A stretch of 64,000 bases of DNA from positions 1 through 64,000 of the forward strand of contig MVRE01000012.1 in NCBI GenBank assembly GCA_002067895.1, in the 5' to 3' direction. The translations under genes were made by a program, and so were the position numbers. Below, one piece after another: positions 1-64,000 of the stretch. The notes beneath the pieces are model-generated. The model did no database searches. It was not told the origin of the DNA and saw only the letters and a list, made by a program, of their open reading frames with translations. Each line of letters begins with the position of its first letter. Positions within the stretch are counted from its first letter, which is position 1. Source of the DNA: Methanoregula sp. PtaU1.Bin051. GTDB lineage: Archaea > Halobacteriota > Methanomicrobia > Methanomicrobiales > Methanospirillaceae.

Positions 1-398
1 AGAGTAAGGAGGCACTGTACCTTAGATCTTTTGGTCACGGTTTTACTTCTGAGAACGTAGCTTTTCTACAGAGCCTCCGATTTTTCTATTGATAGTTCTA
101 ATGATCCTCCTTGCAGCTATAATCGAATCACAAATCACACCAATTATTGTAAAAAATGCCTTTGAATCGTATATTTTCAGCACATGATTTGCCATGATCA
201 TCAGGAGAGTGACCCCCTCTCTCCCCCAGAGGGGGAGGCAGCCCAAGGGGGGCACCCCTTGACCCCCTAATTGTATACGCGTTTTTCATTAAACCGCATG
301 CCCGCCGCGCGACCCGGCGAGGCGTCGCGCTGGGCGGGGAAAATCGTAATTGCGGAAGAATAAGTCCTTTTTTTGTTATAGCCTGATATTCCAACGCC
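1..398. other. Window edge, no supported gene
   Basis: I see no convincing gene here. A minus-strand reading frame at 43-255 could encode about 50 residues with one hydrophobic stretch, but it lacks a ribosome binding site and runs into the window edge. Bases about 205-275 hold alternating C-tracts and G-tracts that can fold into GC-rich hairpins. Similar G/C-tract sequence recurs at about 60,990-61,120. Confidence 0.4.
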
Positions 399-884
399 TT
401 AAAACCGGAACCACTTCATCATCACGACGGCATCCTCGCCATTGGAATAATAGCTGGCGATCCGGAACACCTCGCGGTACCCGAGCCTGCGGTAAAACCG
501 CTGGGCGACAACGTTCGAGACACGGACTTCCAGCTGGATGGCGGTCGCCAGTTCGAATGCGAACTGGTGCTCGATCCGGTTCACCAGCAGCCTCCCGATC
601 CCCCGGCACTGGTACGATGGCGTGACTCCGAGGTTGCAGAGATGGCCGTACACGTTCTCCCCGGTATCCTCGAGCCCGCCCACTACAAAGCCGACAACCT
701 TCCCGTCGGCTTCTGCAACGAAATAAGTGGTCGGGTAATAGGTGAGCGCTTCTAAAAACACCGCCTGCTCCCACGGGTCGATAAATAGTTCCCGCTCGAT
801 TGCAACAATGGCCTGGATGTCGAGGGGGGTTGCACGCCGGATCCGGGTCGGCTGGTGCGTGGCGATCCTCCGGGAGCTGATCAC
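399..884 (-). CDS. rimI: RimI-like GNAT N-acetyltransferase
   Basis: This 161-residue protein is a GNAT acetyltransferase. It should transfer an acetyl group from acetyl-CoA to the N-terminal amine of a protein, as RimI does for ribosomal protein S18 in bacteria and as archaeal Ard1/NAT does for many N-termini. The acetyl-CoA-binding signature QCRGIGRLLVNRIE is at about residues 90-103, followed by the RimI-type segment LEVRVSNVVAQRFYRRLGY. Length is normal for the family. The start is GTG, supported by an AAGGAGG ribosome binding site 6 bases upstream. It is transcribed divergently from the DUF1015 gene. The family is clear, but the true substrate is an inference. Confidence 0.85.
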   Translation of the reverse strand: MISSRRIATHQPTRIRRATPLDIQAIVAIERELFIDPWEQAVFLEALTYYPTTYFVAEADGKVVGFVVGGLEDTGENVYGHLCNLGVTPSYQCRGIGRLLVNRIEHQFAFELATAIQLEVRVSNVVAQRFYRRLGYREVFRIASYYSNGEDAVVMMKWFRF

Positions 885-1060
885 AGGTATCCTCCTTGGC
901 GGGACAGGCAGCTCATGGTGGAGCGTTTGACCAGATATGGTTTGCGCCGGTTGTCGGAATTTATCAGTGCGGTCGCACGGCTGAAGGGATGAGACTAATA
1001 GGGAGCAGCACCCAGATATGACAGCACGGACAAGATCATGACAGGCAGGGTCGCTTCATC

Positions 1061-2311
1061 ATGGTGAGAATTTACCGTTTTGCCGCGGTGCGCCCGGCGC
1101 GGGATGCCGCTTCCGCGATCGCAGCGGTGCCCTATGATGTCGTGACCGCCGACGAAGTGAGGGAGATCCTTAAGAAAAACCCGGAGAGCTTCTTACGGGT
1201 CAGCCGTCCCGATGCGGAACTCCCCGATCTCCCGCCGGATGACGACCGCGTGTACCTGCGGGCCCGGGAGAACTTCCTCGCACTTCTCAAAAACGGCCGC
1301 ATGGTACGGGATCCAACGCCGGGCCTGTACCTTTACCGGGTGACCCAGGACGGGGAGACTTTTTTAGGGCTTGCCTGCTGCCTCGATGTCGAGGATTACC
1401 GTGCCAACCACATACGCCGGCACGAACAGACGCGGTACGACAAGGAGGAGGACCGGACCCGGCACATCCGCGTGACACAGACCCACAACGGCCCTGTTGT
1501 GCTCCTCTACGAAGACGATACGGATCTCTGTCATTTCATCGAATCGATCGTGCCGACGGGAACGGCCCCTGACGAGGAAGTGCATGCCGGGAACGGCACG
1601 GTGCACCAGGTGTTCCGGATCTCCGATCCTAAGGTGATGGATACGATCGAGCAGCGGTTCTCCCGCGTTCCGAACCTGTACATCGCCGACGGCCATCATC
1701 GTGCGAAATCTGCCGTGAACGTTGCGGAGAGGTACGGGGGCGGGGGGGAGATTTCAAGGTTCCTCGGCGTGCTCTTCGCCCACGACCGGGTACGGATCCA
1801 CGGGTACAGCCGGCTCATAACCGACACCGGCACGTACACGCCGGCCTCATTCATCGAAGGCCTGAAAGCGTTCTTCACCGTCGAGCCGTACAACCATGTC
1901 GATGGCAACGGCTTCCAGATCGCCCCGAAAATAAAAGATCCTGACCGGTACCATGTCGTCCATGTCTACACAGAGGGGCAGTGGTACGAGTGCACGCGGC
2001 CAATCGATCCCGGTTTGACAGGACCCGAATCGCTCGATGTCGCCGTTCTCCAGCGGTATGTCCTTGAAGGGATGCTCGGCATCACGGACCCTAGGGGGGA
2101 TGCCCGGCTCCAGTACCTCGGCGGCGCCCGCCCGGTCCGGGACCTCATGGAGCTCGTGGATGCCGGCACCTACCGGGTTGCGATTGCCATGCAGCCGGTA
2201 AGAGTGGACACCGTGCTTGCAATCGCCGATGCCGGCGGGGTGATGCCCCCGAAGTCCACGTGGTTCGAGCCGAAGCTTTTGAGCGGGCTTTTAGTCCACA
2301 CCTTCGATTGA
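1061..2311 (+). CDS. DUF1015 family protein
   Basis: This 416-residue soluble protein has the DUF1015 hallmarks: an N-terminal RFAAVRPA...AAVPYDVV segment, an internal HIRRHEQTRYDKEEDRTRH stretch, and YIADGHHRAKSA at about residues 207-218. The last resembles the HHR nucleotide-binding signature of ParB/SerK-like folds. The family is widespread in methanogens and lacks a firmly assigned reaction; a kinase-like or NTP-binding role is only a suggestion from the motif. There is no signal peptide or membrane segment. It ends about 40 bases before hisG, so co-transcription is possible, although hisG has its own TATA-like sequence. Confidence 0.85.
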   Translation: MVRIYRFAAVRPARDAASAIAAVPYDVVTADEVREILKKNPESFLRVSRPDAELPDLPPDDDRVYLRARENFLALLKNGRMVRDPTPGLYLYRVTQDGETFLGLACCLDVEDYRANHIRRHEQTRYDKEEDRTRHIRVTQTHNGPVVLLYEDDTDLCHFIESIVPTGTAPDEEVHAGNGTVHQVFRISDPKVMDTIEQRFSRVPNLYIADGHHRAKSAVNVAERYGGGGEISRFLGVLFAHDRVRIHGYSRLITDTGTYTPASFIEGLKAFFTVEPYNHVDGNGFQIAPKIKDPDRYHVVHVYTEGQWYECTRPIDPGLTGPESLDVAVLQRYVLEGMLGITDPRGDARLQYLGGARPVRDLMELVDAGTYRVAIAMQPVRVDTVLAIADAGGVMPPKSTWFEPKLLSGLLVHTFD

Positions 2312-2349
2312 ATACAGGCACAACGAACTTTTATCCTTCTTCATCCCCG

Positions 2350-3234
2350 ATGATTAATGGTATGATCACCATCGCACTTCCCAAGGGCAGCCTCGAAGCC
2401 CAGACCCTGCAGCTCTTCAGGGAGGCCGACCTCGAGATCAGGCGGACCGACCGGGACTACAACCCCCGGATTGACGACCCCCGGATCGGCAAGGTGAAGA
2501 TCCTGCGCCCGCAGGAGATCCCGACCTACGTCGAAAAAGGGTACTTCGACATCGGCATCTCCGGGCTCGACTGGGTGAGAGAGACAGGGTCCGATGTCGT
2601 TGAAGTGGCCAACCTCTCCTACAGCAAGACCGGGGAGGGCAACGTAAGGATCGTGATCGCCGTCCACCGCGACGAACCGATTGACGATGTACAAAATATC
2701 CGGCCGGGCAGCAGGGTGACGACCGAATACCCGGAACTGACAAAGCAGTTTTTTGCCGACCGCGGGATCGAAATCCAGCTCTTCCACTCGTTCGGGGCGT
2801 CCGAGGCCAAGGTCCCGGACTTGATGGACGTCGTTGTCGACTTAACCGAGACGGGAACAACGCTCCGGAAGAACGGGCTTAAGATCATCGGGCAGATCAT
2901 GGAATCCTACACCGTGATCATCGCGAACAAGGAGAGCTGGGCGGATGCGGGGAAGCGCAGGGAGATCGAGGAGTTAAAAACACTCCTTTTCGGAGTCATT
3001 GAGGCGCGGCACAAGGTGCTCCTCACCATGAATGTCCCGGCAGCCTCGATGCAGAAGATCGTCTCCGAGCTGCCTGCCATGAAGAAGCCGACGGTAAGCC
3101 GGCTCCATGATATCGATTACTACAGTATTCAGACCGTAGTACCGAAAAGTGCGGTGAACCGCCTGATCCCGAAGCTGAAAAGCTGCGGGGCTGAAGACAT
3201 CCTCGAGATCCCGATCACGAAGATAGTACCCTGA
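2350..3234 (+). CDS. hisG: ATP phosphoribosyltransferase, long form
   Basis: HisG catalyses the first step of histidine biosynthesis, joining ATP and PRPP to give phosphoribosyl-ATP. The protein starts with the typical ITIALPKGSL and contains the substrate segment DVVVDLTETGTTLRKNGLK at about residues 157-175. At about 290 residues it is the long form, with the C-terminal regulatory ACT-like domain (KKPTVSRL through EDILEIPITKIVP) that senses histidine. ATG codons at 2350 and 2362 are both possible starts. A CTTTTATC TATA-like sequence at 2328-2335 would give a nearly leaderless message for either. No other his gene lies nearby. Confidence 0.95.
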   Translation: MINGMITIALPKGSLEAQTLQLFREADLEIRRTDRDYNPRIDDPRIGKVKILRPQEIPTYVEKGYFDIGISGLDWVRETGSDVVEVANLSYSKTGEGNVRIVIAVHRDEPIDDVQNIRPGSRVTTEYPELTKQFFADRGIEIQLFHSFGASEAKVPDLMDVVVDLTETGTTLRKNGLKIIGQIMESYTVIIANKESWADAGKRREIEELKTLLFGVIEARHKVLLTMNVPAASMQKIVSELPAMKKPTVSRLHDIDYYSIQTVVPKSAVNRLIPKLKSCGAEDILEIPITKIVP

Positions 3235-3352
3235 CATTATTTCCGTTAATTTCCATTCTTTTTCAAGAATTTTTGGAATTCGTTGAGCGGAAGAGTTATA
3301 TAACCAATATGTATATCACATCCTCCCGCCAAATTTCAACGAAAGGACAATC

Positions 3353-3586
3353 ATGCGCTGGCCGGGCATCCCTGCAGTTCCCACGTGTCTTGATACACCG
3401 GATATCCCTCTTATCCTGTTCCCTGCAGGATCCGCCGCCCAGCCCCCGGATCCGATCGGAACCGGCCCCGGCGTCATAAGGCAGAACGGGCTTTCCGGCA
3501 GCACCGGTAGCGTTTCGCTATCCGGCTGCCGGAAAACGCATCTTTTTTCATTCAATGCAACAACAGGAGTAATGATCCGGCCATGA
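3353..3586 (+). CDS. Possible small leader ORF before pilin operon
   Basis: A 77-codon frame begins 9 bases after a GAAAGGA ribosome-binding-like sequence, downstream of an AT-rich TATATAAC stretch near 3297. It ends in an ATGA overlap with the following pilin-like gene. The product is proline- and glycine-rich, with no recognisable domain or membrane segment, and a strong hairpin sits inside it. It could be a translated leader coupled to the operon or simply untranslated leader sequence. I favour the second. Confidence 0.25.
   Translation: MRWPGIPAVPTCLDTPDIPLILFPAGSAAQPPDPIGTGPGVIRQNGLSGSTGSVSLSGCRKTHLFSFNATTGVMIRP
3493..3534 (+). terminator. Strong hairpin with T-run ahead of pilin operon
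   Basis: TTCCGGCAGC at 3493-3502 pairs perfectly with GCTGCCGGAA at 3525-3534. The inner CCGGTAGCG pairs with CGCTATCCGG apart from one bulged base, leaving a small T-rich loop. A run of six T residues starts about 10 bases later. This is the shape of an intrinsic terminator or attenuator. It could stop read-through from hisG or tune expression of the operon starting at 3583. Confidence 0.5.
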
Positions 3587-4608
3587 AGAATGATGCGGCG
3601 AACCTCTCTTTCGACTTCCTTGCCGGCTTTACCGTCTTCATACTGGCGTTCATCTGGGTCGCGACCATGATCCCGGGACTTCTCATCGGGGTTTCCGGGT
3701 ACTCCATCGATTACGATGCCATCGCGTACCGTTCCGGGGTCATCCTTGTCGAAGACCCGGGGATGCCGGTAAACCCGCCATGGGAGGGAAAGACGTTTGC
3801 GCAGAAGGGCGAGGTGGAGCGCATGGGGCTGGCCCTGACAAAGGACACTCCCAACATCCTTTCGCCGGAAAAGATCAACCGGTTCTTCTCTTCGGACTTT
3901 ACCTATCCCGAAGATTACCAGGAAAAGGTCATCTTCGGGGACCGCCCTTACCAGTTCAATGTCTCGGTCATGACGTTCGACAATTCCACGAACCGGTCGG
4001 TAGGATCGCTCCGGCCCAAGGCATACGGTTACATCCGCAGGTTCGTGCTGGTCAAACAGATGAGCAACGCCACGATCGATTCTCATCTCTATAACTCCAG
4101 TGCAAACAGCACAATACACATCTTCTCGGTCACTCTCAACATGACCCGCCTCATCAAGGACGAGAAGCGCCCCGAGTACAGGATCGACGCCCTCCGCGAA
4201 CCGGTCACAATCAACCTTACAAACCTGAAGAGCAACCTTGCCAACCCGGCAACAACCATTGAGCTCACCCGGATCCGGTTATGGAGGAGTGATGGTGGGT
4301 CGTCCCTCTCCAATGTCCCTCCGGATCTGGATGCATATATCGACAGGGATGCCAACCCATCAACCCCCCCGTGCGCGGTGGATGACAGCGTTTCCCTCCT
4401 CTTCCCCGCCGGCTTCTTCAGCGCCATGGCTACGGCCGATACGAAGATGTTTGTGAACTTTACGTTCACCCTAGTTAATACCGGGCCGGACGGCGACCGG
4501 TTCATCAACAGCACGTACGGCAACCGGCATTTTGAATATGACTATGATTCCACGCGGGTCACCCAGCCCGAGCTGAAACCCGGCGTTGTCGAGGTGGCCG
4601 TATGGTAG
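3583..4608 (+). CDS. Pilin-like membrane-anchored surface protein 1
   Basis: This 341-residue protein has one N-terminal hydrophobic helix (LAGFTVFILAFIWVATMIPG, about residues 11-30) after a short polar head. A long extracytoplasmic domain follows, rich in Asn-X-Ser/Thr sequons, as expected for a glycosylated archaeal surface protein. It is the first of five genes in a tight overlapping operon whose products all share this layout. Such clusters in archaea encode type IV pilin-like or minor-pilin proteins for a type II/IV secretion-like filament, but no assembly ATPase or membrane platform gene is in this window. The start overlaps the preceding short frame by ATGA. The function is inferred from topology only. 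Confidence 0.7.
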   Translation: MKNDAANLSFDFLAGFTVFILAFIWVATMIPGLLIGVSGYSIDYDAIAYRSGVILVEDPGMPVNPPWEGKTFAQKGEVERMGLALTKDTPNILSPEKINRFFSSDFTYPEDYQEKVIFGDRPYQFNVSVMTFDNSTNRSVGSLRPKAYGYIRRFVLVKQMSNATIDSHLYNSSANSTIHIFSVTLNMTRLIKDEKRPEYRIDALREPVTINLTNLKSNLANPATTIELTRIRLWRSDGGSSLSNVPPDLDAYIDRDANPSTPPCAVDDSVSLLFPAGFFSAMATADTKMFVNFTFTLVNTGPDGDRFINSTYGNRHFEYDYDSTRVTQPELKPGVVEVAVW

Positions 4609-5141
4609 ACCGCTGCGGGGGACAACTGTACACCATTGAAGGGTTCGCTGCTGCCTTAATCATGGTCGCGACCGCCTGGATCGTTATCGGTACAACCTCG
4701 ATCTACACGCCGGGTGACACCCATATCAGCGATATGCAGCTTGAGCAGCTGGGAAACGATATCCTGCTTACGATGGATACCCCGAACAACAGCGCCGCTC
4801 CGTTCAGGAGCCCCCTCCAGACATTTGTCGAGAACAAGGACGGTGACGGGGCTGCGCTGTTCAACAATATGTTCCTATCCTACAGCAGCAACAAGACCGG
4901 CGGTGCATATGACGATATCCAGTATATCGCCTGGGTGTCGTACCGGAAGGGCAACGAGACAGCCATGTATGAATTCAGCAAATCGCGGTCGCTCACCCCG
5001 GGGGATCGTGCCGTCAGGGTTACACGGTGGGTACTCGTGGATAACCGGCTTCCTGCTCCCATGCCGCCTGCCGGGATGCCGGTCGAGGTCGAGAACCGCG
5101 AACAGGCCGTGCTTGTGGAGGTCCTGTTATGGAAAGGCTGA
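4602..5141 (+). CDS. Pilin-like membrane-anchored protein 2
   Basis: This 179-residue protein has a short polar N-terminus, then a single hydrophobic helix (GFAAALIMVATAWIVIGTTS, about residues 14-33) and an outside domain of about 145 residues. The sequence YTIEGFAAALIMVATAWIV is typical of archaeal pseudopilin-like proteins, with a Glu at the position that is conserved after processing in type IV pilins. The gene overlaps its upstream neighbour by 7 bases and its downstream neighbour by 13, indicating translational coupling. Its specific role is unknown; a minor pilin or filament component is likely. Confidence 0.7.
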   Translation: MVDRCGGQLYTIEGFAAALIMVATAWIVIGTTSIYTPGDTHISDMQLEQLGNDILLTMDTPNNSAAPFRSPLQTFVENKDGDGAALFNNMFLSYSSNKTGGAYDDIQYIAWVSYRKGNETAMYEFSKSRSLTPGDRAVRVTRWVLVDNRLPAPMPPAGMPVEVENREQAVLVEVLLWKG

Positions 5142-5488
5142 ATGATGACGCCCAGTGGATCGTGCTGATGGGATTCCTCGTCAGCTTCGCCCTCTTCTTC
5201 CTCGCTTACGTGCTGAGCCAGTCGACGGTCGTCGGCCAGACGACAGCGGAGGGCGTGCTTGAATTCCCCAAGAATGACATCCGGGACTTCAGACATGTGG
5301 TCTTCCGGTATTCGGATACCGGCTGGGGAGGCGAGATCAATGCGGACATAACAGCCCTTTCGCTGGCACGGAAGAACGCAATCGTCTCGTATATGATACA
5401 GCCCCCTCCTCCGGAATCGGTCTATGATACGATAATCATCCATTACTCGAACGGGGTGACGGTCTTCAATGAGACTGCATTCTACTGA
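5129..5488 (+). CDS. Pilin-like membrane-anchored protein 3
   Basis: This 119-residue protein has an N-terminal membrane helix (WIVLMGFLVSFALFFLAYVL, about residues 9-28) followed by a small soluble domain. It overlaps both neighbours in the operon. The sequence shows no enzyme motif. Position, size and topology argue for a small subunit of the same envelope structure as the flanking genes. Confidence 0.65.
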   Translation: MERLNDDAQWIVLMGFLVSFALFFLAYVLSQSTVVGQTTAEGVLEFPKNDIRDFRHVVFRYSDTGWGGEINADITALSLARKNAIVSYMIQPPPPESVYDTIIIHYSNGVTVFNETAFY

Positions 5489-5921
5489 CCTGGGTCCTGA
5501 CGACGGGGTGTCCGGCCTTATCGAATACGTCTCGGTCACCGGCATCCTGATGCTGCTTTTCGTGATCATGATGCTCTCGGTAAATTCGACCATCATGGAG
5601 GGGCCGGCAAACCAGCTCAGGTACGCGGCGTTCACGGACATCGGCAACGGCGTGAGCACGCGTATCGTGGACGTTTACGTGATCGCGCCTACAAACGGTA
5701 CGATCGTGACGCAGTTCGACATCCCGGACGATGTGGCGCAGCAGGAGTACTTCGTCGAGATCGGGTCCACCGTCGGGTCGTCCGACCAGGTTGTCGAGGT
5801 ATCGAGGAACACCGTGAAAAGCAGCATTTCGCTTGCCGGCATCGGTTCCACGAAGGGTGTGAAGGGCAACACGACCGGTAAGGGGATAAACAGGATAAGC
5901 TATAACTCGGAGGGATATTGA
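5469..5921 (+). CDS. Pilin-like membrane-anchored protein 4
   Basis: This 150-residue protein starts with a polar, acidic head (DLGPDDGVSGLIEYVS) and then a hydrophobic helix (VTGILMLLFVIMMLSVNS, about residues 23-40). The remainder is beta-rich. The GLIEYVS segment before the helix resembles the conserved Glu region of archaeal pilins. The gene overlaps the preceding gene by 20 bases, and its stop shares TGATG with the next start. It is probably a minor pilin-like component of the same assembly. Confidence 0.65.
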   Translation: MRLHSTDLGPDDGVSGLIEYVSVTGILMLLFVIMMLSVNSTIMEGPANQLRYAAFTDIGNGVSTRIVDVYVIAPTNGTIVTQFDIPDDVAQQEYFVEIGSTVGSSDQVVEVSRNTVKSSISLAGIGSTKGVKGNTTGKGINRISYNSEGY

Positions 5922-6700
5922 TGAGAAGGGGCAGCAGTTCATATGACAGTGCGGGGGTATCGGAAGCGATCGGATTCGTCCTGATCTTCACCATCGTCAT
6001 GATGGGGATCGGGCTGGTGACCCTGTACGGGTACCCCATGCTTCTCAGGCAGCAGGCAAGCGCCGACCAGAGAATTATGGAAAAGAACATGATCGTGCTC
6101 CAGAACGATATCAAGAGCATCTGCTACAAGAGCGTGCCGTACAAGGAGACCTCCCTGAAAGTCGGGGGCGGCTCGCTGGCCGTTTTCAGTTCTGACATGA
6201 CCCCCCAGGCCTTCAACGTCACCATCAACGGCGTGCTGCTCGATACCTTCCCGCTTGTCGGGAACCTCGGCGAGCTGCGGTACCGTTCCAACAGCGAGGG
6301 GATGGTCGTGACCATCGAGAGCGGCGCGGTGATCTTCAGGCAGTACGGGCAGAGCGGCTCCACGATGCTTGCGGAACCCCGGTGGTTCTACGATACCCCC
6401 ACCCATACCGCAGTGATCTACATGATCAACATCACTTCCGAGGAGATGTTAAGCGAGTCTGGTGTCGGCAACGTCCAGATGGAGCTTGGGAATACCAGTT
6501 ACCGGTCGTTCTCCGATCCCCCCTTCACGGTCGGCTATGTCCCCGACCCGGAGAATGACTATTCGACGGCATGGCGGGACTACATCGTCAATACCCTCGG
6601 CTGGGACGAGACCTTTGCGGGCTCGAACATCTACCAGCTTCCGGCGGACGCCCAGACGCTTGTTATCAAGGAATACGATGTCATGATAAGGAGCCTGTAG
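5921..6700 (+). CDS. Archaeal pilin-like protein 5
   Basis: The product has about 259 residues and carries the clearest archaeal pilin N-terminus of the operon: DSAGVSEAIGFVLIFTIVMM at about residues 9-28. This matches the usual VSExIGxxL core of archaeal type IV pilins and related DUF proteins. The rest is an extracytoplasmic domain without recognised motifs. The ATG at 5921 is preferred over the TTG one codon earlier because a GGAGG site lies 7 bases before it. It is the last gene of the operon. The left attachment site of the integrated element lies just downstream. Confidence 0.75.
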   Translation: MRRGSSSYDSAGVSEAIGFVLIFTIVMMGIGLVTLYGYPMLLRQQASADQRIMEKNMIVLQNDIKSICYKSVPYKETSLKVGGGSLAVFSSDMTPQAFNVTINGVLLDTFPLVGNLGELRYRSNSEGMVVTIESGAVIFRQYGQSGSTMLAEPRWFYDTPTHTAVIYMINITSEEMLSESGVGNVQMELGNTSYRSFSDPPFTVGYVPDPENDYSTAWRDYIVNTLGWDETFAGSNIYQLPADAQTLVIKEYDVMIRSL

Positions 6701-6754
6701 CATTAATAGCAGATTCCGCAGGAAAAAAGGTACTTATTTTCTGCAGGATGCAAG

Positions 6755-6808
6755 TGCGAGGGGAGGGAGTTGAACCCGCGAACCCCTTCGGGAACAGATC
6801 TTGAGTCT
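6755..6808 (-). pseudogene. 3' half of split tRNA-Leu(CAA), left attachment site
   Basis: On the minus strand these bases give the anticodon loop CTCAAGA, the 3' anticodon stem TCTGT, a variable arm CCC-GAA-GGG, the T-arm with TTCAACT loop, and the acceptor 3' strand CCCTCGC plus discriminator A. The 5' half is missing. Its anticodon stem does not match the complete tRNA at 46644-46726 but does match the orphan 5' half at 46804-46843 (GCAGA with TCTGT). Joining the two halves gives an 83-nt tRNA-Leu(CAA). The shared core ATCTTGAGTCT is at 6798-6808. The integrase gene starts about 55 bases away. Confidence 0.9.
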
Positions 6809-6863
6809 TATACCAACAAATAGTATAAGATACATTTATGAGATCGCGATGTGAATCAGATTC

Positions 6864-8030
6864 ATGCACCCCGAATTTGCCAGGATGAAAAAACTCGATC
6901 CTGTCAACCTCAAATACCTCGAAGGGTACGCCCGTGCCCTTACGCTCAAGCAACTCCGGCCCCGCAGCATCAAGGACAAACTCTGGCGGGTGTATATTTT
7001 TCTGCTCTTCACGGAATTCCGTGACCTGAAGAAGACGACCGCACAGGATCTCGAGGATTTCCTGATCCACCGCAAGACCACGAAGACCAAGCGGGGGAGG
7101 CCCTGTGCCCATGCCACCATCCAGGGCGACATGCTCGGGATCAAATTGTTTTTCCGGTACCTCCGGCCCGATGAGGAGGAGCAGCTGTTCGCAAACATCA
7201 AGATCAAGCGGCAGAAGCACCGACTCCCGGTTGAACGGTTGCTCACCCGGGCCGACATCGAGAAACTGGTGGATGCCTGCGACACCCAGCGGGACCGGGC
7301 CCTTGTCATGCTCCTGTGGGACTCGGGCTGCCGCATCAACGAAATCCTGTCAAGGAACATCGGGAACATCGAGTTCGACCGGTACGGGGCCGTGATGGTC
7401 GTGGACGGCAAGACCGGGCAGCGGCGGCTCCGGCTCACGGCCTGCGTAGGGGATCTCCAGACCTGGATCAACACCCACCCGATGAAGGAGAACCCGGAGG
7501 CCCCGCTCTTCATCACCTACAACCGGTACGGGTTCGGGCGCAAACGGGTCCACGAGCACACGGTCGCAAACCGCCTGAAGGTGCTCGCTGAGCTGGCGAA
7601 GATCAAGAAGCCCGTCCACCCCCACGCCATCCGCCATGCTCGGCTCACCGACCTCGCAAAGCAGGGGTTCTCGGAAATGGAACTGCGGATCATTGCCGGC
7701 TGGGAAGCGGCGAGCGGGATGCCGGCGATCTATGTCCACATGTCCGGGGCCGATGTGGAGCGAAAAGTGCTGCAGAAGGCCGGCCTGTGCGAAGACGAGG
7801 AGTTCAAGGAAACAGCACTGGAGGCCATCCGCTGCCCACGCTGCAGGACCATCAATGCCCACGACTCGATGTTCTGCAAGATCTGTTCGGCAACCCTTTC
7901 GGATATCGCAGCAAAACAGGTCGATACCATGCACCAGACCGTGATGAACAACCTCGATGCTCTCACATCATGGGTCGAGCACAAGAAGGCTGAGCAGGCA
8001 GCCGGTACGGGCATGGCAAGAACATCATGA
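6864..8030 (+). CDS. Tyrosine recombinase/integrase with C-terminal zinc ribbon
   Basis: This 388-residue integrase should catalyse site-specific insertion and excision of the element at the adjacent tRNA core. It has an N-terminal SAM-like core-binding domain (about residues 15-110) and a catalytic domain with Arg157 (DSGCRINEI), HxxR at 254-257 (HAIRHAR), Trp280 (AGW) and nucleophile Tyr290. A CPRC...CKIC zinc ribbon follows at about 324-341, as in many Methanomicrobiales integrases. The gene is intact, unlike the SSV-type integrases that are split on integration. Its start lies about 55 bases from the left attachment core, pointing inward. An alternative start is Met8. Confidence 0.95.
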   Translation: MHPEFARMKKLDPVNLKYLEGYARALTLKQLRPRSIKDKLWRVYIFLLFTEFRDLKKTTAQDLEDFLIHRKTTKTKRGRPCAHATIQGDMLGIKLFFRYLRPDEEEQLFANIKIKRQKHRLPVERLLTRADIEKLVDACDTQRDRALVMLLWDSGCRINEILSRNIGNIEFDRYGAVMVVDGKTGQRRLRLTACVGDLQTWINTHPMKENPEAPLFITYNRYGFGRKRVHEHTVANRLKVLAELAKIKKPVHPHAIRHARLTDLAKQGFSEMELRIIAGWEAASGMPAIYVHMSGADVERKVLQKAGLCEDEEFKETALEAIRCPRCRTINAHDSMFCKICSATLSDIAAKQVDTMHQTVMNNLDALTSWVEHKKAEQAAGTGMARTS

Positions 8031-8136
8031 CGCTCATTTTTTTCCTTACGCTCAACGGGGCCCGGCCCCTCGCCGCGTGGGCTTCCCCAAATAATTTTAA
8101 CTTCGCTTTAAGAGATCTGAAGATTAGAGTGATATT

Positions 8137-8943
8137 ATGGACCATTCATATGAGGAAATCCGGAAAGCAACACTCGATATCCTCTCCGGACGAGAGCGAT
8201 CTTCATTCACACCAAATCAATTTGTTCACCTCCGTATTGGAGTTGCTGAGGTTTTACATAAACGAGATGGGACAACAACACATCCAGGTCAGAGGGAGCC
8301 ACAACTTACTCAGAATGATCAAGATCTTTTCCAAGAAGTATTCTGGGATCTATTCAGGCAGAACATCATAACACTCGGAACCAGCGGGGATCCTAACGCT
8401 GCGTATCCTTGGTTCCGTGTTTCCAGTTTTGGAAAAAAGGCTCTCGCTAATGACGATGTATACTTTTTCCACGATCTCACGAGTTATGAGAAAATAATTA
8501 GAGAGAATATTCCTGATATTGACGAGATTACTTTGTTTTATCTAAAAGAGGCTATGCAGGCCTTCATTGTAGGGTGTCGTCTTTCCTCCGCAGTTATGCT
8601 TGGTGTTGCATTAGAATATTCTCTTGACATACTTTACGAAGTGATTAATCAGAATGGCGCATACTCAGCTCATTTCCAAAGCGTATCAAAAGAACCAACC
8701 CTATTTCGAAAGTTCAACAAATTCAAACAAAAACTCAATGAGAAAAAATCGGAATTGCCTAAGGAATTGAGAGAAGATCTCGATATCAATCTCGATATGA
8801 TTGTATCTCTCATCAGAAATTATCGAAACGAATCGGGTCATCCAACTGGAGCGGTAATTTCACGTGAGCAATGTTATGTAAATCTTCAATTATTCATTCC
8901 CTGCTGCAAGAAAATCTATGAATTAATGGCATATTACAGATGA
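8137..8943 (+). CDS. HEPN-like domain protein
   Basis: I do not recognise a named family for this 268-residue protein. The C-terminal half is helical and contains LIRNYRNESGHPTG at about residues 225-238, which includes an R-X4-H motif (Arg230, His235). That motif is characteristic of HEPN ribonucleases and related abortive-infection or toxin proteins. The helix before it (SSAVMLGVALEYSLDILYEV) fits the same fold as in DUF4145-like proteins. Base composition is lower in GC than the integrase before it. An AATAATTTTAAC stretch near 8090 could be the promoter, and GTGAT precedes the ATG. A defence or toxin role is inferred from the motif and from being on a mobile element. Confidence 0.6.
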   Translation: MDHSYEEIRKATLDILSGRERSSFTPNQFVHLRIGVAEVLHKRDGTTTHPGQREPQLTQNDQDLFQEVFWDLFRQNIITLGTSGDPNAAYPWFRVSSFGKKALANDDVYFFHDLTSYEKIIRENIPDIDEITLFYLKEAMQAFIVGCRLSSAVMLGVALEYSLDILYEVINQNGAYSAHFQSVSKEPTLFRKFNKFKQKLNEKKSELPKELREDLDINLDMIVSLIRNYRNESGHPTGAVISREQCYVNLQLFIPCCKKIYELMAYYR

Positions 8944-9649
8944 TGAGCCGGTCCGCGAAGCGGGTGCGAGCACGGCGAAGCTGTGCGAAGCATGCGGAGC
9001 GGGCCGGCAATCTTCCTCCAGCGGTTCGCATAAGATAAAGACGCTCGGTCATGTTTGCTCGATCTCGCGGGCGCAACAACCGACAAATCCGCGCCCGCTC
9101 GTTCTCGCTTCACATCACCTCGCTGCTCTTTTTTGTTGATGGAGCAGACGAAGACGCACCCCTTCACTCGCTCCGCTCGCTGTGGGCTTGCTGCCCGGCC
9201 CGCTCCTCGCACCATGCTCCGCATCGTGCTCGTCGCTGTTTGTGGGGGTATGCAGTACGCTCGGTGACTCGCTCGCTTACGCTCGCTCGGGCCGCTGCGG
9301 CCAAGCCAGCTCAGCTGAGGCTTCGCTGAGAGATGCGAGTGGCTCCCTTCTGGGAGCATGCGGCCGTGCTCGTGCCTCCGCCCGTCCGCGGAAGGAGGGG
9401 AGGGCAGCGAGGAGCGGCCGGAGACGAGTCCGAAGGACGAGTCCGTAGACGCGACGAGCGTACGGCGGGCCCCTGTGCACCGGTGGGCGGGTGGGCCTGA
9501 CGCGGTTACGGGACGCGGGATCGCGGCCCGTCGCAGGCAGGCCGGGCGGGGCCGACGTTGCCAAGAAAGATATTGCCGGGCGTCGATAGTGTAACTAACC
9601 CGGCAGGGCTCTTTGATTGGTCTCATGGTGTCCCTGTCCGGGCCACCAT
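8944..9649. repeat. GC-rich intergenic region with left arm of inverted repeat
   Basis: No gene is supported in these 700 bases. The block 8946-9270 is the left arm of an imperfect inverted repeat whose right arm is at 11875-12180. Exact inverted matches include 9041-9055 with 12067-12081, 9197-9217 with 11929-11949, 9221-9238 with 11907-11924, and 9257-9270 with 11875-11888. The remainder is rich in short GCTCGC-type palindromes and may contain decayed insertion-sequence material. Long open frames here are low-complexity shadows of the GC-rich composition. Confidence 0.75.
8946..9006 (-). repeat. 61-bp perfect inverted repeat, left copy
   Basis: These 61 bases are the exact reverse complement of 18620-18680. 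The unit itself contains partial palindromes (CGGTCCGCGAAGCGGG and similar). A divergent third copy occurs at about 12127-12176 in the same orientation as the right copy. The pair brackets a 9.7-kb segment containing the ArdC operon and the hybrid-cluster-protein cargo. Confidence 0.95.
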
Positions 9650-9775
9650 TCAGACATAGCGCAGGTAGACTCTTTTCAGGCCCATCCGCACCCAGCGCCA
9701 CAGGCTCTTCAGCATCCCGGGAAGCGTCATCTGGTAGCGCCGGTGCTCCTTGAGCATCTTGTTGCTGATCCGCAT
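9650..9775 (-). CDS. 41-residue basic microprotein
   Basis: A 41-codon frame starts with ATG at 9775, 5 bases after a GAGGTAG ribosome binding site, and lies 9 bases downstream of the coiled-coil gene in the ArdC operon. The product is very basic and amphipathic, with many Arg, Lys, Trp and Tyr residues (for example SLWRWVRMGLKRVYLRY). It has no known domain. The good ribosome binding site and its tail position in a tightly packed operon support it as real. It might bind nucleic acid or membrane, but that is a guess from charge. Confidence 0.55.
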   Translation of the reverse strand: MRISNKMLKEHRRYQMTLPGMLKSLWRWVRMGLKRVYLRYV

Positions 9776-9784
9776 GCTTCTACC

Positions 9785-10057
9785 TCACGGTCCCGTTGCG
9801 CGGATTCCTGCCGGCAGGGGATCGCAGGCCCATGCGATCATCTCCCGCCGCTGACGCTGTGCGATCAGGTTGTCGAGCCCTTCCCGCTCGGCCCGGGCCT
9901 TCCACGATGCGATGATCTCATCGTGCTGCAGCCGGAGATCCTGCGCATTGGCCTGCAGGACGAACGCCTGCCGCTCCAGTTCAGGGATCGCCGTCTCGAT
10001 GCGTTCGAGTTCTTCGAGGACCCTGATCGGCATGGCATCAAAAATAGAGGGGGTCAT
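9785..10057 (-). CDS. Small coiled-coil protein of the ArdC operon
   Basis: This 90-residue protein is mostly helical, with heptad-like stretches (VLEELERIETAIPELERQAF and onwards to about residue 65), so a coiled coil is likely. No enzymatic motif is visible. It starts in an ATGA overlap with the stop of the ArdC gene, which indicates translational coupling and co-expression. It could be a partner or regulator of ArdC. Confidence 0.65.
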   Translation of the reverse strand: MTPSIFDAMPIRVLEELERIETAIPELERQAFVLQANAQDLRLQHDEIIASWKARAEREGLDNLIAQRQRREMIAWACDPLPAGIRATGP

Positions 10058-10950
10058 GCCGCCGCCCCTCCCGCTGCGCAGGCAGGGACCGGGGCCGGAG
10101 CCCCGATCATGAAATCCGCCGCCTTCTCGGCCCGGCCCGCCGCATACATCACGAGATCGGCATCGGCCTTGATTGCGGCTGCCCAGTTCTGGAGGTAGGC
10201 TGCCTGATTGCGGATCACGGCCGAGGAGTCGATCCCGGTGAGGGCTGCAAGGTAGGCGCTCCCGATCTCGGCGACCAGTTCCTCGCGCCCGTAGGTGTCG
10301 GAGCCGAAGCAGACCGGATCGGTGCGTTTGAACCGGTTCATGCGGGGCCCGGTCGAGTGGATGCACTCATGGAACATCGTCGCATAGTAATGCTCGGAGG
10401 TCCGGAACCGGCCGATTGCCGGGCAGGTGATCGCGTCCGTTGCCGGGCTGTATGCGGCCCGGTCCCCTGCGCAGACGGTGATCTTCTCCCGGCCGGTATA
10501 GCCTAGGATGACGGCATCGCACCCGAGGACCTGCTGGTTGTCCTTTACGTCGGGGAGTTTGTAGCCCTTCTCCTGATAATCGGTCTGGGCGATGTTGAAG
10601 ACCACGAAGGCTTTGAGGAACCGGATCTGTTTTTTGCTCTCCGTCTCCTCTCCGTTCTCGTCGGTCACCGTGTCGGTCTTCACCGTCCGGCCCGCGTAGA
10701 TGATCCCGTACCCGTGCTCGCCCCGCCGGACCTGCAGCCCTGCGGCGAGGTATTGCCGGTAGGTCGCCCAGAAGGGGAGGGGATGGGGGATGAGCCCGAG
10801 GATCAGCCGGTTCAGCCCGGTATAGGCCCTGCCGCTGAAGAGATTGCGGGGGCCGTTCTCGGTCCACGGTTTCAGCCAGGGGATCTTCCCTTCACCGAGC
10901 GCCCTGATGATCCGCTCGTTGATCTGCACTTTTACATCGGCGGCCTTCAT
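10054..10950 (-). CDS. ardC: ArdC-like antirestriction protein with zincin domain
   Basis: This 298-residue protein has the two parts of ArdC. The N-terminal ssDNA-binding domain runs about residues 1-140 (KIPWLKPWTENGPRNLFSGRAYTGLN, then YRQYLAAGLQVRRGEHG). The C-terminal part is a metallopeptidase-like domain with HECIH at 194-198 and a downstream Glu in GREELVAEIGSAYLAAL. ArdC of plasmid pSa coats incoming single-stranded DNA and protects it from restriction. The start MKAADVK is preferred to upstream in-frame codons because it overlaps the preceding stop as ATGA. It is the second gene of a four-gene operon on the element. Confidence 0.9.
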   Translation of the reverse strand: MKAADVKVQINERIIRALGEGKIPWLKPWTENGPRNLFSGRAYTGLNRLILGLIPHPLPFWATYRQYLAAGLQVRRGEHGYGIIYAGRTVKTDTVTDENGEETESKKQIRFLKAFVVFNIAQTDYQEKGYKLPDVKDNQQVLGCDAVILGYTGREKITVCAGDRAAYSPATDAITCPAIGRFRTSEHYYATMFHECIHSTGPRMNRFKRTDPVCFGSDTYGREELVAEIGSAYLAALTGIDSSAVIRNQAAYLQNWAAAIKADADLVMYAAGRAEKAADFMIGAPAPVPACAAGGAAA

Positions 10951-11330
10951 GCTGTCGCCCCTGCTGGTTTCATGGAGGTTGTGAGAGTCCGGGCCCTGCG
11001 CATGGCCGAGACGTTCGCATACTTCCGCTCCCCCTTGAGCATGCCTTTTACCTGTGCGAGCGGGGAGACATACTGCACATCGTTGATGAGGATCATTACC
11101 GCTTTGCCGGACCGGGTGATCCATGCCTTCCCGACCGGGGCCGCGTCCGAGTCCTTCATCACGTCCGAAATGTCGTAGACAGTCGCGGGCCAGTGTTCTT
11201 CGAGCCTGCGGATCTCGCCGGCGGGAATGACCGCCAGCATGGTCTTGACATCGATACGGACCGAGCCATTGTAGAGGCGCGCAGCCCCTATGTGCTCGAA
11301 GGTCACATCTTCTTGCGTTGTTGGTCTCAT
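10947..11330 (-). CDS. Hypothetical protein, first gene of ArdC operon
   Basis: This 127-residue soluble protein has no domain I can name. A middle segment (AVIPAGEIRRLEEHWPATVYDISDVM) and a following short strand-rich part (AWITRSGKAVMILINDVQYV) could form a small DNA-binding or adaptor fold. The ATG at 11330 is chosen because GGTGA lies 8 bases upstream. The stop overlaps the ArdC start as ATGA. Its position at the head of the operon would suit an autoregulator, but no helix-turn-helix is obvious. Confidence 0.7.
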   Translation of the reverse strand: MRPTTQEDVTFEHIGAARLYNGSVRIDVKTMLAVIPAGEIRRLEEHWPATVYDISDVMKDSDAAPVGKAWITRSGKAVMILINDVQYVSPLAQVKGMLKGERKYANVSAMRRARTLTTSMKPAGATA

Positions 11331-12194
11331 GGTGTTTTTCACCACATAGTTATCGACGGTAGATCATATAAGCCACCGCCGTGCGCAGGGTGAAAGTAAA
11401 GCCGCTGCGCTGTCAGATTTACGAAAGAACAATTTTGCGTAGAATTCTTCTTTTGTATGGCCCGCCCGGGCACACAGCGCGACCGGTCGTCGCGGACGCC
11501 CGGTAACCGCGCCGTGTGGCCATGACCCGCCCCCCGGTTTCCTGCTGGCACGCGATCGCTGCGGTCGGGCCCGCCCGACAAAGCGAGCGACCGTCCGCTG
11601 AGGCGTCCGGTAACCGTCGCTTTGTCCTCCCCTCCCGTGTCTTCCTCCCGCTGCCGAAGGCAGGGCTCTCACAATGGACTGCCCGTCCCCTCGGGGGCGG
11701 GAGGAGTGCGGCTCGCAGGGTTGTGAGCGGGGGGATGCTTGCCCATCCCCGCAAGCGAACAAAGCACGGGCGGCGGGGAACAGTGGCCCAGCGGCCCGAA
11801 CGAGCACCGCGACAGGGCGCGAAGGTAACGAGCCGCATCAGCGGCGAGTCCGAGCCCCTATGCGTCGTGCGAGTGAGTCACCGAGCGTCTGCGTCTGTCG
11901 CATCAGCAGCGACGAGCACGATGCGAATGCATGGTGCGAGGAGCGGGCCGGAGCAGCCGCCGGCGCAGGAACGAAGTGACAAGCCGGGGGCGTCATCATC
12001 TCAACAGGAAACGACGTGAAACAGCGAGGTGATGTGAGCGGAGCGGGTTGCGAGCCTGCGGAGACGAACATGACCGAGCGTCACCGGCATGTCGAGAACA
12101 GCAGCAGAAGATCGCCGCCCGCGTCGCATACTTCGCACGACTGCGCCGTGCAAAGCACCGCTCCCGCGATCGGCTCAAAAAAGGATATTACCGC
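11331..12194. repeat. GC-rich intergenic region with right arm of inverted repeat
   Basis: No gene is supported here. The promoter for the ArdC operon should lie just above 11330 on the minus strand. Bases 11875-12180 form the right arm of the inverted repeat described for 8946-9270, and 12127-12176 is a divergent copy of the 61-bp repeat unit. The stretch 11460-11830 is GC-rich with many short palindromes and no conserved frame. Confidence 0.7.
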
Positions 12195-12533
12195 TCAGAG
12201 CAGTTTCGTCTCTTCAGTCGGTTTCGGTACTTTCACGACAAGAACCCGGAAGACCGAAGAGCTTTCGTTCGTCCACTTGTGCGGGATCTTCGCGGGGCTC
12301 TCAACGAGCATGTCCTTCCCCACGGTCTTCTTCTCGTCCCCGATCTCGACAAGGCCGGTCCCTTCCAGTACATAGAAGAAAACATCGACCGGCGTGATGT
12401 GCTTCTTCAGTGCCTCACCGGGCTGGAGCGTGATAACGACTGCCATCGCGTGCGGCGTGTCATAGATCTTCCGTGCATCCACATGGTGCGGGTTTGGCCC
12501 CGATACAACCTTTGCAACTTCAGTGATTTTCAT
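12195..12533 (-). CDS. Cupin-domain protein
   Basis: This 112-residue single-domain cupin has the usual two motifs: GEALKKHITPVDVFFYVLEG (His and Glu as metal ligands) at about residues 40-59, and a second part around SPAKIPHKWTNESS with another metal-ligand His. The ligand and reaction are unknown. It lies 1 base downstream of the siroheme-reductase-like gene and should be co-transcribed with it and the ferredoxin gene. A second cupin of similar type is at 16781. The set suggests a metal- or redox-linked stress role. Confidence 0.85.
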   Translation of the reverse strand: MKITEVAKVVSGPNPHHVDARKIYDTPHAMAVVITLQPGEALKKHITPVDVFFYVLEGTGLVEIGDEKKTVGKDMLVESPAKIPHKWTNESSSVFRVLVVKVPKPTEETKLL

Positions 12534-12534
12534 C

Positions 12535-13221
12535 TCAGTTCACCTTCTCAATCTGAATGTAAGGAAGTAATGTCAGCAATTCCGATTTCAGCGTTTCCAT
12601 CCCGACACGCTCCATGAAACGGGCCGTCCTCTCGTGAGCCTTCGCATGGGCACGGTAGTATTCGGAAACCCGTACAGCGCAGTCAAGCGCATCGGCTGCC
12701 GACAGGTCGCGGGCGATGATGTCCGCGAACCTCGGCCGGGTCCCTGCGTTTCCTCCGAAGAGAACGGTCCAGCCCTTGTTCGTTCCCATGATCCCGATAT
12801 CCCGGGTATGGCTCTCGCCGCAGCAGCGGGGGCAGCCCGAGACGCCGATCTTGATCTTCGCCGGGAACGTCTTATCCTTAAACCGTTCATCGACTGCACG
12901 TGCCATGCCTATCGCGTCCTGGTTGCCGTACCTGCACATCTCGGTGCCAATGCACGCCTGCACGAACTTGACGCAGGGGGCGGTCTCGGGTTTTGCAAGC
13001 GGTCCCAGCTCATCCATCACCTTCTGCACATCGCCCGGCTGGAGGCCCACGAGCGCGATCCGCTGGCCGCTCGTCACCTTGAGCATCGGAACCCTGTAGG
13101 TCCGGGCGACCTTTGCGACCTTCTCCAGATCGGCCGGGGTCACGATACCGGCCGGCATCCGGGTCACGACCGCGAACGTCATGCCATCCCGCTGGCGGAT
13201 TGCCCCTGTGGGATTCGTCAT
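12535..13221 (-). CDS. Small siroheme/4Fe-4S nitrite or sulfite reductase-like protein
   Basis: This 228-residue protein has one ferredoxin-like half-domain (MTFAVVTRMPAGIVTPADLEKV) followed by the siroheme-iron-sulfur signature: Cys90 and Cys96 (CIGTEMC), then Cys130 and Cys134 (SGCPRCCGES). This is the layout of the small, single-subunit sulfite reductase-like proteins common in methanogens. Reduction of sulfite, nitrite or a related compound is likely. The neighbouring hybrid cluster protein hints at nitrogen-oxide detoxification, but the substrate is not proven. GGTGA precedes the ATG. Confidence 0.8.
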   Translation of the reverse strand: MTNPTGAIRQRDGMTFAVVTRMPAGIVTPADLEKVAKVARTYRVPMLKVTSGQRIALVGLQPGDVQKVMDELGPLAKPETAPCVKFVQACIGTEMCRYGNQDAIGMARAVDERFKDKTFPAKIKIGVSGCPRCCGESHTRDIGIMGTNKGWTVLFGGNAGTRPRFADIIARDLSAADALDCAVRVSEYYRAHAKAHERTARFMERVGMETLKSELLTLLPYIQIEKVN

Positions 13222-13285
13222 CGGCCTTCACCACCCATTGCCCGCTCTGATATCCTGCATCCCGGTTCGCTGTTACCTGTTCCGG

Positions 13286-14203
13286 TCATACCATACCGCC
13301 ATCGATGGTGATTGTCTTCTCCGCAACCTTAATTGTCTTCCCTGCTTTTTCCAGTGCTTTATCAACAACATACCGGACACCGCTGCAGCACGGGACTTCC
13401 ATGTGGACAACCGTGATCGATTTGATCGTATGCGTGGAGAATATCTGTGCAAGTTTTTCGATGTATCCCTCAATGTCCGGGTCCAGTTTCGGGCAGAAAA
13501 TGATCACGATCCGGCCTTTCAGGAGCTCCGCGTGGAACCCGGCATATGCGAACGGGACGCAGTCGGCAGCGATGAGCAGGTCCGCATTTTCGAAATACGG
13601 GGCTGCCGGGTTGAGCAGGCTGAGCTGGATCGGCCACTGGCGGAGCTCGGAATCCGTTGCCCCGTGAGCCGGCTGGCGCGGGCCACCGGCGCGGGGGATG
13701 CTGCGGGCTGCCGAGCCGGGACAGCCGGCGAACGGATGGGCCGCGTGCTGTGGAGTATGGCACACACCGGAAGGGGGAGCTGCTGATACGGGTTGCTGTA
13801 TTGCCCCCTGCTGAGCGGATTTTTTGCGACCGGCCCGGTCCGGCGCCGTATGATCGGGAACCGGAATGCCTTTTTCGATCAGGTACCCGACTGCCTGATC
13901 ATAGAGCGCCATCTGCCCGTGGCCTGCGAGATGTTCGAGATGGGCTTTGATGACCGGGACGCCCTGTTTCACGATGATCTCCATCACAGCCCTCTCATCA
14001 TACGGTGCCGCTTCGCGCTCGACAACCGAGATCGCTCCCTCCGGGCAGGTGCCGATACAGGCCCCGAGTCCGTCGCAGAAGAGGTCGGAGACCAGACGCG
14101 CCTTCCCGTCGATCAGCTGAAGGGCCCCCTCCGGGCAGTCCGGGATGCACTGGCCGCACCCCGTGCATTTCTTCTCGTCAATGCTGATGATCTTCCGTTT
14201 CAT
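13286..14203 (-). CDS. Two-cluster 4Fe-4S ferredoxin fused to C-terminal domain
   Basis: This 305-residue protein begins with two 4Fe-4S motifs (CTGCGQCIPDCPEG at about 13-26 and CDGLGACIGTCPEGAI at about 43-58). After a low-complexity Pro/Ala linker (about 125-185) comes a domain with CVPFAYAGFHAELLKGRIVIIFCPKLD and a paired-Cys segment, VPCCSGVRY, near residue 270. Similar proteins are found next to hybrid cluster protein genes and probably deliver electrons to it. It is divergent from hcp across the HxlR regulator gene and likely belongs to the same stress response. Confidence 0.8.
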   Translation of the reverse strand: MKRKIISIDEKKCTGCGQCIPDCPEGALQLIDGKARLVSDLFCDGLGACIGTCPEGAISVVEREAAPYDERAVMEIIVKQGVPVIKAHLEHLAGHGQMALYDQAVGYLIEKGIPVPDHTAPDRAGRKKSAQQGAIQQPVSAAPPSGVCHTPQHAAHPFAGCPGSAARSIPRAGGPRQPAHGATDSELRQWPIQLSLLNPAAPYFENADLLIAADCVPFAYAGFHAELLKGRIVIIFCPKLDPDIEGYIEKLAQIFSTHTIKSITVVHMEVPCCSGVRYVVDKALEKAGKTIKVAEKTITIDGGMV

Positions 14204-14236
14204 CCGTTCACGTCCTTGTCAGGTGTTCCCAGGATT

Positions 14237-14596
14237 CTACAGTACACAAACCTTGCAGTCCTGCTGCCCGCAGGGGATGTTCTTGATCTTCCATTTCAGC
14301 GCCCAGCCCTTGATGCCCCGGATGATATTTACGATCTCGAGGCCGCTCTCTGTCAGCGTGTACTCGGTCCGGACCGGGAACGCGGTGACATCGACGTTCC
14401 GCGTGATGATCTCCTGATCCTCCAGCTCCTTCAGCCGCTCCGAGAGGACCTTTGGCGTGATGCCGGCAAGGGCATCGCGGAGCTCCGAGAACCGCCGCGT
14501 GTACCGCTCTCCTTTGTAGAGCTCCAGGATGATGAGGAGCGTCCACCGCTTGGAGAGGTACCGGACAGTCCTGCTGACCGTACATGAATCCTGCAT
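14237..14596 (-). CDS. HxlR-family winged-helix regulator
   Basis: This 119-residue HxlR regulator has the family core SKRWTLLIILELYKGERYTRRFSELRD-type winged helix, with ITPKVLSERLKELEDQEII as the recognition region. It has several Cys residues near the ends (Cys5 and three Cys in CGQQDCKVCVL at the C-terminus) that could sense redox or nitrosative stress. It is divergent from hcp, with an 85-base gap containing a shared TATA box and a 17-bp inverted repeat. Control of hcp and of its own operon is the simplest reading. Confidence 0.9.
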   Translation of the reverse strand: MQDSCTVSRTVRYLSKRWTLLIILELYKGERYTRRFSELRDALAGITPKVLSERLKELEDQEIITRNVDVTAFPVRTEYTLTESGLEIVNIIRGIKGWALKWKIKNIPCGQQDCKVCVL

Positions 14597-14622
14597 GGTA
14601 TGTAAATGGAAACTCCTGACTA

Positions 14623-14630
14623 TTTATAAT
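14623..14630. promoter_or_regulatory. Shared TATA-like box for hxlR and hcp
   Basis: TTTATAAT is a good archaeal TATA box in either direction. For the HxlR gene it lies about 27 bases before the ATG, which would give a leaderless message. For hcp it would start transcription near 14655, leaving a short leader with a GGAG site 8 bases before the hcp ATG. Confidence 0.5.
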
Positions 14631-14641
14631 CTGGTATACTA

Positions 14642-14658
14642 TTGATATCTTGTATCAA
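14642..14658. promoter_or_regulatory. Candidate HxlR operator
   Basis: TTGATATCTTGTATCAA is a perfect inverted repeat of 6-bp arms (TTGATA and TATCAA) around a 5-bp spacer. It lies between the TATA box and the hcp ribosome binding site, a position where a bound repressor would block hcp transcription. Assignment to the adjacent HxlR protein is an inference from location. Confidence 0.5.
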
Positions 14659-14681
14659 ATTGAAACAAAAGGAGTCTGACC

Positions 14682-16298
14682 ATGTTCTGTTACCAGTGTG
14701 AAGAAACCGTGAAAGGAACCGGCTGCACGATCAAGGGGGTCTGCGGGAAGGAGGACGATATCGCCGCTTACCAGGACGTACTCGTGTACCTCTGCAAAGG
14801 GATTTCCGTACGGAACCTTGCGGCAATGGAGAAGGGAAAGGGCGATCCTGATGCGGGGATGTTCATCGCGGACGCGCTCTTTGCAACGCTGACCAACGTC
14901 AACTTTGATGCGGCCCGGTTCACGGCAATGATCAACAAGGCCGTGGCAATCCGGGACAAACTGCCTGCGGGCGGAAGCACGGAACCGGATGCATGTACCT
15001 GGATGCCGAAAGGAGACCGCGACATTCTCGAAAAAGCGAAGTCTGTTGGCATCCTCTCGACAGCGAACGAGGATGTCCGGTCGCTCCGGTCAACGCTCCT
15101 CTTCGGGCTCAAGGGAATCGCCGCATACTACACCCATGCAGCTGTTCTCGGGAAAACCGATGCAGAAATCACCACGTTCCTCCAGAAGGGACTCGCATCC
15201 ACACTTCAGGATATTGCGGTTCCCGACTTGATCGCGCTCGTGATGGAATGCGGGAGCACCGGGATTAAGGTCCTCGCCCTGCTCGATGCAGCAAACACGT
15301 CCGCCTACGGCAAACCGCAGATCACCAGCGTCAAGACAACGGTCGGAAAGTGTCCGGGGATCCTGATCACCGGCCATGACCTGAAAGATCTCGAAATGCT
15401 GCTGGAGCAGACAAAAGATACCGGTGTCGATGTGTATACCCACGGCGAGATGCTGCCGGCGCATGCCTACCCGGCTTTTAAAAAGTATTCTCACCTTGTC
15501 GGCAACTACGGCGGCTCATGGTGGCACCAGAAGGAGGAGTTCGAGCAGTTCAACGGCCCGGTCCTCTTTACGACCAACTGCCTTGTCCCGCCGAAGGACA
15601 CCTACAAATGCCGCCTGTTCACGACCGGCCTGACCGGCTACCCGGGCGTCCCGCACATTGAAGCGGGCCCTGGCGGGAAGAAGGACTTCTCGAAGATTAT
15701 CGCCCTCGCAAAGACCAGCCCGCTGCCAAAGGCACTGCCGGGGAGTGGAAATGATCTCATCACCGGCTGCGCCCACGATGCGGTCCTCGCACTCGCGGAT
15801 ACCGTTATCGCAGCGGTGAAGAAGGGAGACATCAAACGGTTCATCGTCATGGCAGGCTGCGACGGGCGGCAGAAAGAGCGGGAGTATTACACCGAGTTCG
15901 CAAAAGCCCTTCCGAAGGATACCATCATCCTCACTGCCGGCTGTGCCAAATACCGGTACAACAGTATCGGCCTCGGGAACATCGGCGGGATCCCCCGGGT
16001 CATCGATGCGGGCCAGTGCAACGACTGCTACTCGCTGGTTGTGATCGCCCAGGCGCTCGCCAAGGCATTTGGCGTTGGCATCAACGAGCTGCCGGTCTCG
16101 TACAACATCGCTTGGTACGAGCAGAAGGCCGTGCTCGTGCTCCTCGCCCTCCTCTCGCTCGGGGTGAAGGACATCACGCTCGGGCCGAAGCTCCCGGCAT
16201 TTGTCTCACCAGCGGTACTGGATGTCCTTGTCAAGCAGTTCGACCTCAAGCCCAACACCACCGTCCCGGCCGACATGGCCCGCATGGTTAAAATCTGA
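14682..16298 (+). CDS. hcp: Hybrid cluster protein (hydroxylamine/NO reductase)
   Basis: Hcp is a cytoplasmic iron-sulfur-oxygen enzyme that reduces hydroxylamine and, in bacteria, nitric oxide. The 538-residue protein has the N-terminal cluster Cys3, Cys6, Cys15 and Cys21 (CYQCEETVKGTGCTIKGVCGK without its last two residues is the core). Hybrid-cluster ligands lie in the central and C-terminal parts, including TTNCLVPPKDTYKCRLFTTG, LTAGCAKYRYN and DAGQCNDCYS. Length is normal. It leads a plus-strand run of small genes reaching to 18608, and probably draws electrons from the nearby ferredoxins. A GGAG site lies 8 bases before the ATG. A cargo role in nitrosative or oxidative stress is likely. 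Confidence 0.95.
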   Translation: MFCYQCEETVKGTGCTIKGVCGKEDDIAAYQDVLVYLCKGISVRNLAAMEKGKGDPDAGMFIADALFATLTNVNFDAARFTAMINKAVAIRDKLPAGGSTEPDACTWMPKGDRDILEKAKSVGILSTANEDVRSLRSTLLFGLKGIAAYYTHAAVLGKTDAEITTFLQKGLASTLQDIAVPDLIALVMECGSTGIKVLALLDAANTSAYGKPQITSVKTTVGKCPGILITGHDLKDLEMLLEQTKDTGVDVYTHGEMLPAHAYPAFKKYSHLVGNYGGSWWHQKEEFEQFNGPVLFTTNCLVPPKDTYKCRLFTTGLTGYPGVPHIEAGPGGKKDFSKIIALAKTSPLPKALPGSGNDLITGCAHDAVLALADTVIAAVKKGDIKRFIVMAGCDGRQKEREYYTEFAKALPKDTIILTAGCAKYRYNSIGLGNIGGIPRVIDAGQCNDCYSLVVIAQALAKAFGVGINELPVSYNIAWYEQKAVLVLLALLSLGVKDITLGPKLPAFVSPAVLDVLVKQFDLKPNTTVPADMARMVKI

Positions 16299-16315
16299 AC
16301 CGATGAGGAATATAC

Positions 16316-16750
16316 ATGGCTCAGACAACAACCGAGAAAGCCAACATGGCGACGGTCCGGAAATTTTTCGAGGTCGGGCCGTCAGGGGGCGACATCCGGG
16401 CAGCCGATGCACTCCTCGCTGACGACTTTTCCCTGCACGTTCCCCTGCCGGTCGCCGGTCCCGGGATCGAGGCGATCAACAACGTCATAACGACCTGCCG
16501 GGCTGCCTTCCACGGCCTGAACGTGACAATCGAGGACATGACGGCTGACGGTGACAAGGTGACGTGCCGGTTCACGGCCCGGGGTGTGCATGAGGGGGAA
16601 TTCATGGGTCTCCCCCCAACCTACAAGCCAATCGTCATGACCGGTATCGAGATCTTCCGCATGAAGGACGGGAAGATCGCCGAGCTCTGGGGCGAAGCAA
16701 ACCTGATGGGCCTCGCGCAGCAGCTCGGAATCCTGCCATCACCCGCATAA
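16316..16750 (+). CDS. SnoaL-like (NTF2-fold) protein
   Basis: This 144-residue protein belongs to the SnoaL/ester-cyclase-like branch of the NTF2 fold: ANMATVRKFFEVG at the start, then DALLADDFSLHVPLPVAGPG, and a C-terminal strand pair around GIEIFRMKDGKIAELWGEAN. These small cone-shaped proteins bind or isomerise hydrophobic ligands. No particular substrate can be named. It follows hcp by 17 bases and is probably in the same transcript. Confidence 0.85.
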   Translation: MAQTTTEKANMATVRKFFEVGPSGGDIRAADALLADDFSLHVPLPVAGPGIEAINNVITTCRAAFHGLNVTIEDMTADGDKVTCRFTARGVHEGEFMGLPPTYKPIVMTGIEIFRMKDGKIAELWGEANLMGLAQQLGILPSPA

Positions 16751-16780
16751 CCGGATAACCCAGATTTCAAGGAGAGTTTC

Positions 16781-17155
16781 ATGGCTGAATACGAGATGGG
16801 AAAAATCGATCAGAAGGATAAACCGGATAAAAAACGCGAGGAACTCAAGGGGAAAGTGCTGGTTCTTCGGGATCTGGTGAACTACGCGGACGGGACCGTT
16901 GCGAGCCGGATGATCATCTCCCGGAAGGCAGGGAACATCACGCTCTTCTCCTTCGATGAGAACGAAGGATTATCGGAGCACACGGCGCCGTACGATGCGA
17001 CCGTCACCATCCTCGAAGGGGAATGCGAGGTCTGGGTTGCCGGCCAGACCTACCAGATGAAGGAAGGGGAGACCATCATCTTCCCGGCAAATGTCCCGCA
17101 TGCCCTCTCCGCGATCACCCGGTTCAAGATGTCCCTCACGATGATCCGGGAGTGA
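16781..17155 (+). CDS. Cupin-domain protein
   Basis: This 124-residue cupin has a lysine-rich N-terminus and then the barrel, with a first motif at SEHTAPYDATVTILEGECEVW (metal His and Glu) and a second at EGETIIFPANVPHALSAITRFK (His near residue 110). It has the size and motif order of small cupins linked to redox or metal stress. GGAG lies 7 bases before the ATG. It sits in the hcp run, with 3 bases to the next gene. Confidence 0.85.
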   Translation: MAEYEMGKIDQKDKPDKKREELKGKVLVLRDLVNYADGTVASRMIISRKAGNITLFSFDENEGLSEHTAPYDATVTILEGECEVWVAGQTYQMKEGETIIFPANVPHALSAITRFKMSLTMIRE

Positions 17156-17158
17156 ACC

Positions 17159-17482
17159 ATGGGCGGTGACGCGAAGGACGGGTACTATTGTTCCATCTGC
17201 GGCGGTATTCCGCCCGACCAGATCAAGATCAAGAAGATCCCGATCGAAGGCAAAGAGACCGGCATCGACCGGCTGGACTGGATCCTCCTTGACGTGTACC
17301 GAAGGAACTTCAGTGGCGATGAGACGATCACCGACGAGCTGGTAAAGAGGGTCCGGCAGTTCAATTACATCCCGACAAAGAAGATGGCGGAGTACCGGGC
17401 GGCCCTCCTGCGGGAGTACAGGATGCTCAGGCCAGGAGACATCCGGCTCCTGGAAGAACAGCTGGAGGGCAAGAAAGAGTGA
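17159..17482 (+). CDS. Hypothetical protein with N-terminal CxxC
   Basis: I do not recognise this 107-residue protein. It has a single CSIC pair near residues 12-15 (YYCSICGG) and is otherwise helical and charged (for example ELVKRVRQFNYIPTKKMAEYRAALLREY). One CxxC could contribute to metal binding in a dimer or with a partner. It is embedded between the cupin and the zinc-ribbon gene with only a few bases on each side, so it is almost certainly co-expressed with them. Confidence 0.7.
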   Translation: MGGDAKDGYYCSICGGIPPDQIKIKKIPIEGKETGIDRLDWILLDVYRRNFSGDETITDELVKRVRQFNYIPTKKMAEYRAALLREYRMLRPGDIRLLEEQLEGKKE

Positions 17483-17486
17483 AAAT

Positions 17487-17723
17487 ATGCTTGACCATTG
17501 TCCCGGTGCAACAAACCTGAGAACGCCCACGCTCTCGATCCGGAAATGCCCGCAGTGCGGGAACGAGGTGGAGGTCTTCTCCAATGACCTCAAGGTGACC
17601 TGCGACAACTGCGGCTTTATCATCTGGAACGACATCGCCTCCTGCGTCCAGTGGTGCAAGTACGCGAAGGAATGTGTCGGGGAGGAGATGTACCGGAAAC
17701 TTGTCGAGAGAAAAGAGGGATGA
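17487..17723 (+). CDS. Small zinc-ribbon/Cys-rich protein
   Basis: This 78-residue protein has a classic zinc ribbon, CPQCG...CDNCG, at about residues 22-45. A second Cys cluster, SCVQWCKYAKEC, follows at about 54-65. Seven or more Cys residues in such a short protein suggest metal or cluster binding and possible redox sensing. It begins 4 bases after the preceding stop and is part of the hcp run. Confidence 0.75.
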   Translation: MLDHCPGATNLRTPTLSIRKCPQCGNEVEVFSNDLKVTCDNCGFIIWNDIASCVQWCKYAKECVGEEMYRKLVERKEG

Positions 17724-17805
17724 CTGGACGGTTATCGCCATATGATACGTCTCATGACCCGATGATGAACAGAAAGGTAATCATACCAGAAAGTGAGGAT
17801 GAAGT

Positions 17806-18357
17806 ATGCCACCACATTGTGATACCAGGGACGGCCCGGTTGTCAAGGCCGCAAAGAAAGCGCTGGAGACCGGAAATCTCAACTACGTACTGATCTGGAT
17901 TCCCAAGGAATCCGAGAAGGAACTGAAAGGAGTATTCGAACGAACCCTCCGTGCACGGAAAGCCGGGAAAGATGCACAGGAGGTTGCCGATGACTGGTTC
18001 TTCGAGACCGCGATCCGGCTCCACCGGGCCGGCGAAGGGGCTCCGTATACCGGGATGAAACCGGCAGGCCTGAGCGAGGGCCCGGTCGTCCCGAGAGCAG
18101 AGAAGGCGATCGAGACCGGTGATCCCAAGGAGACGATTGACTTTATCCTGAAGACCGTCGAGGACGATCTGACCCACCGCTTCCATCATGTCATGGAGAA
18201 GAAGAAGTATGCTGTGGACGACGTTGCCGCCGGCAGGGAGTTCATCGCGGCCTTCATCGGCTGGGTCGTGTATTCCCATCACATGTACGTGAATGTGACG
18301 AACGCTGCCGGCCACGGGGAACAGCACGGCGGGGAAGGGAGCTCCCACCGCCACTGA
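17806..18357 (+). CDS. DUF6448-like protein
   Basis: This 183-residue protein starts MPPHCDTRDGPVVKAAKKAL, which matches my memory of the DUF6448 family; that assignment is from recall. Most of it is helical, with a repeat-like pair of PVV-xAxKA(L/I)ETGxxx segments at the start and near residue 85. It ends in a His-rich tail (HGEQHGGEGSSHRH), suggesting metal binding. The family has no assigned reaction. It belongs to the same cargo run, downstream of the zinc-ribbon gene. Confidence 0.65.
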   Translation: MPPHCDTRDGPVVKAAKKALETGNLNYVLIWIPKESEKELKGVFERTLRARKAGKDAQEVADDWFFETAIRLHRAGEGAPYTGMKPAGLSEGPVVPRAEKAIETGDPKETIDFILKTVEDDLTHRFHHVMEKKKYAVDDVAAGREFIAAFIGWVVYSHHMYVNVTNAAGHGEQHGGEGSSHRH

Positions 18358-18380
18358 TTTTTTTTCAGGATAGATGTGCC

Positions 18381-18608
18381 GTGATTGTCACCATTGACCG
18401 TTCATCCTGCGTCAGCTGCGGATCCTGCTGGGATGCCTGCCCGGGCTTCTTCGAGCAGAACCCGGATGACACATTCAGCCAGATTATTGAAAAATTCCGT
18501 CAGGACGGGAATATCGGGACCGGGACACCCCCGGTAGATCTCGAGGCGTGCGCTCATGACGCTGCGGATCTCTGCCCGGTACAGATCATCACGATCGCGG
18601 ACAGTTAG
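18381..18608 (+). CDS. Single 4Fe-4S ferredoxin
   Basis: This 75-residue ferredoxin has one cluster-binding set, CVSCGSCWDACPGFF at about residues 10-24 and CPVQII near the C-terminus. The second site found in 2x4Fe-4S ferredoxins is replaced by an insertion (FSQIIEKFRQ...). It starts at GTG, because no in-frame ATG precedes it. It closes the hcp run, ending 11 bases before the right 61-bp repeat. It is a candidate electron donor to Hcp or to the siroheme protein. Confidence 0.85.
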   Translation: MIVTIDRSSCVSCGSCWDACPGFFEQNPDDTFSQIIEKFRQDGNIGTGTPPVDLEACAHDAADLCPVQIITIADS

Positions 18609-18619
18609 CGGTTTATCGT

Positions 18620-18680
18620 CGGCCCGCTCCGCATGCTTCGCACAGCTTCGCCGTGCTCGCACCCGCTTCGCGGACCGGCT
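18620..18680 (+). repeat. 61-bp perfect inverted repeat, right copy
   Basis: This is the exact inverse of 8946-9006. It begins 11 bases after the ferredoxin stop and precedes the AlbA-domain gene. Together with the left copy it brackets the ArdC operon and the whole hcp cargo. Confidence 0.95.
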
Positions 18681-18768
18681 TCTCTCTGTTAATTATGCAT
18701 AAATCAATAATGCACAAACCCGTATCTTGAAACAGAAATAAGGATCAGGAACGAGGAGAACCGGCCTG

Positions 18769-20154
18769 ATGAACAACTTGGCTGTACTTATCCGGCAAGG
18801 CGAAGGCGAGAATGTTGAATTCAAAGAACAGTGGAACGACCACGGTCTTGAAGCACTCGCATCCTTTGCCAATACACGAGGCGGTACGCTCCTCATCGGT
18901 GTGCAGGATAATGGGGCGGTCATCGGTTGGAATGGGGATGACCGGGCACAGCAGGCCATCATCAACCAGATTGTCGAGATCCTCGGCCTCCAGCCTACAG
19001 TTTCGGTCCAGCAGGAGCAGGGAAAGCCCGTGCTCGTCATCAAAGTAAGCCCCATCACAACCTTGGTCGCGTGCAGGGGCCGGTATTACCAGCGCGTAGG
19101 TAACACGACCCGGGAGATCCCGGCAGAGCAGCTTGGCCGTTACTTCATTGCAAAACTTGGTGTTCAGTGGGATGGCGTGACAAATGGCTATTCCATCGAC
19201 CAGATTGATCCGGTTGCTGTGCGACGTTTTGTTGAACTTGCCAGAGGCAGGCTGCCGTTTGCACGGGGGGAAGAATCCGTTGATAGCATTCTCCAGAAAC
19301 TCGACCTGATCCCTGAGGGGAGGGTTACCCGGGGTGCGGTGCTGTTGTTCGGCAAGAACCCTCAGGCCCAGTTCATTAATGCACAGATTCACATGGGCCG
19401 GTTCAAAGATGACATCACCATCATCGATGACAAGTTGCTGAAAGGCAATCTCTTCGCTCAATTGGAGGGTGCTGTTCAGTTGTTCCGTACATACCTGCAG
19501 GTCAGGTATGAATTTGAGGGAACGTCACGCGAAGGCGAACCGCTCTCGGCTATGCAGCGCAAAGAGATCTGGGATTACCCGATCGAGGCCCTCCGTGAAG
19601 CAGTAATCAACGCACTCATCCACCGGGACTATTTCCAGGCCGGCCAGGAGATCCAGATCCGCGTTTACGATGACCGCGTGGTAATCACAAATCCCGGCAG
19701 TCTTCCGGAAGGGATGACTGTAGAGGAACTGAAACGCGAGGGCCACCGGTCAATGCCGCGAAATGCCCTGCTTGCCCAAGTATTCTATTATGGTGAACTA
19801 CTGGAGAAATGGGGGACCGGCACAAGCCGCATGATTGCGCTCTGTCAAAAACATGGGATCCCGGAACCGGAATTCTCTGCAAACCCGGACTGGTTCAGCG
19901 TTACGTTTACCAAAGATATCTACACGGACAACCGGCTTCTCGCGCTGGGGCTTTCCGACCGGCAGGTGAAGGCTGTCCGATATGTGAAGGAGAAGGGGGC
20001 TATCACGAACAAAGCGTACCGCGAACTTACGGGTATAACGGATCGGACCGCCCTGCGCGATCTCAAGGAACTTTGTGACCGGAAAATTTTCAATAAAGAG
20101 GATAAGAAAGGTAAGGCAACTGAATATACTCTGGTAAAAAGAATCCCGACATAA
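18769..20154 (+). CDS. AlbA/Schlafen-type ATP-binding DNA-binding protein
   Basis: This 461-residue protein has an N-terminal AlbA_2/Schlafen domain (about residues 8-125, with ENVEFKEQW and SFANTRGGTLLIGVQDNG). A GHKL ATPase domain follows at about 265-350 (REAVINALIHRDYF, then GTGTSRM), and a C-terminal winged helix at about 395-455. Such proteins are frequent on mobile elements and in defence islands and are usually described as putative transcriptional regulators. It is a single gene with its own leader, and GGAG lies about 11 bases before the ATG. The target is unknown. Confidence 0.85.
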   Translation: MNNLAVLIRQGEGENVEFKEQWNDHGLEALASFANTRGGTLLIGVQDNGAVIGWNGDDRAQQAIINQIVEILGLQPTVSVQQEQGKPVLVIKVSPITTLVACRGRYYQRVGNTTREIPAEQLGRYFIAKLGVQWDGVTNGYSIDQIDPVAVRRFVELARGRLPFARGEESVDSILQKLDLIPEGRVTRGAVLLFGKNPQAQFINAQIHMGRFKDDITIIDDKLLKGNLFAQLEGAVQLFRTYLQVRYEFEGTSREGEPLSAMQRKEIWDYPIEALREAVINALIHRDYFQAGQEIQIRVYDDRVVITNPGSLPEGMTVEELKREGHRSMPRNALLAQVFYYGELLEKWGTGTSRMIALCQKHGIPEPEFSANPDWFSVTFTKDIYTDNRLLALGLSDRQVKAVRYVKEKGAITNKAYRELTGITDRTALRDLKELCDRKIFNKEDKKGKATEYTLVKRIPT

Positions 20155-20203
20155 TCCCGACAAACCCGCCACCAATCCCGACATTTTCCCGACAATCCCG
20201 ACA
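20142..20203 (+). repeat. Iteron-like AATCCCGACA repeats
   Basis: AATCCCGACA occurs at 20142-20151, 20153-20162, 20173-20182 and 20194-20203, with a shortened TTCCCGACA just before the last copy and a degenerate AAACCCGCC between the second and third. The first two copies overlap the end of the AlbA-domain gene. A cluster of identical 10-mers on one strand is the look of replication iterons or a multi-copy protein-binding site. Confidence 0.6.
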
Positions 20204-20565
20204 CCCCCCCATCTTTTCAGGATCTCCCTCGAAGACCTTCGGTCTTCTCGAATCTCGTCCATTCAAGACTCGCCCGGAAAAACCGACCCTCAAAACAGGG
20301 CCTTAAACCGCGTTTCTCCCTCGGGATCGGGTAAAACTACGTGGCCGGATTGGCCTCGATTCTATGCCTTTTAGCACCCCTTCACTGACGGGCAATCCTG
20401 TCGCATTTCGGCAATCAGGGCGCTATAACCCCTTCGTTTCCACAGGAACAGAAAAGGGCGGTTTTACGGGGTTTTCCGGTATCCGGCCTCCCTTTCAGAC
20501 GTGAAAAAGGGCCAGAAATGGGCGTATTTTCCCCTCGTCGGGAGGGAGTGGGAAAATAGGGTATC
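20204..20565. other. Intergenic region between AlbA and RNase III genes
   Basis: I see no gene here. It is a convergent intergenic space between the plus-strand AlbA gene and the minus-strand RNase III gene. It contains a C-run, a short GAAGACCTTCGGTCTTC palindrome near 20230, and mixed sequence with no conserved frame. The palindrome may act in transcription termination. Confidence 0.5.
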
Positions 20566-21081
20566 TCAGAGGGGACTAGGGTGGGATCGTTTTTCCATAT
20601 CCTGTAATTCGGGCTTAAAAATCTTCGAAATACAGACAATCGTTTCAGGTAAAGATCGGCCCGTATCAAGAAAGATTGCCCCGACGAGTGCTTCAACGGT
20701 ATCTGCACACAATTTTTTCGTTCCTTTTTTCAGTTGCTCGCCCTCCCCCATTCGATGCAGAATCAGATTATCATCGAGAAGATGGAGCCGCTTTCCAACT
20801 GCGGCTAGTTTCAAATTTTTCTCCAGGTCCGATTTGACAATGGTAATGTCTCCTTTGGTATTCAGGCCCCGGTCCATGAGCAGCAAAACAAATCCTGCCT
20901 TTAAGACGGCATCACCAAGCGTGGCATACGTCTCCTGATGCGGGCACTTTCTTGCCCCGACTTTTCGCTCCCTCTCCTCTTTGGAGAACGTCGAATGTGT
21001 CAGGGCCCGATATAACTCTTTTTTATTCGTAAATTCATGGCCCAGCCGCTTCTCCAGTTTGCTGATCTTCGCCGCATCCAT
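20566..21081 (-). CDS. Ribonuclease III-like protein without dsRNA-binding domain
   Basis: This 171-residue protein is a lone RNase III catalytic domain, the family that cleaves double-stranded RNA. The signature stretch is HQETYATLGDAVLKAG at about residues 48-63 and the second is CADTVEALVGAIFLD at about 125-139. Of the acidic tetrad, Asp57, Asp127 and Glu130 are present, but the first Glu (ERLEFLGD in typical enzymes) is Ala53; Glu50 is retained. It has no C-terminal dsRNA-binding domain. RNase III is uncommon in archaea, so presence on a mobile element fits transfer. Activity may be altered by the missing Glu. Confidence 0.8.
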   Translation of the reverse strand: MDAAKISKLEKRLGHEFTNKKELYRALTHSTFSKEERERKVGARKCPHQETYATLGDAVLKAGFVLLLMDRGLNTKGDITIVKSDLEKNLKLAAVGKRLHLLDDNLILHRMGEGEQLKKGTKKLCADTVEALVGAIFLDTGRSLPETIVCISKIFKPELQDMEKRSHPSPL

Positions 21082-21156
21082 GATAGTTGAATGGAGCGAT
21101 CAGGTAAAAATGAATTGCAGAAATCGTATGAAAAAGGGATTTTAGAAAGTGAAAAT

Positions 21157-22167
21157 TTAAGTGGATTTATACCAGTATCCATTTGGATAATAAATGGTTA
21201 ATTCGCCAGAATCGTGAAAAAATGTCCCGCCCGGATATTTTGACCACCAGTCAAGATTGAGCCAGTATTGGGTAACTCCGTTCCTGGTTGTTGTATGATA
21301 AGCAATCCCTTTCGAATGATATCGTTTAATGATATACATTCCAATTTTATCGAGATCCGTCTTACTCGTCCCAATTAATACTTCAGGATATGCGTGGCCA
21401 CCTTCCTGATTGTATGCAGTAACGATTCTTGTACTCCCACCGATCGATTGAATAATTGATCCCACCGTGATGGCAAAATCATCACAATCCCCTTTCAAAC
21501 CGAGTTGAATTGTCCTGCTGGCCGGGGAGAAATACTCAGATCCTTTGGGATCATTGACGTAGGTCCATCTCTTATACACCGTCTCCCACAAATCGCAGAT
21601 CTGGGCAATGTTATAATTTCCCTCGTGCGAATTTGGGATGAGCGACACCGCAAAATCCCGGGTCGTAGGATTTGTATAATCCATAGCAGTTTTTATTTTT
21701 TCTGCGGTTTGGCTTTCTTTTGATTTACTTTGTGTTGCCAAGGGAGTGGGATCTACCTGCGTTCCACGACTCGGAGAGATGATATTTGTATTATCCGAAT
21801 CGGAAGAATCGTTCCCCAGACCCATGAAATAGGGGCCTGCGACAAAGAAAATTATCGCTCCAACAATAGCACCAATAATGATTATCCCAATAGTCCCAAT
21901 GCCGGATGACGGTGCTGCAGGTTGTTCATATTGAGGGGTGTAAACCTCATCTTCAGCTTCATCAGAAACACTATCATCCGACCGATCAACTGGATAAAAC
22001 TGATTGTCGATAATAACGTATTCCTGCCCGTCTTTCACAACGTGAACGGCATCTTCAACGACTATTTCCTGATCGTCAATATAGAATGTCTCTTCTCCAG
22101 AAACTATGAAAGAATCATCAAATTCCTCCTCTGGTTCAGGATCTCGGCGTCGCTTTCGTCGTGCCAT
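21157..22167 (-). CDS. Membrane protein with transglutaminase-like domain
   Basis: This 336-residue protein has a highly charged cytoplasmic N-terminal part (residues 1-90), one membrane helix (IGTIGIIIIGAIVGAIIFFV, about 91-110) and an external domain. The latter has the transglutaminase-like triad pattern: Cys in LKGDCDDFA (about 232), His in GGHAYPEV (about 259) and Asp in LNLDWW (about 305). Archaeal proteins of this type are thought to act as cysteine proteases or protein cross-linkers at the cell surface. Composition is AT-richer than host genes. It lies upstream of, and on the same strand as, the RNase III gene. Confidence 0.8.
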   Translation of the reverse strand: MARRKRRRDPEPEEEFDDSFIVSGEETFYIDDQEIVVEDAVHVVKDGQEYVIIDNQFYPVDRSDDSVSDEAEDEVYTPQYEQPAAPSSGIGTIGIIIIGAIVGAIIFFVAGPYFMGLGNDSSDSDNTNIISPSRGTQVDPTPLATQSKSKESQTAEKIKTAMDYTNPTTRDFAVSLIPNSHEGNYNIAQICDLWETVYKRWTYVNDPKGSEYFSPASRTIQLGLKGDCDDFAITVGSIIQSIGGSTRIVTAYNQEGGHAYPEVLIGTSKTDLDKIGMYIIKRYHSKGIAYHTTTRNGVTQYWLNLDWWSKYPGGTFFHDSGELTIYYPNGYWYKST

Positions 22168-22276
22168 TATACTTCATATCACATCGGCTCATGATTATTT
22201 TTATTGTTTAATTCAGAAAAGGGGGTTGGGGAGGTGAAAACCGGGCCGGACAGAGAGGGAGGATCTCCCTCCCTCG

Positions 22277-22414
22277 TCAGTATTCCTCGTTCTTTCCGGA
22301 GTTGCCCATGTAGTCGAGCACCCGGTCCCACATGACGAGCAGGCCCGGAATGATGACATAGGCGAGCAACCCTGCGCCCAAGAAGAGCGCCGTGATGAGA
22401 ATTTCGTTGTCCAT
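22277..22414 (-). CDS. 45-residue single-span membrane microprotein
   Basis: The frame starts at ATG 22414, preceded by GAGGTGA 6 bases upstream. It encodes 45 residues with one membrane helix (ILITALFLGAGLLAYVIIPG) and a charged C-terminus (GNSGKNEEY). It lies 27 bases downstream of the 170-residue gene and is probably co-transcribed with it. The clear ribosome binding site and clean hydrophobic helix make it credible. Function is unknown. Confidence 0.65.
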   Translation of the reverse strand: MDNEILITALFLGAGLLAYVIIPGLLVMWDRVLDYMGNSGKNEEY

Positions 22415-22441
22415 TCCCTTTCACCTCTGCGTTGCTCCCGC

Positions 22442-22954
22442 CTAAGCGAGGGCTGCGACAGTGTCGGCCCAGGTCTCGACGTTGGTCCGGATCGCGTCGT
22501 CCGAGTAGGACTGGAGCGTGACCCGGTCGCGGGTGAACGTGAGGTTGTACAGTTCACCGTTGGCGTCGTGGCAGCGGAGGGTCGCGCTGAAGGACTCGTT
22601 CTCGGTGTCCCGCACAGCGGTCCCGCCATGTGCTGCTGCGAGGGCTGCGTCGGCGAGCAGTGCAGCGGCCCCGGCGTTGAACCCGGCAATCGTGTTGAAC
22701 TTGCTGGAGTCGTTGCCCACGGTCTTGGCGTTTACGTCCTGGTAAACGACCTTGGCCGTGTAGCTCTCACGGATCTTTTCCACGGGGTCATGGGTAACCC
22801 CGGCAGTCATATATCCTACACATTCGAACGGGTTGTCGGTGATGACCGACGCAACGATCGTGTTGAACGTCGCCACGTCCGGGATGGGGGTCGCGAGTTC
22901 GCGAACCGCATTCTTGCTTTCAGAACTCTGTACGAAATCTGCCATTGTTCTCAT
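22442..22954 (-). CDS. Hypothetical 170-residue protein
   Basis: I do not recognise this protein. It is alanine-rich in the middle (FNAGAAALLADAALAAAHGG, about residues 91-110), with strand-rich ends, and has no signal peptide or membrane helix. Its GC content is like the host's. Codons 1 (22954) and 4 (22945) are both possible starts; GGGAG precedes them. Its small membrane-protein neighbour downstream suggests a two-gene unit. A structural or virion-like role is conceivable, given the element, but nothing in the sequence shows it. Confidence 0.65.
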   Translation of the reverse strand: MRTMADFVQSSESKNAVRELATPIPDVATFNTIVASVITDNPFECVGYMTAGVTHDPVEKIRESYTAKVVYQDVNAKTVGNDSSKFNTIAGFNAGAAALLADAALAAAHGGTAVRDTENESFSATLRCHDANGELYNLTFTRDRVTLQSYSDDAIRTNVETWADTVAALA

Positions 22955-23131
22955 GGCTCCCGCCCTTGGGCCCTCGGGCTGTTTATATATCGTTTTTCTC
23001 AGGGCTTAGCCTTGACTGAACCTTTGAAGAGAGAGCATCCGTTTCGGACAAATTACAATCGAGTGAATAAATATAACGTATTTCAATTTTCAATAGTTCA
23101 CTGAATAGTCAAGTTGGCGGCGGGTATTCGA
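22955..23131. promoter_or_regulatory. Promoter region of helicase/methylase locus
   Basis: The intergenic space between divergent genes contains AAATATAACG near 23068, a TATA-like box on the plus strand about 60 bases before the helicase ATG. On the minus strand a GTTTATATATCG stretch near 22980 (plus-strand reading) could serve the 170-residue gene. It is AT-rich relative to both neighbours. Confidence 0.4.
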
Positions 23132-26100
23132 ATGAGTAGCATTTTCCAGATGCATGAGAAGATTGTTGAAGATTATCAGAAATATGTACAGAGTTTTCTC
23201 TCAATCTCGGATGACAGAATCCGGGATTTTATCGAAGATCACCTTGTCCGAAAAAATTCACTCTGGCCCGATGCTCTCATCCAGGTCAATCCCGCATATG
23301 AATCCGCCTCAACAATCGAGAAATTAGTTCAGGAAAAGATTCTCCACCCAACGCTTGCCGACATTTTCCGCGATGAACAGAACCGTTCACTCCTCCTGTA
23401 CCGCCACCAGGTCGATGCAATCAAGAAGGGAACAGAACGCCGGTCATTCGTTGTGACGAGCGGGACCGGTTCCGGGAAAAGCCTTGCCTATCTCATTCCG
23501 ATTTTCGATGCCGTTGCCCGTACGAATCCTGGGGATCCCAAGGTTCGGGCAATCATCGTTTACCCGATGAACGCCCTTGTCAACTCCCAGTATGAAGCCC
23601 TGAAGCGGTACGCGGAAGGTTTCGAGCGGAGAACCGGGAAACCGTGTCCCATCAATTTCAGGAAGTATACCGGGCAGGAGAAGGACGAAGAGCGAAAGCA
23701 GATCCAGCAGAACCCGCCCCATATCCTTCTCACCAACTATGTGATGCTCGAGCTGATGCTGATCAGGCCGGAAGAGCATACTTTCGTCGATGCAACCACC
23801 TCGGGCATCCAGTTTCTGGTCTTTGATGAACTGCACACCTACCGGGGCCGGCAGGGTGCTGATGTTGCGCTGCTGATCCGAAGACTGCGGAAGCGTTGCG
23901 GGAACCCGGACCTGCTCTGTATCGGTACCAGCGCCACCATGATTGCCGGCAGGAAGACGACGGCATCGGAACGCAAACTCGCCGTCGCCAACTTCGCTTC
24001 GACGATTTTCGGTGTGCCCATTGAATCACACGATATTATTGAAGAGACGCTCCAGCGGGTCACCCAACACCCAAGAACTCCTTCAAAAGAGGAGTTGGTT
24101 CGAAGCCTGAAGTCCCAGGTCCCGGCCTCCAAAGAGGCATTTCTCGCTGATCCGCTGACCGCGTGGATCGAGTTTACATTCGGCATTTATCAGGAGGAGG
24201 AAGGGCATTACCGGAGGCGGGTCCCGATCAGTCTGAAAGACGGGGCGAAGATGCTGGCAAAGGAGACAGGATTGCCCTGCGAGGATTGCATGTCCCGGCT
24301 CAACCAGATGTTTCTTGCCGGCAGCCGGTTCATCATGGACGGCGGCTTCCCGCTTTTCGGATTCAAGCTCCACCAGTTCATCTCTCAGGGCCGTACAATT
24401 TATTCAACGGTTGAACGTCCCGAGTCCCGCTATCTCACACTTGAGGGCCAATACTATGCGCCGGGCACCGAAGAGAAGAAACTCCTCTATCCTCTGAAGT
24501 TCTGCCGTGTCTGCGGTCAGGAATATTACATGGTGAGCCGCGATACGCACGAGCAGGTGATGTACCCGGATGACGAGAATGCTGATTACTCAGATGAAGA
24601 GGGATCGTCCGGTTATCTCATGCTTGCGGTCAATGACGATCGGCACACATGGGGTCTTGAAGATATCCCGCCGGACTGGATTGATACAAAAAGTAAGAAG
24701 ATCAAGGTGAAGAAAGCCCGGCAGAACAATGTTCCTGTCGCGGTCTGGGTTCGTCCCGATGGTTCCTACACAGATGCATCATCAGAGGGGCGGCCTGAAG
24801 GGAGTGTCAAAGCCTGGTATCAGCCCAAGCCGTTCATGCTCTGCCAGAGCTGTGGAGAATATTACACCGCACGAAGCCAGAACGATTACCGGAAACTGAG
24901 CGGGCTGGCAACCGAAGGCCGCAGTACCTGTACGACCGTGCTCTCCCTCGCAGCATACCAGCGGGCCCCGCTCGCTAACATTGAGGGTAAGGCCCGTAAA
25001 GTGCTGAGTTTCACGGATAACCGGCAGGATGCATCGCTCCAGGCCGGGCACTTCAATGATTTTGTCCAGGTCTCATTCCTCAGGGGAGCAATATACAAAG
25101 CCCTCAGGAAAGACGGGCAGCTGAAATACGACCAGATCGCCGACAAGGTACTCAGTGCCACGGGCCTGACAATCAGGGATATTGCCGGCAATCCCGCGAT
25201 CGATGAACATACGCCGAAGGCCAAAGAGACCTGGGATGCGTTCCGGGATCTCCTTGAGTACCGGATTTATGAAGACCTGCGGCGCGGCTGGCGTGTCGTC
25301 CAGCCCAACCTTGAGCAGGTCGGCCTTCTCGCATTCGAGTATCAGGGTCTGGATGAGGTGTGCGAAAAAGACGCTCTCTGGAAAGAGATCGGGCCAATGC
25401 GGGATCTCTCAAAGGAAGAGAGAAAGGAGATTGCAAAGAATGTCCTGGATTTCTTCCGGAAGAAACTTGCAATCAGGACGGAATGTTTCGATGACGGCCA
25501 CCTCCAGCAGCTCCACCGGCAGGTCTACCATACCATCAATAAAAAATGGAGCCTTGATTTCATCGAGAGCAAACCCACGCATGCCGGCAAGTTCGTGCTT
25601 CCCGGGAAGAGCGAGGCTCTGCTTTTTACTAACAGCCTGAGCGAGACGAGCCTTGTCGGAAGATACCTCAAACGCAGCCTCACAATCACAACGGATTACC
25701 GCCCGTTCATCAACCGGTTTATCGATCTGTTGTTCACTGCCGGGATTCTGATCGAAAGCAAAGAACGCGGCAACCCGTATTTCCAGGTCGATGCATCGGT
25801 GATTCTCTGGAAGGTGGGGGACGGGAGTCCCAAACGTGATCCCATCTATTCAACCAAGGCCGAAGGGCCCTCATTTGACCAGGTGGAACGCCGTGCGAAT
25901 GAATATTTCAGCAGGTTCTATCAGGAAGTAGCCCTGTCACTCAAGGACGTGGAGAGCAGGGAGCATACGGCACAGATAAAATATGAAAACCGGGCTGAAC
26001 GCGAGAACCAGTTCCGCGAGGGCAAACTTGCCGCCCTCTTCTGTTCCCCGACAATGGAACTTGGTATCGATATCGCCGACCTCCAACTCGTTCACCTCCG

Positions 26101-28243
26101 CAATGTCCCGCCAACACCGGCAAATTATGCGCAGCGGAGCGGGCGGGCCGGGCGGAAAGGAGATCCTGCTCTCGTGCTCACGTACTGCTCCGCAGGGAGC
26201 GGACACGACCAGTACTTCTTCCACCACCGTGACAATCTGGTCGCAGGATCGGTCAGGGCACCACGGATCGATCTCGGCAATGAAGATCTCGTACGGGCCC
26301 ATATCCATGCCCTCTGGCTCTCCTACGTCAGGCTCTCGCTGGGCTCATCGATCGACGAGATTGTGGATCTTGGGATCAAGGACTACCCGCTCCAGACAAA
26401 TATAAAAGAGCAGATCCAGCTGTCTGAAGACCGGCTGAAAAAGTGTTTTGCAGACGTGAAGGAAGTTCTCGCCCGCTGCGGACACGATCTTGCAGAGAAT
26501 ACCTGGTATAATGATGAGTGGCTGATGACGGTTTTACGGAGCGCTCCGAAGGATTTCAATGCCGCCTTCCAGAGGTTCCGCGAACTGTTCAGGTCGGCCG
26601 ATCAGCTCTGGGAAGATGCGAACAACCAGATGCGGATCCCCAGCCGCGACAAGGAAAAAATGGAACGGGCAAAGAACCAGCGGATGGAAGCCGAGCGGCA
26701 GAAAAATCTCCTCTGCAACCATACCTCGAAAAAAGAGGAGTCGGACTTTTACCCGTACCGGTACCTTGGGAGCGAAGGATTCCTTCCAGGCTACAATTTC
26801 CCCCGGCTCCCCATCCGTGCATTCATTCCTTCCAGTTCCAATGAAGGGGAGTTCATCTCCCGGCCCCGGTTCCTTGCAATCACCGAGTTCGGCCCCCAGG
26901 CTTTCCTCTACCATGAAGGGACGAAGTATCAGGTCAAACGCCTGACACCCCCACCCGGCGGGCTGGCGTCACTCCGCCGGGAAGCGAAAGTATGCCAGAA
27001 CTGCGGGTACTTCCATACCGATGTGAAGCGGGACCTCTGTGATAATTGCGGCGTGGCCTTGGATGCTACGACGAGTGAGATCGTATCGCTTCTTGAAATG
27101 ACAAACGTCAGTGCTATCCGGCGGCAGAAGATCACGTCTGACGAGGAGGAGCGCAAGCGCTGGGGTTACCAGCTGAGCTCACACTTCCGTTTTGCCCCGG
27201 GCCCTGATGGGAAGAAGCGAACCGTTGAAGGCGTCGTGCAGGACAGCGCTTCAGCACCGCTGCTGAACCTGACCTACGCACCTGCCGCGACCCTGTTCCG
27301 GATCAATCACGGATGGCGCATCCAGCGGGAGAAGTCGTTCCATATTGACATGGCAACCGGCGACTGGATGCGGACACCGGATACAGAAGAGAGTGATGCA
27401 GAGCCGACAACCTCGATCCAGCCCGAAGCGGTGAAACTGTTTGTGCAGGACACCATGAACATGCTGCTCGTGAATTTTGCCGGGGAAGACGAAGTCGATG
27501 ATGCGATCCTGGCATCATTCCAGTACGCGCTTCAGCGGGGCATGGAGACGGTATTCCAGATCGATGAAGCTGAGATCGCTTCTGAACGGATCGGGACCGG
27601 AAAGAATGCAGCAATCCTGTTCTGGGAAGCGTCGGAAGGTGGTGTCGGTGTCCTGAAACGGCTTGTCACGGAGCAGGAGACCCTTCGGCAGGTCGCTGTC
27701 GCTGCACTGGAACGCTGTCACTTCAATCCGGAGACCCTTGAAGAAGATCCCGAGGCCAAGGACTGCTCCCATGCCTGCTATGAATGCCTGCTCTCCTTCA
27801 AGAACCAGCGCGATTACCGGAAACTCGACCGGCACCTGCTCCCGGCCTTGCTTTCCAAGCTGAGCAAGAGTACGTCGTTTGTGAAAAAAGAGGACCGGAA
27901 TTACGATGAACAATACCGCTGGCTCCATGAGCAGACTGACCCGCAGTCCGGTCTCGAACGTCAGTTCCTCGATCATCTTTACCGGACAAAACGGAGACTG
28001 CCGGACGGAGCCCAGGAACGGCTTGCCGATTATTACAGCGAACCGGACTTTGTCTACGATCCGAATGTTCTCATCTTCTGCGATGGATCGGTGCATGATT
28101 TTAAGGACCAGATGCGGGTGGATGAGGATTCCCGTACGGGCCTGAAGGAGAAAGGCTACCGCGTCATCGTGATTCGCTATGACAAGGATCTCGAAGCGCA
28201 GATCAAGGCTCATACGGATATCTTCGGTAAAGGGAGTGCGTAA
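23132..28243 (+). CDS. Large DEAD/DEAH helicase with DUF1998 and C-terminal nuclease-like domain
   Basis: This protein of about 1,700 residues has an SF2 helicase core: Walker A TSGTGSGKS near 115-123, DELH near 238, and motifs V/VI in LGIDIADLQLVHLRN and YAQRSGRAGRKGD near 985-1015. It contains zinc-binding pairs (CRVCGQEY, CQSCGEYY, CQNCGYF...CDNCG) and the DUF1998/MZB signature CSHACYECLLSF near 1555. The last 110 residues look like a Vsr/DUF559-type nuclease fold: ERQFLDHLY, then PDFVYDPN, FCDGS, H, and DEDSRTGLKEKGYRVIVIRYD. The architecture overlaps DruE of Druantia and a DrmA-DrmB fusion of DISARM. ATG 23132 is preferred to the upstream TTG at 23114. It heads a tight operon with SNF2 and methylase genes. 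Confidence 0.85.
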   Translation: MSSIFQMHEKIVEDYQKYVQSFLSISDDRIRDFIEDHLVRKNSLWPDALIQVNPAYESASTIEKLVQEKILHPTLADIFRDEQNRSLLLYRHQVDAIKKGTERRSFVVTSGTGSGKSLAYLIPIFDAVARTNPGDPKVRAIIVYPMNALVNSQYEALKRYAEGFERRTGKPCPINFRKYTGQEKDEERKQIQQNPPHILLTNYVMLELMLIRPEEHTFVDATTSGIQFLVFDELHTYRGRQGADVALLIRRLRKRCGNPDLLCIGTSATMIAGRKTTASERKLAVANFASTIFGVPIESHDIIEETLQRVTQHPRTPSKEELVRSLKSQVPASKEAFLADPLTAWIEFTFGIYQEEEGHYRRRVPISLKDGAKMLAKETGLPCEDCMSRLNQMFLAGSRFIMDGGFPLFGFKLHQFISQGRTIYSTVERPESRYLTLEGQYYAPGTEEKKLLYPLKFCRVCGQEYYMVSRDTHEQVMYPDDENADYSDEEGSSGYLMLAVNDDRHTWGLEDIPPDWIDTKSKKIKVKKARQNNVPVAVWVRPDGSYTDASSEGRPEGSVKAWYQPKPFMLCQSCGEYYTARSQNDYRKLSGLATEGRSTCTTVLSLAAYQRAPLANIEGKARKVLSFTDNRQDASLQAGHFNDFVQVSFLRGAIYKALRKDGQLKYDQIADKVLSATGLTIRDIAGNPAIDEHTPKAKETWDAFRDLLEYRIYEDLRRGWRVVQPNLEQVGLLAFEYQGLDEVCEKDALWKEIGPMRDLSKEERKEIAKNVLDFFRKKLAIRTECFDDGHLQQLHRQVYHTINKKWSLDFIESKPTHAGKFVLPGKSEALLFTNSLSETSLVGRYLKRSLTITTDYRPFINRFIDLLFTAGILIESKERGNPYFQVDASVILWKVGDGSPKRDPIYSTKAEGPSFDQVERRANEYFSRFYQEVALSLKDVESREHTAQIKYENRAERENQFREGKLAALFCSPTMELGIDIADLQLVHLRNVPPTPANYAQRSGRAGRKGDPALVLTYCSAGSGHDQYFFHHRDNLVAGSVRAPRIDLGNEDLVRAHIHALWLSYVRLSLGSSIDEIVDLGIKDYPLQTNIKEQIQLSEDRLKKCFADVKEVLARCGHDLAENTWYNDEWLMTVLRSAPKDFNAAFQRFRELFRSADQLWEDANNQMRIPSRDKEKMERAKNQRMEAERQKNLLCNHTSKKEESDFYPYRYLGSEGFLPGYNFPRLPIRAFIPSSSNEGEFISRPRFLAITEFGPQAFLYHEGTKYQVKRLTPPPGGLASLRREAKVCQNCGYFHTDVKRDLCDNCGVALDATTSEIVSLLEMTNVSAIRRQKITSDEEERKRWGYQLSSHFRFAPGPDGKKRTVEGVVQDSASAPLLNLTYAPAATLFRINHGWRIQREKSFHIDMATGDWMRTPDTEESDAEPTTSIQPEAVKLFVQDTMNMLLVNFAGEDEVDDAILASFQYALQRGMETVFQIDEAEIASERIGTGKNAAILFWEASEGGVGVLKRLVTEQETLRQVAVAALERCHFNPETLEEDPEAKDCSHACYECLLSFKNQRDYRKLDRHLLPALLSKLSKSTSFVKKEDRNYDEQYRWLHEQTDPQSGLERQFLDHLYRTKRRLPDGAQERLADYYSEPDFVYDPNVLIFCDGSVHDFKDQMRVDEDSRTGLKEKGYRVIVIRYDKDLEAQIKAHTDIFGKGSA

Positions 28244-28245
28244 GG

Positions 28246-31136
28246 ATGGCAGAGGAGAGTATCGGCTCCATTGTCAGGTGCCGGAACCGCGAGTGGATTG
28301 TCGTACCATCTCCCGATGAAAATGTCGCCCTCCTTCGTCCGCTTACCGGCAGTGAGAGAGAACTCTGCGGGATCTACCGGCCATTGATCGGGATGGGCCT
28401 CGATGCCATCGAGCCGGCGACATTCCCGCTCCCCAAGCCAGAACACTCAGGCGATGCTATTGGTGTCGGGTTACTGTGGAATGCCGCCCGGTTGTCCCTC
28501 CGTGATGGTGCGGCTCCGTTCCGTTCCCTTGGGCGGGTTTCGGTAAGGCCCCGTCCGTACCAGTTCGTCCCGCTCCTGATGGCGCTGCGCATCCAGCCGG
28601 TCCGGCTGCTGATTGCCGACGATGTTGGTATCGGCAAGACCATCGAATCCCTGCTCATTGCCCGCGAGATGCTCGACCGGGGGGAGATCTCACGGCTCTG
28701 TGTGATCTGCCCGCCCTATCTCTGTGACCAGTGGCAGAAGGAACTTGCCGAGAAATTCCATATTCACGCAGAGGTCATCCGTTCCGGTACCATCGGGCGG
28801 CTCGAACGGGAATTGCCCTCCGGCGACTGGAGCATTTTCAATTATTACCCGTTCATTGTCGTCTCCATCGATTACGTGAAGTCTGACCGGAACCGCTCCC
28901 AGTTCCTGCAGTTCTGCCCGGACTTTGTGATCGTTGATGAGGCCCACGGCGCTGCCCAGCCTTCGACAAAAGCAGTCGGCCAGCAGCAGCGGCACCGGCT
29001 GCTCAAGGATCTCGCAGCAAAGCCAACCCGTGACATGATCATGCTGACGGCTACGCCGCACAGCGGTGTTGAAGAATCATTCCTCTCTCTCCTTGGACTG
29101 ATTAGGCCGGAGTTTGCGAAATACAATCTGGCCCAGATGAACGAGAAGGAGCGAATTGCATTATCACAGTATTTTATCCAGCGGCGACGGGCCGACATTA
29201 AAAACTGGCTTGGGGAGACCCGGTTCCCGGACCGGGAGACCGAAGAGATTACCTACACGCTCTCCCCGGCATACCAGGATCTCTTCAAACGGGTCTACGA
29301 GTTCTCCCGCGAGATTGTTAAAAGCGGCGAGACACTCAAGGGCTGGAAGCGGAGGATTAAGTTCTGGCATGCTCTGGCCCTGCTCCGCTGCGTGATGTCG
29401 AGCCCGGCCGCTGCATCAGCAGCTCTGGTGAATGCAGCGAAGAGCCGGACGCTCGATGTGGAACCTGCCGCTGATGAAAGCGCCCAGGATGATTCCTATG
29501 CTGCGCTCATCTACGAGCCGACCGATGACACGGTAAATGATACCCAGCCGGCAACGATCATAGAGGAAGGAATCAAGGATCTGTCTGCCGGAGAGGTGCG
29601 TTCCATTGCTGAGTTTGCCCGTCGTGCGAAAGAGATCCGTGAGAAGGAGATTGATTCCAAAGTCGAGACCTGTGCAACCCTTGTCAAGAAACTCCTCAAA
29701 GAAGGATACAATCCCATTATATGGTGCCGGTATATTGCGACGAGCGATTACCTTGCGGACGAACTGGTAAAACGGCTCGGGGGATCCTATCCGGATATCT
29801 GTATCAAATCGATCACCGGTGCGATGCCCGAAGAGGAACGGAGGGAAAAAGTCGATGAGCTCGGTTTGCATACCCGCCGCGTTCTTGTGGCGACGGATTG
29901 CCTTTCTGAAGGTGTCAACCTCCAGCAATCATTCGATGCTGTCGTGCACTATGATCTCCCGTGGAACCCGAACCGGCTCGAACAACGGGAGGGCCGGGTT
30001 GACCGGTTCGGCCAGCCAAAGGACAAGGTAAAAGCCGTCCTCCTCTACGGGCGTGACAATCCGGTTGATGGTGCGGTGCTGGATGTCCTCCTCCGCAAGG
30101 CCCGGGAGATCCGCAACAGCCTCGGCATCACAGTGCCGGTCCCGACCGACAGCGAAACCGTGATGGAGACCGTCTTAAAGACGCTCTTTTTCCGGGCCGT
30201 ACCGGAACGGCAACTCGCCCTTACTGATTTCATTCCGCTCGATACGGGAGAGACCATCCAGAATGTGCACAAGCGCTGGGATGAGGCCGCAGCCCGCGAG
30301 AAGGAGAGCCGGACCCGGTTTGCCCAGCGGGCCATCAAGCCGGATGAGATCGAGAAAGAGCTGAAAGAGACCGATAGTGTCCTTGGAGATCCGGATGCGG
30401 TAAAAGTCTTTGTCATGAATGCCTGCCAGCGGCTCGGTGTTACCGTTTCACCGCAAAAAGTCGGATCATATGATGCTTTCACACTGCGATCGCTCGACCG
30501 GCTCCCGGAAATGGTGAGGATGGAACTTCCGGATACAGCCTGTCAGAAATGGGAGATGCAGATCGGATTTACCACACCAGTACCGGAGCGTATCCAGTTT
30601 CTTGGACGCAATCATCCGCTTGTAACTTCCTTGGCACAATATCTCTTTGAAGAGGCGCTCGCCAATGGCACTGATGCGGCGGCCCCCCGATGCGGTGTGA
30701 TCAAGTCATCTAAGGTTGATACCCGCACGATGCTCTTCCTCCTGCGGGGCCGGTTCGCAATGAAAGCCCCACAGCAGAAATCCCCGCTCCTTGCCGAGGA
30801 AGTGATCGTGACCGGGCTCCGTGGATCGGTGTCAGCTGCTGACGGGTGGCTTGCCGAGAGCGATGCGCTCGACCTCCTCACGACAGTCCGGCCTGAAGCG
30901 AATATTACCGAAGCGGAACGGCATGAAGTCCTCACCGAGACCATTGCTGCATGGGAAAAACTCCAGGCACCGGTCAGGAAACTTGTGGAGCAGAAGGCAG
31001 CAGCGCTCGAAGAAGCCCACCGCCGGGTACGGAAAAGCGTGGATATCCCGCGCCGGGGCCTCGCGGTCACCCCGCACCAGCCCCCCGACCTGCTGGGAAT
31101 TCTGGTTATTATCCCGATACCGACGGGGGCCTCCCG

Positions 31137-31140
<4 letters not shown>
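28246..31140 (+). CDS. SNF2-family helicase, DrmD-like
   Basis: This 964-residue SNF2/HepA-type ATPase has Walker A ADDVGIGKT at about residues 124-132, DEAH at 231-234, the TATPHS motif near 270, and a C-terminal helicase lobe with LPWNPNRLEQREGRVDRFGQ near 565-585. Such proteins translocate along double-stranded DNA. Length, domain order and position before an adenine methyltransferase match DrmD of class 1 DISARM. It begins 2 bases after the helicase stop and overlaps the methylase start as ATGA, so all three are translationally linked. Function in defence is inferred from the family and neighbours. Confidence 0.85.
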
Positions 31141-35053
<3,913 letters not shown>

Positions 35054-35057
<4 letters not shown>

Positions 35058-35500
35058 AAGAAATGACACAAACAAAAATTTTTCATATTTCGATGGTATT
35101 GTCATTCTTGTTTTTCATAATTCTGACCACCGGTTGTTCAAGTCAAGACATAAAATTCGTCGATGTAAAGAAATTCCAAGATTCCAATATTACTTATTCA
35201 AATCTTAGCTGTAAAACAGAAGCAAAAATTGCCACAATTACAAAATACTTTCATTCTTGTTCTTTTGATGTAAATGATAAAAATGCAGACGAAAGTAGTA
35301 TTATTGATATAGAATATTCATACTGCCAATATGATAATAACTGCTTTAATGAGGGGAGTGCAACAATAAAAAATCTAAAAACCGGAGAATTACGTCATTT
35401 TGAGTTTGCTTTCGAAGATATTTTAGTTAATAGATTATCAATTTCCAAGCCAACATTTAATTTTAAGGCGATACGGACGGTCTATATTGAGAGGATTTGA
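35054..35500 (+). CDS. Putative lipoprotein coupled to methylase gene
   Basis: This 148-residue protein has a hydrophobic N-terminal helix followed by a lipobox-like LTTGCSS, where Cys near residue 28 would be lipid-modified and anchor the protein outside the membrane. The remaining part is small and contains several Cys residues (CKTEAK, SCSFD, CQYDNNC). No family is recognised. It overlaps the methylase stop as ATGA and is as AT-rich as the methylase insert, suggesting it came with that segment or was added later. A surface lipoprotein in a defence operon is unusual. Confidence 0.65.
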
Positions 35501-35549
35501 TAATTAAAAAAATTTTGATTATTCCGATTTTCAGAATCTCAATTGGGTA

Positions 35550-36620
35550 TTATCGGTACGATTCAACGTAATCAAAGGCTTCTCTTCTTCTATGAAGCTC
35601 ATTTTTAGCGAGTTCCCGGTTTGTCTGCATATTTCGAGAAAGACCGGATAAATATTCAGTCTGATCAGCAAAATTGGAGGGTTTCGTACGGTCATACTCC
35701 CGTTTGGGAAGTCTGCGGAGATGATAACTGAAGTCATCACGGGCAAAAACTCCGGCCGCTTTCTCATCAAACGCGTTACCCCCCCCACCCGGTTTAATCC
35801 GGGTATGCGAGCCCCCGATGATATCGAATCCGAGGAATGAGAGTAAAAATTCCTTTGCCAGTGTAGTGTTAATCTGTTTTTTCTCGCTCACCCGCGGAGT
35901 CCCCAGGCTGAATCCGTAATAAGAGAGATAGGTTCCCTCGTCCAAATATTTCAGTTTCAATTGCCGTAATTTCGCCAGGGATCGTTTGAATTTATCTGGC
36001 AGGCTGTTCTTGCAATCAATCAGCAAGGGAACATAATTGAGGGTTCCAACAGGGGTATTGATGGTGCTTGCCGTATCGAGATACAGCCGAATAAAATTCT
36101 CTAATTCCCTGTGCGATACGTACGCTGGTACATAGCCGAGAAGATTCGTTCTCCGTAACGTTGAAGCAAAATCCGAGTACGATGCCCGGATATCATTGAG
36201 TATTTGAGTCGCGTTATACGTATCTTCCCTGAATTTCAGAGTGAAGGGCAAAGATACCAGATGATCATTATACCGTTGTTCAAAATCTGCAAGGAGGTTG
36301 ATATCTTCGAAGGAAAGCAATTGATTCAGATCGATGTCCCTGTCTCCAAAAAACGTTATTAAATTGATCTCATTGCTGACACTTTTCTTTCTTAATTTCG
36401 GCTCAATGGTCCGGCTGAAATTATCATAGCCCGGGCTGCTCTCAGACAAGTCTTCCGTTCTGATGCCAATCAGGACTTCATTCAGGTATCGGTCATAAAA
36501 ATCAGAACTTGTCTTACGAAAGGCCCGGCTCGGCAGGTAATGTAAATCGTTTTCACGGTTTTTCAACTGTGATGTAAAAAAAGAAGCCTCCTCATCAAAT
36601 TCGAGAACCTTTACTTGCAC
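35550..36620 (-). CDS. Hypothetical 356-residue protein
   Basis: I do not recognise this protein. It is soluble, with mixed helices and strands. Noticeable features are ITFFGDRDIDLNQLL near residue 88, a hydrophobic segment NYVPLLIDCKNSLPDKF near 200, and a glycine-rich IGGSHTRIKPGGGG near 274. It is moderately AT-rich. It is transcribed toward the lipoprotein gene and divergently from the next two genes across a 50-base AT-rich promoter space (ATATATATTA). Its position beside the defence-like operon and the toxin-antitoxin candidate suggests an accessory role, without direct evidence. Confidence 0.65.
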   Translation of the reverse strand: MQVKVLEFDEEASFFTSQLKNRENDLHYLPSRAFRKTSSDFYDRYLNEVLIGIRTEDLSESSPGYDNFSRTIEPKLRKKSVSNEINLITFFGDRDIDLNQLLSFEDINLLADFEQRYNDHLVSLPFTLKFREDTYNATQILNDIRASYSDFASTLRRTNLLGYVPAYVSHRELENFIRLYLDTASTINTPVGTLNYVPLLIDCKNSLPDKFKRSLAKLRQLKLKYLDEGTYLSYYGFSLGTPRVSEKKQINTTLAKEFLLSFLGFDIIGGSHTRIKPGGGGNAFDEKAAGVFARDDFSYHLRRLPKREYDRTKPSNFADQTEYLSGLSRNMQTNRELAKNELHRRREAFDYVESYR

Positions 36621-36671
36621 AACCTATGGTTAATGTATATATATTAAAAAAAGTTATCCTTGTCATACACA

Positions 36672-37253
36672 ATGGGGCTCTCACTCGATCAGGTTTTCGA
36701 ATTAATCGATAAGGTCGTAATCTACCTGTCGCAGGATTCCTGGATGGACAAATGGAAGATTCAGAAGGGATTGTTCTACTACCTCTGGCTCTACAGCATC
36801 CATAAGAAAATCGATTTCAATGAAATCATAAAAAAAATCGAGATACATCCCGACAAGCAGGGCCCATATTCCATTGCGATTGATGGAGAGGTTGAATCCT
36901 TAATCAAAGACGGATACCTTGAGGTAAGAAATCCCGACAGCAAGGATATTTTGGTGAAGGCATCCAGAAGGGGACGTGATAATTATCTGGGTGATATCAG
37001 TGAGGATGAAGAGGCGTATTTATCATCGATAAAAGACCTCGTCGAAAAACTCGAATCTGATCAGGTAATTTTCTTCATTTATTTCAATCCGTACATACCG
37101 AATGAAATTAAAGATTACTTCATTTCAAAGTCGGAGATCAAGGGTAATTTGTTAAGGTATAAAGACCGTTATATCAAGAAATTGCTGGATACCAATATTA
37201 TCGACGAAATAACGGCAAATAAAATCAATAAATTGGCGTCAAAACCGATATGA
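36672..37253 (+). CDS. Panacea/SocA-like putative antitoxin
   Basis: This protein of about 193 residues has KWKIQKGLFYYLWLYSIHKK at about 25-44, then IEIHPDKQGPYSIAIDGEVE and LIKDGYLEV. The order of a K(L/I)QK-LxYY helix, an acidic-aromatic segment with a GPxS turn, and a final GYLEV-like strand resembles the SocA/Panacea (DUF4065) antitoxin domain. The match is by eye and is distant. Start ATG 36672 is preferred over the upstream TTG. The stop overlaps the next gene's start as ATGA, the usual arrangement for an antitoxin-toxin pair. Confidence 0.55.
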   Translation: MGLSLDQVFELIDKVVIYLSQDSWMDKWKIQKGLFYYLWLYSIHKKIDFNEIIKKIEIHPDKQGPYSIAIDGEVESLIKDGYLEVRNPDSKDILVKASRRGRDNYLGDISEDEEAYLSSIKDLVEKLESDQVIFFIYFNPYIPNEIKDYFISKSEIKGNLLRYKDRYIKKLLDTNIIDEITANKINKLASKPI

Positions 37254-37900
37254 CACATATCAGGCTGTTAGATGCGGATTTTTTAATCAATACCATCCGC
37301 ACTCTATCCATCATGGACGATGCTATAGCAGATGCTTTTCTTGAAAAAATCTCAGAGGATCAGCATTATCAATGGGTCTCCACGAATGAAGTAAAAACAG
37401 AAGTCAATCAAAAATTGCTATTGAAAAAGACAATCAAAGATACCGACCTTTTTTTTGACCATAAAAAAGCAGATATCAAAAAAAATCAACGGGAGGTTTT
37501 TCAAAAAATCAGATTTATCCCTATAACAAAATGCCCACAGGCTCCTTTGTTAAGTTCGACTTCGTTAAGGAATACCGGGGAACACTCACTGGTTATTCTA
37601 TTATTCTGTAAATATCACAATTTTTCAGTCAATCAAGACAATTCAATTGCCATTGTTTCCAATAATCATAAGGATATTTCAATTCCGTTCCGGAAAGCAT
37701 TGAAAATATTAAATTGCCAGTCAAGGCATTTTGACGAAAATACGATGTTGCAGGAAAATTACGATTATTATCTCGAATTATTCAAACAGTTGAGGATTGA
37801 AAAGAATCATCAGCTGTACTATCTATTCCTCTCAAACATCGATGCTCGTTTCGTAGACTCAAAAATGGTCGATATTTTTCAGAAAATACTTCATGCTTAA
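37250..37900 (+). CDS. PIN-like domain protein, putative toxin
   Basis: This 216-residue protein has the acidic pattern of PIN nucleases: Asp in LLDADFLIN at about residues 7-9, Glu in STNEVKTEV near 46, Glu in GEHSLVILLF near 108, and Asp in VSNNHKDIS near 136. PIN domains cleave RNA and form many toxin-antitoxin systems. The gene overlaps the preceding Panacea-like gene by ATGA. Composition is AT-rich, unlike the methylase gene downstream. A toxin role is an inference from motif pattern and gene order; an RNA-processing enzyme is the alternative. Confidence 0.6.
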   Translation: MTHIRLLDADFLINTIRTLSIMDDAIADAFLEKISEDQHYQWVSTNEVKTEVNQKLLLKKTIKDTDLFFDHKKADIKKNQREVFQKIRFIPITKCPQAPLLSSTSLRNTGEHSLVILLFCKYHNFSVNQDNSIAIVSNNHKDISIPFRKALKILNCQSRHFDENTMLQENYDYYLELFKQLRIEKNHQLYYLFLSNIDARFVDSKMVDIFQKILHA

Positions 37901-37912
37901 CAGAACAAACGA

Positions 37913-38452
37913 TCACCGCTGTTCTTGACGAGAATAATATCGTCTCCCAGGCACCATCCACACCTGCCCTATCTCATCAAACGCCATCTCGAACCGCTTG
38001 GGCCCTACTCCAACATAGAATAACGCCGGCGAAAATGTGGACCCGGATTCATTCCCCATTGGCCTAATAAAATGGATCCGGGCTGAGAGAAAACAGACCC
38101 GGCACGACAACGCCGTCAGCGTCTTCCAGGCCGCGGTCTCGGTGGCTGACTTCCAGAGCACGATCGCTTCTGTAGTCCGGCCCGCAAGCCGCTCCTGATA
38201 CAACTTCGAGAACCAGACCTCGACACCGGGCCCGAACGGGGGATTGAGGAAGACGCGGCCCTCCCATGGCTGGACGAGCCCGTTATCCCGGATGGTGTAG
38301 TGCTTCGCGGCAGGCACGTTCGGGATCTCCGTGCTGTTGCTGGCCGGGTCGAGGTCGATCGCGCCCATGCAGGCGATCACGGCATCGAGGATGAACTGCG
38401 GGGTGTAGTGCTCGGTGCTGGCATGGGAAAGGAGGGCCGTGGGCACGGTCAT
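37913..38452 (-). CDS. Phage-type N6-adenine methyltransferase
   Basis: This 179-residue protein matches the phage Dam family (DNA N-6-adenine-methyltransferase). It has EHYTPQFILDAV near the start, DLDPAS as the SAM-binding region at about residues 34-39, and FLNPPFG as the catalytic (D/N)PP(Y/F) motif at about 68-74. A conserved WKSATET follows. Such enzymes methylate element DNA and can block host restriction. The start overlaps the stop of the primase gene by 4 bases, so it is the last gene of the replication operon. Confidence 0.9.
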   Translation of the reverse strand: MTVPTALLSHASTEHYTPQFILDAVIACMGAIDLDPASNSTEIPNVPAAKHYTIRDNGLVQPWEGRVFLNPPFGPGVEVWFSKLYQERLAGRTTEAIVLWKSATETAAWKTLTALSCRVCFLSARIHFIRPMGNESGSTFSPALFYVGVGPKRFEMAFDEIGQVWMVPGRRYYSRQEQR

Positions 38453-41400
38453 ACTGCCACGCCCCTTGTACTCAGCGATCGCGTCTCCCTACTATAACAG
38501 TGCTCGCAGAGCTTCACGCCAGCCTGCCGGTCGATCCATGCGGCCCTCTCCAGCCCGCAGACCGAGCACTTCCCTACCCCAACCGTCACCCGTTCGCACC
38601 GGGCCATGTCGAAGGTCCCGGGCAGCGGGACCGAAGCCTCCTGTTCGGCCCTCACCTGCTCCTTGTAGCACGACCGGCATATCCGCCGGGCGTCCTGCTG
38701 GTCCTTGGGCCGGGCCCGGCGCTCTGCGGTGAACTTCTCCACGTACCACGAGCCCTTCTTTCCGCAGACATAACACGCGGTCTGCGGCTCGGGCGGTTCG
38801 AGCGGCTTGTAGTCTTTGGCCCGGATTGTGCGGGGCGGGCCGGGGGTTGCTGTGGCCGGGGCCCTTGTTTCCTGCACGTTTGCAGCAGGTTGCGTACCGC
38901 TGCTGCAAACAATCGGGGCTCTATACAGTGCGGGTTTTTCGTTTTGTGCAGGTTTTTGGGAAGATCGGTTTTCGTTTGCTGCATTTGCAGCATTTTTTAC
39001 ACACTGAGCAGGATCTGATCCGGAACTTTCCTGAGTAGCAGTATTCCCGTTTTGCTGAAAAGTTCCTTCTCTTAGAAAAGAATTTTTATTATTATCATCT
39101 CCTTTTGGAGATCCGGAAGAGCCGGGCGCTCCGTTCATCTTTTCAGCATTTGCTGCAAAACTGCTGGAAACATGCTGCAATGCTGCAAACGAGCCGGTGC
39201 CGCTCTCGTTACTGCCATTGTTGCCGCTTCCGTTGTTGCTGCTGCCGTTGCTACCATCACCGTTGCCCCCGTCACCCGGGCCCCGGTCAAGCCAGCACGG
39301 TCCGCCGGTCATCCAGTTCCGGTAGATCCCCCGGTTCCACGCGAATGCCTCCGTCCTGCGTCTAACTGACACGCCTTCTTCCTCGCTCATCGTCACCGTC
39401 CGGTCGGTGAACGAGATCGCGGGGCACTTCTCCAGAAGCCCGGTGTAGTTCTTCCCCCGGCTGTCGTAGCCCTTCAGGGTCCGGTAAATACTCGAGTATG
39501 ACCAGCCCGTGAGCTCCTGCAGGTCCTGGATTGTGAACTCGGGCCGGTCTGCTTTCTGGATTGCGGTAAGCAGGTCGGCCTCCCGCCGGGTCAGCTTGGA
39601 CTCCTGCCCACCGGACGTGCCCGAGAGCTGCGCGAATACCTCGTTTGCTGCTGCAAAGTCGGCCTCGCCCGCATAGATGCAGAGCGTCCTGTCCTCTGCG
39701 GTCTTCTGCTCGCGCTGCAGGAAGAAGAGCGCCGCATGGCTCTTGATGAGGTCGTAGAGCATGTCCGGGTTGCGCCGGTTGCTGATGGCATGGAACCGGA
39801 TCCGCTCGGAGAACGGGATCACGACCCAGACCATCTGCTCGTGCAGGATCTCCCAGACGGCCCGGCAGGTGGCGAGTTCCGGCGTCTCGTCCGGCAGCGC
39901 CCCCGGCTCCTGCCGTTCCTTGGCCTGCTTGGCCGCGAGCACCCGGGCGTCCTGCTCGGGCGACTCGTCGATCCAGCAGGTGAGCATCCGGTTCATCACC
40001 TGGTCGTCGCCCGTCCCTTCCTTCTTGGCGATCCACCAGACGCACCGCTCGGGAATCGTGCAGACCCGGCAGGTCAGGTCCTTGGTGACCGTCGTGTGCG
40101 TGATCGGCTCGTGGAAGTTCGAGGTCGCGGACTTCAGGATCTCCTGGATCCCATCCGAGAGTTCGGTGTCGTCGCTCATCAATACGGAGCGGGGCGCGAG
40201 GTCCTTCATGTAGTAGAGGGCCTTGTTGCTGACCGTGCCCTTCACCTTGTACCGGTCCGGCACCTGCCGGAGCATCTTCTTGAAGGCATGCGTCTTGCCC
40301 TTGCCGGAGTCGCCGGTCACCGAGACGTGCAGCCCGTCCGAGTTCTTCACCGCCTGCGAGGCCATCGAGAGGATGAGGCAGCGGGCAAGGATCTCGTCGC
40401 CAACATGCTCCTGAGCGAACGCTTTGAGCATCAGGGCCACCGGGTCGCCGTGCTCCAGTACGTCGAGTGCGGCCGTGCGGGCATCGGGCGGGGCTGCTGG
40501 CAGGGCCGGGCCGGTACCCTCGTTCTCCACCTTTGCCTTGGCCCGCTCCTTTCCCCAATGTTTCTGCCTCTGCTCCCAGTCTTTGCGCTTCGCGGCACGG
40601 TCGGGTTCGTACCTTGCCCGCAGCTCGGCCCACCGCTGCACCCCGCCGCCGCAGGAGGTGTGCTTGCAGCCGGCGAAGACCGCACCGTTGCCAAACTGGA
40701 TCGCAAAGGCCCCGTCCTTGTGCGCAGAGGAGAACGGGCACTGGTCGAAGACAAAGAGCGTGCCGCCGCTGTACGGTTTCTCGCTGCGTGTGGCAAAGCC
40801 GTGCTGGGAGAGCCAGCCCCGGAGGTCGAAGCCCTTCCCCTTTGCGGCAGGCTTCTCCCCCTGCTCTTCGGCGGGCAGCCGGGCGGCCAGCTGCTCCAGC
40901 AGAGCCCGGCCCGCGATCTGCGGTACGTCCGGGGCCGACAGGATCCGGCTCCGGCGGTGCGGCCGCTCGGGCGTGGAGTCGCCCTTCCGGGAGACCGTGC
41001 CGTAGAGCTTCCAGATGCGGCCCGCATTGAAGTTCGCCGCATCCACGGTCACCTGCCCGTCCGAGAAGAGCGTGTCCAGTGCCGCAAGGCAGCCCTTTGT
41101 GAGCGCCGTTGCTGCCTCATCGTTGGGCAGGTCGATCCGGTAGAGCAGGTGGGCCCCGTTGCCCGAGTCGGCCCGGACCGGTTCCGGAAACCCGAGCGAG
41201 GCCAGCCACGCCGCGATCGCATCCGCTTTGGCGAGCGCGAAGCCGTGCTCCGAGTCCGTGCTGGAGACCCCGCTCGGCCGGACCGGGTCGATGTCGATGG
41301 GGAGCCAGCGCCGGCGCACGATATCCGCGTCGCTGGTCGTCGCGTCCTTCCGGGAGAGCCGCAGCTTGATCCGGTTCGCCCGGCGCGAGAGGAGGGCCGG

Positions 41401-41592
41401 GTTCACCTCGTTCAGCGTGACGTAGATGCCCGTAACCGAGGGATCGACATCAAGCGGCTCCACGGCCCGGACAAGAGCGTCCGGATCGCTGAAGTAGCCG
41501 GAGTGGGTGTGCTGGTCGGAGAGTGCGCGGACTTCGATGACCTGACCGGGCCCGGCTAACCGGGCGATTGCCTCACGGAGCAGGCCATCCAC
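38449..41592 (-). CDS. Primase-helicase replication protein
   Basis: This 1,047-residue protein joins several parts. An archaeo-eukaryotic primase-like domain has DID at 100-102 (LPIDIDP), SGNGAHLLY at 143-151 and a third acidic/Asn region near 184-195. A zinc-finger-like segment lies at about 285-314. A P-loop ATPase has VTGDSGKGKT at 425-434 and a Walker-B-like MSDD near 472-475. A winged helix lies near 690, an Asn/Gly/Ser-rich linker at about 760-790, and two C-terminal zinc ribbons (CYVCGKKG...CRSC; CSVCGLE...CEHC). It should prime and unwind element DNA. The start is GTG with GGTGA just upstream. It is the main replication gene of the element. Confidence 0.85.
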   Translation of the reverse strand: MDGLLREAIARLAGPGQVIEVRALSDQHTHSGYFSDPDALVRAVEPLDVDPSVTGIYVTLNEVNPALLSRRANRIKLRLSRKDATTSDADIVRRRWLPIDIDPVRPSGVSSTDSEHGFALAKADAIAAWLASLGFPEPVRADSGNGAHLLYRIDLPNDEAATALTKGCLAALDTLFSDGQVTVDAANFNAGRIWKLYGTVSRKGDSTPERPHRRSRILSAPDVPQIAGRALLEQLAARLPAEEQGEKPAAKGKGFDLRGWLSQHGFATRSEKPYSGGTLFVFDQCPFSSAHKDGAFAIQFGNGAVFAGCKHTSCGGGVQRWAELRARYEPDRAAKRKDWEQRQKHWGKERAKAKVENEGTGPALPAAPPDARTAALDVLEHGDPVALMLKAFAQEHVGDEILARCLILSMASQAVKNSDGLHVSVTGDSGKGKTHAFKKMLRQVPDRYKVKGTVSNKALYYMKDLAPRSVLMSDDTELSDGIQEILKSATSNFHEPITHTTVTKDLTCRVCTIPERCVWWIAKKEGTGDDQVMNRMLTCWIDESPEQDARVLAAKQAKERQEPGALPDETPELATCRAVWEILHEQMVWVVIPFSERIRFHAISNRRNPDMLYDLIKSHAALFFLQREQKTAEDRTLCIYAGEADFAAANEVFAQLSGTSGGQESKLTRREADLLTAIQKADRPEFTIQDLQELTGWSYSSIYRTLKGYDSRGKNYTGLLEKCPAISFTDRTVTMSEEEGVSVRRRTEAFAWNRGIYRNWMTGGPCWLDRGPGDGGNGDGSNGSSNNGSGNNGSNESGTGSFAALQHVSSSFAANAEKMNGAPGSSGSPKGDDNNKNSFLREGTFQQNGNTATQESSGSDPAQCVKNAANAANENRSSQKPAQNEKPALYRAPIVCSSGTQPAANVQETRAPATATPGPPRTIRAKDYKPLEPPEPQTACYVCGKKGSWYVEKFTAERRARPKDQQDARRICRSCYKEQVRAEQEASVPLPGTFDMARCERVTVGVGKCSVCGLERAAWIDRQAGVKLCEHCYSRETRSLSTRGVAV

Positions 41593-41640
41593 GGGTCACC
41601 ACCTTCGCCCTGGCTGGCGTTCACCATACCGGGAACGTAA

Positions 41641-41931
41641 TCAGGATCCATGCCGGCCCCCCTTCCGCTGCCGCACCGGGACGACCTGCTGCACCGGCTG
41701 GACCGGCGGGCCCTGCGGGACAGCTACGGCCTGCGTCGCCTGCTGTGCGTGCTCGTTGAAGGTTTCAACCACGATGCGGTACCGGTGCTCCCGGACCCGG
41801 CCCACCGAGATCCGGAAGACAGTCTCGCGCTTCTCGCGGATATGGTCCGCGATCACCTTCGGGATGAGGTAAAGTGGGACGCCTTCGATCCGCTCCTCCT
41901 GCAGGCCGGGTGTGGGCGGGTCACCGGACAT
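41641..41931 (-). CDS. Small protein upstream of primase (array gene 8)
   Basis: This 96-residue protein has a short folded part (YLIPKVIADHIREKRETVFRISVGRVREHRYRIVVE-type helix-strand) and a Gln/Pro/Val-rich C-terminal tail. It is not clearly a member of the five-paralog family next to it. It overlaps the upstream array gene by 11 bases and lies 48 bases before the primase start. No function can be named. Confidence 0.65.
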   Translation of the reverse strand: MSGDPPTPGLQEERIEGVPLYLIPKVIADHIREKRETVFRISVGRVREHRYRIVVETFNEHAQQATQAVAVPQGPPVQPVQQVVPVRQRKGGRHGS

Positions 41932-42292
41932 AGGCGGCCACCTCGCGGACGCCGGCCGCCGTCACCTCATAGCAGTGGATAGCCCCGGAGGGCGAGATCA
42001 CCCAGACCTCGCAGCGGAGGAAGATGTCGCCCGGATACATCGTGAGCAGCGATCGCAGCTGGCAGCACTCGAACCGGCAGTAGGACTCGACATACTCCGG
42101 TGTCACCGCTCCCTGTGCGTGCCGGATCTTGACACAGAGAGCCTCGTAGTTGCCCTGCATCCCGATCAGGTGGAGAGGGATGTACCGCGAGAGGAAATGA
42201 TCGGTGACCGGCACGACCGGCTCGTAGCCCCGGGAGGCCAGCAGTTTGCCGCACCGGTTCTTCGCTGCGTGGAAGGCGCTCTGGGCGATCAT
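41921..42292 (-). CDS. Array paralog 1 (B)
   Basis: This 123-residue protein shares the array layout: an N-terminal helix ending in LLASRGYEPV, a central strand LHLIGMQGNYEALCVKIR, an acidic helix, then FLRCEVWVISPSGAIHCYEVTAAGVREV. The central part recalls the LIA...ExxYIKVK strand pair of restriction-endonuclease-like folds, but key acidic and Lys residues are not conserved, so catalysis is doubtful. It overlaps the next upstream gene by ATGA. Function is unknown. Confidence 0.7.
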   Translation of the reverse strand: MIAQSAFHAAKNRCGKLLASRGYEPVVPVTDHFLSRYIPLHLIGMQGNYEALCVKIRHAQGAVTPEYVESYCRFECCQLRSLLTMYPGDIFLRCEVWVISPSGAIHCYEVTAAGVREVAAYVR

Positions 42293-42705
42293 GTTGGGCC
42301 TCCATCTGATTCCACGGGCTTCCGGTCCGGGTGCTGTGCCTGACGGATCCCGTCATGGGTGATCTCGAAGGTCTCGAACTTGTCGGACGGGACCGAAAAC
42401 CAGACCTCATACCGGATCATGCTGTTGGACGGGATGCCCCGAAACTTCTTTTCATAGAACTTTCTCTCGTTGCCGCAGAACGGGGCCGCTTCCTCGGGCG
42501 AGCGGATCGGGTGCGGGGAGGCTTTCAGCTTCACCCAGAGGCATTCCTCCGTCCCGTCCGTGCCCTTCTTCGTTGCGATCAGATTGTAGGGGATAAAATT
42601 GGAATGGGGGAAGCAGTCGCTCATGGCAGCCGGCTCATAGCCGAGTTCCCGGAGGATTGCCCCTGCCTCCCGCTCCAGGATCACCATCCGGTGCATCGCG
42701 GTCAT
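42289..42705 (-). CDS. Array paralog 2 (C)
   Basis: This 138-residue member has the same order: VILEREAGAILRELGYEP, then PYNLIATKK...ECLWVKLKASP, an acidic helix with PFCGNERKFYEKKF, and MIRYEVWFSVPSDKFETFEITHDGIR. It overlaps both neighbours by ATGA, so the ribosome can pass from one gene to the next. It is the member in which the LIA strand and the following VKLK strand are clearest. Confidence 0.75.
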   Translation of the reverse strand: MTAMHRMVILEREAGAILRELGYEPAAMSDCFPHSNFIPYNLIATKKGTDGTEECLWVKLKASPHPIRSPEEAAPFCGNERKFYEKKFRGIPSNSMIRYEVWFSVPSDKFETFEITHDGIRQAQHPDRKPVESDGGPT

Positions 42706-43133
42706 GATGTGCCTCCTGCTGGCACGGCCGCCGGTGTAGCCGGCGGGATCCTCGGGATCTCCCGCACGCGGTCTTTGTACACTTCAAAGCAGGTGAGGCC
42801 GTGCCGGAGCGTGGAGACCCAGATCTCATAGTGAAGGCCGGGCATTGCGCGCCTTCTCTCCATGCAGGTCCGGTACCGGGTGATGTCCCGGCCAAGGAAC
42901 CGCTCCACGTTCGCAACGGTCGGCTCCGTGCGCGACATCTTCCGGATCCGGATATACCGGGTCTCCAGAGCCCCCCGCGTAGCGATGAGATGGGCCGGCG
43001 GGAGTTTCTTTAAGAATACGGGCGGGACCGCCTGCACGGTGTAGCCGGCCCGCTGGAGCTGCTCGCGGACGCCCTGCTCCAGTACAACGCAGCGCCGGCT
43101 CGTCACAGGAGACCCCTCCGCAGCACCGGGCAC
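42702..43133 (-). CDS. Array paralog 3 (D)
   Basis: This 143-residue protein follows the family pattern (VLEQGVREQLQRAGYTV, AHLIATRGALETRYIRIRK, FLGRDITRYR, GLHYEIWVSTLRHGLTCFEVYKDRVREI) and adds a Pro/Ala-rich tail. The N-terminal 12 residues may be translated from an upstream codon, so the start is uncertain. It overlaps the preceding gene by 31 bases, the largest overlap in the array. Confidence 0.75.
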   Translation of the reverse strand: MPGAAEGSPVTSRRCVVLEQGVREQLQRAGYTVQAVPPVFLKKLPPAHLIATRGALETRYIRIRKMSRTEPTVANVERFLGRDITRYRTCMERRRAMPGLHYEIWVSTLRHGLTCFEVYKDRVREIPRIPPATPAAVPAGGTS

Positions 43134-43531
43134 CGTATACAGTCATGGAGCGAACCGGCCCCGGCCGGCTCGGGTGTCGGGATCTTCCGGATACTGTCAG
43201 CCACCACCTCATAGCAGTGGAAACCGGTCCTCGCTGCATAGAACCAGATCTCGCAGTGGAGCCCGGTATCCCCGGGAGAGCGGGCCTGTATGTTGCGGTA
43301 GAGCGTGATCTCCTTTGCGCAGCGTTCTTCGATCTCGGCGGGCGTTGGGATTTTCCCGCCGGCAGTGCAGATTCGCACATACCGGGTCTCGCCCGGCTCG
43401 CGGAAGGCCACCACGCAGAGCGGCAGGGAATTTTTCCGTTCGCTTTTTTTCAGGATGTGGGCCTTGTAGCCCTCTGCCCGGAGCAGCTCCTGCGCCTCAT
43501 ACTCAAGGATGTAACAGGGCCGGGCCGTCAT
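43103..43531 (-). CDS. Array paralog 4 (E)
   Basis: This 142-residue member has YILEYEAQELLRAEGYKA, LCVVAFREPGETRYVRI, a CAKEITLYRN helix and GLHCEIWFYAARTGFHCYEVVADSIRKI. The C-terminal extension contains two Cys residues. Similarity to paralog D is strong in the ETRYxRI and EIWxxxxRxGxxCxEV segments, pointing to relatively recent duplication of that pair. Confidence 0.75.
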   Translation of the reverse strand: MTARPCYILEYEAQELLRAEGYKAHILKKSERKNSLPLCVVAFREPGETRYVRICTAGGKIPTPAEIEERCAKEITLYRNIQARSPGDTGLHCEIWFYAARTGFHCYEVVADSIRKIPTPEPAGAGSLHDCIRCPVLRRGLL

Positions 43532-43926
43532 GCAGCCACACTCCGTGCGGGCTGTTGGGAGAGGACGGCCCCTGTCCTCCGGTCGATGAGCGTGTCCGGC
43601 AGGACCTCGATCTCGGAGTACGTGCCGAATGGCATCGCGACGAGGACCTCGTAGTGCTCGCTCGTCTTCCGGGGGCTGGAGCGCATCAGCCGGCGGAGGG
43701 CCCGGATATCCTCGTCACAGTACTGTGCGATCTCCGGCCCGGTCGTTAGGGTGTTGGGCGAAACCTTCAGTTTGACGTGCAGGGTGTCCTTCTCACCCCG
43801 CTTGCAGATGAATGTCTCCGGATCGCACCACTCATTAGGAGTGACGGAGCGGATCACTTGGTATCCGCGGCGCCGGAGTTCCTTGGCGGCCTTCTTCACG
43901 ACCGGATACAGTTTGTGCTTGATCAT
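43528..43926 (-). CDS. Array paralog 5 (F)
   Basis: This 132-residue protein is the most diverged paralog: VVKKAAKELRRRGYQVI, TFICKRGEKDTLHVKLKVSP, YCDEDIRALRRLM and EHYEVLVAMPFGTYSEIEVLPDTL. It retains the GY, VKLK and YEV landmarks. It overlaps both neighbours by ATGA. Function is unknown. Confidence 0.75.
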   Translation of the reverse strand: MIKHKLYPVVKKAAKELRRRGYQVIRSVTPNEWCDPETFICKRGEKDTLHVKLKVSPNTLTTGPEIAQYCDEDIRALRRLMRSSPRKTSEHYEVLVAMPFGTYSEIEVLPDTLIDRRTGAVLSQQPARSVAA

Positions 43927-44288
43927 GCCGTACCCCTCCGGGCCGTGGCAATAATCGCTGGTTCAAGCTCATCGGACGGAATCTCGAAGAAGATGCAGGA
44001 GATGTCCTCACCGAGCGCGACCGCAAGGAACCGGTCACGGGGCAGCTGGTACCGCTGCTTGCCGACCTCGATGATCACACCGCGGCCGGACGGATTGAGA
44101 TGCACCGAGCCGGCAACTTGCGGCGGGTCGTTCGCTGTCGGGTAATGCCGCAGGAGCGGCACGCTGTCGCCCATGAAGAGGAGCCGCCCGAGTTCCTCGG
44201 GGCAGAGGTAGTGCGGCTCGCCCATGATCCGGATGTGGACGCAGCCCTCGCTCCCGCTGATGATGGAGCCCGCGGCAAACGCGGTCAT
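43923..44288 (-). CDS. Hypothetical small protein of array (G)
   Basis: This 121-residue protein is strand-rich (VHIRIMGEPHYL, VHLNPSGRGVIIEVGKQRYQL) and ends with IFFEIPSDELEPAII. It lacks the GY...EIW landmarks of its neighbours, so I treat it as unrelated or very diverged. It overlaps the genes on both sides by 4 bases. No function can be named. Confidence 0.65.
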   Translation of the reverse strand: MTAFAAGSIISGSEGCVHIRIMGEPHYLCPEELGRLLFMGDSVPLLRHYPTANDPPQVAGSVHLNPSGRGVIIEVGKQRYQLPRDRFLAVALGEDISCIFFEIPSDELEPAIIATARRGTA

Positions 44289-44608
44289 GGCGCACCTTCC
44301 TGGATTTTCGCAGCAGAATCGGTACAGGCCCGATCATGGAATGAGACAGCAGGGGCCGCAGGATGGGCCCCGGTGCATCCGCCATTGTTCCAATTGGCTT
44401 GCGCCACCTCCCCACGAGGAACAATTACCCAGACGCCGTGCTCGACCATGATCTTGCCAATACCGTGGAAGCCTGTTTGCCGTTCATAGGCGTCGATGGC
44501 TTCCTGGGTGACCCTCAGTGGGCAACCCTTTGAAGCGCCCGCCGGGCAGGCGCTTCTCGCCGGTGAAGTGACACCGCACTTCTCCGACCGTGCAGAACTC
44601 TGCTGCAT
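44285..44608 (-). CDS. First gene of array operon (H)
   Basis: This 107-residue protein is Ala/Cys/Ser-rich at its N-terminus. Its C-terminal part (DAYERQTGFHGIGKIMVEHGVWVIVPRGEV) has a strand reading GVWVIVP that echoes the EIWVS strand of the paralogs. ATG 44608 is preferred because GGTGA lies 5 bases upstream; an upstream TTG is also in frame. As the first gene of the operon it may be regulatory, but no domain is recognised. Confidence 0.55.
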   Translation of the reverse strand: MQQSSARSEKCGVTSPARSACPAGASKGCPLRVTQEAIDAYERQTGFHGIGKIMVEHGVWVIVPRGEVAQANWNNGGCTGAHPAAPAVSFHDRACTDSAAKIQEGAP

Positions 44609-44813
44609 AGATTTCACCAACTTTTTTGTTTTTGTTCACAAGCGGTACCGCGGCGGGCAAGGAGTGCCGGCCGTCCAGAGATCAGAAACGCCGGCCCCGG
44701 GCGCGGAACTGGAGCCTCGGCTATCGCAGGGGCGGGTGCTGCCATTCTCCGAACGGCAGGTGACCTACACAGCGATCACAGAGACCGGAGCAACGCGCTC
44801 ACAGGACCAGCGG

Positions 44814-45053
44814 TCAACGACGCAAACGAAAAGAGGAGAGCAATACGCGGGAGCCACGGGCGCTCGATGCATTGACCGCATGGCCCCAGGTCAGATTATT
44901 AATGATCTCGGACGGAAGCCTTACCATGTCCGCCACAAGGTACACGAACAGCGTGTAAAAATTGAAGATGGCCGCATAAGTCGCCGCATCTCGCTGCGAT
45001 TTGACATACGGGCGCAACTCCCTCGCCGTTACCGTACCGGGTTCTTTTAACAT
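44814..45053 (-). CDS. Possible 79-residue membrane protein
   Basis: The frame starts at ATG 45053. A TTATAA box about 30 bases upstream would give a leaderless transcript. The product has a central hydrophobic stretch (ATYAAIFNFYTLFVYLVADM) that could span the membrane. There is no ribosome binding site and no family match. It may be a real small membrane protein or a chance frame. Confidence 0.35.
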   Translation of the reverse strand: MLKEPGTVTARELRPYVKSQRDAATYAAIFNFYTLFVYLVADMVRLPSEIINNLTWGHAVNASSARGSRVLLSSFRLRR

Positions 45054-45262
45054 GCTATTATTCTTCCAAGCACATATTTGCTTATAAGGATTACTGAACC
45101 CGTGAGTTATGGCAACCGGCCGGGGCATTTAATGGGGAATTTAGATTGAATTAGGGGTCCAAAAGGAAGGTACGCGCAGAAAATCGAGAACCAATATATT
45201 CACTCAGACTGACAAATTGTTTTATTAATCATTCCCTCGTTCAACTATTAATTGTGTAATTT

Positions 45263-46594
45263 ATGAAAAATAAGCAAAGAATGAGCTTTGAATATCTTTT
45301 AGATTATCAATTGAGAGAAAGAAAAAATTTTGGACATTACTCAAAATCAACTTCCCAAGAAAATTTATTCAAAACTATATATCCTCCAAAAGAAAGGTTC
45401 AATAAATTACATGAAAGATATTCATATTCCGTCGCCTTGTCATCGAAATTGAACATTTCTTTTTGGCCTCAAGTACCAATTACTGGATCTTTAATCATTC
45501 CTTTAGATCCTATAAAAAGTCAAATAGAATTTGAAAAACTTTACAAATTTTCAATTTCAGAAATTCCTGATATAATAAAATACAGTAAAGAAACCGGAAA
45601 AATTCAATTTGTCCTTAATCAACCAGCAACACAATATTGTGGAATTGAATATCTTGCACCAATTTTTGAAAAACTAAATCCTCCTTTATTATTCAGTATA
45701 CACGATACGATTGATGCCCATGAATATAAAATAAAACTAGAACGGGCAGATAACGAATTAACTGATCTCTATCGATTAGGATTAATCGATTATTTGTTAC
45801 CCTTTTATTCTAATCCAAATAAGTCAAAAGAACAACGTTTAATTGATAGGAATACGCTCGAAATATCTTTAGAATTCGGCTATCCCGGTTTAAAATTGCT
45901 CGGATATGATGATATAACCGATATAATTTATGATAATTTTTTTGTTAATCCCGCGTTATCACTTCTCTTATTAAAATGGTCATATGAGGTATTATGTCGT
46001 CCAGTTACAAATCCGTTGCATTTCTCTCCGAATTTTTCTCAATTCGAGTTTAATATGATTCAATCAATTTTTAAAGATACGAAATTAATGGATAAGAGAA
46101 AATTTTATTTTCCTTATGAAATTGGATCATTTATTCTTAAAAAACATACTTATTCCCCAAAAAATTTTCAAGAATGCATCGAAGTAATTGATCATTATAA
46201 AGATGAGGATTTATATTCCGTTTCTGATGCATTGAATCGTGCAATATTGGCAAATATGGGGGATAAAGTTCTTCAGAATCGGATAGAATTGTCAACAATA
46301 ATGGATAATATTTGGGATGAAGCTAAATTGATTCGAAATAGAGCGAATCAAATCAGCATTGGAACTGGAATTCTAATTGGAGCTATTGGGCTCTTAATTG
46401 ATAATCTTACAAAAGAAAAGGAGGATGGATTGTTATACAATTTAGGTTATAAAATTTTTGAGATCTCGTCACCACTGTATATTAATAAATTTTCAGAATT
46501 TATATCGAAAGGAATCGCAAATCCTTATGCTGTAACAATTTTTGATTTCGATACGAATTATAATTCGCAGAGGAGCAATCCTCGAAAAAATTGA
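45263..46594 (+). CDS. AT-rich hypothetical protein
   Basis: I do not recognise this 443-residue protein. It is mostly helical with many aromatic residues. One possible weak membrane segment (ISIGTGILIGAIGLLIDNL) lies near residue 365. It is far richer in A and T than the rest of the element and than the host, which suggests recent acquisition from a different source. It stands alone on the plus strand next to the right end of the element, ending about 50 bases before the tRNA-Leu gene. Cargo or defence is likely from location only. Confidence 0.7.
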   Translation: MKNKQRMSFEYLLDYQLRERKNFGHYSKSTSQENLFKTIYPPKERFNKLHERYSYSVALSSKLNISFWPQVPITGSLIIPLDPIKSQIEFEKLYKFSISEIPDIIKYSKETGKIQFVLNQPATQYCGIEYLAPIFEKLNPPLLFSIHDTIDAHEYKIKLERADNELTDLYRLGLIDYLLPFYSNPNKSKEQRLIDRNTLEISLEFGYPGLKLLGYDDITDIIYDNFFVNPALSLLLLKWSYEVLCRPVTNPLHFSPNFSQFEFNMIQSIFKDTKLMDKRKFYFPYEIGSFILKKHTYSPKNFQECIEVIDHYKDEDLYSVSDALNRAILANMGDKVLQNRIELSTIMDNIWDEAKLIRNRANQISIGTGILIGAIGLLIDNLTKEKEDGLLYNLGYKIFEISSPLYINKFSEFISKGIANPYAVTIFDFDTNYNSQRSNPRKN

Positions 46595-46643
46595 GGATTT
46601 GTGTGTCTTTTATAGACTAGATTACCAAGAATGAACTAAAGAA

Positions 46644-46726
46644 TGCGAGGGGAGGGATTTGAACCCGCGAACGCCTGCGCGAATCGATCTTGAGTCGATC
46701 ACCGTTGACCACTTGGTTACCCTCGC
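46644..46726 (-). tRNA. Complete tRNA-Leu(CAA) carried by the element
   Basis: The 83-nt sequence folds as a class II tRNA: acceptor stem GCGAGGG with CCCTCGC, D-stem ACC/GGT, anticodon stem ATCGA/TCGAT around loop CTCAAGA (anticodon CAA, reading UUG), variable arm CGC-GCAG-GCG, and T-arm with loop TTCAAAT, discriminator A. One C-U mismatch occurs in the T-stem; the split copy has the same mismatch. No CCA is encoded. It lies inside the element by the att-core definition and probably supplies the function lost when the host gene was cut. Confidence 0.9.
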
Positions 46727-46747
46727 TCACTAATACATTTGTTGGGG

Positions 46748-46756
46748 ATAGTAAAA
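46748..46756 (-). promoter_or_regulatory. Promoter-like element of element-borne tRNA-Leu
   Basis: The minus-strand sequence TTTTACTAT lies exactly 21 bases before the 5' end of the complete tRNA. The same nonamer lies exactly 21 bases before the 5' half of the broken tRNA (46865-46873). Equal sequence and spacing in two otherwise different upstream regions mark it as the TATA-like promoter of both genes. Confidence 0.65.
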
Positions 46757-46803
46757 GCCTTTGAGATTTCTAAAGGATGTCTGATGCCAAATTTGGTTGA
46801 AAA

Positions 46804-46843
46804 ATCTTGAGTCTGCCTCTGTTGGCCACTTAGATACCCTCGC
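46804..46843 (-). pseudogene. 5' half of split tRNA-Leu(CAA), right attachment site
   Basis: On the minus strand it begins with acceptor strand GCGAGGG, then TA, D-stem TCT/AGA, and 5' anticodon stem GCAGA. It breaks off after the anticodon loop CTCAAGA, where the sequence turns into an unrelated T-rich stretch. Its missing 3' half is at 6755-6808. The core ATCTTGAGTCT lies at 46804-46814. A TTTTACTAT promoter element is kept upstream at 46865-46873. Confidence 0.9.
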
Positions 46844-47059
46844 TCAGAATAGCATGTGTGCAGCATAGTAAAAGGTTCTGTGCCAAGATGAATCTTGCCC
46901 CGTAAACCGCTGTTGCCGGTTGGGAATGTAAACGTTCTTTTTTTTCTTCCCACGAACAAGGAGCAGGCGCACCACTGCTTCATTACATGCGGATTACCAG
47001 GATCCGGCTACCACATCCTTAATAGGTCGAATCCCACAGTACACGCTGAGCTCCGGTCC

Positions 47060-48109
47060 ATGAAAAAAGTGGTCATCACAGTGCCCCGGTCCAAGGCAGA
47101 TTTTATCGCCCATGCATTGAAGGGGATCGAGTTCACGTCCATTGAATCCGACGAGTGGATACGGTACACGCTCTATGTCCCCGACGGCATGCTCGAAGGG
47201 ATGATCGAAAAAACGCAGGATACTCTTGACGAGACGGTTTCGCGTGGGAGCGGGGCACCGCTCTGGACCGGTATCATACCTGAAATCGAGAGAGCTGCCG
47301 GTGAAGAGGACCGGATTACCCTCATTGATGTCTCCACTCCGGACTTTGTCATCTCCCCGTTCCTCGACCGGCTGAAGGAGAAGTGGAAAGCAGAGGCACC
47401 GGTACAGGAGAAAGTCCCGATCGAGAAGATTCTCGCTTCAACCGAGGAATATTCGAGGTTCGATACCGACAAGGTGATCCTCGCCGCAATCGCGGGGGTT
47501 GTCGCCCTGATCGGCCTCTTTTTGAACAACATCGGCATCATCATCGGAGCCATGCTTATCTCCCCCCTGCTCGGACCGATCTACGCCCTTGCGATCTCGA
47601 TGGCCGTCGGAGACCGGAAGACCACGATCGAGTGCATCAAGATCCTCGGGATCTACATCCTGATGCTGATCGGAATCGCCGCGATCGTGACACTGCCACT
47701 TTCGTACGTGATCGATCTGCCGATGACGATGGAGATCGCCACGCGGATGGACTCCAATTCGGTCTATATCTTAATGGCCATCCTGCTCGGCCTCGCAACG
47801 ATTATCGCCCTTGCAAAGGGGATACCTGAGGGGATTGCCGGCGTGGCGATTGCGGCCGCCCTCCTCCCGCCTGCAGTCGTGACCGGCATTGCCGTGGTAT
47901 GGCACCCTGCAGGTTTTGCCAATGCGCTCACCCTTACACTCCAGAACGTCGTAGGGCTGGTCACCGGATCCTTAATCGGCGTGATATTCTTAAAGATCGG
48001 CCCCCGCGACCTGTTTGCCCATTACAGGGCACAACAGACAATTGCCCGCATCGCGTGGCTCCTTGTGGCACTGATCGTGCTGCTTGCCGTGATCTCCTTC
48101 CTTATCTGA
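47060..48109 (+). CDS. DUF389/TIGR00341 family membrane protein
   Basis: This 349-residue protein has a soluble N-terminal region of about 130 residues (MKKVVITVPRSKADFI onward) followed by the DUF389 membrane domain. At least six hydrophobic helices follow, including NNIGIIIGAMLISPLLGPIY, the family signature. These proteins are common in archaea and bacteria and have no known transport substrate. The ATG at 47060 is favoured because upstream codons would run into the tRNA attachment area. It is the first gene of chromosomal sequence after the element. Confidence 0.85.
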   Translation: MKKVVITVPRSKADFIAHALKGIEFTSIESDEWIRYTLYVPDGMLEGMIEKTQDTLDETVSRGSGAPLWTGIIPEIERAAGEEDRITLIDVSTPDFVISPFLDRLKEKWKAEAPVQEKVPIEKILASTEEYSRFDTDKVILAAIAGVVALIGLFLNNIGIIIGAMLISPLLGPIYALAISMAVGDRKTTIECIKILGIYILMLIGIAAIVTLPLSYVIDLPMTMEIATRMDSNSVYILMAILLGLATIIALAKGIPEGIAGVAIAAALLPPAVVTGIAVVWHPAGFANALTLTLQNVVGLVTGSLIGVIFLKIGPRDLFAHYRAQQTIARIAWLLVALIVLLAVISFLI

Positions 48110-48254
48110 TTAAAAGGGCAGCCCCGGCTGAAGTGCCAGCCATACCGGCGCTGTTTTGGGAGTACCGGAGTTTCCCGTTACCGGAAGGTATAATCCCCGT
48201 CATAACATACTTCCCGCATAATACCGGGTTTCACGGTCATCTGGAGATACAGGG

Positions 48255-49718
48255 ATGTCGCAGTCACTGGTTATTATCGGTGGAGGAATTGCCGGTCTTG
48301 CAGCCGGCTGTTATGCAAAGATGAACGGGTTTGACGTGGAGATACATGAGATGCATAATCTCCCGGGGGGCCTCTGCACGGCATGGAAACGGCAGGGATA
48401 CACCTTCGATCTCTGCGTCGACTGGCTCTGCGGTTCATCCGCGGGGACCAGCCTGTACCCGGTCTGGGAGGAACTCGGCATGGTTCAGGGTAGGACGTTT
48501 CAGGATCCGGAATACTATACGGTAGCCATCCACAGGAACGGCGAGCGTTTTACAGTCTGGGCCGACCCTGACAGGCTCCGGGAGGAAATGCTCCGTATCG
48601 CACCCGAAGACAGGAAATTTATTGAACGGTTCATATCTGATATCAGGAAACTGATGAGGATCGACATGCCGGTCGACCCCGGCTTCTGGGACCTGATAAA
48701 AATAATCCCCTCCCTCGGACTCTTCCGGCATTATGCAGTACCGGTATCCGAGCTTGCCGGGAAGATCAGGAACCCGGCCCTCAGGGATCTCTTCATTTCC
48801 GCTCTCGACTGGCATGACCAGTCGGCATTCTTCGTCATGATGATGATCGCCTTCATGGCCCGGAAAGCGGCCGGGTACCCGGTTGGCGGCTCCGTACCCA
48901 TCGCAAAAGCAATAGAAGCACGGTTCCTGTCCCTGGGAGGCGCCATCAGGTACCGTTCGAAAGTGAGGGAGATTATCGTTGAAGATGACCGGGCATCCGG
49001 GGTGGTACTGGAGGACGGGACCCGGGTGCCCGCCGACATTGTGCTCTCTGCGGCTGACGGTTTCTCGACGCTCTTTAGCTGGATTCCCGAAAAGTATGTG
49101 ACCGATGAGATCCGGGGCTACTACCGCGATCTCAAACCATTCCCCCCTCTCGTATTCGTCTCTGTCGGGGTTGCGGGCGGCTATGCCGGCATCCCCCGAT
49201 CGGTCTCAATTCCGCTCCGGGAGCCGGTGATGATCGCGGGGATGCAGGTCTCACGCCTCACCCTGATGAACCACGCCCATGACCCGACCCTTGCCCCGCC
49301 GGGGAAGGCGGTGCTTTCCCTTATGATCGAGGCCGATTATGCATACTGGGAGAAGATCCCCTACCAGACGGAGGCGTACAGGGAGGAGAAAGACCGGATA
49401 GGAAAACAGGTCCTCAACACGCTGCAGGACTTTTACCCAGAAATACGGGATAAGGTCGAGGTTATGGACATTGCCACCCCCCACACATTCGTCCGGTATA
49501 CCGGAAACTGGCGGGGGTCGTATGAGGGCTGGCTCTCGACGCGGGATAGCATGAATCTTACTCTTCCCCAGGCACTGCCCGGCCTCCGGTCATTTTACAT
49601 GGCCGGCCAATGGGTCGCCCCGGGCGGGGGGCTCCCGGGAGCGGCACTGTCTGCCCGGAAGGCGGTGCAGCTGATCTGCAAGGCCGAAGGCCGTCGGTTC
49701 GTGACCACAAAACCCTGA
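48255..49718 (+). CDS. Phytoene desaturase-like FAD oxidoreductase
   Basis: This 487-residue flavoprotein has the FAD-binding GGGIAGLAAGCYAKMNGFDV at about 9-28, with HEMHNLPGGLC completing the dinucleotide-binding fold. It ends with the amine-oxidase-type FMAGQWVAPGGGLPGAALSARK-like C-terminal FAD motif. It belongs to the phytoene desaturase/carotenoid isomerase-like group, which in methanogens may act on isoprenoid or polyprenol substrates. The substrate is unknown. It is a single gene, convergent with the DNA polymerase gene. Confidence 0.85.
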   Translation: MSQSLVIIGGGIAGLAAGCYAKMNGFDVEIHEMHNLPGGLCTAWKRQGYTFDLCVDWLCGSSAGTSLYPVWEELGMVQGRTFQDPEYYTVAIHRNGERFTVWADPDRLREEMLRIAPEDRKFIERFISDIRKLMRIDMPVDPGFWDLIKIIPSLGLFRHYAVPVSELAGKIRNPALRDLFISALDWHDQSAFFVMMMIAFMARKAAGYPVGGSVPIAKAIEARFLSLGGAIRYRSKVREIIVEDDRASGVVLEDGTRVPADIVLSAADGFSTLFSWIPEKYVTDEIRGYYRDLKPFPPLVFVSVGVAGGYAGIPRSVSIPLREPVMIAGMQVSRLTLMNHAHDPTLAPPGKAVLSLMIEADYAYWEKIPYQTEAYREEKDRIGKQVLNTLQDFYPEIRDKVEVMDIATPHTFVRYTGNWRGSYEGWLSTRDSMNLTLPQALPGLRSFYMAGQWVAPGGGLPGAALSARKAVQLICKAEGRRFVTTKP

Positions 49719-49849
49719 TTTCCTGATTCTTTTTTCCCTGTCCCTCCGGTAGACTGGAGTTCTTTTACGATCCAGGCCCGGGTAGTGCCGGTGTGCCCCG
49801 GCCTTCCGTTATCGTACAATGACGTCTGAACCCTGTGCCCGTGGACTCG

Positions 49850-52800
49850 TCATATGAAGTCTGCCAGTCCCAGCTGCTGCTGCTTCTCCTCGCCAAACGT
49901 GGAGGTGATCGCAAGGTCGAGTACTTCCACGCGCTGCCTCGTGTATTCCGAGACGTTGTATTTCCGGCAAAGGTCTTTTGACATTTCGAGGTATTTCTTG
50001 ACCGATCCCTCGTGGACGGTCGGGACGATGTTCCCGTTGCAGATGCTCTTGCCCCGCCACTTGGTGCACTTGCCTGAAAGAGGCATCCGCCGGTAGGTCG
50101 TGTTGCACTTCATGCACCGGAACTTCTGCTTGGAGAATGCCGAGAGGTTGCCCATGAGATCGCGGATGAAGTGCGTTGTTAAGACCCGTTCTGCAACATC
50201 ATCGGCGTCCACAGCCCGGATCCGGGTGGCGAGGGTTAGCTCGGCCTCGAGCTTCTCGAACATCGACTTGAGCTGGGTGTAGGAGGACTCGATCGGGCCC
50301 GCGGAGATGTCCGAGGTATCGTGGGTGAAGAAGAACCCCTCCAGCTGGGCCGGCGTGCCGAGCCGGCGCTCGACCCGGTCGATCAAATGCTCGATGTCCT
50401 TGGGCCTTGTGTAGGCAAGCGCAGCCGTGTAGAGTTCGAGAGGGTAGGAGCGGCAGACGTCGACGTTTAAGCTCTCCTTGTCGATCTCCGCCGGGTCGAT
50501 CCGGCTCGTCAGCACGAGCGGCGCATCCATGGACCCGCCGCGGTTCTCCGGCAGAAACGATCTCGAGAAGTTGATGAGGCCGTCCAGGAGGAGCATGATA
50601 CAGTCCTCGTCGCCGTCGCACTGGCCGGTGAAGATGCCGTTTGCGGTCATCGTGTGATCGTCTGCAACCGTGAGACAGTACACCCTTTCCTCCGGGGCCG
50701 GGACCGGTTCAATTGCCCGGATCCTGTCGGAGATTACTGCCGTTCCCATGAGTACGGGGACTGAGTCCCCTTCCTTCAGTTCGAGGGCCCTGATCTTCCG
50801 GAGGTACGCGGTGTCCCAGACCAGCATCGCGTGGTCCGGCGTGACGACAAGCTCCCGCTTTCCGGTCGTCGTGATCCGGAGAAGTGAAGCGGGGGAGCGG
50901 TGGATCGAGACTGAGGTTACCCGCCTGATACGCACGTTTCCTCCGGTATCTACTGCCCGTGTGTACCATGGCTGCTGGGGATCGGAGTAATAGGTCCCGA
51001 GCCGGTCGATGCCCGGGCGGCTGATGTCGAAGTTTTCGAGGACGAACTGCCGGATCGGCAGCGTTTTCCAGCGTTTCCCGTCATAGACCTCGATCTCCGT
51101 GTCGCCATAAAAGCAGTTCCTTCTCTTTGCAGCATGGAAGAACGGGTGGGCGTAGCCGACATTGGCTCTCGTGAACCCGACGATCCGTGCAAGCACCCCG
51201 GCGCTTGTGTGCGGGGCGAGGCCGATGACGAGGTGGCCGATGAGGTCGTCTTTTAACTTCGCGTTGTAGAACGCGGGAAGGCCGTAGCAGGAGACAAGGA
51301 GGTTGTCGATGAACGCTGCCACCTTCACCATGTAGTCTGCGCACGAGTCCGAGATCAGGATGTCCTGCGGCCGCAGTTCCAGCACCTGCGTCGGGTCGGT
51401 AAGATCCCTGCCGTCAATGTCCTTTTCGTACCCGAGACTCCTTAAGCGGGCGACGTCTACGCCGACCTCGGCCGGGCGGATGTGGGTGAGCGGCAGGTCG
51501 ATCATGTCGAACCGGGTCGTGCCGTCCTTGAAGACAAAAATCTGCTGCTGTGCCCGCAGGATCCCTTTCTCCAGCGCCTCGACCGTCTTCTCCCTTGAGA
51601 TCACCCCCTTGACGCCCTTGACGAGGGCGATGCTCTCAGGCCTGATATGGAGCTGTTCCATGGTTTTGAGGTACTCTTCCTTCACGTTGACCGATAGCCG
51701 CTGCTGGCAGACGGTCGGGACATTGCAGCCCGGGCAGCGGGCAGTATCGGTCTCCCTTTTGCACCGCGGACATGTATAGACCGGCACGGTGTGCCCGCCG
51801 CACTTTCCGCACCGGTTCTTGTACGTGATCTCGCCGCACCCCGTGCACCGGCGCCGGCCAACCTCGATCTCGATCACCCCGCCCGCCTTCTGGAAGTCGA
51901 TCCCGTTGAAGTCCGCGTCCGCCTCCTGCGTGTGGTTCGAGGCTTCCTGGAACGACCGCCGCGACCCCCCGGACTCGCCAAGCGGGAAGAGGACGTGGGG
52001 GGGCGGGTTCATCTTCCGGGGCTTCGATTTGCCCGGCCGGCCCATACGACCGCCGATCCGGGTCCCGGCCCGCGAACGGATTTTAAATCCGCTGAGGTGC
52101 GAGACAAGGGCGAGCGGGTCGTCATCCGGCGCAGTGCCGGGGATGATCCGCTTCTTCAGGTTTTCATCAAGGCCGAGGCATGCTGTCAGGACACGGTGGT
52201 TTTTGATTGAGATCCCGTCGTCCCTGACCGTATGGGGGAGGAGGATCTCCTCGAGAATATGTTTCACTTCCGTCCGGTTCGGCAGGATGAGGGATTCGCC
52301 GTCGATCCTGCCTGCACCTGATACCGTCTCGGCAAGCCGGCGGACCTGCTCGCAGGAGATGTCGTCCCACAGGTACGTGTACTCCGGGTGGAGGAACGCA
52401 CCGTTCCTGGCAAACGCGATCGCCTCCTCCTCATTCCCCGGGCGCTTCTTTCCCCCTTCCAGCAGCCACCACTCCTCGCAGTAGGCCGACGGGACGAGAG
52501 GGTGGTTGTTCTCCATGAACTCACCGAACGAGATGAGGATCTCCCCGACGTCGAGGATCCGGTCCACCTGCGGTGCGAGTTGTTTTGCCGTTGCTGTATC
52601 ATCGATGCGCAGCACGCTCCCGTCCTGCAGCCTGACCGTCGGGCCCTCGATGGAATCGACGGGGACGACCCCGCATGCCTTGCCGGGCCGCTCGGTCTTC
52701 ATCTGGGTGCCTACCGCGAGGAAGTCCCCCAGCAGGTGCAGGGTCGCCGGGTTGAAGCCGGCCGCCGCAAAACCGGTGTTCCGGGACCTGCCGTACCGGA

Positions 52801-53746
52801 GCCTGAAGCCGCCCTTCCGCATCGGGTACGAGAAGACCGGCCGGCCGCCGATCAGGTCGCGGAGGTACTTGTCGAGCGGCTTGATCACGAACGTGCCGTC
52901 GGCGGTCTTCTGCTTGGAGAGCTTGTCCAGCCAGCCCCAGCCGTCCATCTTCATCTTGTCTACGTTTTTCTGGACCTTGGCAGCCTTGCTCGCGATCCCC
53001 TCCGCGAGCACGAGCGCCATGCCGCCCCGGACCGTGTTGGTCTCGACACGCTCGAGGTTCCGGTGCCCGGAGACCTCCTCCTGCTCGGTCGCTTCGCCGT
53101 CGATACAGACCGGGCAGTTCGTGACGATCAACTGGATCTCCTGGTCGCTTGGGAGGTACTGGAGGTTCATGATGCTGTTGTACTGGCGGATTTCCTCGAT
53201 ATACCGCTCGACCTCCTCGTTCCTCGGGATGTAGCGGTTGATACCGAGCGCCCGCCGCACGTAGTCGCCGACCAGCACCGAGAGGGCCTGCGCCGTTCCC
53301 CCGGCGCTCCGGATCGGCCCGGCATAGTAGATCTTCAGGTACTCGGTACCGTCGTCGTTCCTCCCGATGCCGATCTTGGCGATCCCTTCGGTCGGGGCCG
53401 CGACCACCCCCTCGGTCAGGAGCGCCATCGCCGTGCGGATCGCGTGGTCAAGGACCTCCTCACGGCTCGTCTCGCCAAACCGGCGCTGCACGAAGTCGTC
53501 GCCGATCTTAAGAGCCGCCTCCTCGCGAGACATCGTCTTCTCGAGCTCGCGGATACGGGCGGCCACCCCTTTGATCCCCAGCAGGGCCTCGACCCGGTCG
53601 GCAAGATCGCTCGCGATTGGGATCTCAACGTCCGTGGACGGGTCGAGCCCCTGCTTCCGGGCCTTCTGTGCGATCCCTATCGCTGCATCCAGCCCGGCCC
53701 GGAGCGTATTCTCGTACGCCTCCATCGCAGGCGAGCGCTGCAGCAT
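49850..53746 (-). CDS. polC: DNA polymerase D large subunit DP2 with mini-intein
   Basis: DP2 is the catalytic subunit of the euryarchaeal replicative polymerase PolD, working with small subunit DP1 (not in this window). The 1,298-residue precursor includes a 165-residue intein, so the mature protein has about 1,133 residues, normal for the family. Visible parts are the N-terminal domain, zinc-binding clusters (CTGCG...CGKCGG, CPRCK...CPGC near 655-700), the catalytic NCDGDEDC region, whose residues are brought together by splicing (Asn from RRN, Cys-Asp-Gly-Asp-Glu-Asp after the intein), and a C-terminal CMKC...C zinc site. It is a core chromosomal gene outside the element. Confidence 0.95.
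50621..51115 (-). other. Mini-intein in DP2
   Basis: The 165-residue insert begins with Cys ([13 protein letters not shown], block A), has block [10 protein letters not shown] with the TxxH pattern, and ends with block [24 protein letters not shown] reduced to its final Gln, followed by host Cys. There is no homing endonuclease domain. The last residue is Gln instead of Asn, as in PolII inteins of Pyrococcus. It interrupts the active-site motif NCDGDEDC, the usual insertion point. Confidence 0.9.
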
Positions 53747-53876
53747 ATAGGTATGATGGTTCCCGGGAAAATTTATAGTCGTTGTTCTGCGTTTTTTCCC
53801 TGTATAAAGCGTAACGGGGATCCGTGCGGTACAGGAGTCCGTTATCTGCGGCCTGTTATTGTAAAAAAGTGGACGA

Positions 53877-54113
53877 TCATCCGTAGGTGCCGACGTACAT
53901 CTGGGTTGCAGTCTCGAAGCATTTCATTGCCTCGGGAACCCGTCCCAGCTTTGCAAGGGTCTGGCCCTTGACAAATATTGCATCAGCGTCGTGCGGATCG
54001 ATCTTCAGTGCATTGTCGTAGGCAGCAATCGCCTTCTCGAACTGTCCCTGGGCGTCAAGGGAATTTCCCTGTTTCACCCACTCCTGTTCCTTTCTTACGT
54101 CTTCTGCGTCCAT
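53877..54113 (-). CDS. Small TPR-repeat protein
   Basis: This 78-residue protein consists of about two tetratricopeptide repeats ([29 protein letters not shown]-type, then [26 protein letters not shown]). TPR motifs mediate protein contacts. ATG 54113 is chosen because a GGAGG site lies 7 bases upstream; an upstream in-frame start would add an unlikely hydrophobic stretch. It stands alone between the DP2 and ahbC genes. The partner is unknown. Confidence 0.85.
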
Positions 54114-54311
54114 ACTGTTTCCCTCCTTGTGCCACATACCGTGGCTGAACAAGACTATTTTTATAAAATAATAAGAATTTGCAAACACGGGTTGCACCGC
54201 GCAACTGGCGTGCACGATTGCCATGCAATTATCACAGAACCTGGATTGCGGGGGGATCTCTCCCCCCTGTTGTTACCGGTGGAATATCATCCTGTGTATT
54301 CGGGTACCCGG

Positions 54312-55517
54312 TTAGGGGTCGACAACCCGGTTACCGTGAGCGTCATCCACGTAACAGAACGGGTCCTCGCTAAAAAAATCCCCGCTCCGGGCATATGCCC
54401 GGACCCGGCACCCGCCTCCGCAGAGCGAAAGATAGGTGCATGCCTTGCACTTTCCGTCAATAACCGGGGGTCTTGTACGGAACCGGGCGAGCACGGGACT
54501 GGTGCTGTCGTTCCAGAGAGAAGAGAAGGGGCGGTCGCGGATGCTGCCGATGAGAAACGCCGGCGAGCGGGCGAACTGGCAGGGGTACACGTTCCCCCGG
54601 GGGTCCACGTTGGCCACCCGTTCCCCTGCGCTGCACCCCCCGTTGAGCGAGGCGAGCAGCTCGCGGGCTTCCGGAAGGTCCGGCGAACCGTCTCGTTCCA
54701 TGGACTGCAGCAGGTGGATGCAGTCCTGCGGCGCATCGACGGTTAAGAATTCCATCTCCTCCGCCGGGATCTCCTTTGCCTTCCGGTACAGGAGGGAAAG
54801 CGCCCGGGTCACTTCTTGTGCACCCAGCTGGAGCCGGTCGTACGCATCGCTTCCCCGCCCGCAGGGCACGAGCCAGTACAGGCAGAACCGCGATGCGTTA
54901 AGAGTCCGTGCGAGGTCGACAAGCGCATCGAGCTCGCCCTGGTTTTCCTTTGTCAGGGTCACCCTGACACCGGTCCGCACCCCTGCTTTCCTGCAGCGGG
55001 CAAATGCGGCAACAGCCCGGTCGAACGCTCCCGGTATGTTCCGGAACCGGTCATGGGTTGCCGCTGTCGCCCCGTCCAGTGAGATCCCGGCATACGTAAT
55101 CCCGCTGCCTTTGATCTTTTCCGCAACTTCATCAGTGATGAGGGTCCCGTTGGTGCTGAGCGCGGTTGCAATCCCGTTCTCTTTGCAGTACTTCGCAAGC
55201 TCCCAGATGTCGGGACGGAGTACCGGTTCGCCGCCCGTGAAGATGACGAGCGGGATCTTCGCTGCCGCAAGGTCGTCGATGAGTGCACGGGCCTCGCCCG
55301 TTGTCAGTTCATCACCAGTCCCGCTCCCCGGCCCGGATCCGCTGTAGCAGTGGGTGCAGGCAAGGTTGCATGTGTCGGTTACGTTCCAGAAGACAACCGG
55401 CCTGCGCATCCCGGAAAAGGCGAGGTACCGGCCCGGGACTGCACCGCTCCCGTGCCGGTGTTTCATGACCGCGCTGACTGTTCCCTTCCCATGGAGGCAC
55501 TGCGTGATCCGGTTCAT
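54312..55517 (-). CDS. ahbC: Radical SAM 12,18-didecarboxysiroheme deacetylase AhbC
   Basis: AhbC removes the acetate side chains of didecarboxysiroheme to give Fe-coproporphyrin III in the siroheme-dependent heme pathway. The 401-residue protein has radical SAM CxxxCxxC in VTDTCNLACTHCYS at about residue 46-59, GGEP near 97, and a C-terminal SPASM-type Cys-rich region (CKACTYLSLCGGGC). The N-terminus (MNRITQ...RRPVVFWNVT) matches AhbC/NirJ1 rather than AhbD. It starts in an ATGA overlap with ahbB and is last in the ahbDABC operon. Confidence 0.9.
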   Translation of the reverse strand: MNRITQCLHGKGTVSAVMKHRHGSGAVPGRYLAFSGMRRPVVFWNVTDTCNLACTHCYSGSGPGSGTGDELTTGEARALIDDLAAAKIPLVIFTGGEPVLRPDIWELAKYCKENGIATALSTNGTLITDEVAEKIKGSGITYAGISLDGATAATHDRFRNIPGAFDRAVAAFARCRKAGVRTGVRVTLTKENQGELDALVDLARTLNASRFCLYWLVPCGRGSDAYDRLQLGAQEVTRALSLLYRKAKEIPAEEMEFLTVDAPQDCIHLLQSMERDGSPDLPEARELLASLNGGCSAGERVANVDPRGNVYPCQFARSPAFLIGSIRDRPFSSLWNDSTSPVLARFRTRPPVIDGKCKACTYLSLCGGGCRVRAYARSGDFFSEDPFCYVDDAHGNRVVDP

Positions 55518-55999
55518 GGCCCGCCCCCGTTCTCCCGGATACGGATATTCGGGACGCGCTTGAATTCTTCGGTGCTGAACAAAATGAGATAACGGGACAT
55601 GCCGGCCTGTCCTGCAAGCCGCCGGATCTCGCTTTCCACTTCTTTCCGCGAGAAACCATGGTGGACGGTATACAGGGAATAATCCCACCGGCCCGGCACG
55701 GGTTTCCGCTCGTAACAGTGAGTGACGCAGGGGAACGATGCCAGCAGGGCGCCGGTCTCACCGGCCGGCTTCCCGTCGCAGCCCCATGCGACAAGGGCAT
55801 TTGCCGTGATCCCCAACTTCCGCTGGTTGATGCGGGCCCGGAACCGGCGGATGACCCCGGCATCCTGCAGCCTCCTGACCCTTTGTACGACCTCCCCGCC
55901 GGTCAGGCCGAGTCTTTTCCCGATCTCTCCGAATGGTTCCGGAACGAGCGGGAGCCCGTCCTCGAGAGCGGCAAGGATGTCGCGATCACGCTGGTCCAT
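55514..55999 (-). CDS. ahbB: Siroheme decarboxylase subunit AhbB
   Basis: AhbA and AhbB form the heterodimer that decarboxylates siroheme to 12,18-didecarboxysiroheme. This 161-residue subunit has the Lrp/AsnC-type winged helix at the N-terminus (DRDILAALEDGLPLVPEPFGEIGKRLGLT) and an ACT-like domain with a His/Tyr-rich core (THCYERKPVPGRWDYSLYTVHHG). The A/B assignment follows the sequence type and is less certain than the complex. The start MDQRDRD overlaps the end of ahbA by 14 bases. Confidence 0.85.
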   Translation of the reverse strand: MDQRDRDILAALEDGLPLVPEPFGEIGKRLGLTGGEVVQRVRRLQDAGVIRRFRARINQRKLGITANALVAWGCDGKPAGETGALLASFPCVTHCYERKPVPGRWDYSLYTVHHGFSRKEVESEIRRLAGQAGMSRYLILFSTEEFKRVPNIRIRENGGGP

Positions 56000-56492
56000 G
56001 GGAACCCCCGTTCCCGGCCCCGAGCGGGAACCGGACATCGATCTTGATCTTCCGCACAGTCGGCAGGTTGAGAACATCGTTACGGGAAAAACCTGTCCGC
56101 TCAAGGATTTCAGAAAGGAGTTCCTGTAATGTTTTTTCATCCTTTGCCGAGAGCGTGAACCAGAGAGAGTGATGGTGGTCGCGCCGGAAATTGTGCGAGA
56201 CTTCCGGGTAGCTGCTGACAATATCGGCAACTTCACGGACGCGTTCATCAGGCACGGGTAGCGCAACAAGCGTTGCGGCAGTAATGCCCAGCGGACGGGA
56301 TTCGATGATGGGCGAGATGCCCCGGAGGATCCCGGCCTGGCTGAGCCGCTCCAGCCGCATTAACAGCATAGGTTCCGTAATACCGAGCCGGCCTGCCAGC
56401 TCTTCCCAGGGCCGGGGGACAAGCGGGATATCCTCCTGCAGGGCATCGAGGATGCAGAGGTCGAGTGCGTCGACCGGTTGTTCGTTGTTCAT
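55986..56492 (-). CDS. ahbA: Siroheme decarboxylase subunit AhbA
   Basis: This 168-residue Lrp/AsnC-like protein (LDLCILDALQEDIPLVPRPWEELAGRLGIT) is the other siroheme decarboxylase subunit. Its ACT-like half carries VSHNFRRDHHHSLWFTL, whose His cluster fits substrate or iron binding. It overlaps ahbD by ATGA upstream and ahbB downstream. The two subunits share clear homology with each other and were likely produced by duplication. Confidence 0.85.
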   Translation of the reverse strand: MNNEQPVDALDLCILDALQEDIPLVPRPWEELAGRLGITEPMLLMRLERLSQAGILRGISPIIESRPLGITAATLVALPVPDERVREVADIVSSYPEVSHNFRRDHHHSLWFTLSAKDEKTLQELLSEILERTGFSRNDVLNLPTVRKIKIDVRFPLGAGNGGSHGPA

Positions 56493-57565
56493 TGCGGTCC
56501 TCCCGGTTCATACGGGCACCACGGGTCTTCTGTGCAGAGTTCCCCCGCAATTGCCGCGGGCTTTTCAAGCCCGTCGCACCAGCGGTGGGAGAACGCTTCC
56601 GTTCCCCGGTATGCCCGGGCCCTGCATCCCCCGCATATGCCCCTGTACTCGCACCACCCGCATTTCCCGGTCAGCAGGTCCCGGTCACGGAGAGCTGAGA
56701 ATACCGGCGAACGGGACCAGATCCCACCAAACGGGGTCGTCCGGACATTCCCGGCACTCACCGGAAGATAGGGGCACGGCGTCACGTCGCCGTTTGCGTA
56801 GATCCGGCAATATGAGATGCCGGCGATGCAGCCCCGGCCCCATGCCGGCTTGCTGATCCCGAGATCCCCGGCGATCCGCCGGAACTGCGGTGCGCATGTC
56901 GGGCGGAGGTTTACGCTGTTGTCGCGATACTTCAGGAGCACGTCACGGATAACCTCTTCATATTTTTTGGGATCCAGCGGGTTTGAATCATGAGCACGCC
57001 CCGTCGGAACGGGGAAGAAGACCTGGTAATCTTTAACGCCAAGATCCTTCCCGAACTCCACGACGGATTCCACGTCCCCGGCCGACGGGCGCATCACCGT
57101 CATGTTGATCTGGACACCGATACCCTCGTTCTGGCAGTTCCGGACCGCCTGCACGGCCTTCTCCCACGCACCGCTCACGCCCCGGAACGAGTCGTGGACG
57201 GCCGGGTCCGTTGAATCGAGGCTGATGGCAACGGCACGGATCCCTGCGTCCCTGAGACGGGCAGCCATGGAACGGTCGAGGAAATACCCGCTTGTGCCCA
57301 TTACCATCCGGAGGCCCTGCTCCGTGCCGTACCGGGCAATTTTACAGAGATCGTCCCGCATGAGCGGCTCGCCCCCCGAGAGCACGACCGTTGGTCTTCC
57401 GACAGCCCGGATCTGGTCGATGACGGAGAGCGCTTCGTCCGTTAAGAGAACTCCTGCCGGTTCCTCTGTTCCCGCCCCTACGTAACAGTGGGAGCATTTC
57501 AGCGGACACCGCAGGGTAATGTTCCACGAGATGATCCGCGGTGCCCCGCCACTAATTTCCTTCAC
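56489..57565 (-). CDS. ahbD: Radical SAM heme synthase AhbD
   Basis: AhbD converts the propionates of Fe-coproporphyrin III to vinyls, making heme. The 358-residue protein has WNITLRCPLKCSHCYVGAG at about residues 15-33, which includes the radical SAM CxxxCxxC, plus LSGGEPLMRDD and two C-terminal Cys groups (CGWCEYRGICGGC) for an auxiliary cluster. The SWNITLRCPLKCSHCY form is the AhbD type. It is first in the operon. Heme made here can serve KatG, encoded immediately upstream. Confidence 0.9.
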   Translation of the reverse strand: MKEISGGAPRIISWNITLRCPLKCSHCYVGAGTEEPAGVLLTDEALSVIDQIRAVGRPTVVLSGGEPLMRDDLCKIARYGTEQGLRMVMGTSGYFLDRSMAARLRDAGIRAVAISLDSTDPAVHDSFRGVSGAWEKAVQAVRNCQNEGIGVQINMTVMRPSAGDVESVVEFGKDLGVKDYQVFFPVPTGRAHDSNPLDPKKYEEVIRDVLLKYRDNSVNLRPTCAPQFRRIAGDLGISKPAWGRGCIAGISYCRIYANGDVTPCPYLPVSAGNVRTTPFGGIWSRSPVFSALRDRDLLTGKCGWCEYRGICGGCRARAYRGTEAFSHRWCDGLEKPAAIAGELCTEDPWCPYEPGGPQ

Positions 57566-57644
57566 GTCCCCGGCCCTTTTGTCCCGCTCTGCCCGTGTTC
57601 CTCATCCGCCTGCGTCAGGCACTCTGTATTTGAAGACATGGATG

Positions 57645-59858
<2,214 letters not shown>

Positions 59859-60052
59859 TTACCAAGTAGAGTTCCTGAAAAAGGACCGGTCCACGCTCAC
59901 CTGCCGGAAGGGAGCCCGTGTTGTCGGCAACCGGAACTCCTCTTATCCGTGGTGAGGATTCGCCCGGACACGATCTGATTACAATCTGATAGATGGGATT
60001 TAGGTATAATGAACTTAGGGGTGATGGCAGAACGTCGCACAAAAGAGATTAC

Positions 60053-60475
60053 TTACAGTTTTACGTTCCCTTTCCGGTCCAGTTTCCAGAACGGGTTATA
60101 CGCAACTTCCCAGATAAACCCGTCGGGATCGGCAAAATAGCCGCCATAGCCGCCCCAGAACGTCTTCTGCCCGGGTTTGAGGATCCGGGCCCCGAGGCTC
60201 TCAGCCTTCCGGAGGACCGAATCAACATCTTTCTCGTCCCGGGCCAGGTATGCGAGCGTGAATCCCGGAAAGCCGGTCCCTTCTCCCGGCACTGCCGCGT
60301 CTTTGGCAAGACTGACGCGGGGATAGAGGGCGAAGATGATGGTGCTTAACGGGAAGAACGCGACATCGTCCTGCACGTCCGCCTTCCATCCAAGCCCGTC
60401 GCGGTAGAAGGCAAGAGAGCGGCTGAAATCCTTTACTCCCAGAGTGATGACATTGAGCCGCGGGTCCATGATCAC
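60053..60475 (-). CDS. VOC/glyoxalase-fold protein
   Basis: This 140-residue protein has the vicinal-oxygen-chelate fold: LNVITLGVKDFSRSLAFYRDGLGW at the start and GYGGYFADPDGFIWEVAYNP near the C-terminus, with the usual final Glu metal ligand. Members include glyoxalases, dioxygenases and resistance proteins; no substrate can be chosen. Length is normal. It lies upstream of katG on the same strand. Confidence 0.85.
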   Translation of the reverse strand: MIMDPRLNVITLGVKDFSRSLAFYRDGLGWKADVQDDVAFFPLSTIIFALYPRVSLAKDAAVPGEGTGFPGFTLAYLARDEKDVDSVLRKAESLGARILKPGQKTFWGGYGGYFADPDGFIWEVAYNPFWKLDRKGNVKL

Positions 60476-60578
60476 CGGTGATCGCTCTGCCTGATTAATC
60501 CCGTGATATCATTCCGGAAAGGGAATTTTTGGAAAATTCGGACCCTGGCCATGGATCGGCAGGAGCATATTTGCACCA

Positions 60579-60839
60579 TCACCGCCGCCATGCCACCATT
60601 TCGATCTCTACCTTCGCCCCCTTGGGCAGGGCAGCGACCTGCACCGTTGCCCGGACCGGGGGGTTGCTGCCGAAATACTGCCCGTAGATCCCGTTGACGG
60701 CCGTAAAGTCCTGCAGGTCGGTTAAGTAGATCCTCGACTGGACGACATCGGAGAAGTCCAGCCCCGCTTCCTGCAGGATTGCCCGCAGGTTCTCCATCGC
60801 CTGCGTCGCCTGCCCGGCCGCCGTTTTCCTAAACTTCAC
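60579..60839 (-). pseudogene. 5'-truncated RidA-family gene
   Basis: The 86 residues match the C-terminal two thirds of RidA, the enamine/imine deaminase: QATQAMENLRAILQEAGLDFSDVVQSRIYLTDLQDF and NPPVRATVQVAALPKGAKVEIEMVA. RidA proteins are about 125 residues, and the N-terminal 40 residues with the first beta-strands are missing. The sequence upstream (60840-60960) shows no lost portion in any minus-strand frame. It is most likely a degraded remnant, though translation from the visible Met codon is possible. Confidence 0.7.
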
Positions 60840-61168
60840 TACAGTTCCGCTCCCTCTACCCCAATGTCAGACCGGGGTGGGGTTCCATACCCCCCTACCA
60901 CCAGGCGCGGGGGTGAGGGTAGAACACGGCAGATCGTTCTCCAACCTCGTTTTCACAACAAATCATCCGCTCCTGAACAACTCTCCGACGAAAGAGGGGG
61001 TGGCACCCCCCACCCGCGGCCATGAGGGGGTACCCCCGCCTCGATTGGTCAGGGATCCCCCCCCTCCCCCCAGCTGGGGGTCAGGGCTATGGTGACCGGC
61101 CCCCCTGCCCGCAAGGATGGGGTGCCCTGTCAGGATAAAATAAGAAAAGATTCCGGCAGGCCCGGCCC
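60840..61168. other. Intergenic region with G/C-tract hairpins
   Basis: I see no gene. Bases about 60,990-61,120 contain repeated GGGG and CCCC tracts that can form stem-loops, similar in style to those at 205-275. This is probably a host intergenic repeat type or decayed mobile sequence. Confidence 0.5.
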
Positions 61169-61690
61169 CTACTCCGCTTTGTCCTTCTCCCCGACAGTCT
61201 TCTGCAGCATAACGTGGACACCCTCTTCCATCTGCAGGAGGGTTAAGGAGGCGCAGGATCTCAGGATCTCGTCCGGGTCATTGAGACGCCGGCTGAGCGG
61301 TTCGACCGCAGGCTGCCCGATGCGGCAGAGAGCCCGCGAGATGAAACCCCGCAGCGCCGCGTCTTCGGTTGCCAGCGCGTCGATTAAGGGCTCGATTGCC
61401 GGCTCTCCGATCTCCCCGAGCGCTGCCGCGGCATAGCGCCGGAACTCGGGGGCGGTGATGCGCTGCATGGCCGCGATTAAGGGCGCGACCGCCGATTCGC
61501 CAATCTTCGCGAGTGTTACCGAGAGGTACCACCGGGCATCGGTGTCCCGCGCCGTCTCAAGCGCCGCGATTAGGGGCTGGATCGCCTCCTCCCCCCTTCC
61601 TGCAATTTCCCGGATCGCCGCGTGCCGTACCCCAAGCGACGGGTCGGCAAACGCCCGGATCAGCCCCTCAATCGTCTCATTCCCCTGCAT
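61169..61690 (-). CDS. HEAT-repeat protein, small
   Basis: This 173-residue protein is made of about five PBS-lyase-type HEAT repeats, each of about 31 residues with the pattern AVEPLI-AL-DxDxxVRxxAAxALGEIG (for example RRYAAAALGEIGEPAIEPLI). Such alpha solenoids bind proteins or act as lyase-like scaffolds. The start MQGNET overlaps the stop of the larger HEAT gene by 14 bases, so the two are co-translated. The partner is unknown. Confidence 0.85.
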   Translation of the reverse strand: MQGNETIEGLIRAFADPSLGVRHAAIREIAGRGEEAIQPLIAALETARDTDARWYLSVTLAKIGESAVAPLIAAMQRITAPEFRRYAAAALGEIGEPAIEPLIDALATEDAALRGFISRALCRIGQPAVEPLSRRLNDPDEILRSCASLTLLQMEEGVHVMLQKTVGEKDKAE

Positions 61691-62633
61691 GCTTCTTCCC
61701 CTCAGTGTCTTTCCCGTCCCCGCTCCATAAGCGCTTTGCAATCGCTTCCGCCGAGGGGGTCAGGATCACGTCGAGCACACCCGCAATCGTGCGCCGCTCC
61801 TCGTCGGTCGCCCGCTCCAGCATCTGGATTAAGGGCTCGATGGCCTCGGCTGCCTGCAGGTCCCCGAGCGTGTTCATCACTTCCACCCGTGCCGTGCCGT
61901 CCGTGTACTTGAGGAACCGGATCAGCGGGGCGACCGCGGGCTGCCCGATCGCGGCAAGGGACGCTGCGGCCTCGGCCCGGACATTCTCGTACTTGTCCGC
62001 AAGCGCCCGGATCAGCGGCTCGACCGCCCGTATATCCTTGATCCTGCCCAGCGCAATCGCCGCCCCCCACCGCTGGTTCCCGTCTCCCTCTTTCAGGGCC
62101 CGGATCAGGGGATCGACTGCCGGCTCGCCGATCATGCCGAGGGCGAGGGCGGCACGCCCCTTGACGAACCGGTCGGTATCGGAGAGGAGCCGGATCAGCG
62201 GTTCGATTGCTTTTGTGTCCCCGATCTCCCCCAGCGCGACAGCCGCCTTCCACCGCACGTCGTCGTCAGGGTGGGAAAGGGCGGCTATCAGAGGTTCGAC
62301 CGCCGGAGGGCCGATGCGGACGAGGGCTTCGGCAACCTTCCACCGCACGGCAGTAAACCCTTCAGATGTAAAGAGCCTCGCGAGCGGTCCGACCGTTGCA
62401 GGATCCCGGATCTCCCCGAGCGCAGAAACCGCCTCGTACTGGATATCGGCGTCCGGGTGCGTGAGCGCAGCAACAAGGGCCCTGATATCGCGGGACTTCT
62501 GCAGCCGCCGGATCCCGCTGACGGTTAAAAACGACTCCTGCAACCGGTCGAAGAGGCCGAGGACCAGGATGACGGCAAGTACCATAACGCCCCGGAAGCG
62601 GGGATCCGGAGCCTGCCGTAGCGGGCTACTCAT
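61677..62633 (-). CDS. HEAT-repeat protein with N-terminal membrane helix
   Basis: This protein of about 318 residues has a short basic head and one hydrophobic helix (GVMVLAVILVLGLFDRL), then about eight PBS-lyase HEAT repeats. It looks like a membrane-tethered scaffold. The repeats are close copies of each other, suggesting recent repeat expansion. Start ATG 62633 has a weak AAGGT upstream; an ATG at 62654 is the alternative. It lies upstream of and overlaps the small HEAT gene. Confidence 0.85.
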   Translation of the reverse strand: MSSPLRQAPDPRFRGVMVLAVILVLGLFDRLQESFLTVSGIRRLQKSRDIRALVAALTHPDADIQYEAVSALGEIRDPATVGPLARLFTSEGFTAVRWKVAEALVRIGPPAVEPLIAALSHPDDDVRWKAAVALGEIGDTKAIEPLIRLLSDTDRFVKGRAALALGMIGEPAVDPLIRALKEGDGNQRWGAAIALGRIKDIRAVEPLIRALADKYENVRAEAAASLAAIGQPAVAPLIRFLKYTDGTARVEVMNTLGDLQAAEAIEPLIQMLERATDEERRTIAGVLDVILTPSAEAIAKRLWSGDGKDTEGKKHAGE

Positions 62634-62782
62634 CAGAATGGTACCTTGGATCATGGCAGATAAAAATGTACGGAATGGCGACCTTTTTTTTCATGACGTA
62701 AGCTACCGTAAAAGAATTTACCTGTGCCCAACAGATTGTATCTGGCAAATCTCTTCGATCACGAAAGGACCAGGTACCGGAA

Positions 62783-63913
62783 ATGGACGCAATGATTACC
62801 GTCAATATCGGGTTATTCATCATCTTCTGCCTCGTTCTTACCCTGCCGTTTAAGGTCCGGAAAGTCGAGGAGAACCTCGAGGTCTTCCTCTTTACCTGCG
62901 GCATCCTCGCCCTGACCGTTGCCGGGTTCGCGGAGATCGAGGGAGAGACATTCGGCTGGACCGTTGCAATCATCGAAGAGGCGCTCCGTGCCCCTCTCAT
63001 GATCACGACATTGTTCGGCATCCCGGTAGGAATCGTCCAGATCGTGCTCCTCGTAGGCCTCGTCATCCATTTCTGGCACCGTCCCATCCAGCAGGGGATC
63101 CAGTGGCTGGTCTCACGCTTCTCCTTAACGGCGCTCGTCTTTGCAATCATCGTCGTCCCCGGGCTCGTCTCAAGCATCATCTCCGCAATCCTTGCCGCCA
63201 TTATCCTCGTCGAGCTGGTCTGTGCGCTGCCCATCAACCGTGGCGGGAAGGTGACGGTGACGGTCATATCCTGCTTCTCCATCGGGCTCGGCGCTGCGCT
63301 TACCCCGCTTGGCGAACCGCTCTCCACGATTGCCGTCGCCAAGCTGGCCGGCCCGCCCTATTACGCCGGGTTCGGTTACCTCGCAGGGCTTCTCGGCCTC
63401 TACGTCGTCCCCGGCATCATCGCGCTTGGGATCGTGGGGGTCGTCCTCTTCCGGCGTAGCGGGCTCCCGCAGACGAGCCTTGCCTGCCACCTCCAGGCGG
63501 ACTCCCTGCGGGAGGTCGTCATCCGGGCCGCCAAGGTATACCTCTTCATCATGGCGCTCGTATTCCTCGGCGAGGGGTTCAAGCCCTTAATCGTCCAGTA
63601 CATCATCCGGATCCCCTCCGAAGGCCTGTACTGGGTCAACATGGTCTCCGCCGTGCTCGACAACGCGACGCTCGCCGCCGCAGAGATCGGGCCGCTCCTT
63701 ACCGAGCAGCAGATCAAAAGCGCCTTAATGGGACTCCTCATCGCCGGGGGCATGCTGATCCCCGGCAACATCCCCAACATCATCTCGGCAGGAAAGATCG
63801 GCATCACCAGCAGGGAATGGGCAAGGATCGGCGTCCCGATTGGTGCCGCAATGCTGCTTGTCTATTTCATCCTGTTATTCGTCCCGGCCTACATTGGCGG
63901 AATATCCGGATAA
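62783..63913 (+). CDS. DUF1646 family membrane protein
   Basis: This 376-residue protein is almost entirely hydrophobic, with about ten membrane helices. Conserved GLGAALTPLGEPLSTI at about residue 170-185 and GGMLIPGNIPNIISAGK near 335-350 resemble the two inverted half-site motifs of ion-transporter (IT) superfamily carriers. DUF1646 proteins are described as putative cation transporters. The substrate is unknown. It is divergent from the HEAT-repeat genes. Confidence 0.9.
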   Translation: MDAMITVNIGLFIIFCLVLTLPFKVRKVEENLEVFLFTCGILALTVAGFAEIEGETFGWTVAIIEEALRAPLMITTLFGIPVGIVQIVLLVGLVIHFWHRPIQQGIQWLVSRFSLTALVFAIIVVPGLVSSIISAILAAIILVELVCALPINRGGKVTVTVISCFSIGLGAALTPLGEPLSTIAVAKLAGPPYYAGFGYLAGLLGLYVVPGIIALGIVGVVLFRRSGLPQTSLACHLQADSLREVVIRAAKVYLFIMALVFLGEGFKPLIVQYIIRIPSEGLYWVNMVSAVLDNATLAAAEIGPLLTEQQIKSALMGLLIAGGMLIPGNIPNIISAGKIGITSREWARIGVPIGAAMLLVYFILLFVPAYIGGISG

Positions 63914-64000
63914 GTATACCGGAAATAATACGCAGATAACATATTGGGGCTCTGCCCCAGACCCGGTAGGATTGACGCCGCCGCCACGAAGGTTACCTTC

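Follow-up and report, generated by a model that had tools for sequence, protein, structure and literature searches.

Gene layout of the operon

The window, a stretch of 64,000 nucleotides of Methanoregula sp. PtaU1.Bin051 DNA (contig MVRE01000012.1), contained a run of small overlapping genes leading into a primase gene, all on the minus strand and transcribed in the order p107, p121, paralogs A, P, B, C and D, p96 and primase. The eight small genes described in an earlier note on this DNA were all present, from position 44608 down to 41641. Two small proteins are encoded by p107 (44285-44608) and p121 (43923-44288); p107 overlapped the next gene through ATGA and had homologous genes in the corresponding position of many arrays, while homologs of p121 lay upstream of the primase, including at three loci where the element carried no array. 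They were followed by five paralogs, A (43528-43926; SPETF/VKLK type, coupled through ATGA), P (43103-43531), B (42702-43106), C (42289-42705) and D (41921-42292), the final gene of the array. Another small protein, p96 (41641-41931), occupied the interval between array and primase, and most arrays possessed a homolog of it in the same place.

The earlier observation that these genes overlap mostly by ATGA was borne out, except for the start of the third paralog, which had been placed at 43133: class B most likely starts at a GTG (~43106), forming a GTGA with the preceding stop. With this start, six successive junctions were 4-base overlaps (five ATGA and one GTGA), and the last junction among the eight small genes was an overlap of 11 bases. 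Upstream of p107, a TATA-like box (TTATAAGC), alignable with variants in relatives, was followed at ~30 nt by the start of a leader ORF of 79 aa (44814-45053, minus strand), so that the operon probably has one more gene at its front than first noted. The region upstream of the operon could be aligned across 8 loci; a homolog of the leader ORF was found at three related loci, and a different ORF occupied the same position at four. An Rfam search of the operon found no element, and the search for origin-like repeats or an element-specific binding motif upstream of it returned nothing convincing.

The primase gene (38449-41592, minus strand) encoded a primase-helicase of 1047 aa with an AEP-type DID motif, a P-loop (residue 427), a weakly matched HTH (669-713) and two C4 zinc fingers. 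It was followed by a gene for a phage-type Dam-like adenine methyltransferase (37913-38452, minus strand; Pfam Dam, E = 2.8e-9; phrog_111, E = 8e-31), marking the end of the replication module, and homologs of the latter also came after the primase at four related loci. Beyond the methyltransferase lay defence cargo (23114-35057, plus strand), comprising two large helicases and a methylase that matched Druantia, Dpd and DISARM models; the eight small operon proteins had no match among PADLOC models. A gene of the multi-copy MADFVQ family (22442-22954, minus strand) completed this layout, such genes often being found at the far end of these elements.

Relatedness, age and fold family of the five paralogs

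In an alignment of the five array proteins, identity to the first paralog was 22-27%, with an invariant L, GY, P and two E, and the motif order seen earlier (from a GY turn to an EIW/YEV strand) proved to be the conserved pattern of the family. A profile built from the five retrieved members in 47 of the 149 genomes searched, the host's own among these, including arrays in many other genomes. When class alignments were built separately and compared profile to profile, every pair of window classes was linked at 96.7-100% probability (E = 4e-10 to 5e-41), so that the five form one family, and the alternative of five unrelated small proteins was ruled out by this comparison together with the alignment.

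The tree of 67 members placed each window gene in a class of its own, with class bootstraps of 97-100% (clade support 100/100 for A, 99/95 for P, 97/86 for B, and 100/99 for both C and D), and a constraint joining the window five in a single clade was rejected by the AU test (p = 2.75e-44). Serial duplication at this locus, as the earlier note had proposed, was thereby ruled out in favour of ancient ortholog classes with conserved order. As the classes are monophyletic and the window-five clade is rejected, the phylogeny indicates that the paralog set is old and was inherited as a set. A clade of C, D and E, corresponding to an ancestral pair of B/P and C/D/E types, was neither supported nor rejected (AU test, p = 0.31).

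The array classes were under purifying selection. Compared with the same array type in genome G004, the window gave dN/dS values of 0.10-0.21 for the five paralogs and 0.15 for the primase, and values over all pairs ranged from 0.05 to 0.36 (0.05-0.14 for class D). Between the same two loci, dS was 0.29-0.35 for P, B and D and 0.61 for C, compared with 1.46 for A, which suggests an exchange of gene A with a more distantly related element.

Searched directly against Pfam, PHROGs, NCBIfam, PADLOC and PDB, the five array proteins gave only chance-level matches, and no established family of the first four databases accounted for them. Their link to Holliday junction resolvases (Hjc) therefore runs through the single-copy relatives, which profile-profile comparisons connected with the array classes at probabilities of 95.6-98.8%. 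A profile of 25 such singles matched Pyrococcus furiosus Hjc (1gef) in PDB with E = 9.9e-7 over 100 positions, UPF0102 with E = 0.0026 and, weakly, Sulfolobus Hjc (E ~0.01). One single-copy protein exceeded the Pfam cut-off for Mrr_cat, with weaker matches to Hjc, UPF0102 and PDDEXK_5, and an independent Pfam Hjc search of 41 genomes returned three family members, all singles, over the cut-off. The single-copy relatives also matched PHROG 5018, a family listed with unknown function, and one matched a PHROG named Holliday junction resolvase, while a comparison of the family profiles with a local chromosomal Hjc-like set, which was small and partly in the wrong frame, was negative. On this profile evidence the five paralogs are members of the Hjc/Mrr-type PD-(D/E)XK family, in agreement with the fold resemblance pointed out in the earlier note, which saw no clear catalytic residues.

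Hjc enzymes are homodimers that bind branched DNA and cleave four-way junctions, with the active-site E, the PD and the ExK all retained. The array family resembled Hjc (1gef, 1hh1) in its core profile and in the order of helices and strands in the alignment, but differed in precisely these residues, and the catalytic PD...(D/E)XK set of an active Holliday junction resolvase was not found. At the ExK position, E occurred in no aligned copy: nearly every array copy had K or R there, and most singles had Q or R. The PD aspartate was present in 18 of 40 singles and never in the array classes (A, P, B, C, D and E), whose residue at this position was H, N, T or C in almost every case. Because the ExK glutamate is lost everywhere and the PD aspartate in all array classes, the array proteins look nuclease-dead; and as the ExK glutamate is gone in singles too, loss of the metal site is a property of the whole family and probably preceded the arrays. 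In a late strand, a W following an E was nearly invariant across arrays, and may represent a new functional position.

Arrays, single copies and the mobile element

All fetched loci were scored with the class profiles, and 32 intact or nearly intact arrays of 2-5 genes each were found beside or apart from primase genes across the Methanoregulaceae. For the few arrays that ran into a contig end the counts are minima, and the array totals overstate the number of independent observations, related genomes being non-independent samples. Many loci came from metagenome-assembled contigs in which some array genes were cut or frame-shifted, and gene calls outside the window were made with a simple ORF scorer. 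The array types were A-P-B-C-D (the window and G004), A-B-C-D (2), B-C-D (7), B-P-D (2), B-D (12), B-C (2), P-D (2), A-B-E (2) and B-E (1), with five additional degenerate arrays, mostly B*-B-D*. The class order A-P-B-C-D/E was nearly fixed, the sole exception being P placed after B in two arrays. All intact arrays adjacent to a primase had at least one B or P plus at least one C or D, and arrays without a primase paired B or P with D or E.

Single-copy members were of two kinds. Those of class S, from other genera, lay immediately upstream of a primase homolog, the distance being mostly 20-400 bp, whereas class T members were scattered in genomes, mostly without a primase and in some cases far from any. 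The family was nearly confined to the Methanoregulaceae (Methanoregula and Methanolinea), with rare members elsewhere, and no homologs were found when one array protein was searched against phages, plasmids and viral contigs. Primase homologs were more widespread: of 232 genomes in the order, 133 had them, with up to 9 in a single genome. The family is dispensable for the primase, since it was absent from 46 of 80 primase loci on genome contigs (7 more loci were incomplete) and from all 42 primase loci on viral contigs.

The primase next to the array belongs to a mobile element: flanks and cargo varied among loci, and a tyrosine integrase of one family (~410 residues) lay upstream at more than 20 array and single-copy loci, which points to an integrated mobile element. 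Between primase and methyltransferase, the relatives carried varied cargo, including GmrSD, Schlafen/HATPase and DUF4062 genes. In the window, the only integrase homolog found was ~37 kb away (6864-8030), with none near the array, and only the left flank of the element matched the flank in G004, the right flank not matching; the window's element may for these reasons be immobile or rearranged.

Elements of this kind have been described in part. Makarova et al. (2014, PMC4158269) reported small integrase-bearing integrated elements of archaea around Mpal_2033 of Methanosphaerula palustris. In these, arCOG09441, listed as an endonuclease of the HJR family within the PD-DEXK superfamily, is associated with arCOG07809, in which a viral primase is joined to an AAA ATPase resembling DnaA and to a Zn finger domain. 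The loci studied here share with them a primase with helicase, HTH and zinc-finger parts, an HJR-family gene near the primase and the same host order, and the relatives with an upstream tyrosine integrase resemble them in this as well. From this architecture and host order we tentatively take the single-copy form to be the arCOG09441 family. The statement of the earlier note that no such system had been described thus holds only in part, a single-copy HJR gene with a primase having been reported in 2014; in the passages of that paper on these elements, arCOG09441 is labelled an endonuclease, and arrays, ordered classes, coupling and active-site loss are not mentioned (PMC4158269). No other paper in the literature searched named arCOG09441 or arCOG07809, and as far as that literature and those passages show, the ordered, coupled array of dead paralogs is new. 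The pRN1 ORF904-type PrimPol plasmids of Sulfolobus are similar in using a multi-domain primase-helicase as the replication protein of a small replicon, but this protein belongs to arCOG06914, and no resolvase-like array is mentioned for it in the same passages (PMC4158269).

Possible roles of the array

That the order is constant, the couplings span 4 bases, the classes are conserved and every primase-adjacent array has at least two of them suggests that the paralogs are subunits of one heteromer, and the hetero-oligomer put forward in the earlier note is the most economical reading. Our preferred explanation, which we hold tentatively and with slightly less than even confidence, is that the array constitutes an accessory replication set of the integrated element, its dead Hjc/Mrr paralogs joining into a heteromer that partners the primase and binds DNA but does not cut. 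One ancestral gene beside the element primase would have undergone ancient duplication into fixed, ordered subunits, and translational coupling would help the assembly of a heteromer with at least one B/P-type and at least one C/D/E-type subunit. The DNA that this heteromer binds would be branched or origin DNA and would stay uncut, the replacement of an acidic site by basic residues being compatible with such binding, and the complex would serve the adjoining primase-helicase in copying the element. A role in copying is suggested by the adjacency of the gene to the primase in both the array and the single-copy forms, and it would be a limited one, as many primase relatives lack the family. 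Paralog heterodimers of a nuclease fold are known from XPF-ERCC1 and MUS81-EME1, in which a dead subunit helps DNA binding and the other subunit is active; in the array, by contrast, every subunit appears dead and one operon encodes as many as five paralogs. A more specific form of the explanation, in which five ordered subunits, all of them dead resolvases, make up a defined hetero-oligomer that holds branched or origin DNA for the PrimPol helicase while exchangeable subunit genes set the specificity of the element, seems unlikely to us at present.

Dead resolvase-like subunits could instead act in anti-defence, blocking host or rival nucleases or masking element DNA, with several copies covering several targets. 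The defence cargo on the same element and the apparent swapping of gene A as a cassette (dS of 1.46, against 0.29-0.61 in its neighbours) would fit such a role, but no PADLOC model matched the five, and both their order and their linkage to the primase were kept over genera, unlike typical accessory anti-defence genes. The uniformly low dN/dS in all classes (0.05-0.36) also speaks against the diversifying decoys considered in the earlier note, and we regard this explanation as improbable. A similarly low probability is given to neutral complexity, by which a homo-oligomer would have become a hetero-oligomer through duplication and mutual dependence, with no new function beyond that of the single-copy form. 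It would account for the single-copy forms adjoining the same primase in other genera, for copy numbers from 2 to 5 without visible change elsewhere in the operon and for the apparent repeated loss of classes, but each class has distinct conserved residues under strong constraint, which suggests that the classes differ in their roles, or at the least in their interfaces.

It is very unlikely that the subunits are identity or incompatibility factors, in which case the set would recognise its own origin and array composition would decide which elements share a cell. Differently composed elements do coexist in one genome (B-C-D, B-C-D and B-D in G068; A-B-C-D, B-C-D and A-B-E in G085), and the uneven dS between adjacent genes hints at cassette exchange; however, two of the elements in G068 have the same composition, and the origin repeats or element-specific motif sought upstream of the operon were not found.

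If the preferred reading of a heteromeric primase partner is true, a nuclease fold would have been converted in its entirety into a DNA-binding scaffold of several subunits, all inside a single small replicon, while sister genera still have single-copy relatives adjoining the same primase. The loci would then offer a natural series (1, 2, 3, 4 and 5 subunits) from homomer to ordered heteromer, and the array would point to an accessory factor, so far unstudied, that takes part in replicating archaeal mobile elements. Should the single-copy family indeed be arCOG09441, the endonuclease annotation given in the 2014 passages (PMC4158269) would need correcting.

Sequence variation within and ahead of the array

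Gene A, the first paralog of the array (window 43528-43926, minus strand), showed a synonymous divergence from its counterpart in G004, the genome with the same A-P-B-C-D array, about four times that of most neighbouring genes, which suggests recombination at this gene. In the related locus L052, a single open frame (1228-2034) encoded a 268-residue fusion of two array-family members, and the array carrying this fusion was degenerate. Ahead of the window array, a short conserved stretch, TAGGNCACCTGCCG (44640-44830, minus strand), lay between the leader ORF and the small gene p107; it was kept in the majority of aligned elements, and an Rfam search of it returned no match.

The MADFVQ protein family

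The 168-residue MADFVQ protein (window 22442-22954, minus strand) belonged to a family present in 80 of the 91 genomes searched, with up to 17 copies in one genome. Its genes were frequently positioned at the far end of array/primase elements, and in some cases one directly followed a lone T-class (scattered, single-copy) member of the array family. Pfam and NCBIfam searches found no name for the family, and its PHROG matches were weak only.

Other genes in the window

The DNA polymerase D large subunit gene (49850-53746, minus strand), perhaps containing an intein, was located near the array, as it was near the related arrays in L038 and L049. An integrase homolog (6864-8030, plus strand; E 9e-41), separated from the array by about 37 kb, perhaps belongs to another element. 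The defence-like cluster (23114-35057, plus strand) was a mixture, with helicases resembling Druantia, Dpd and DISARM alongside an Eco57I-type methylase.
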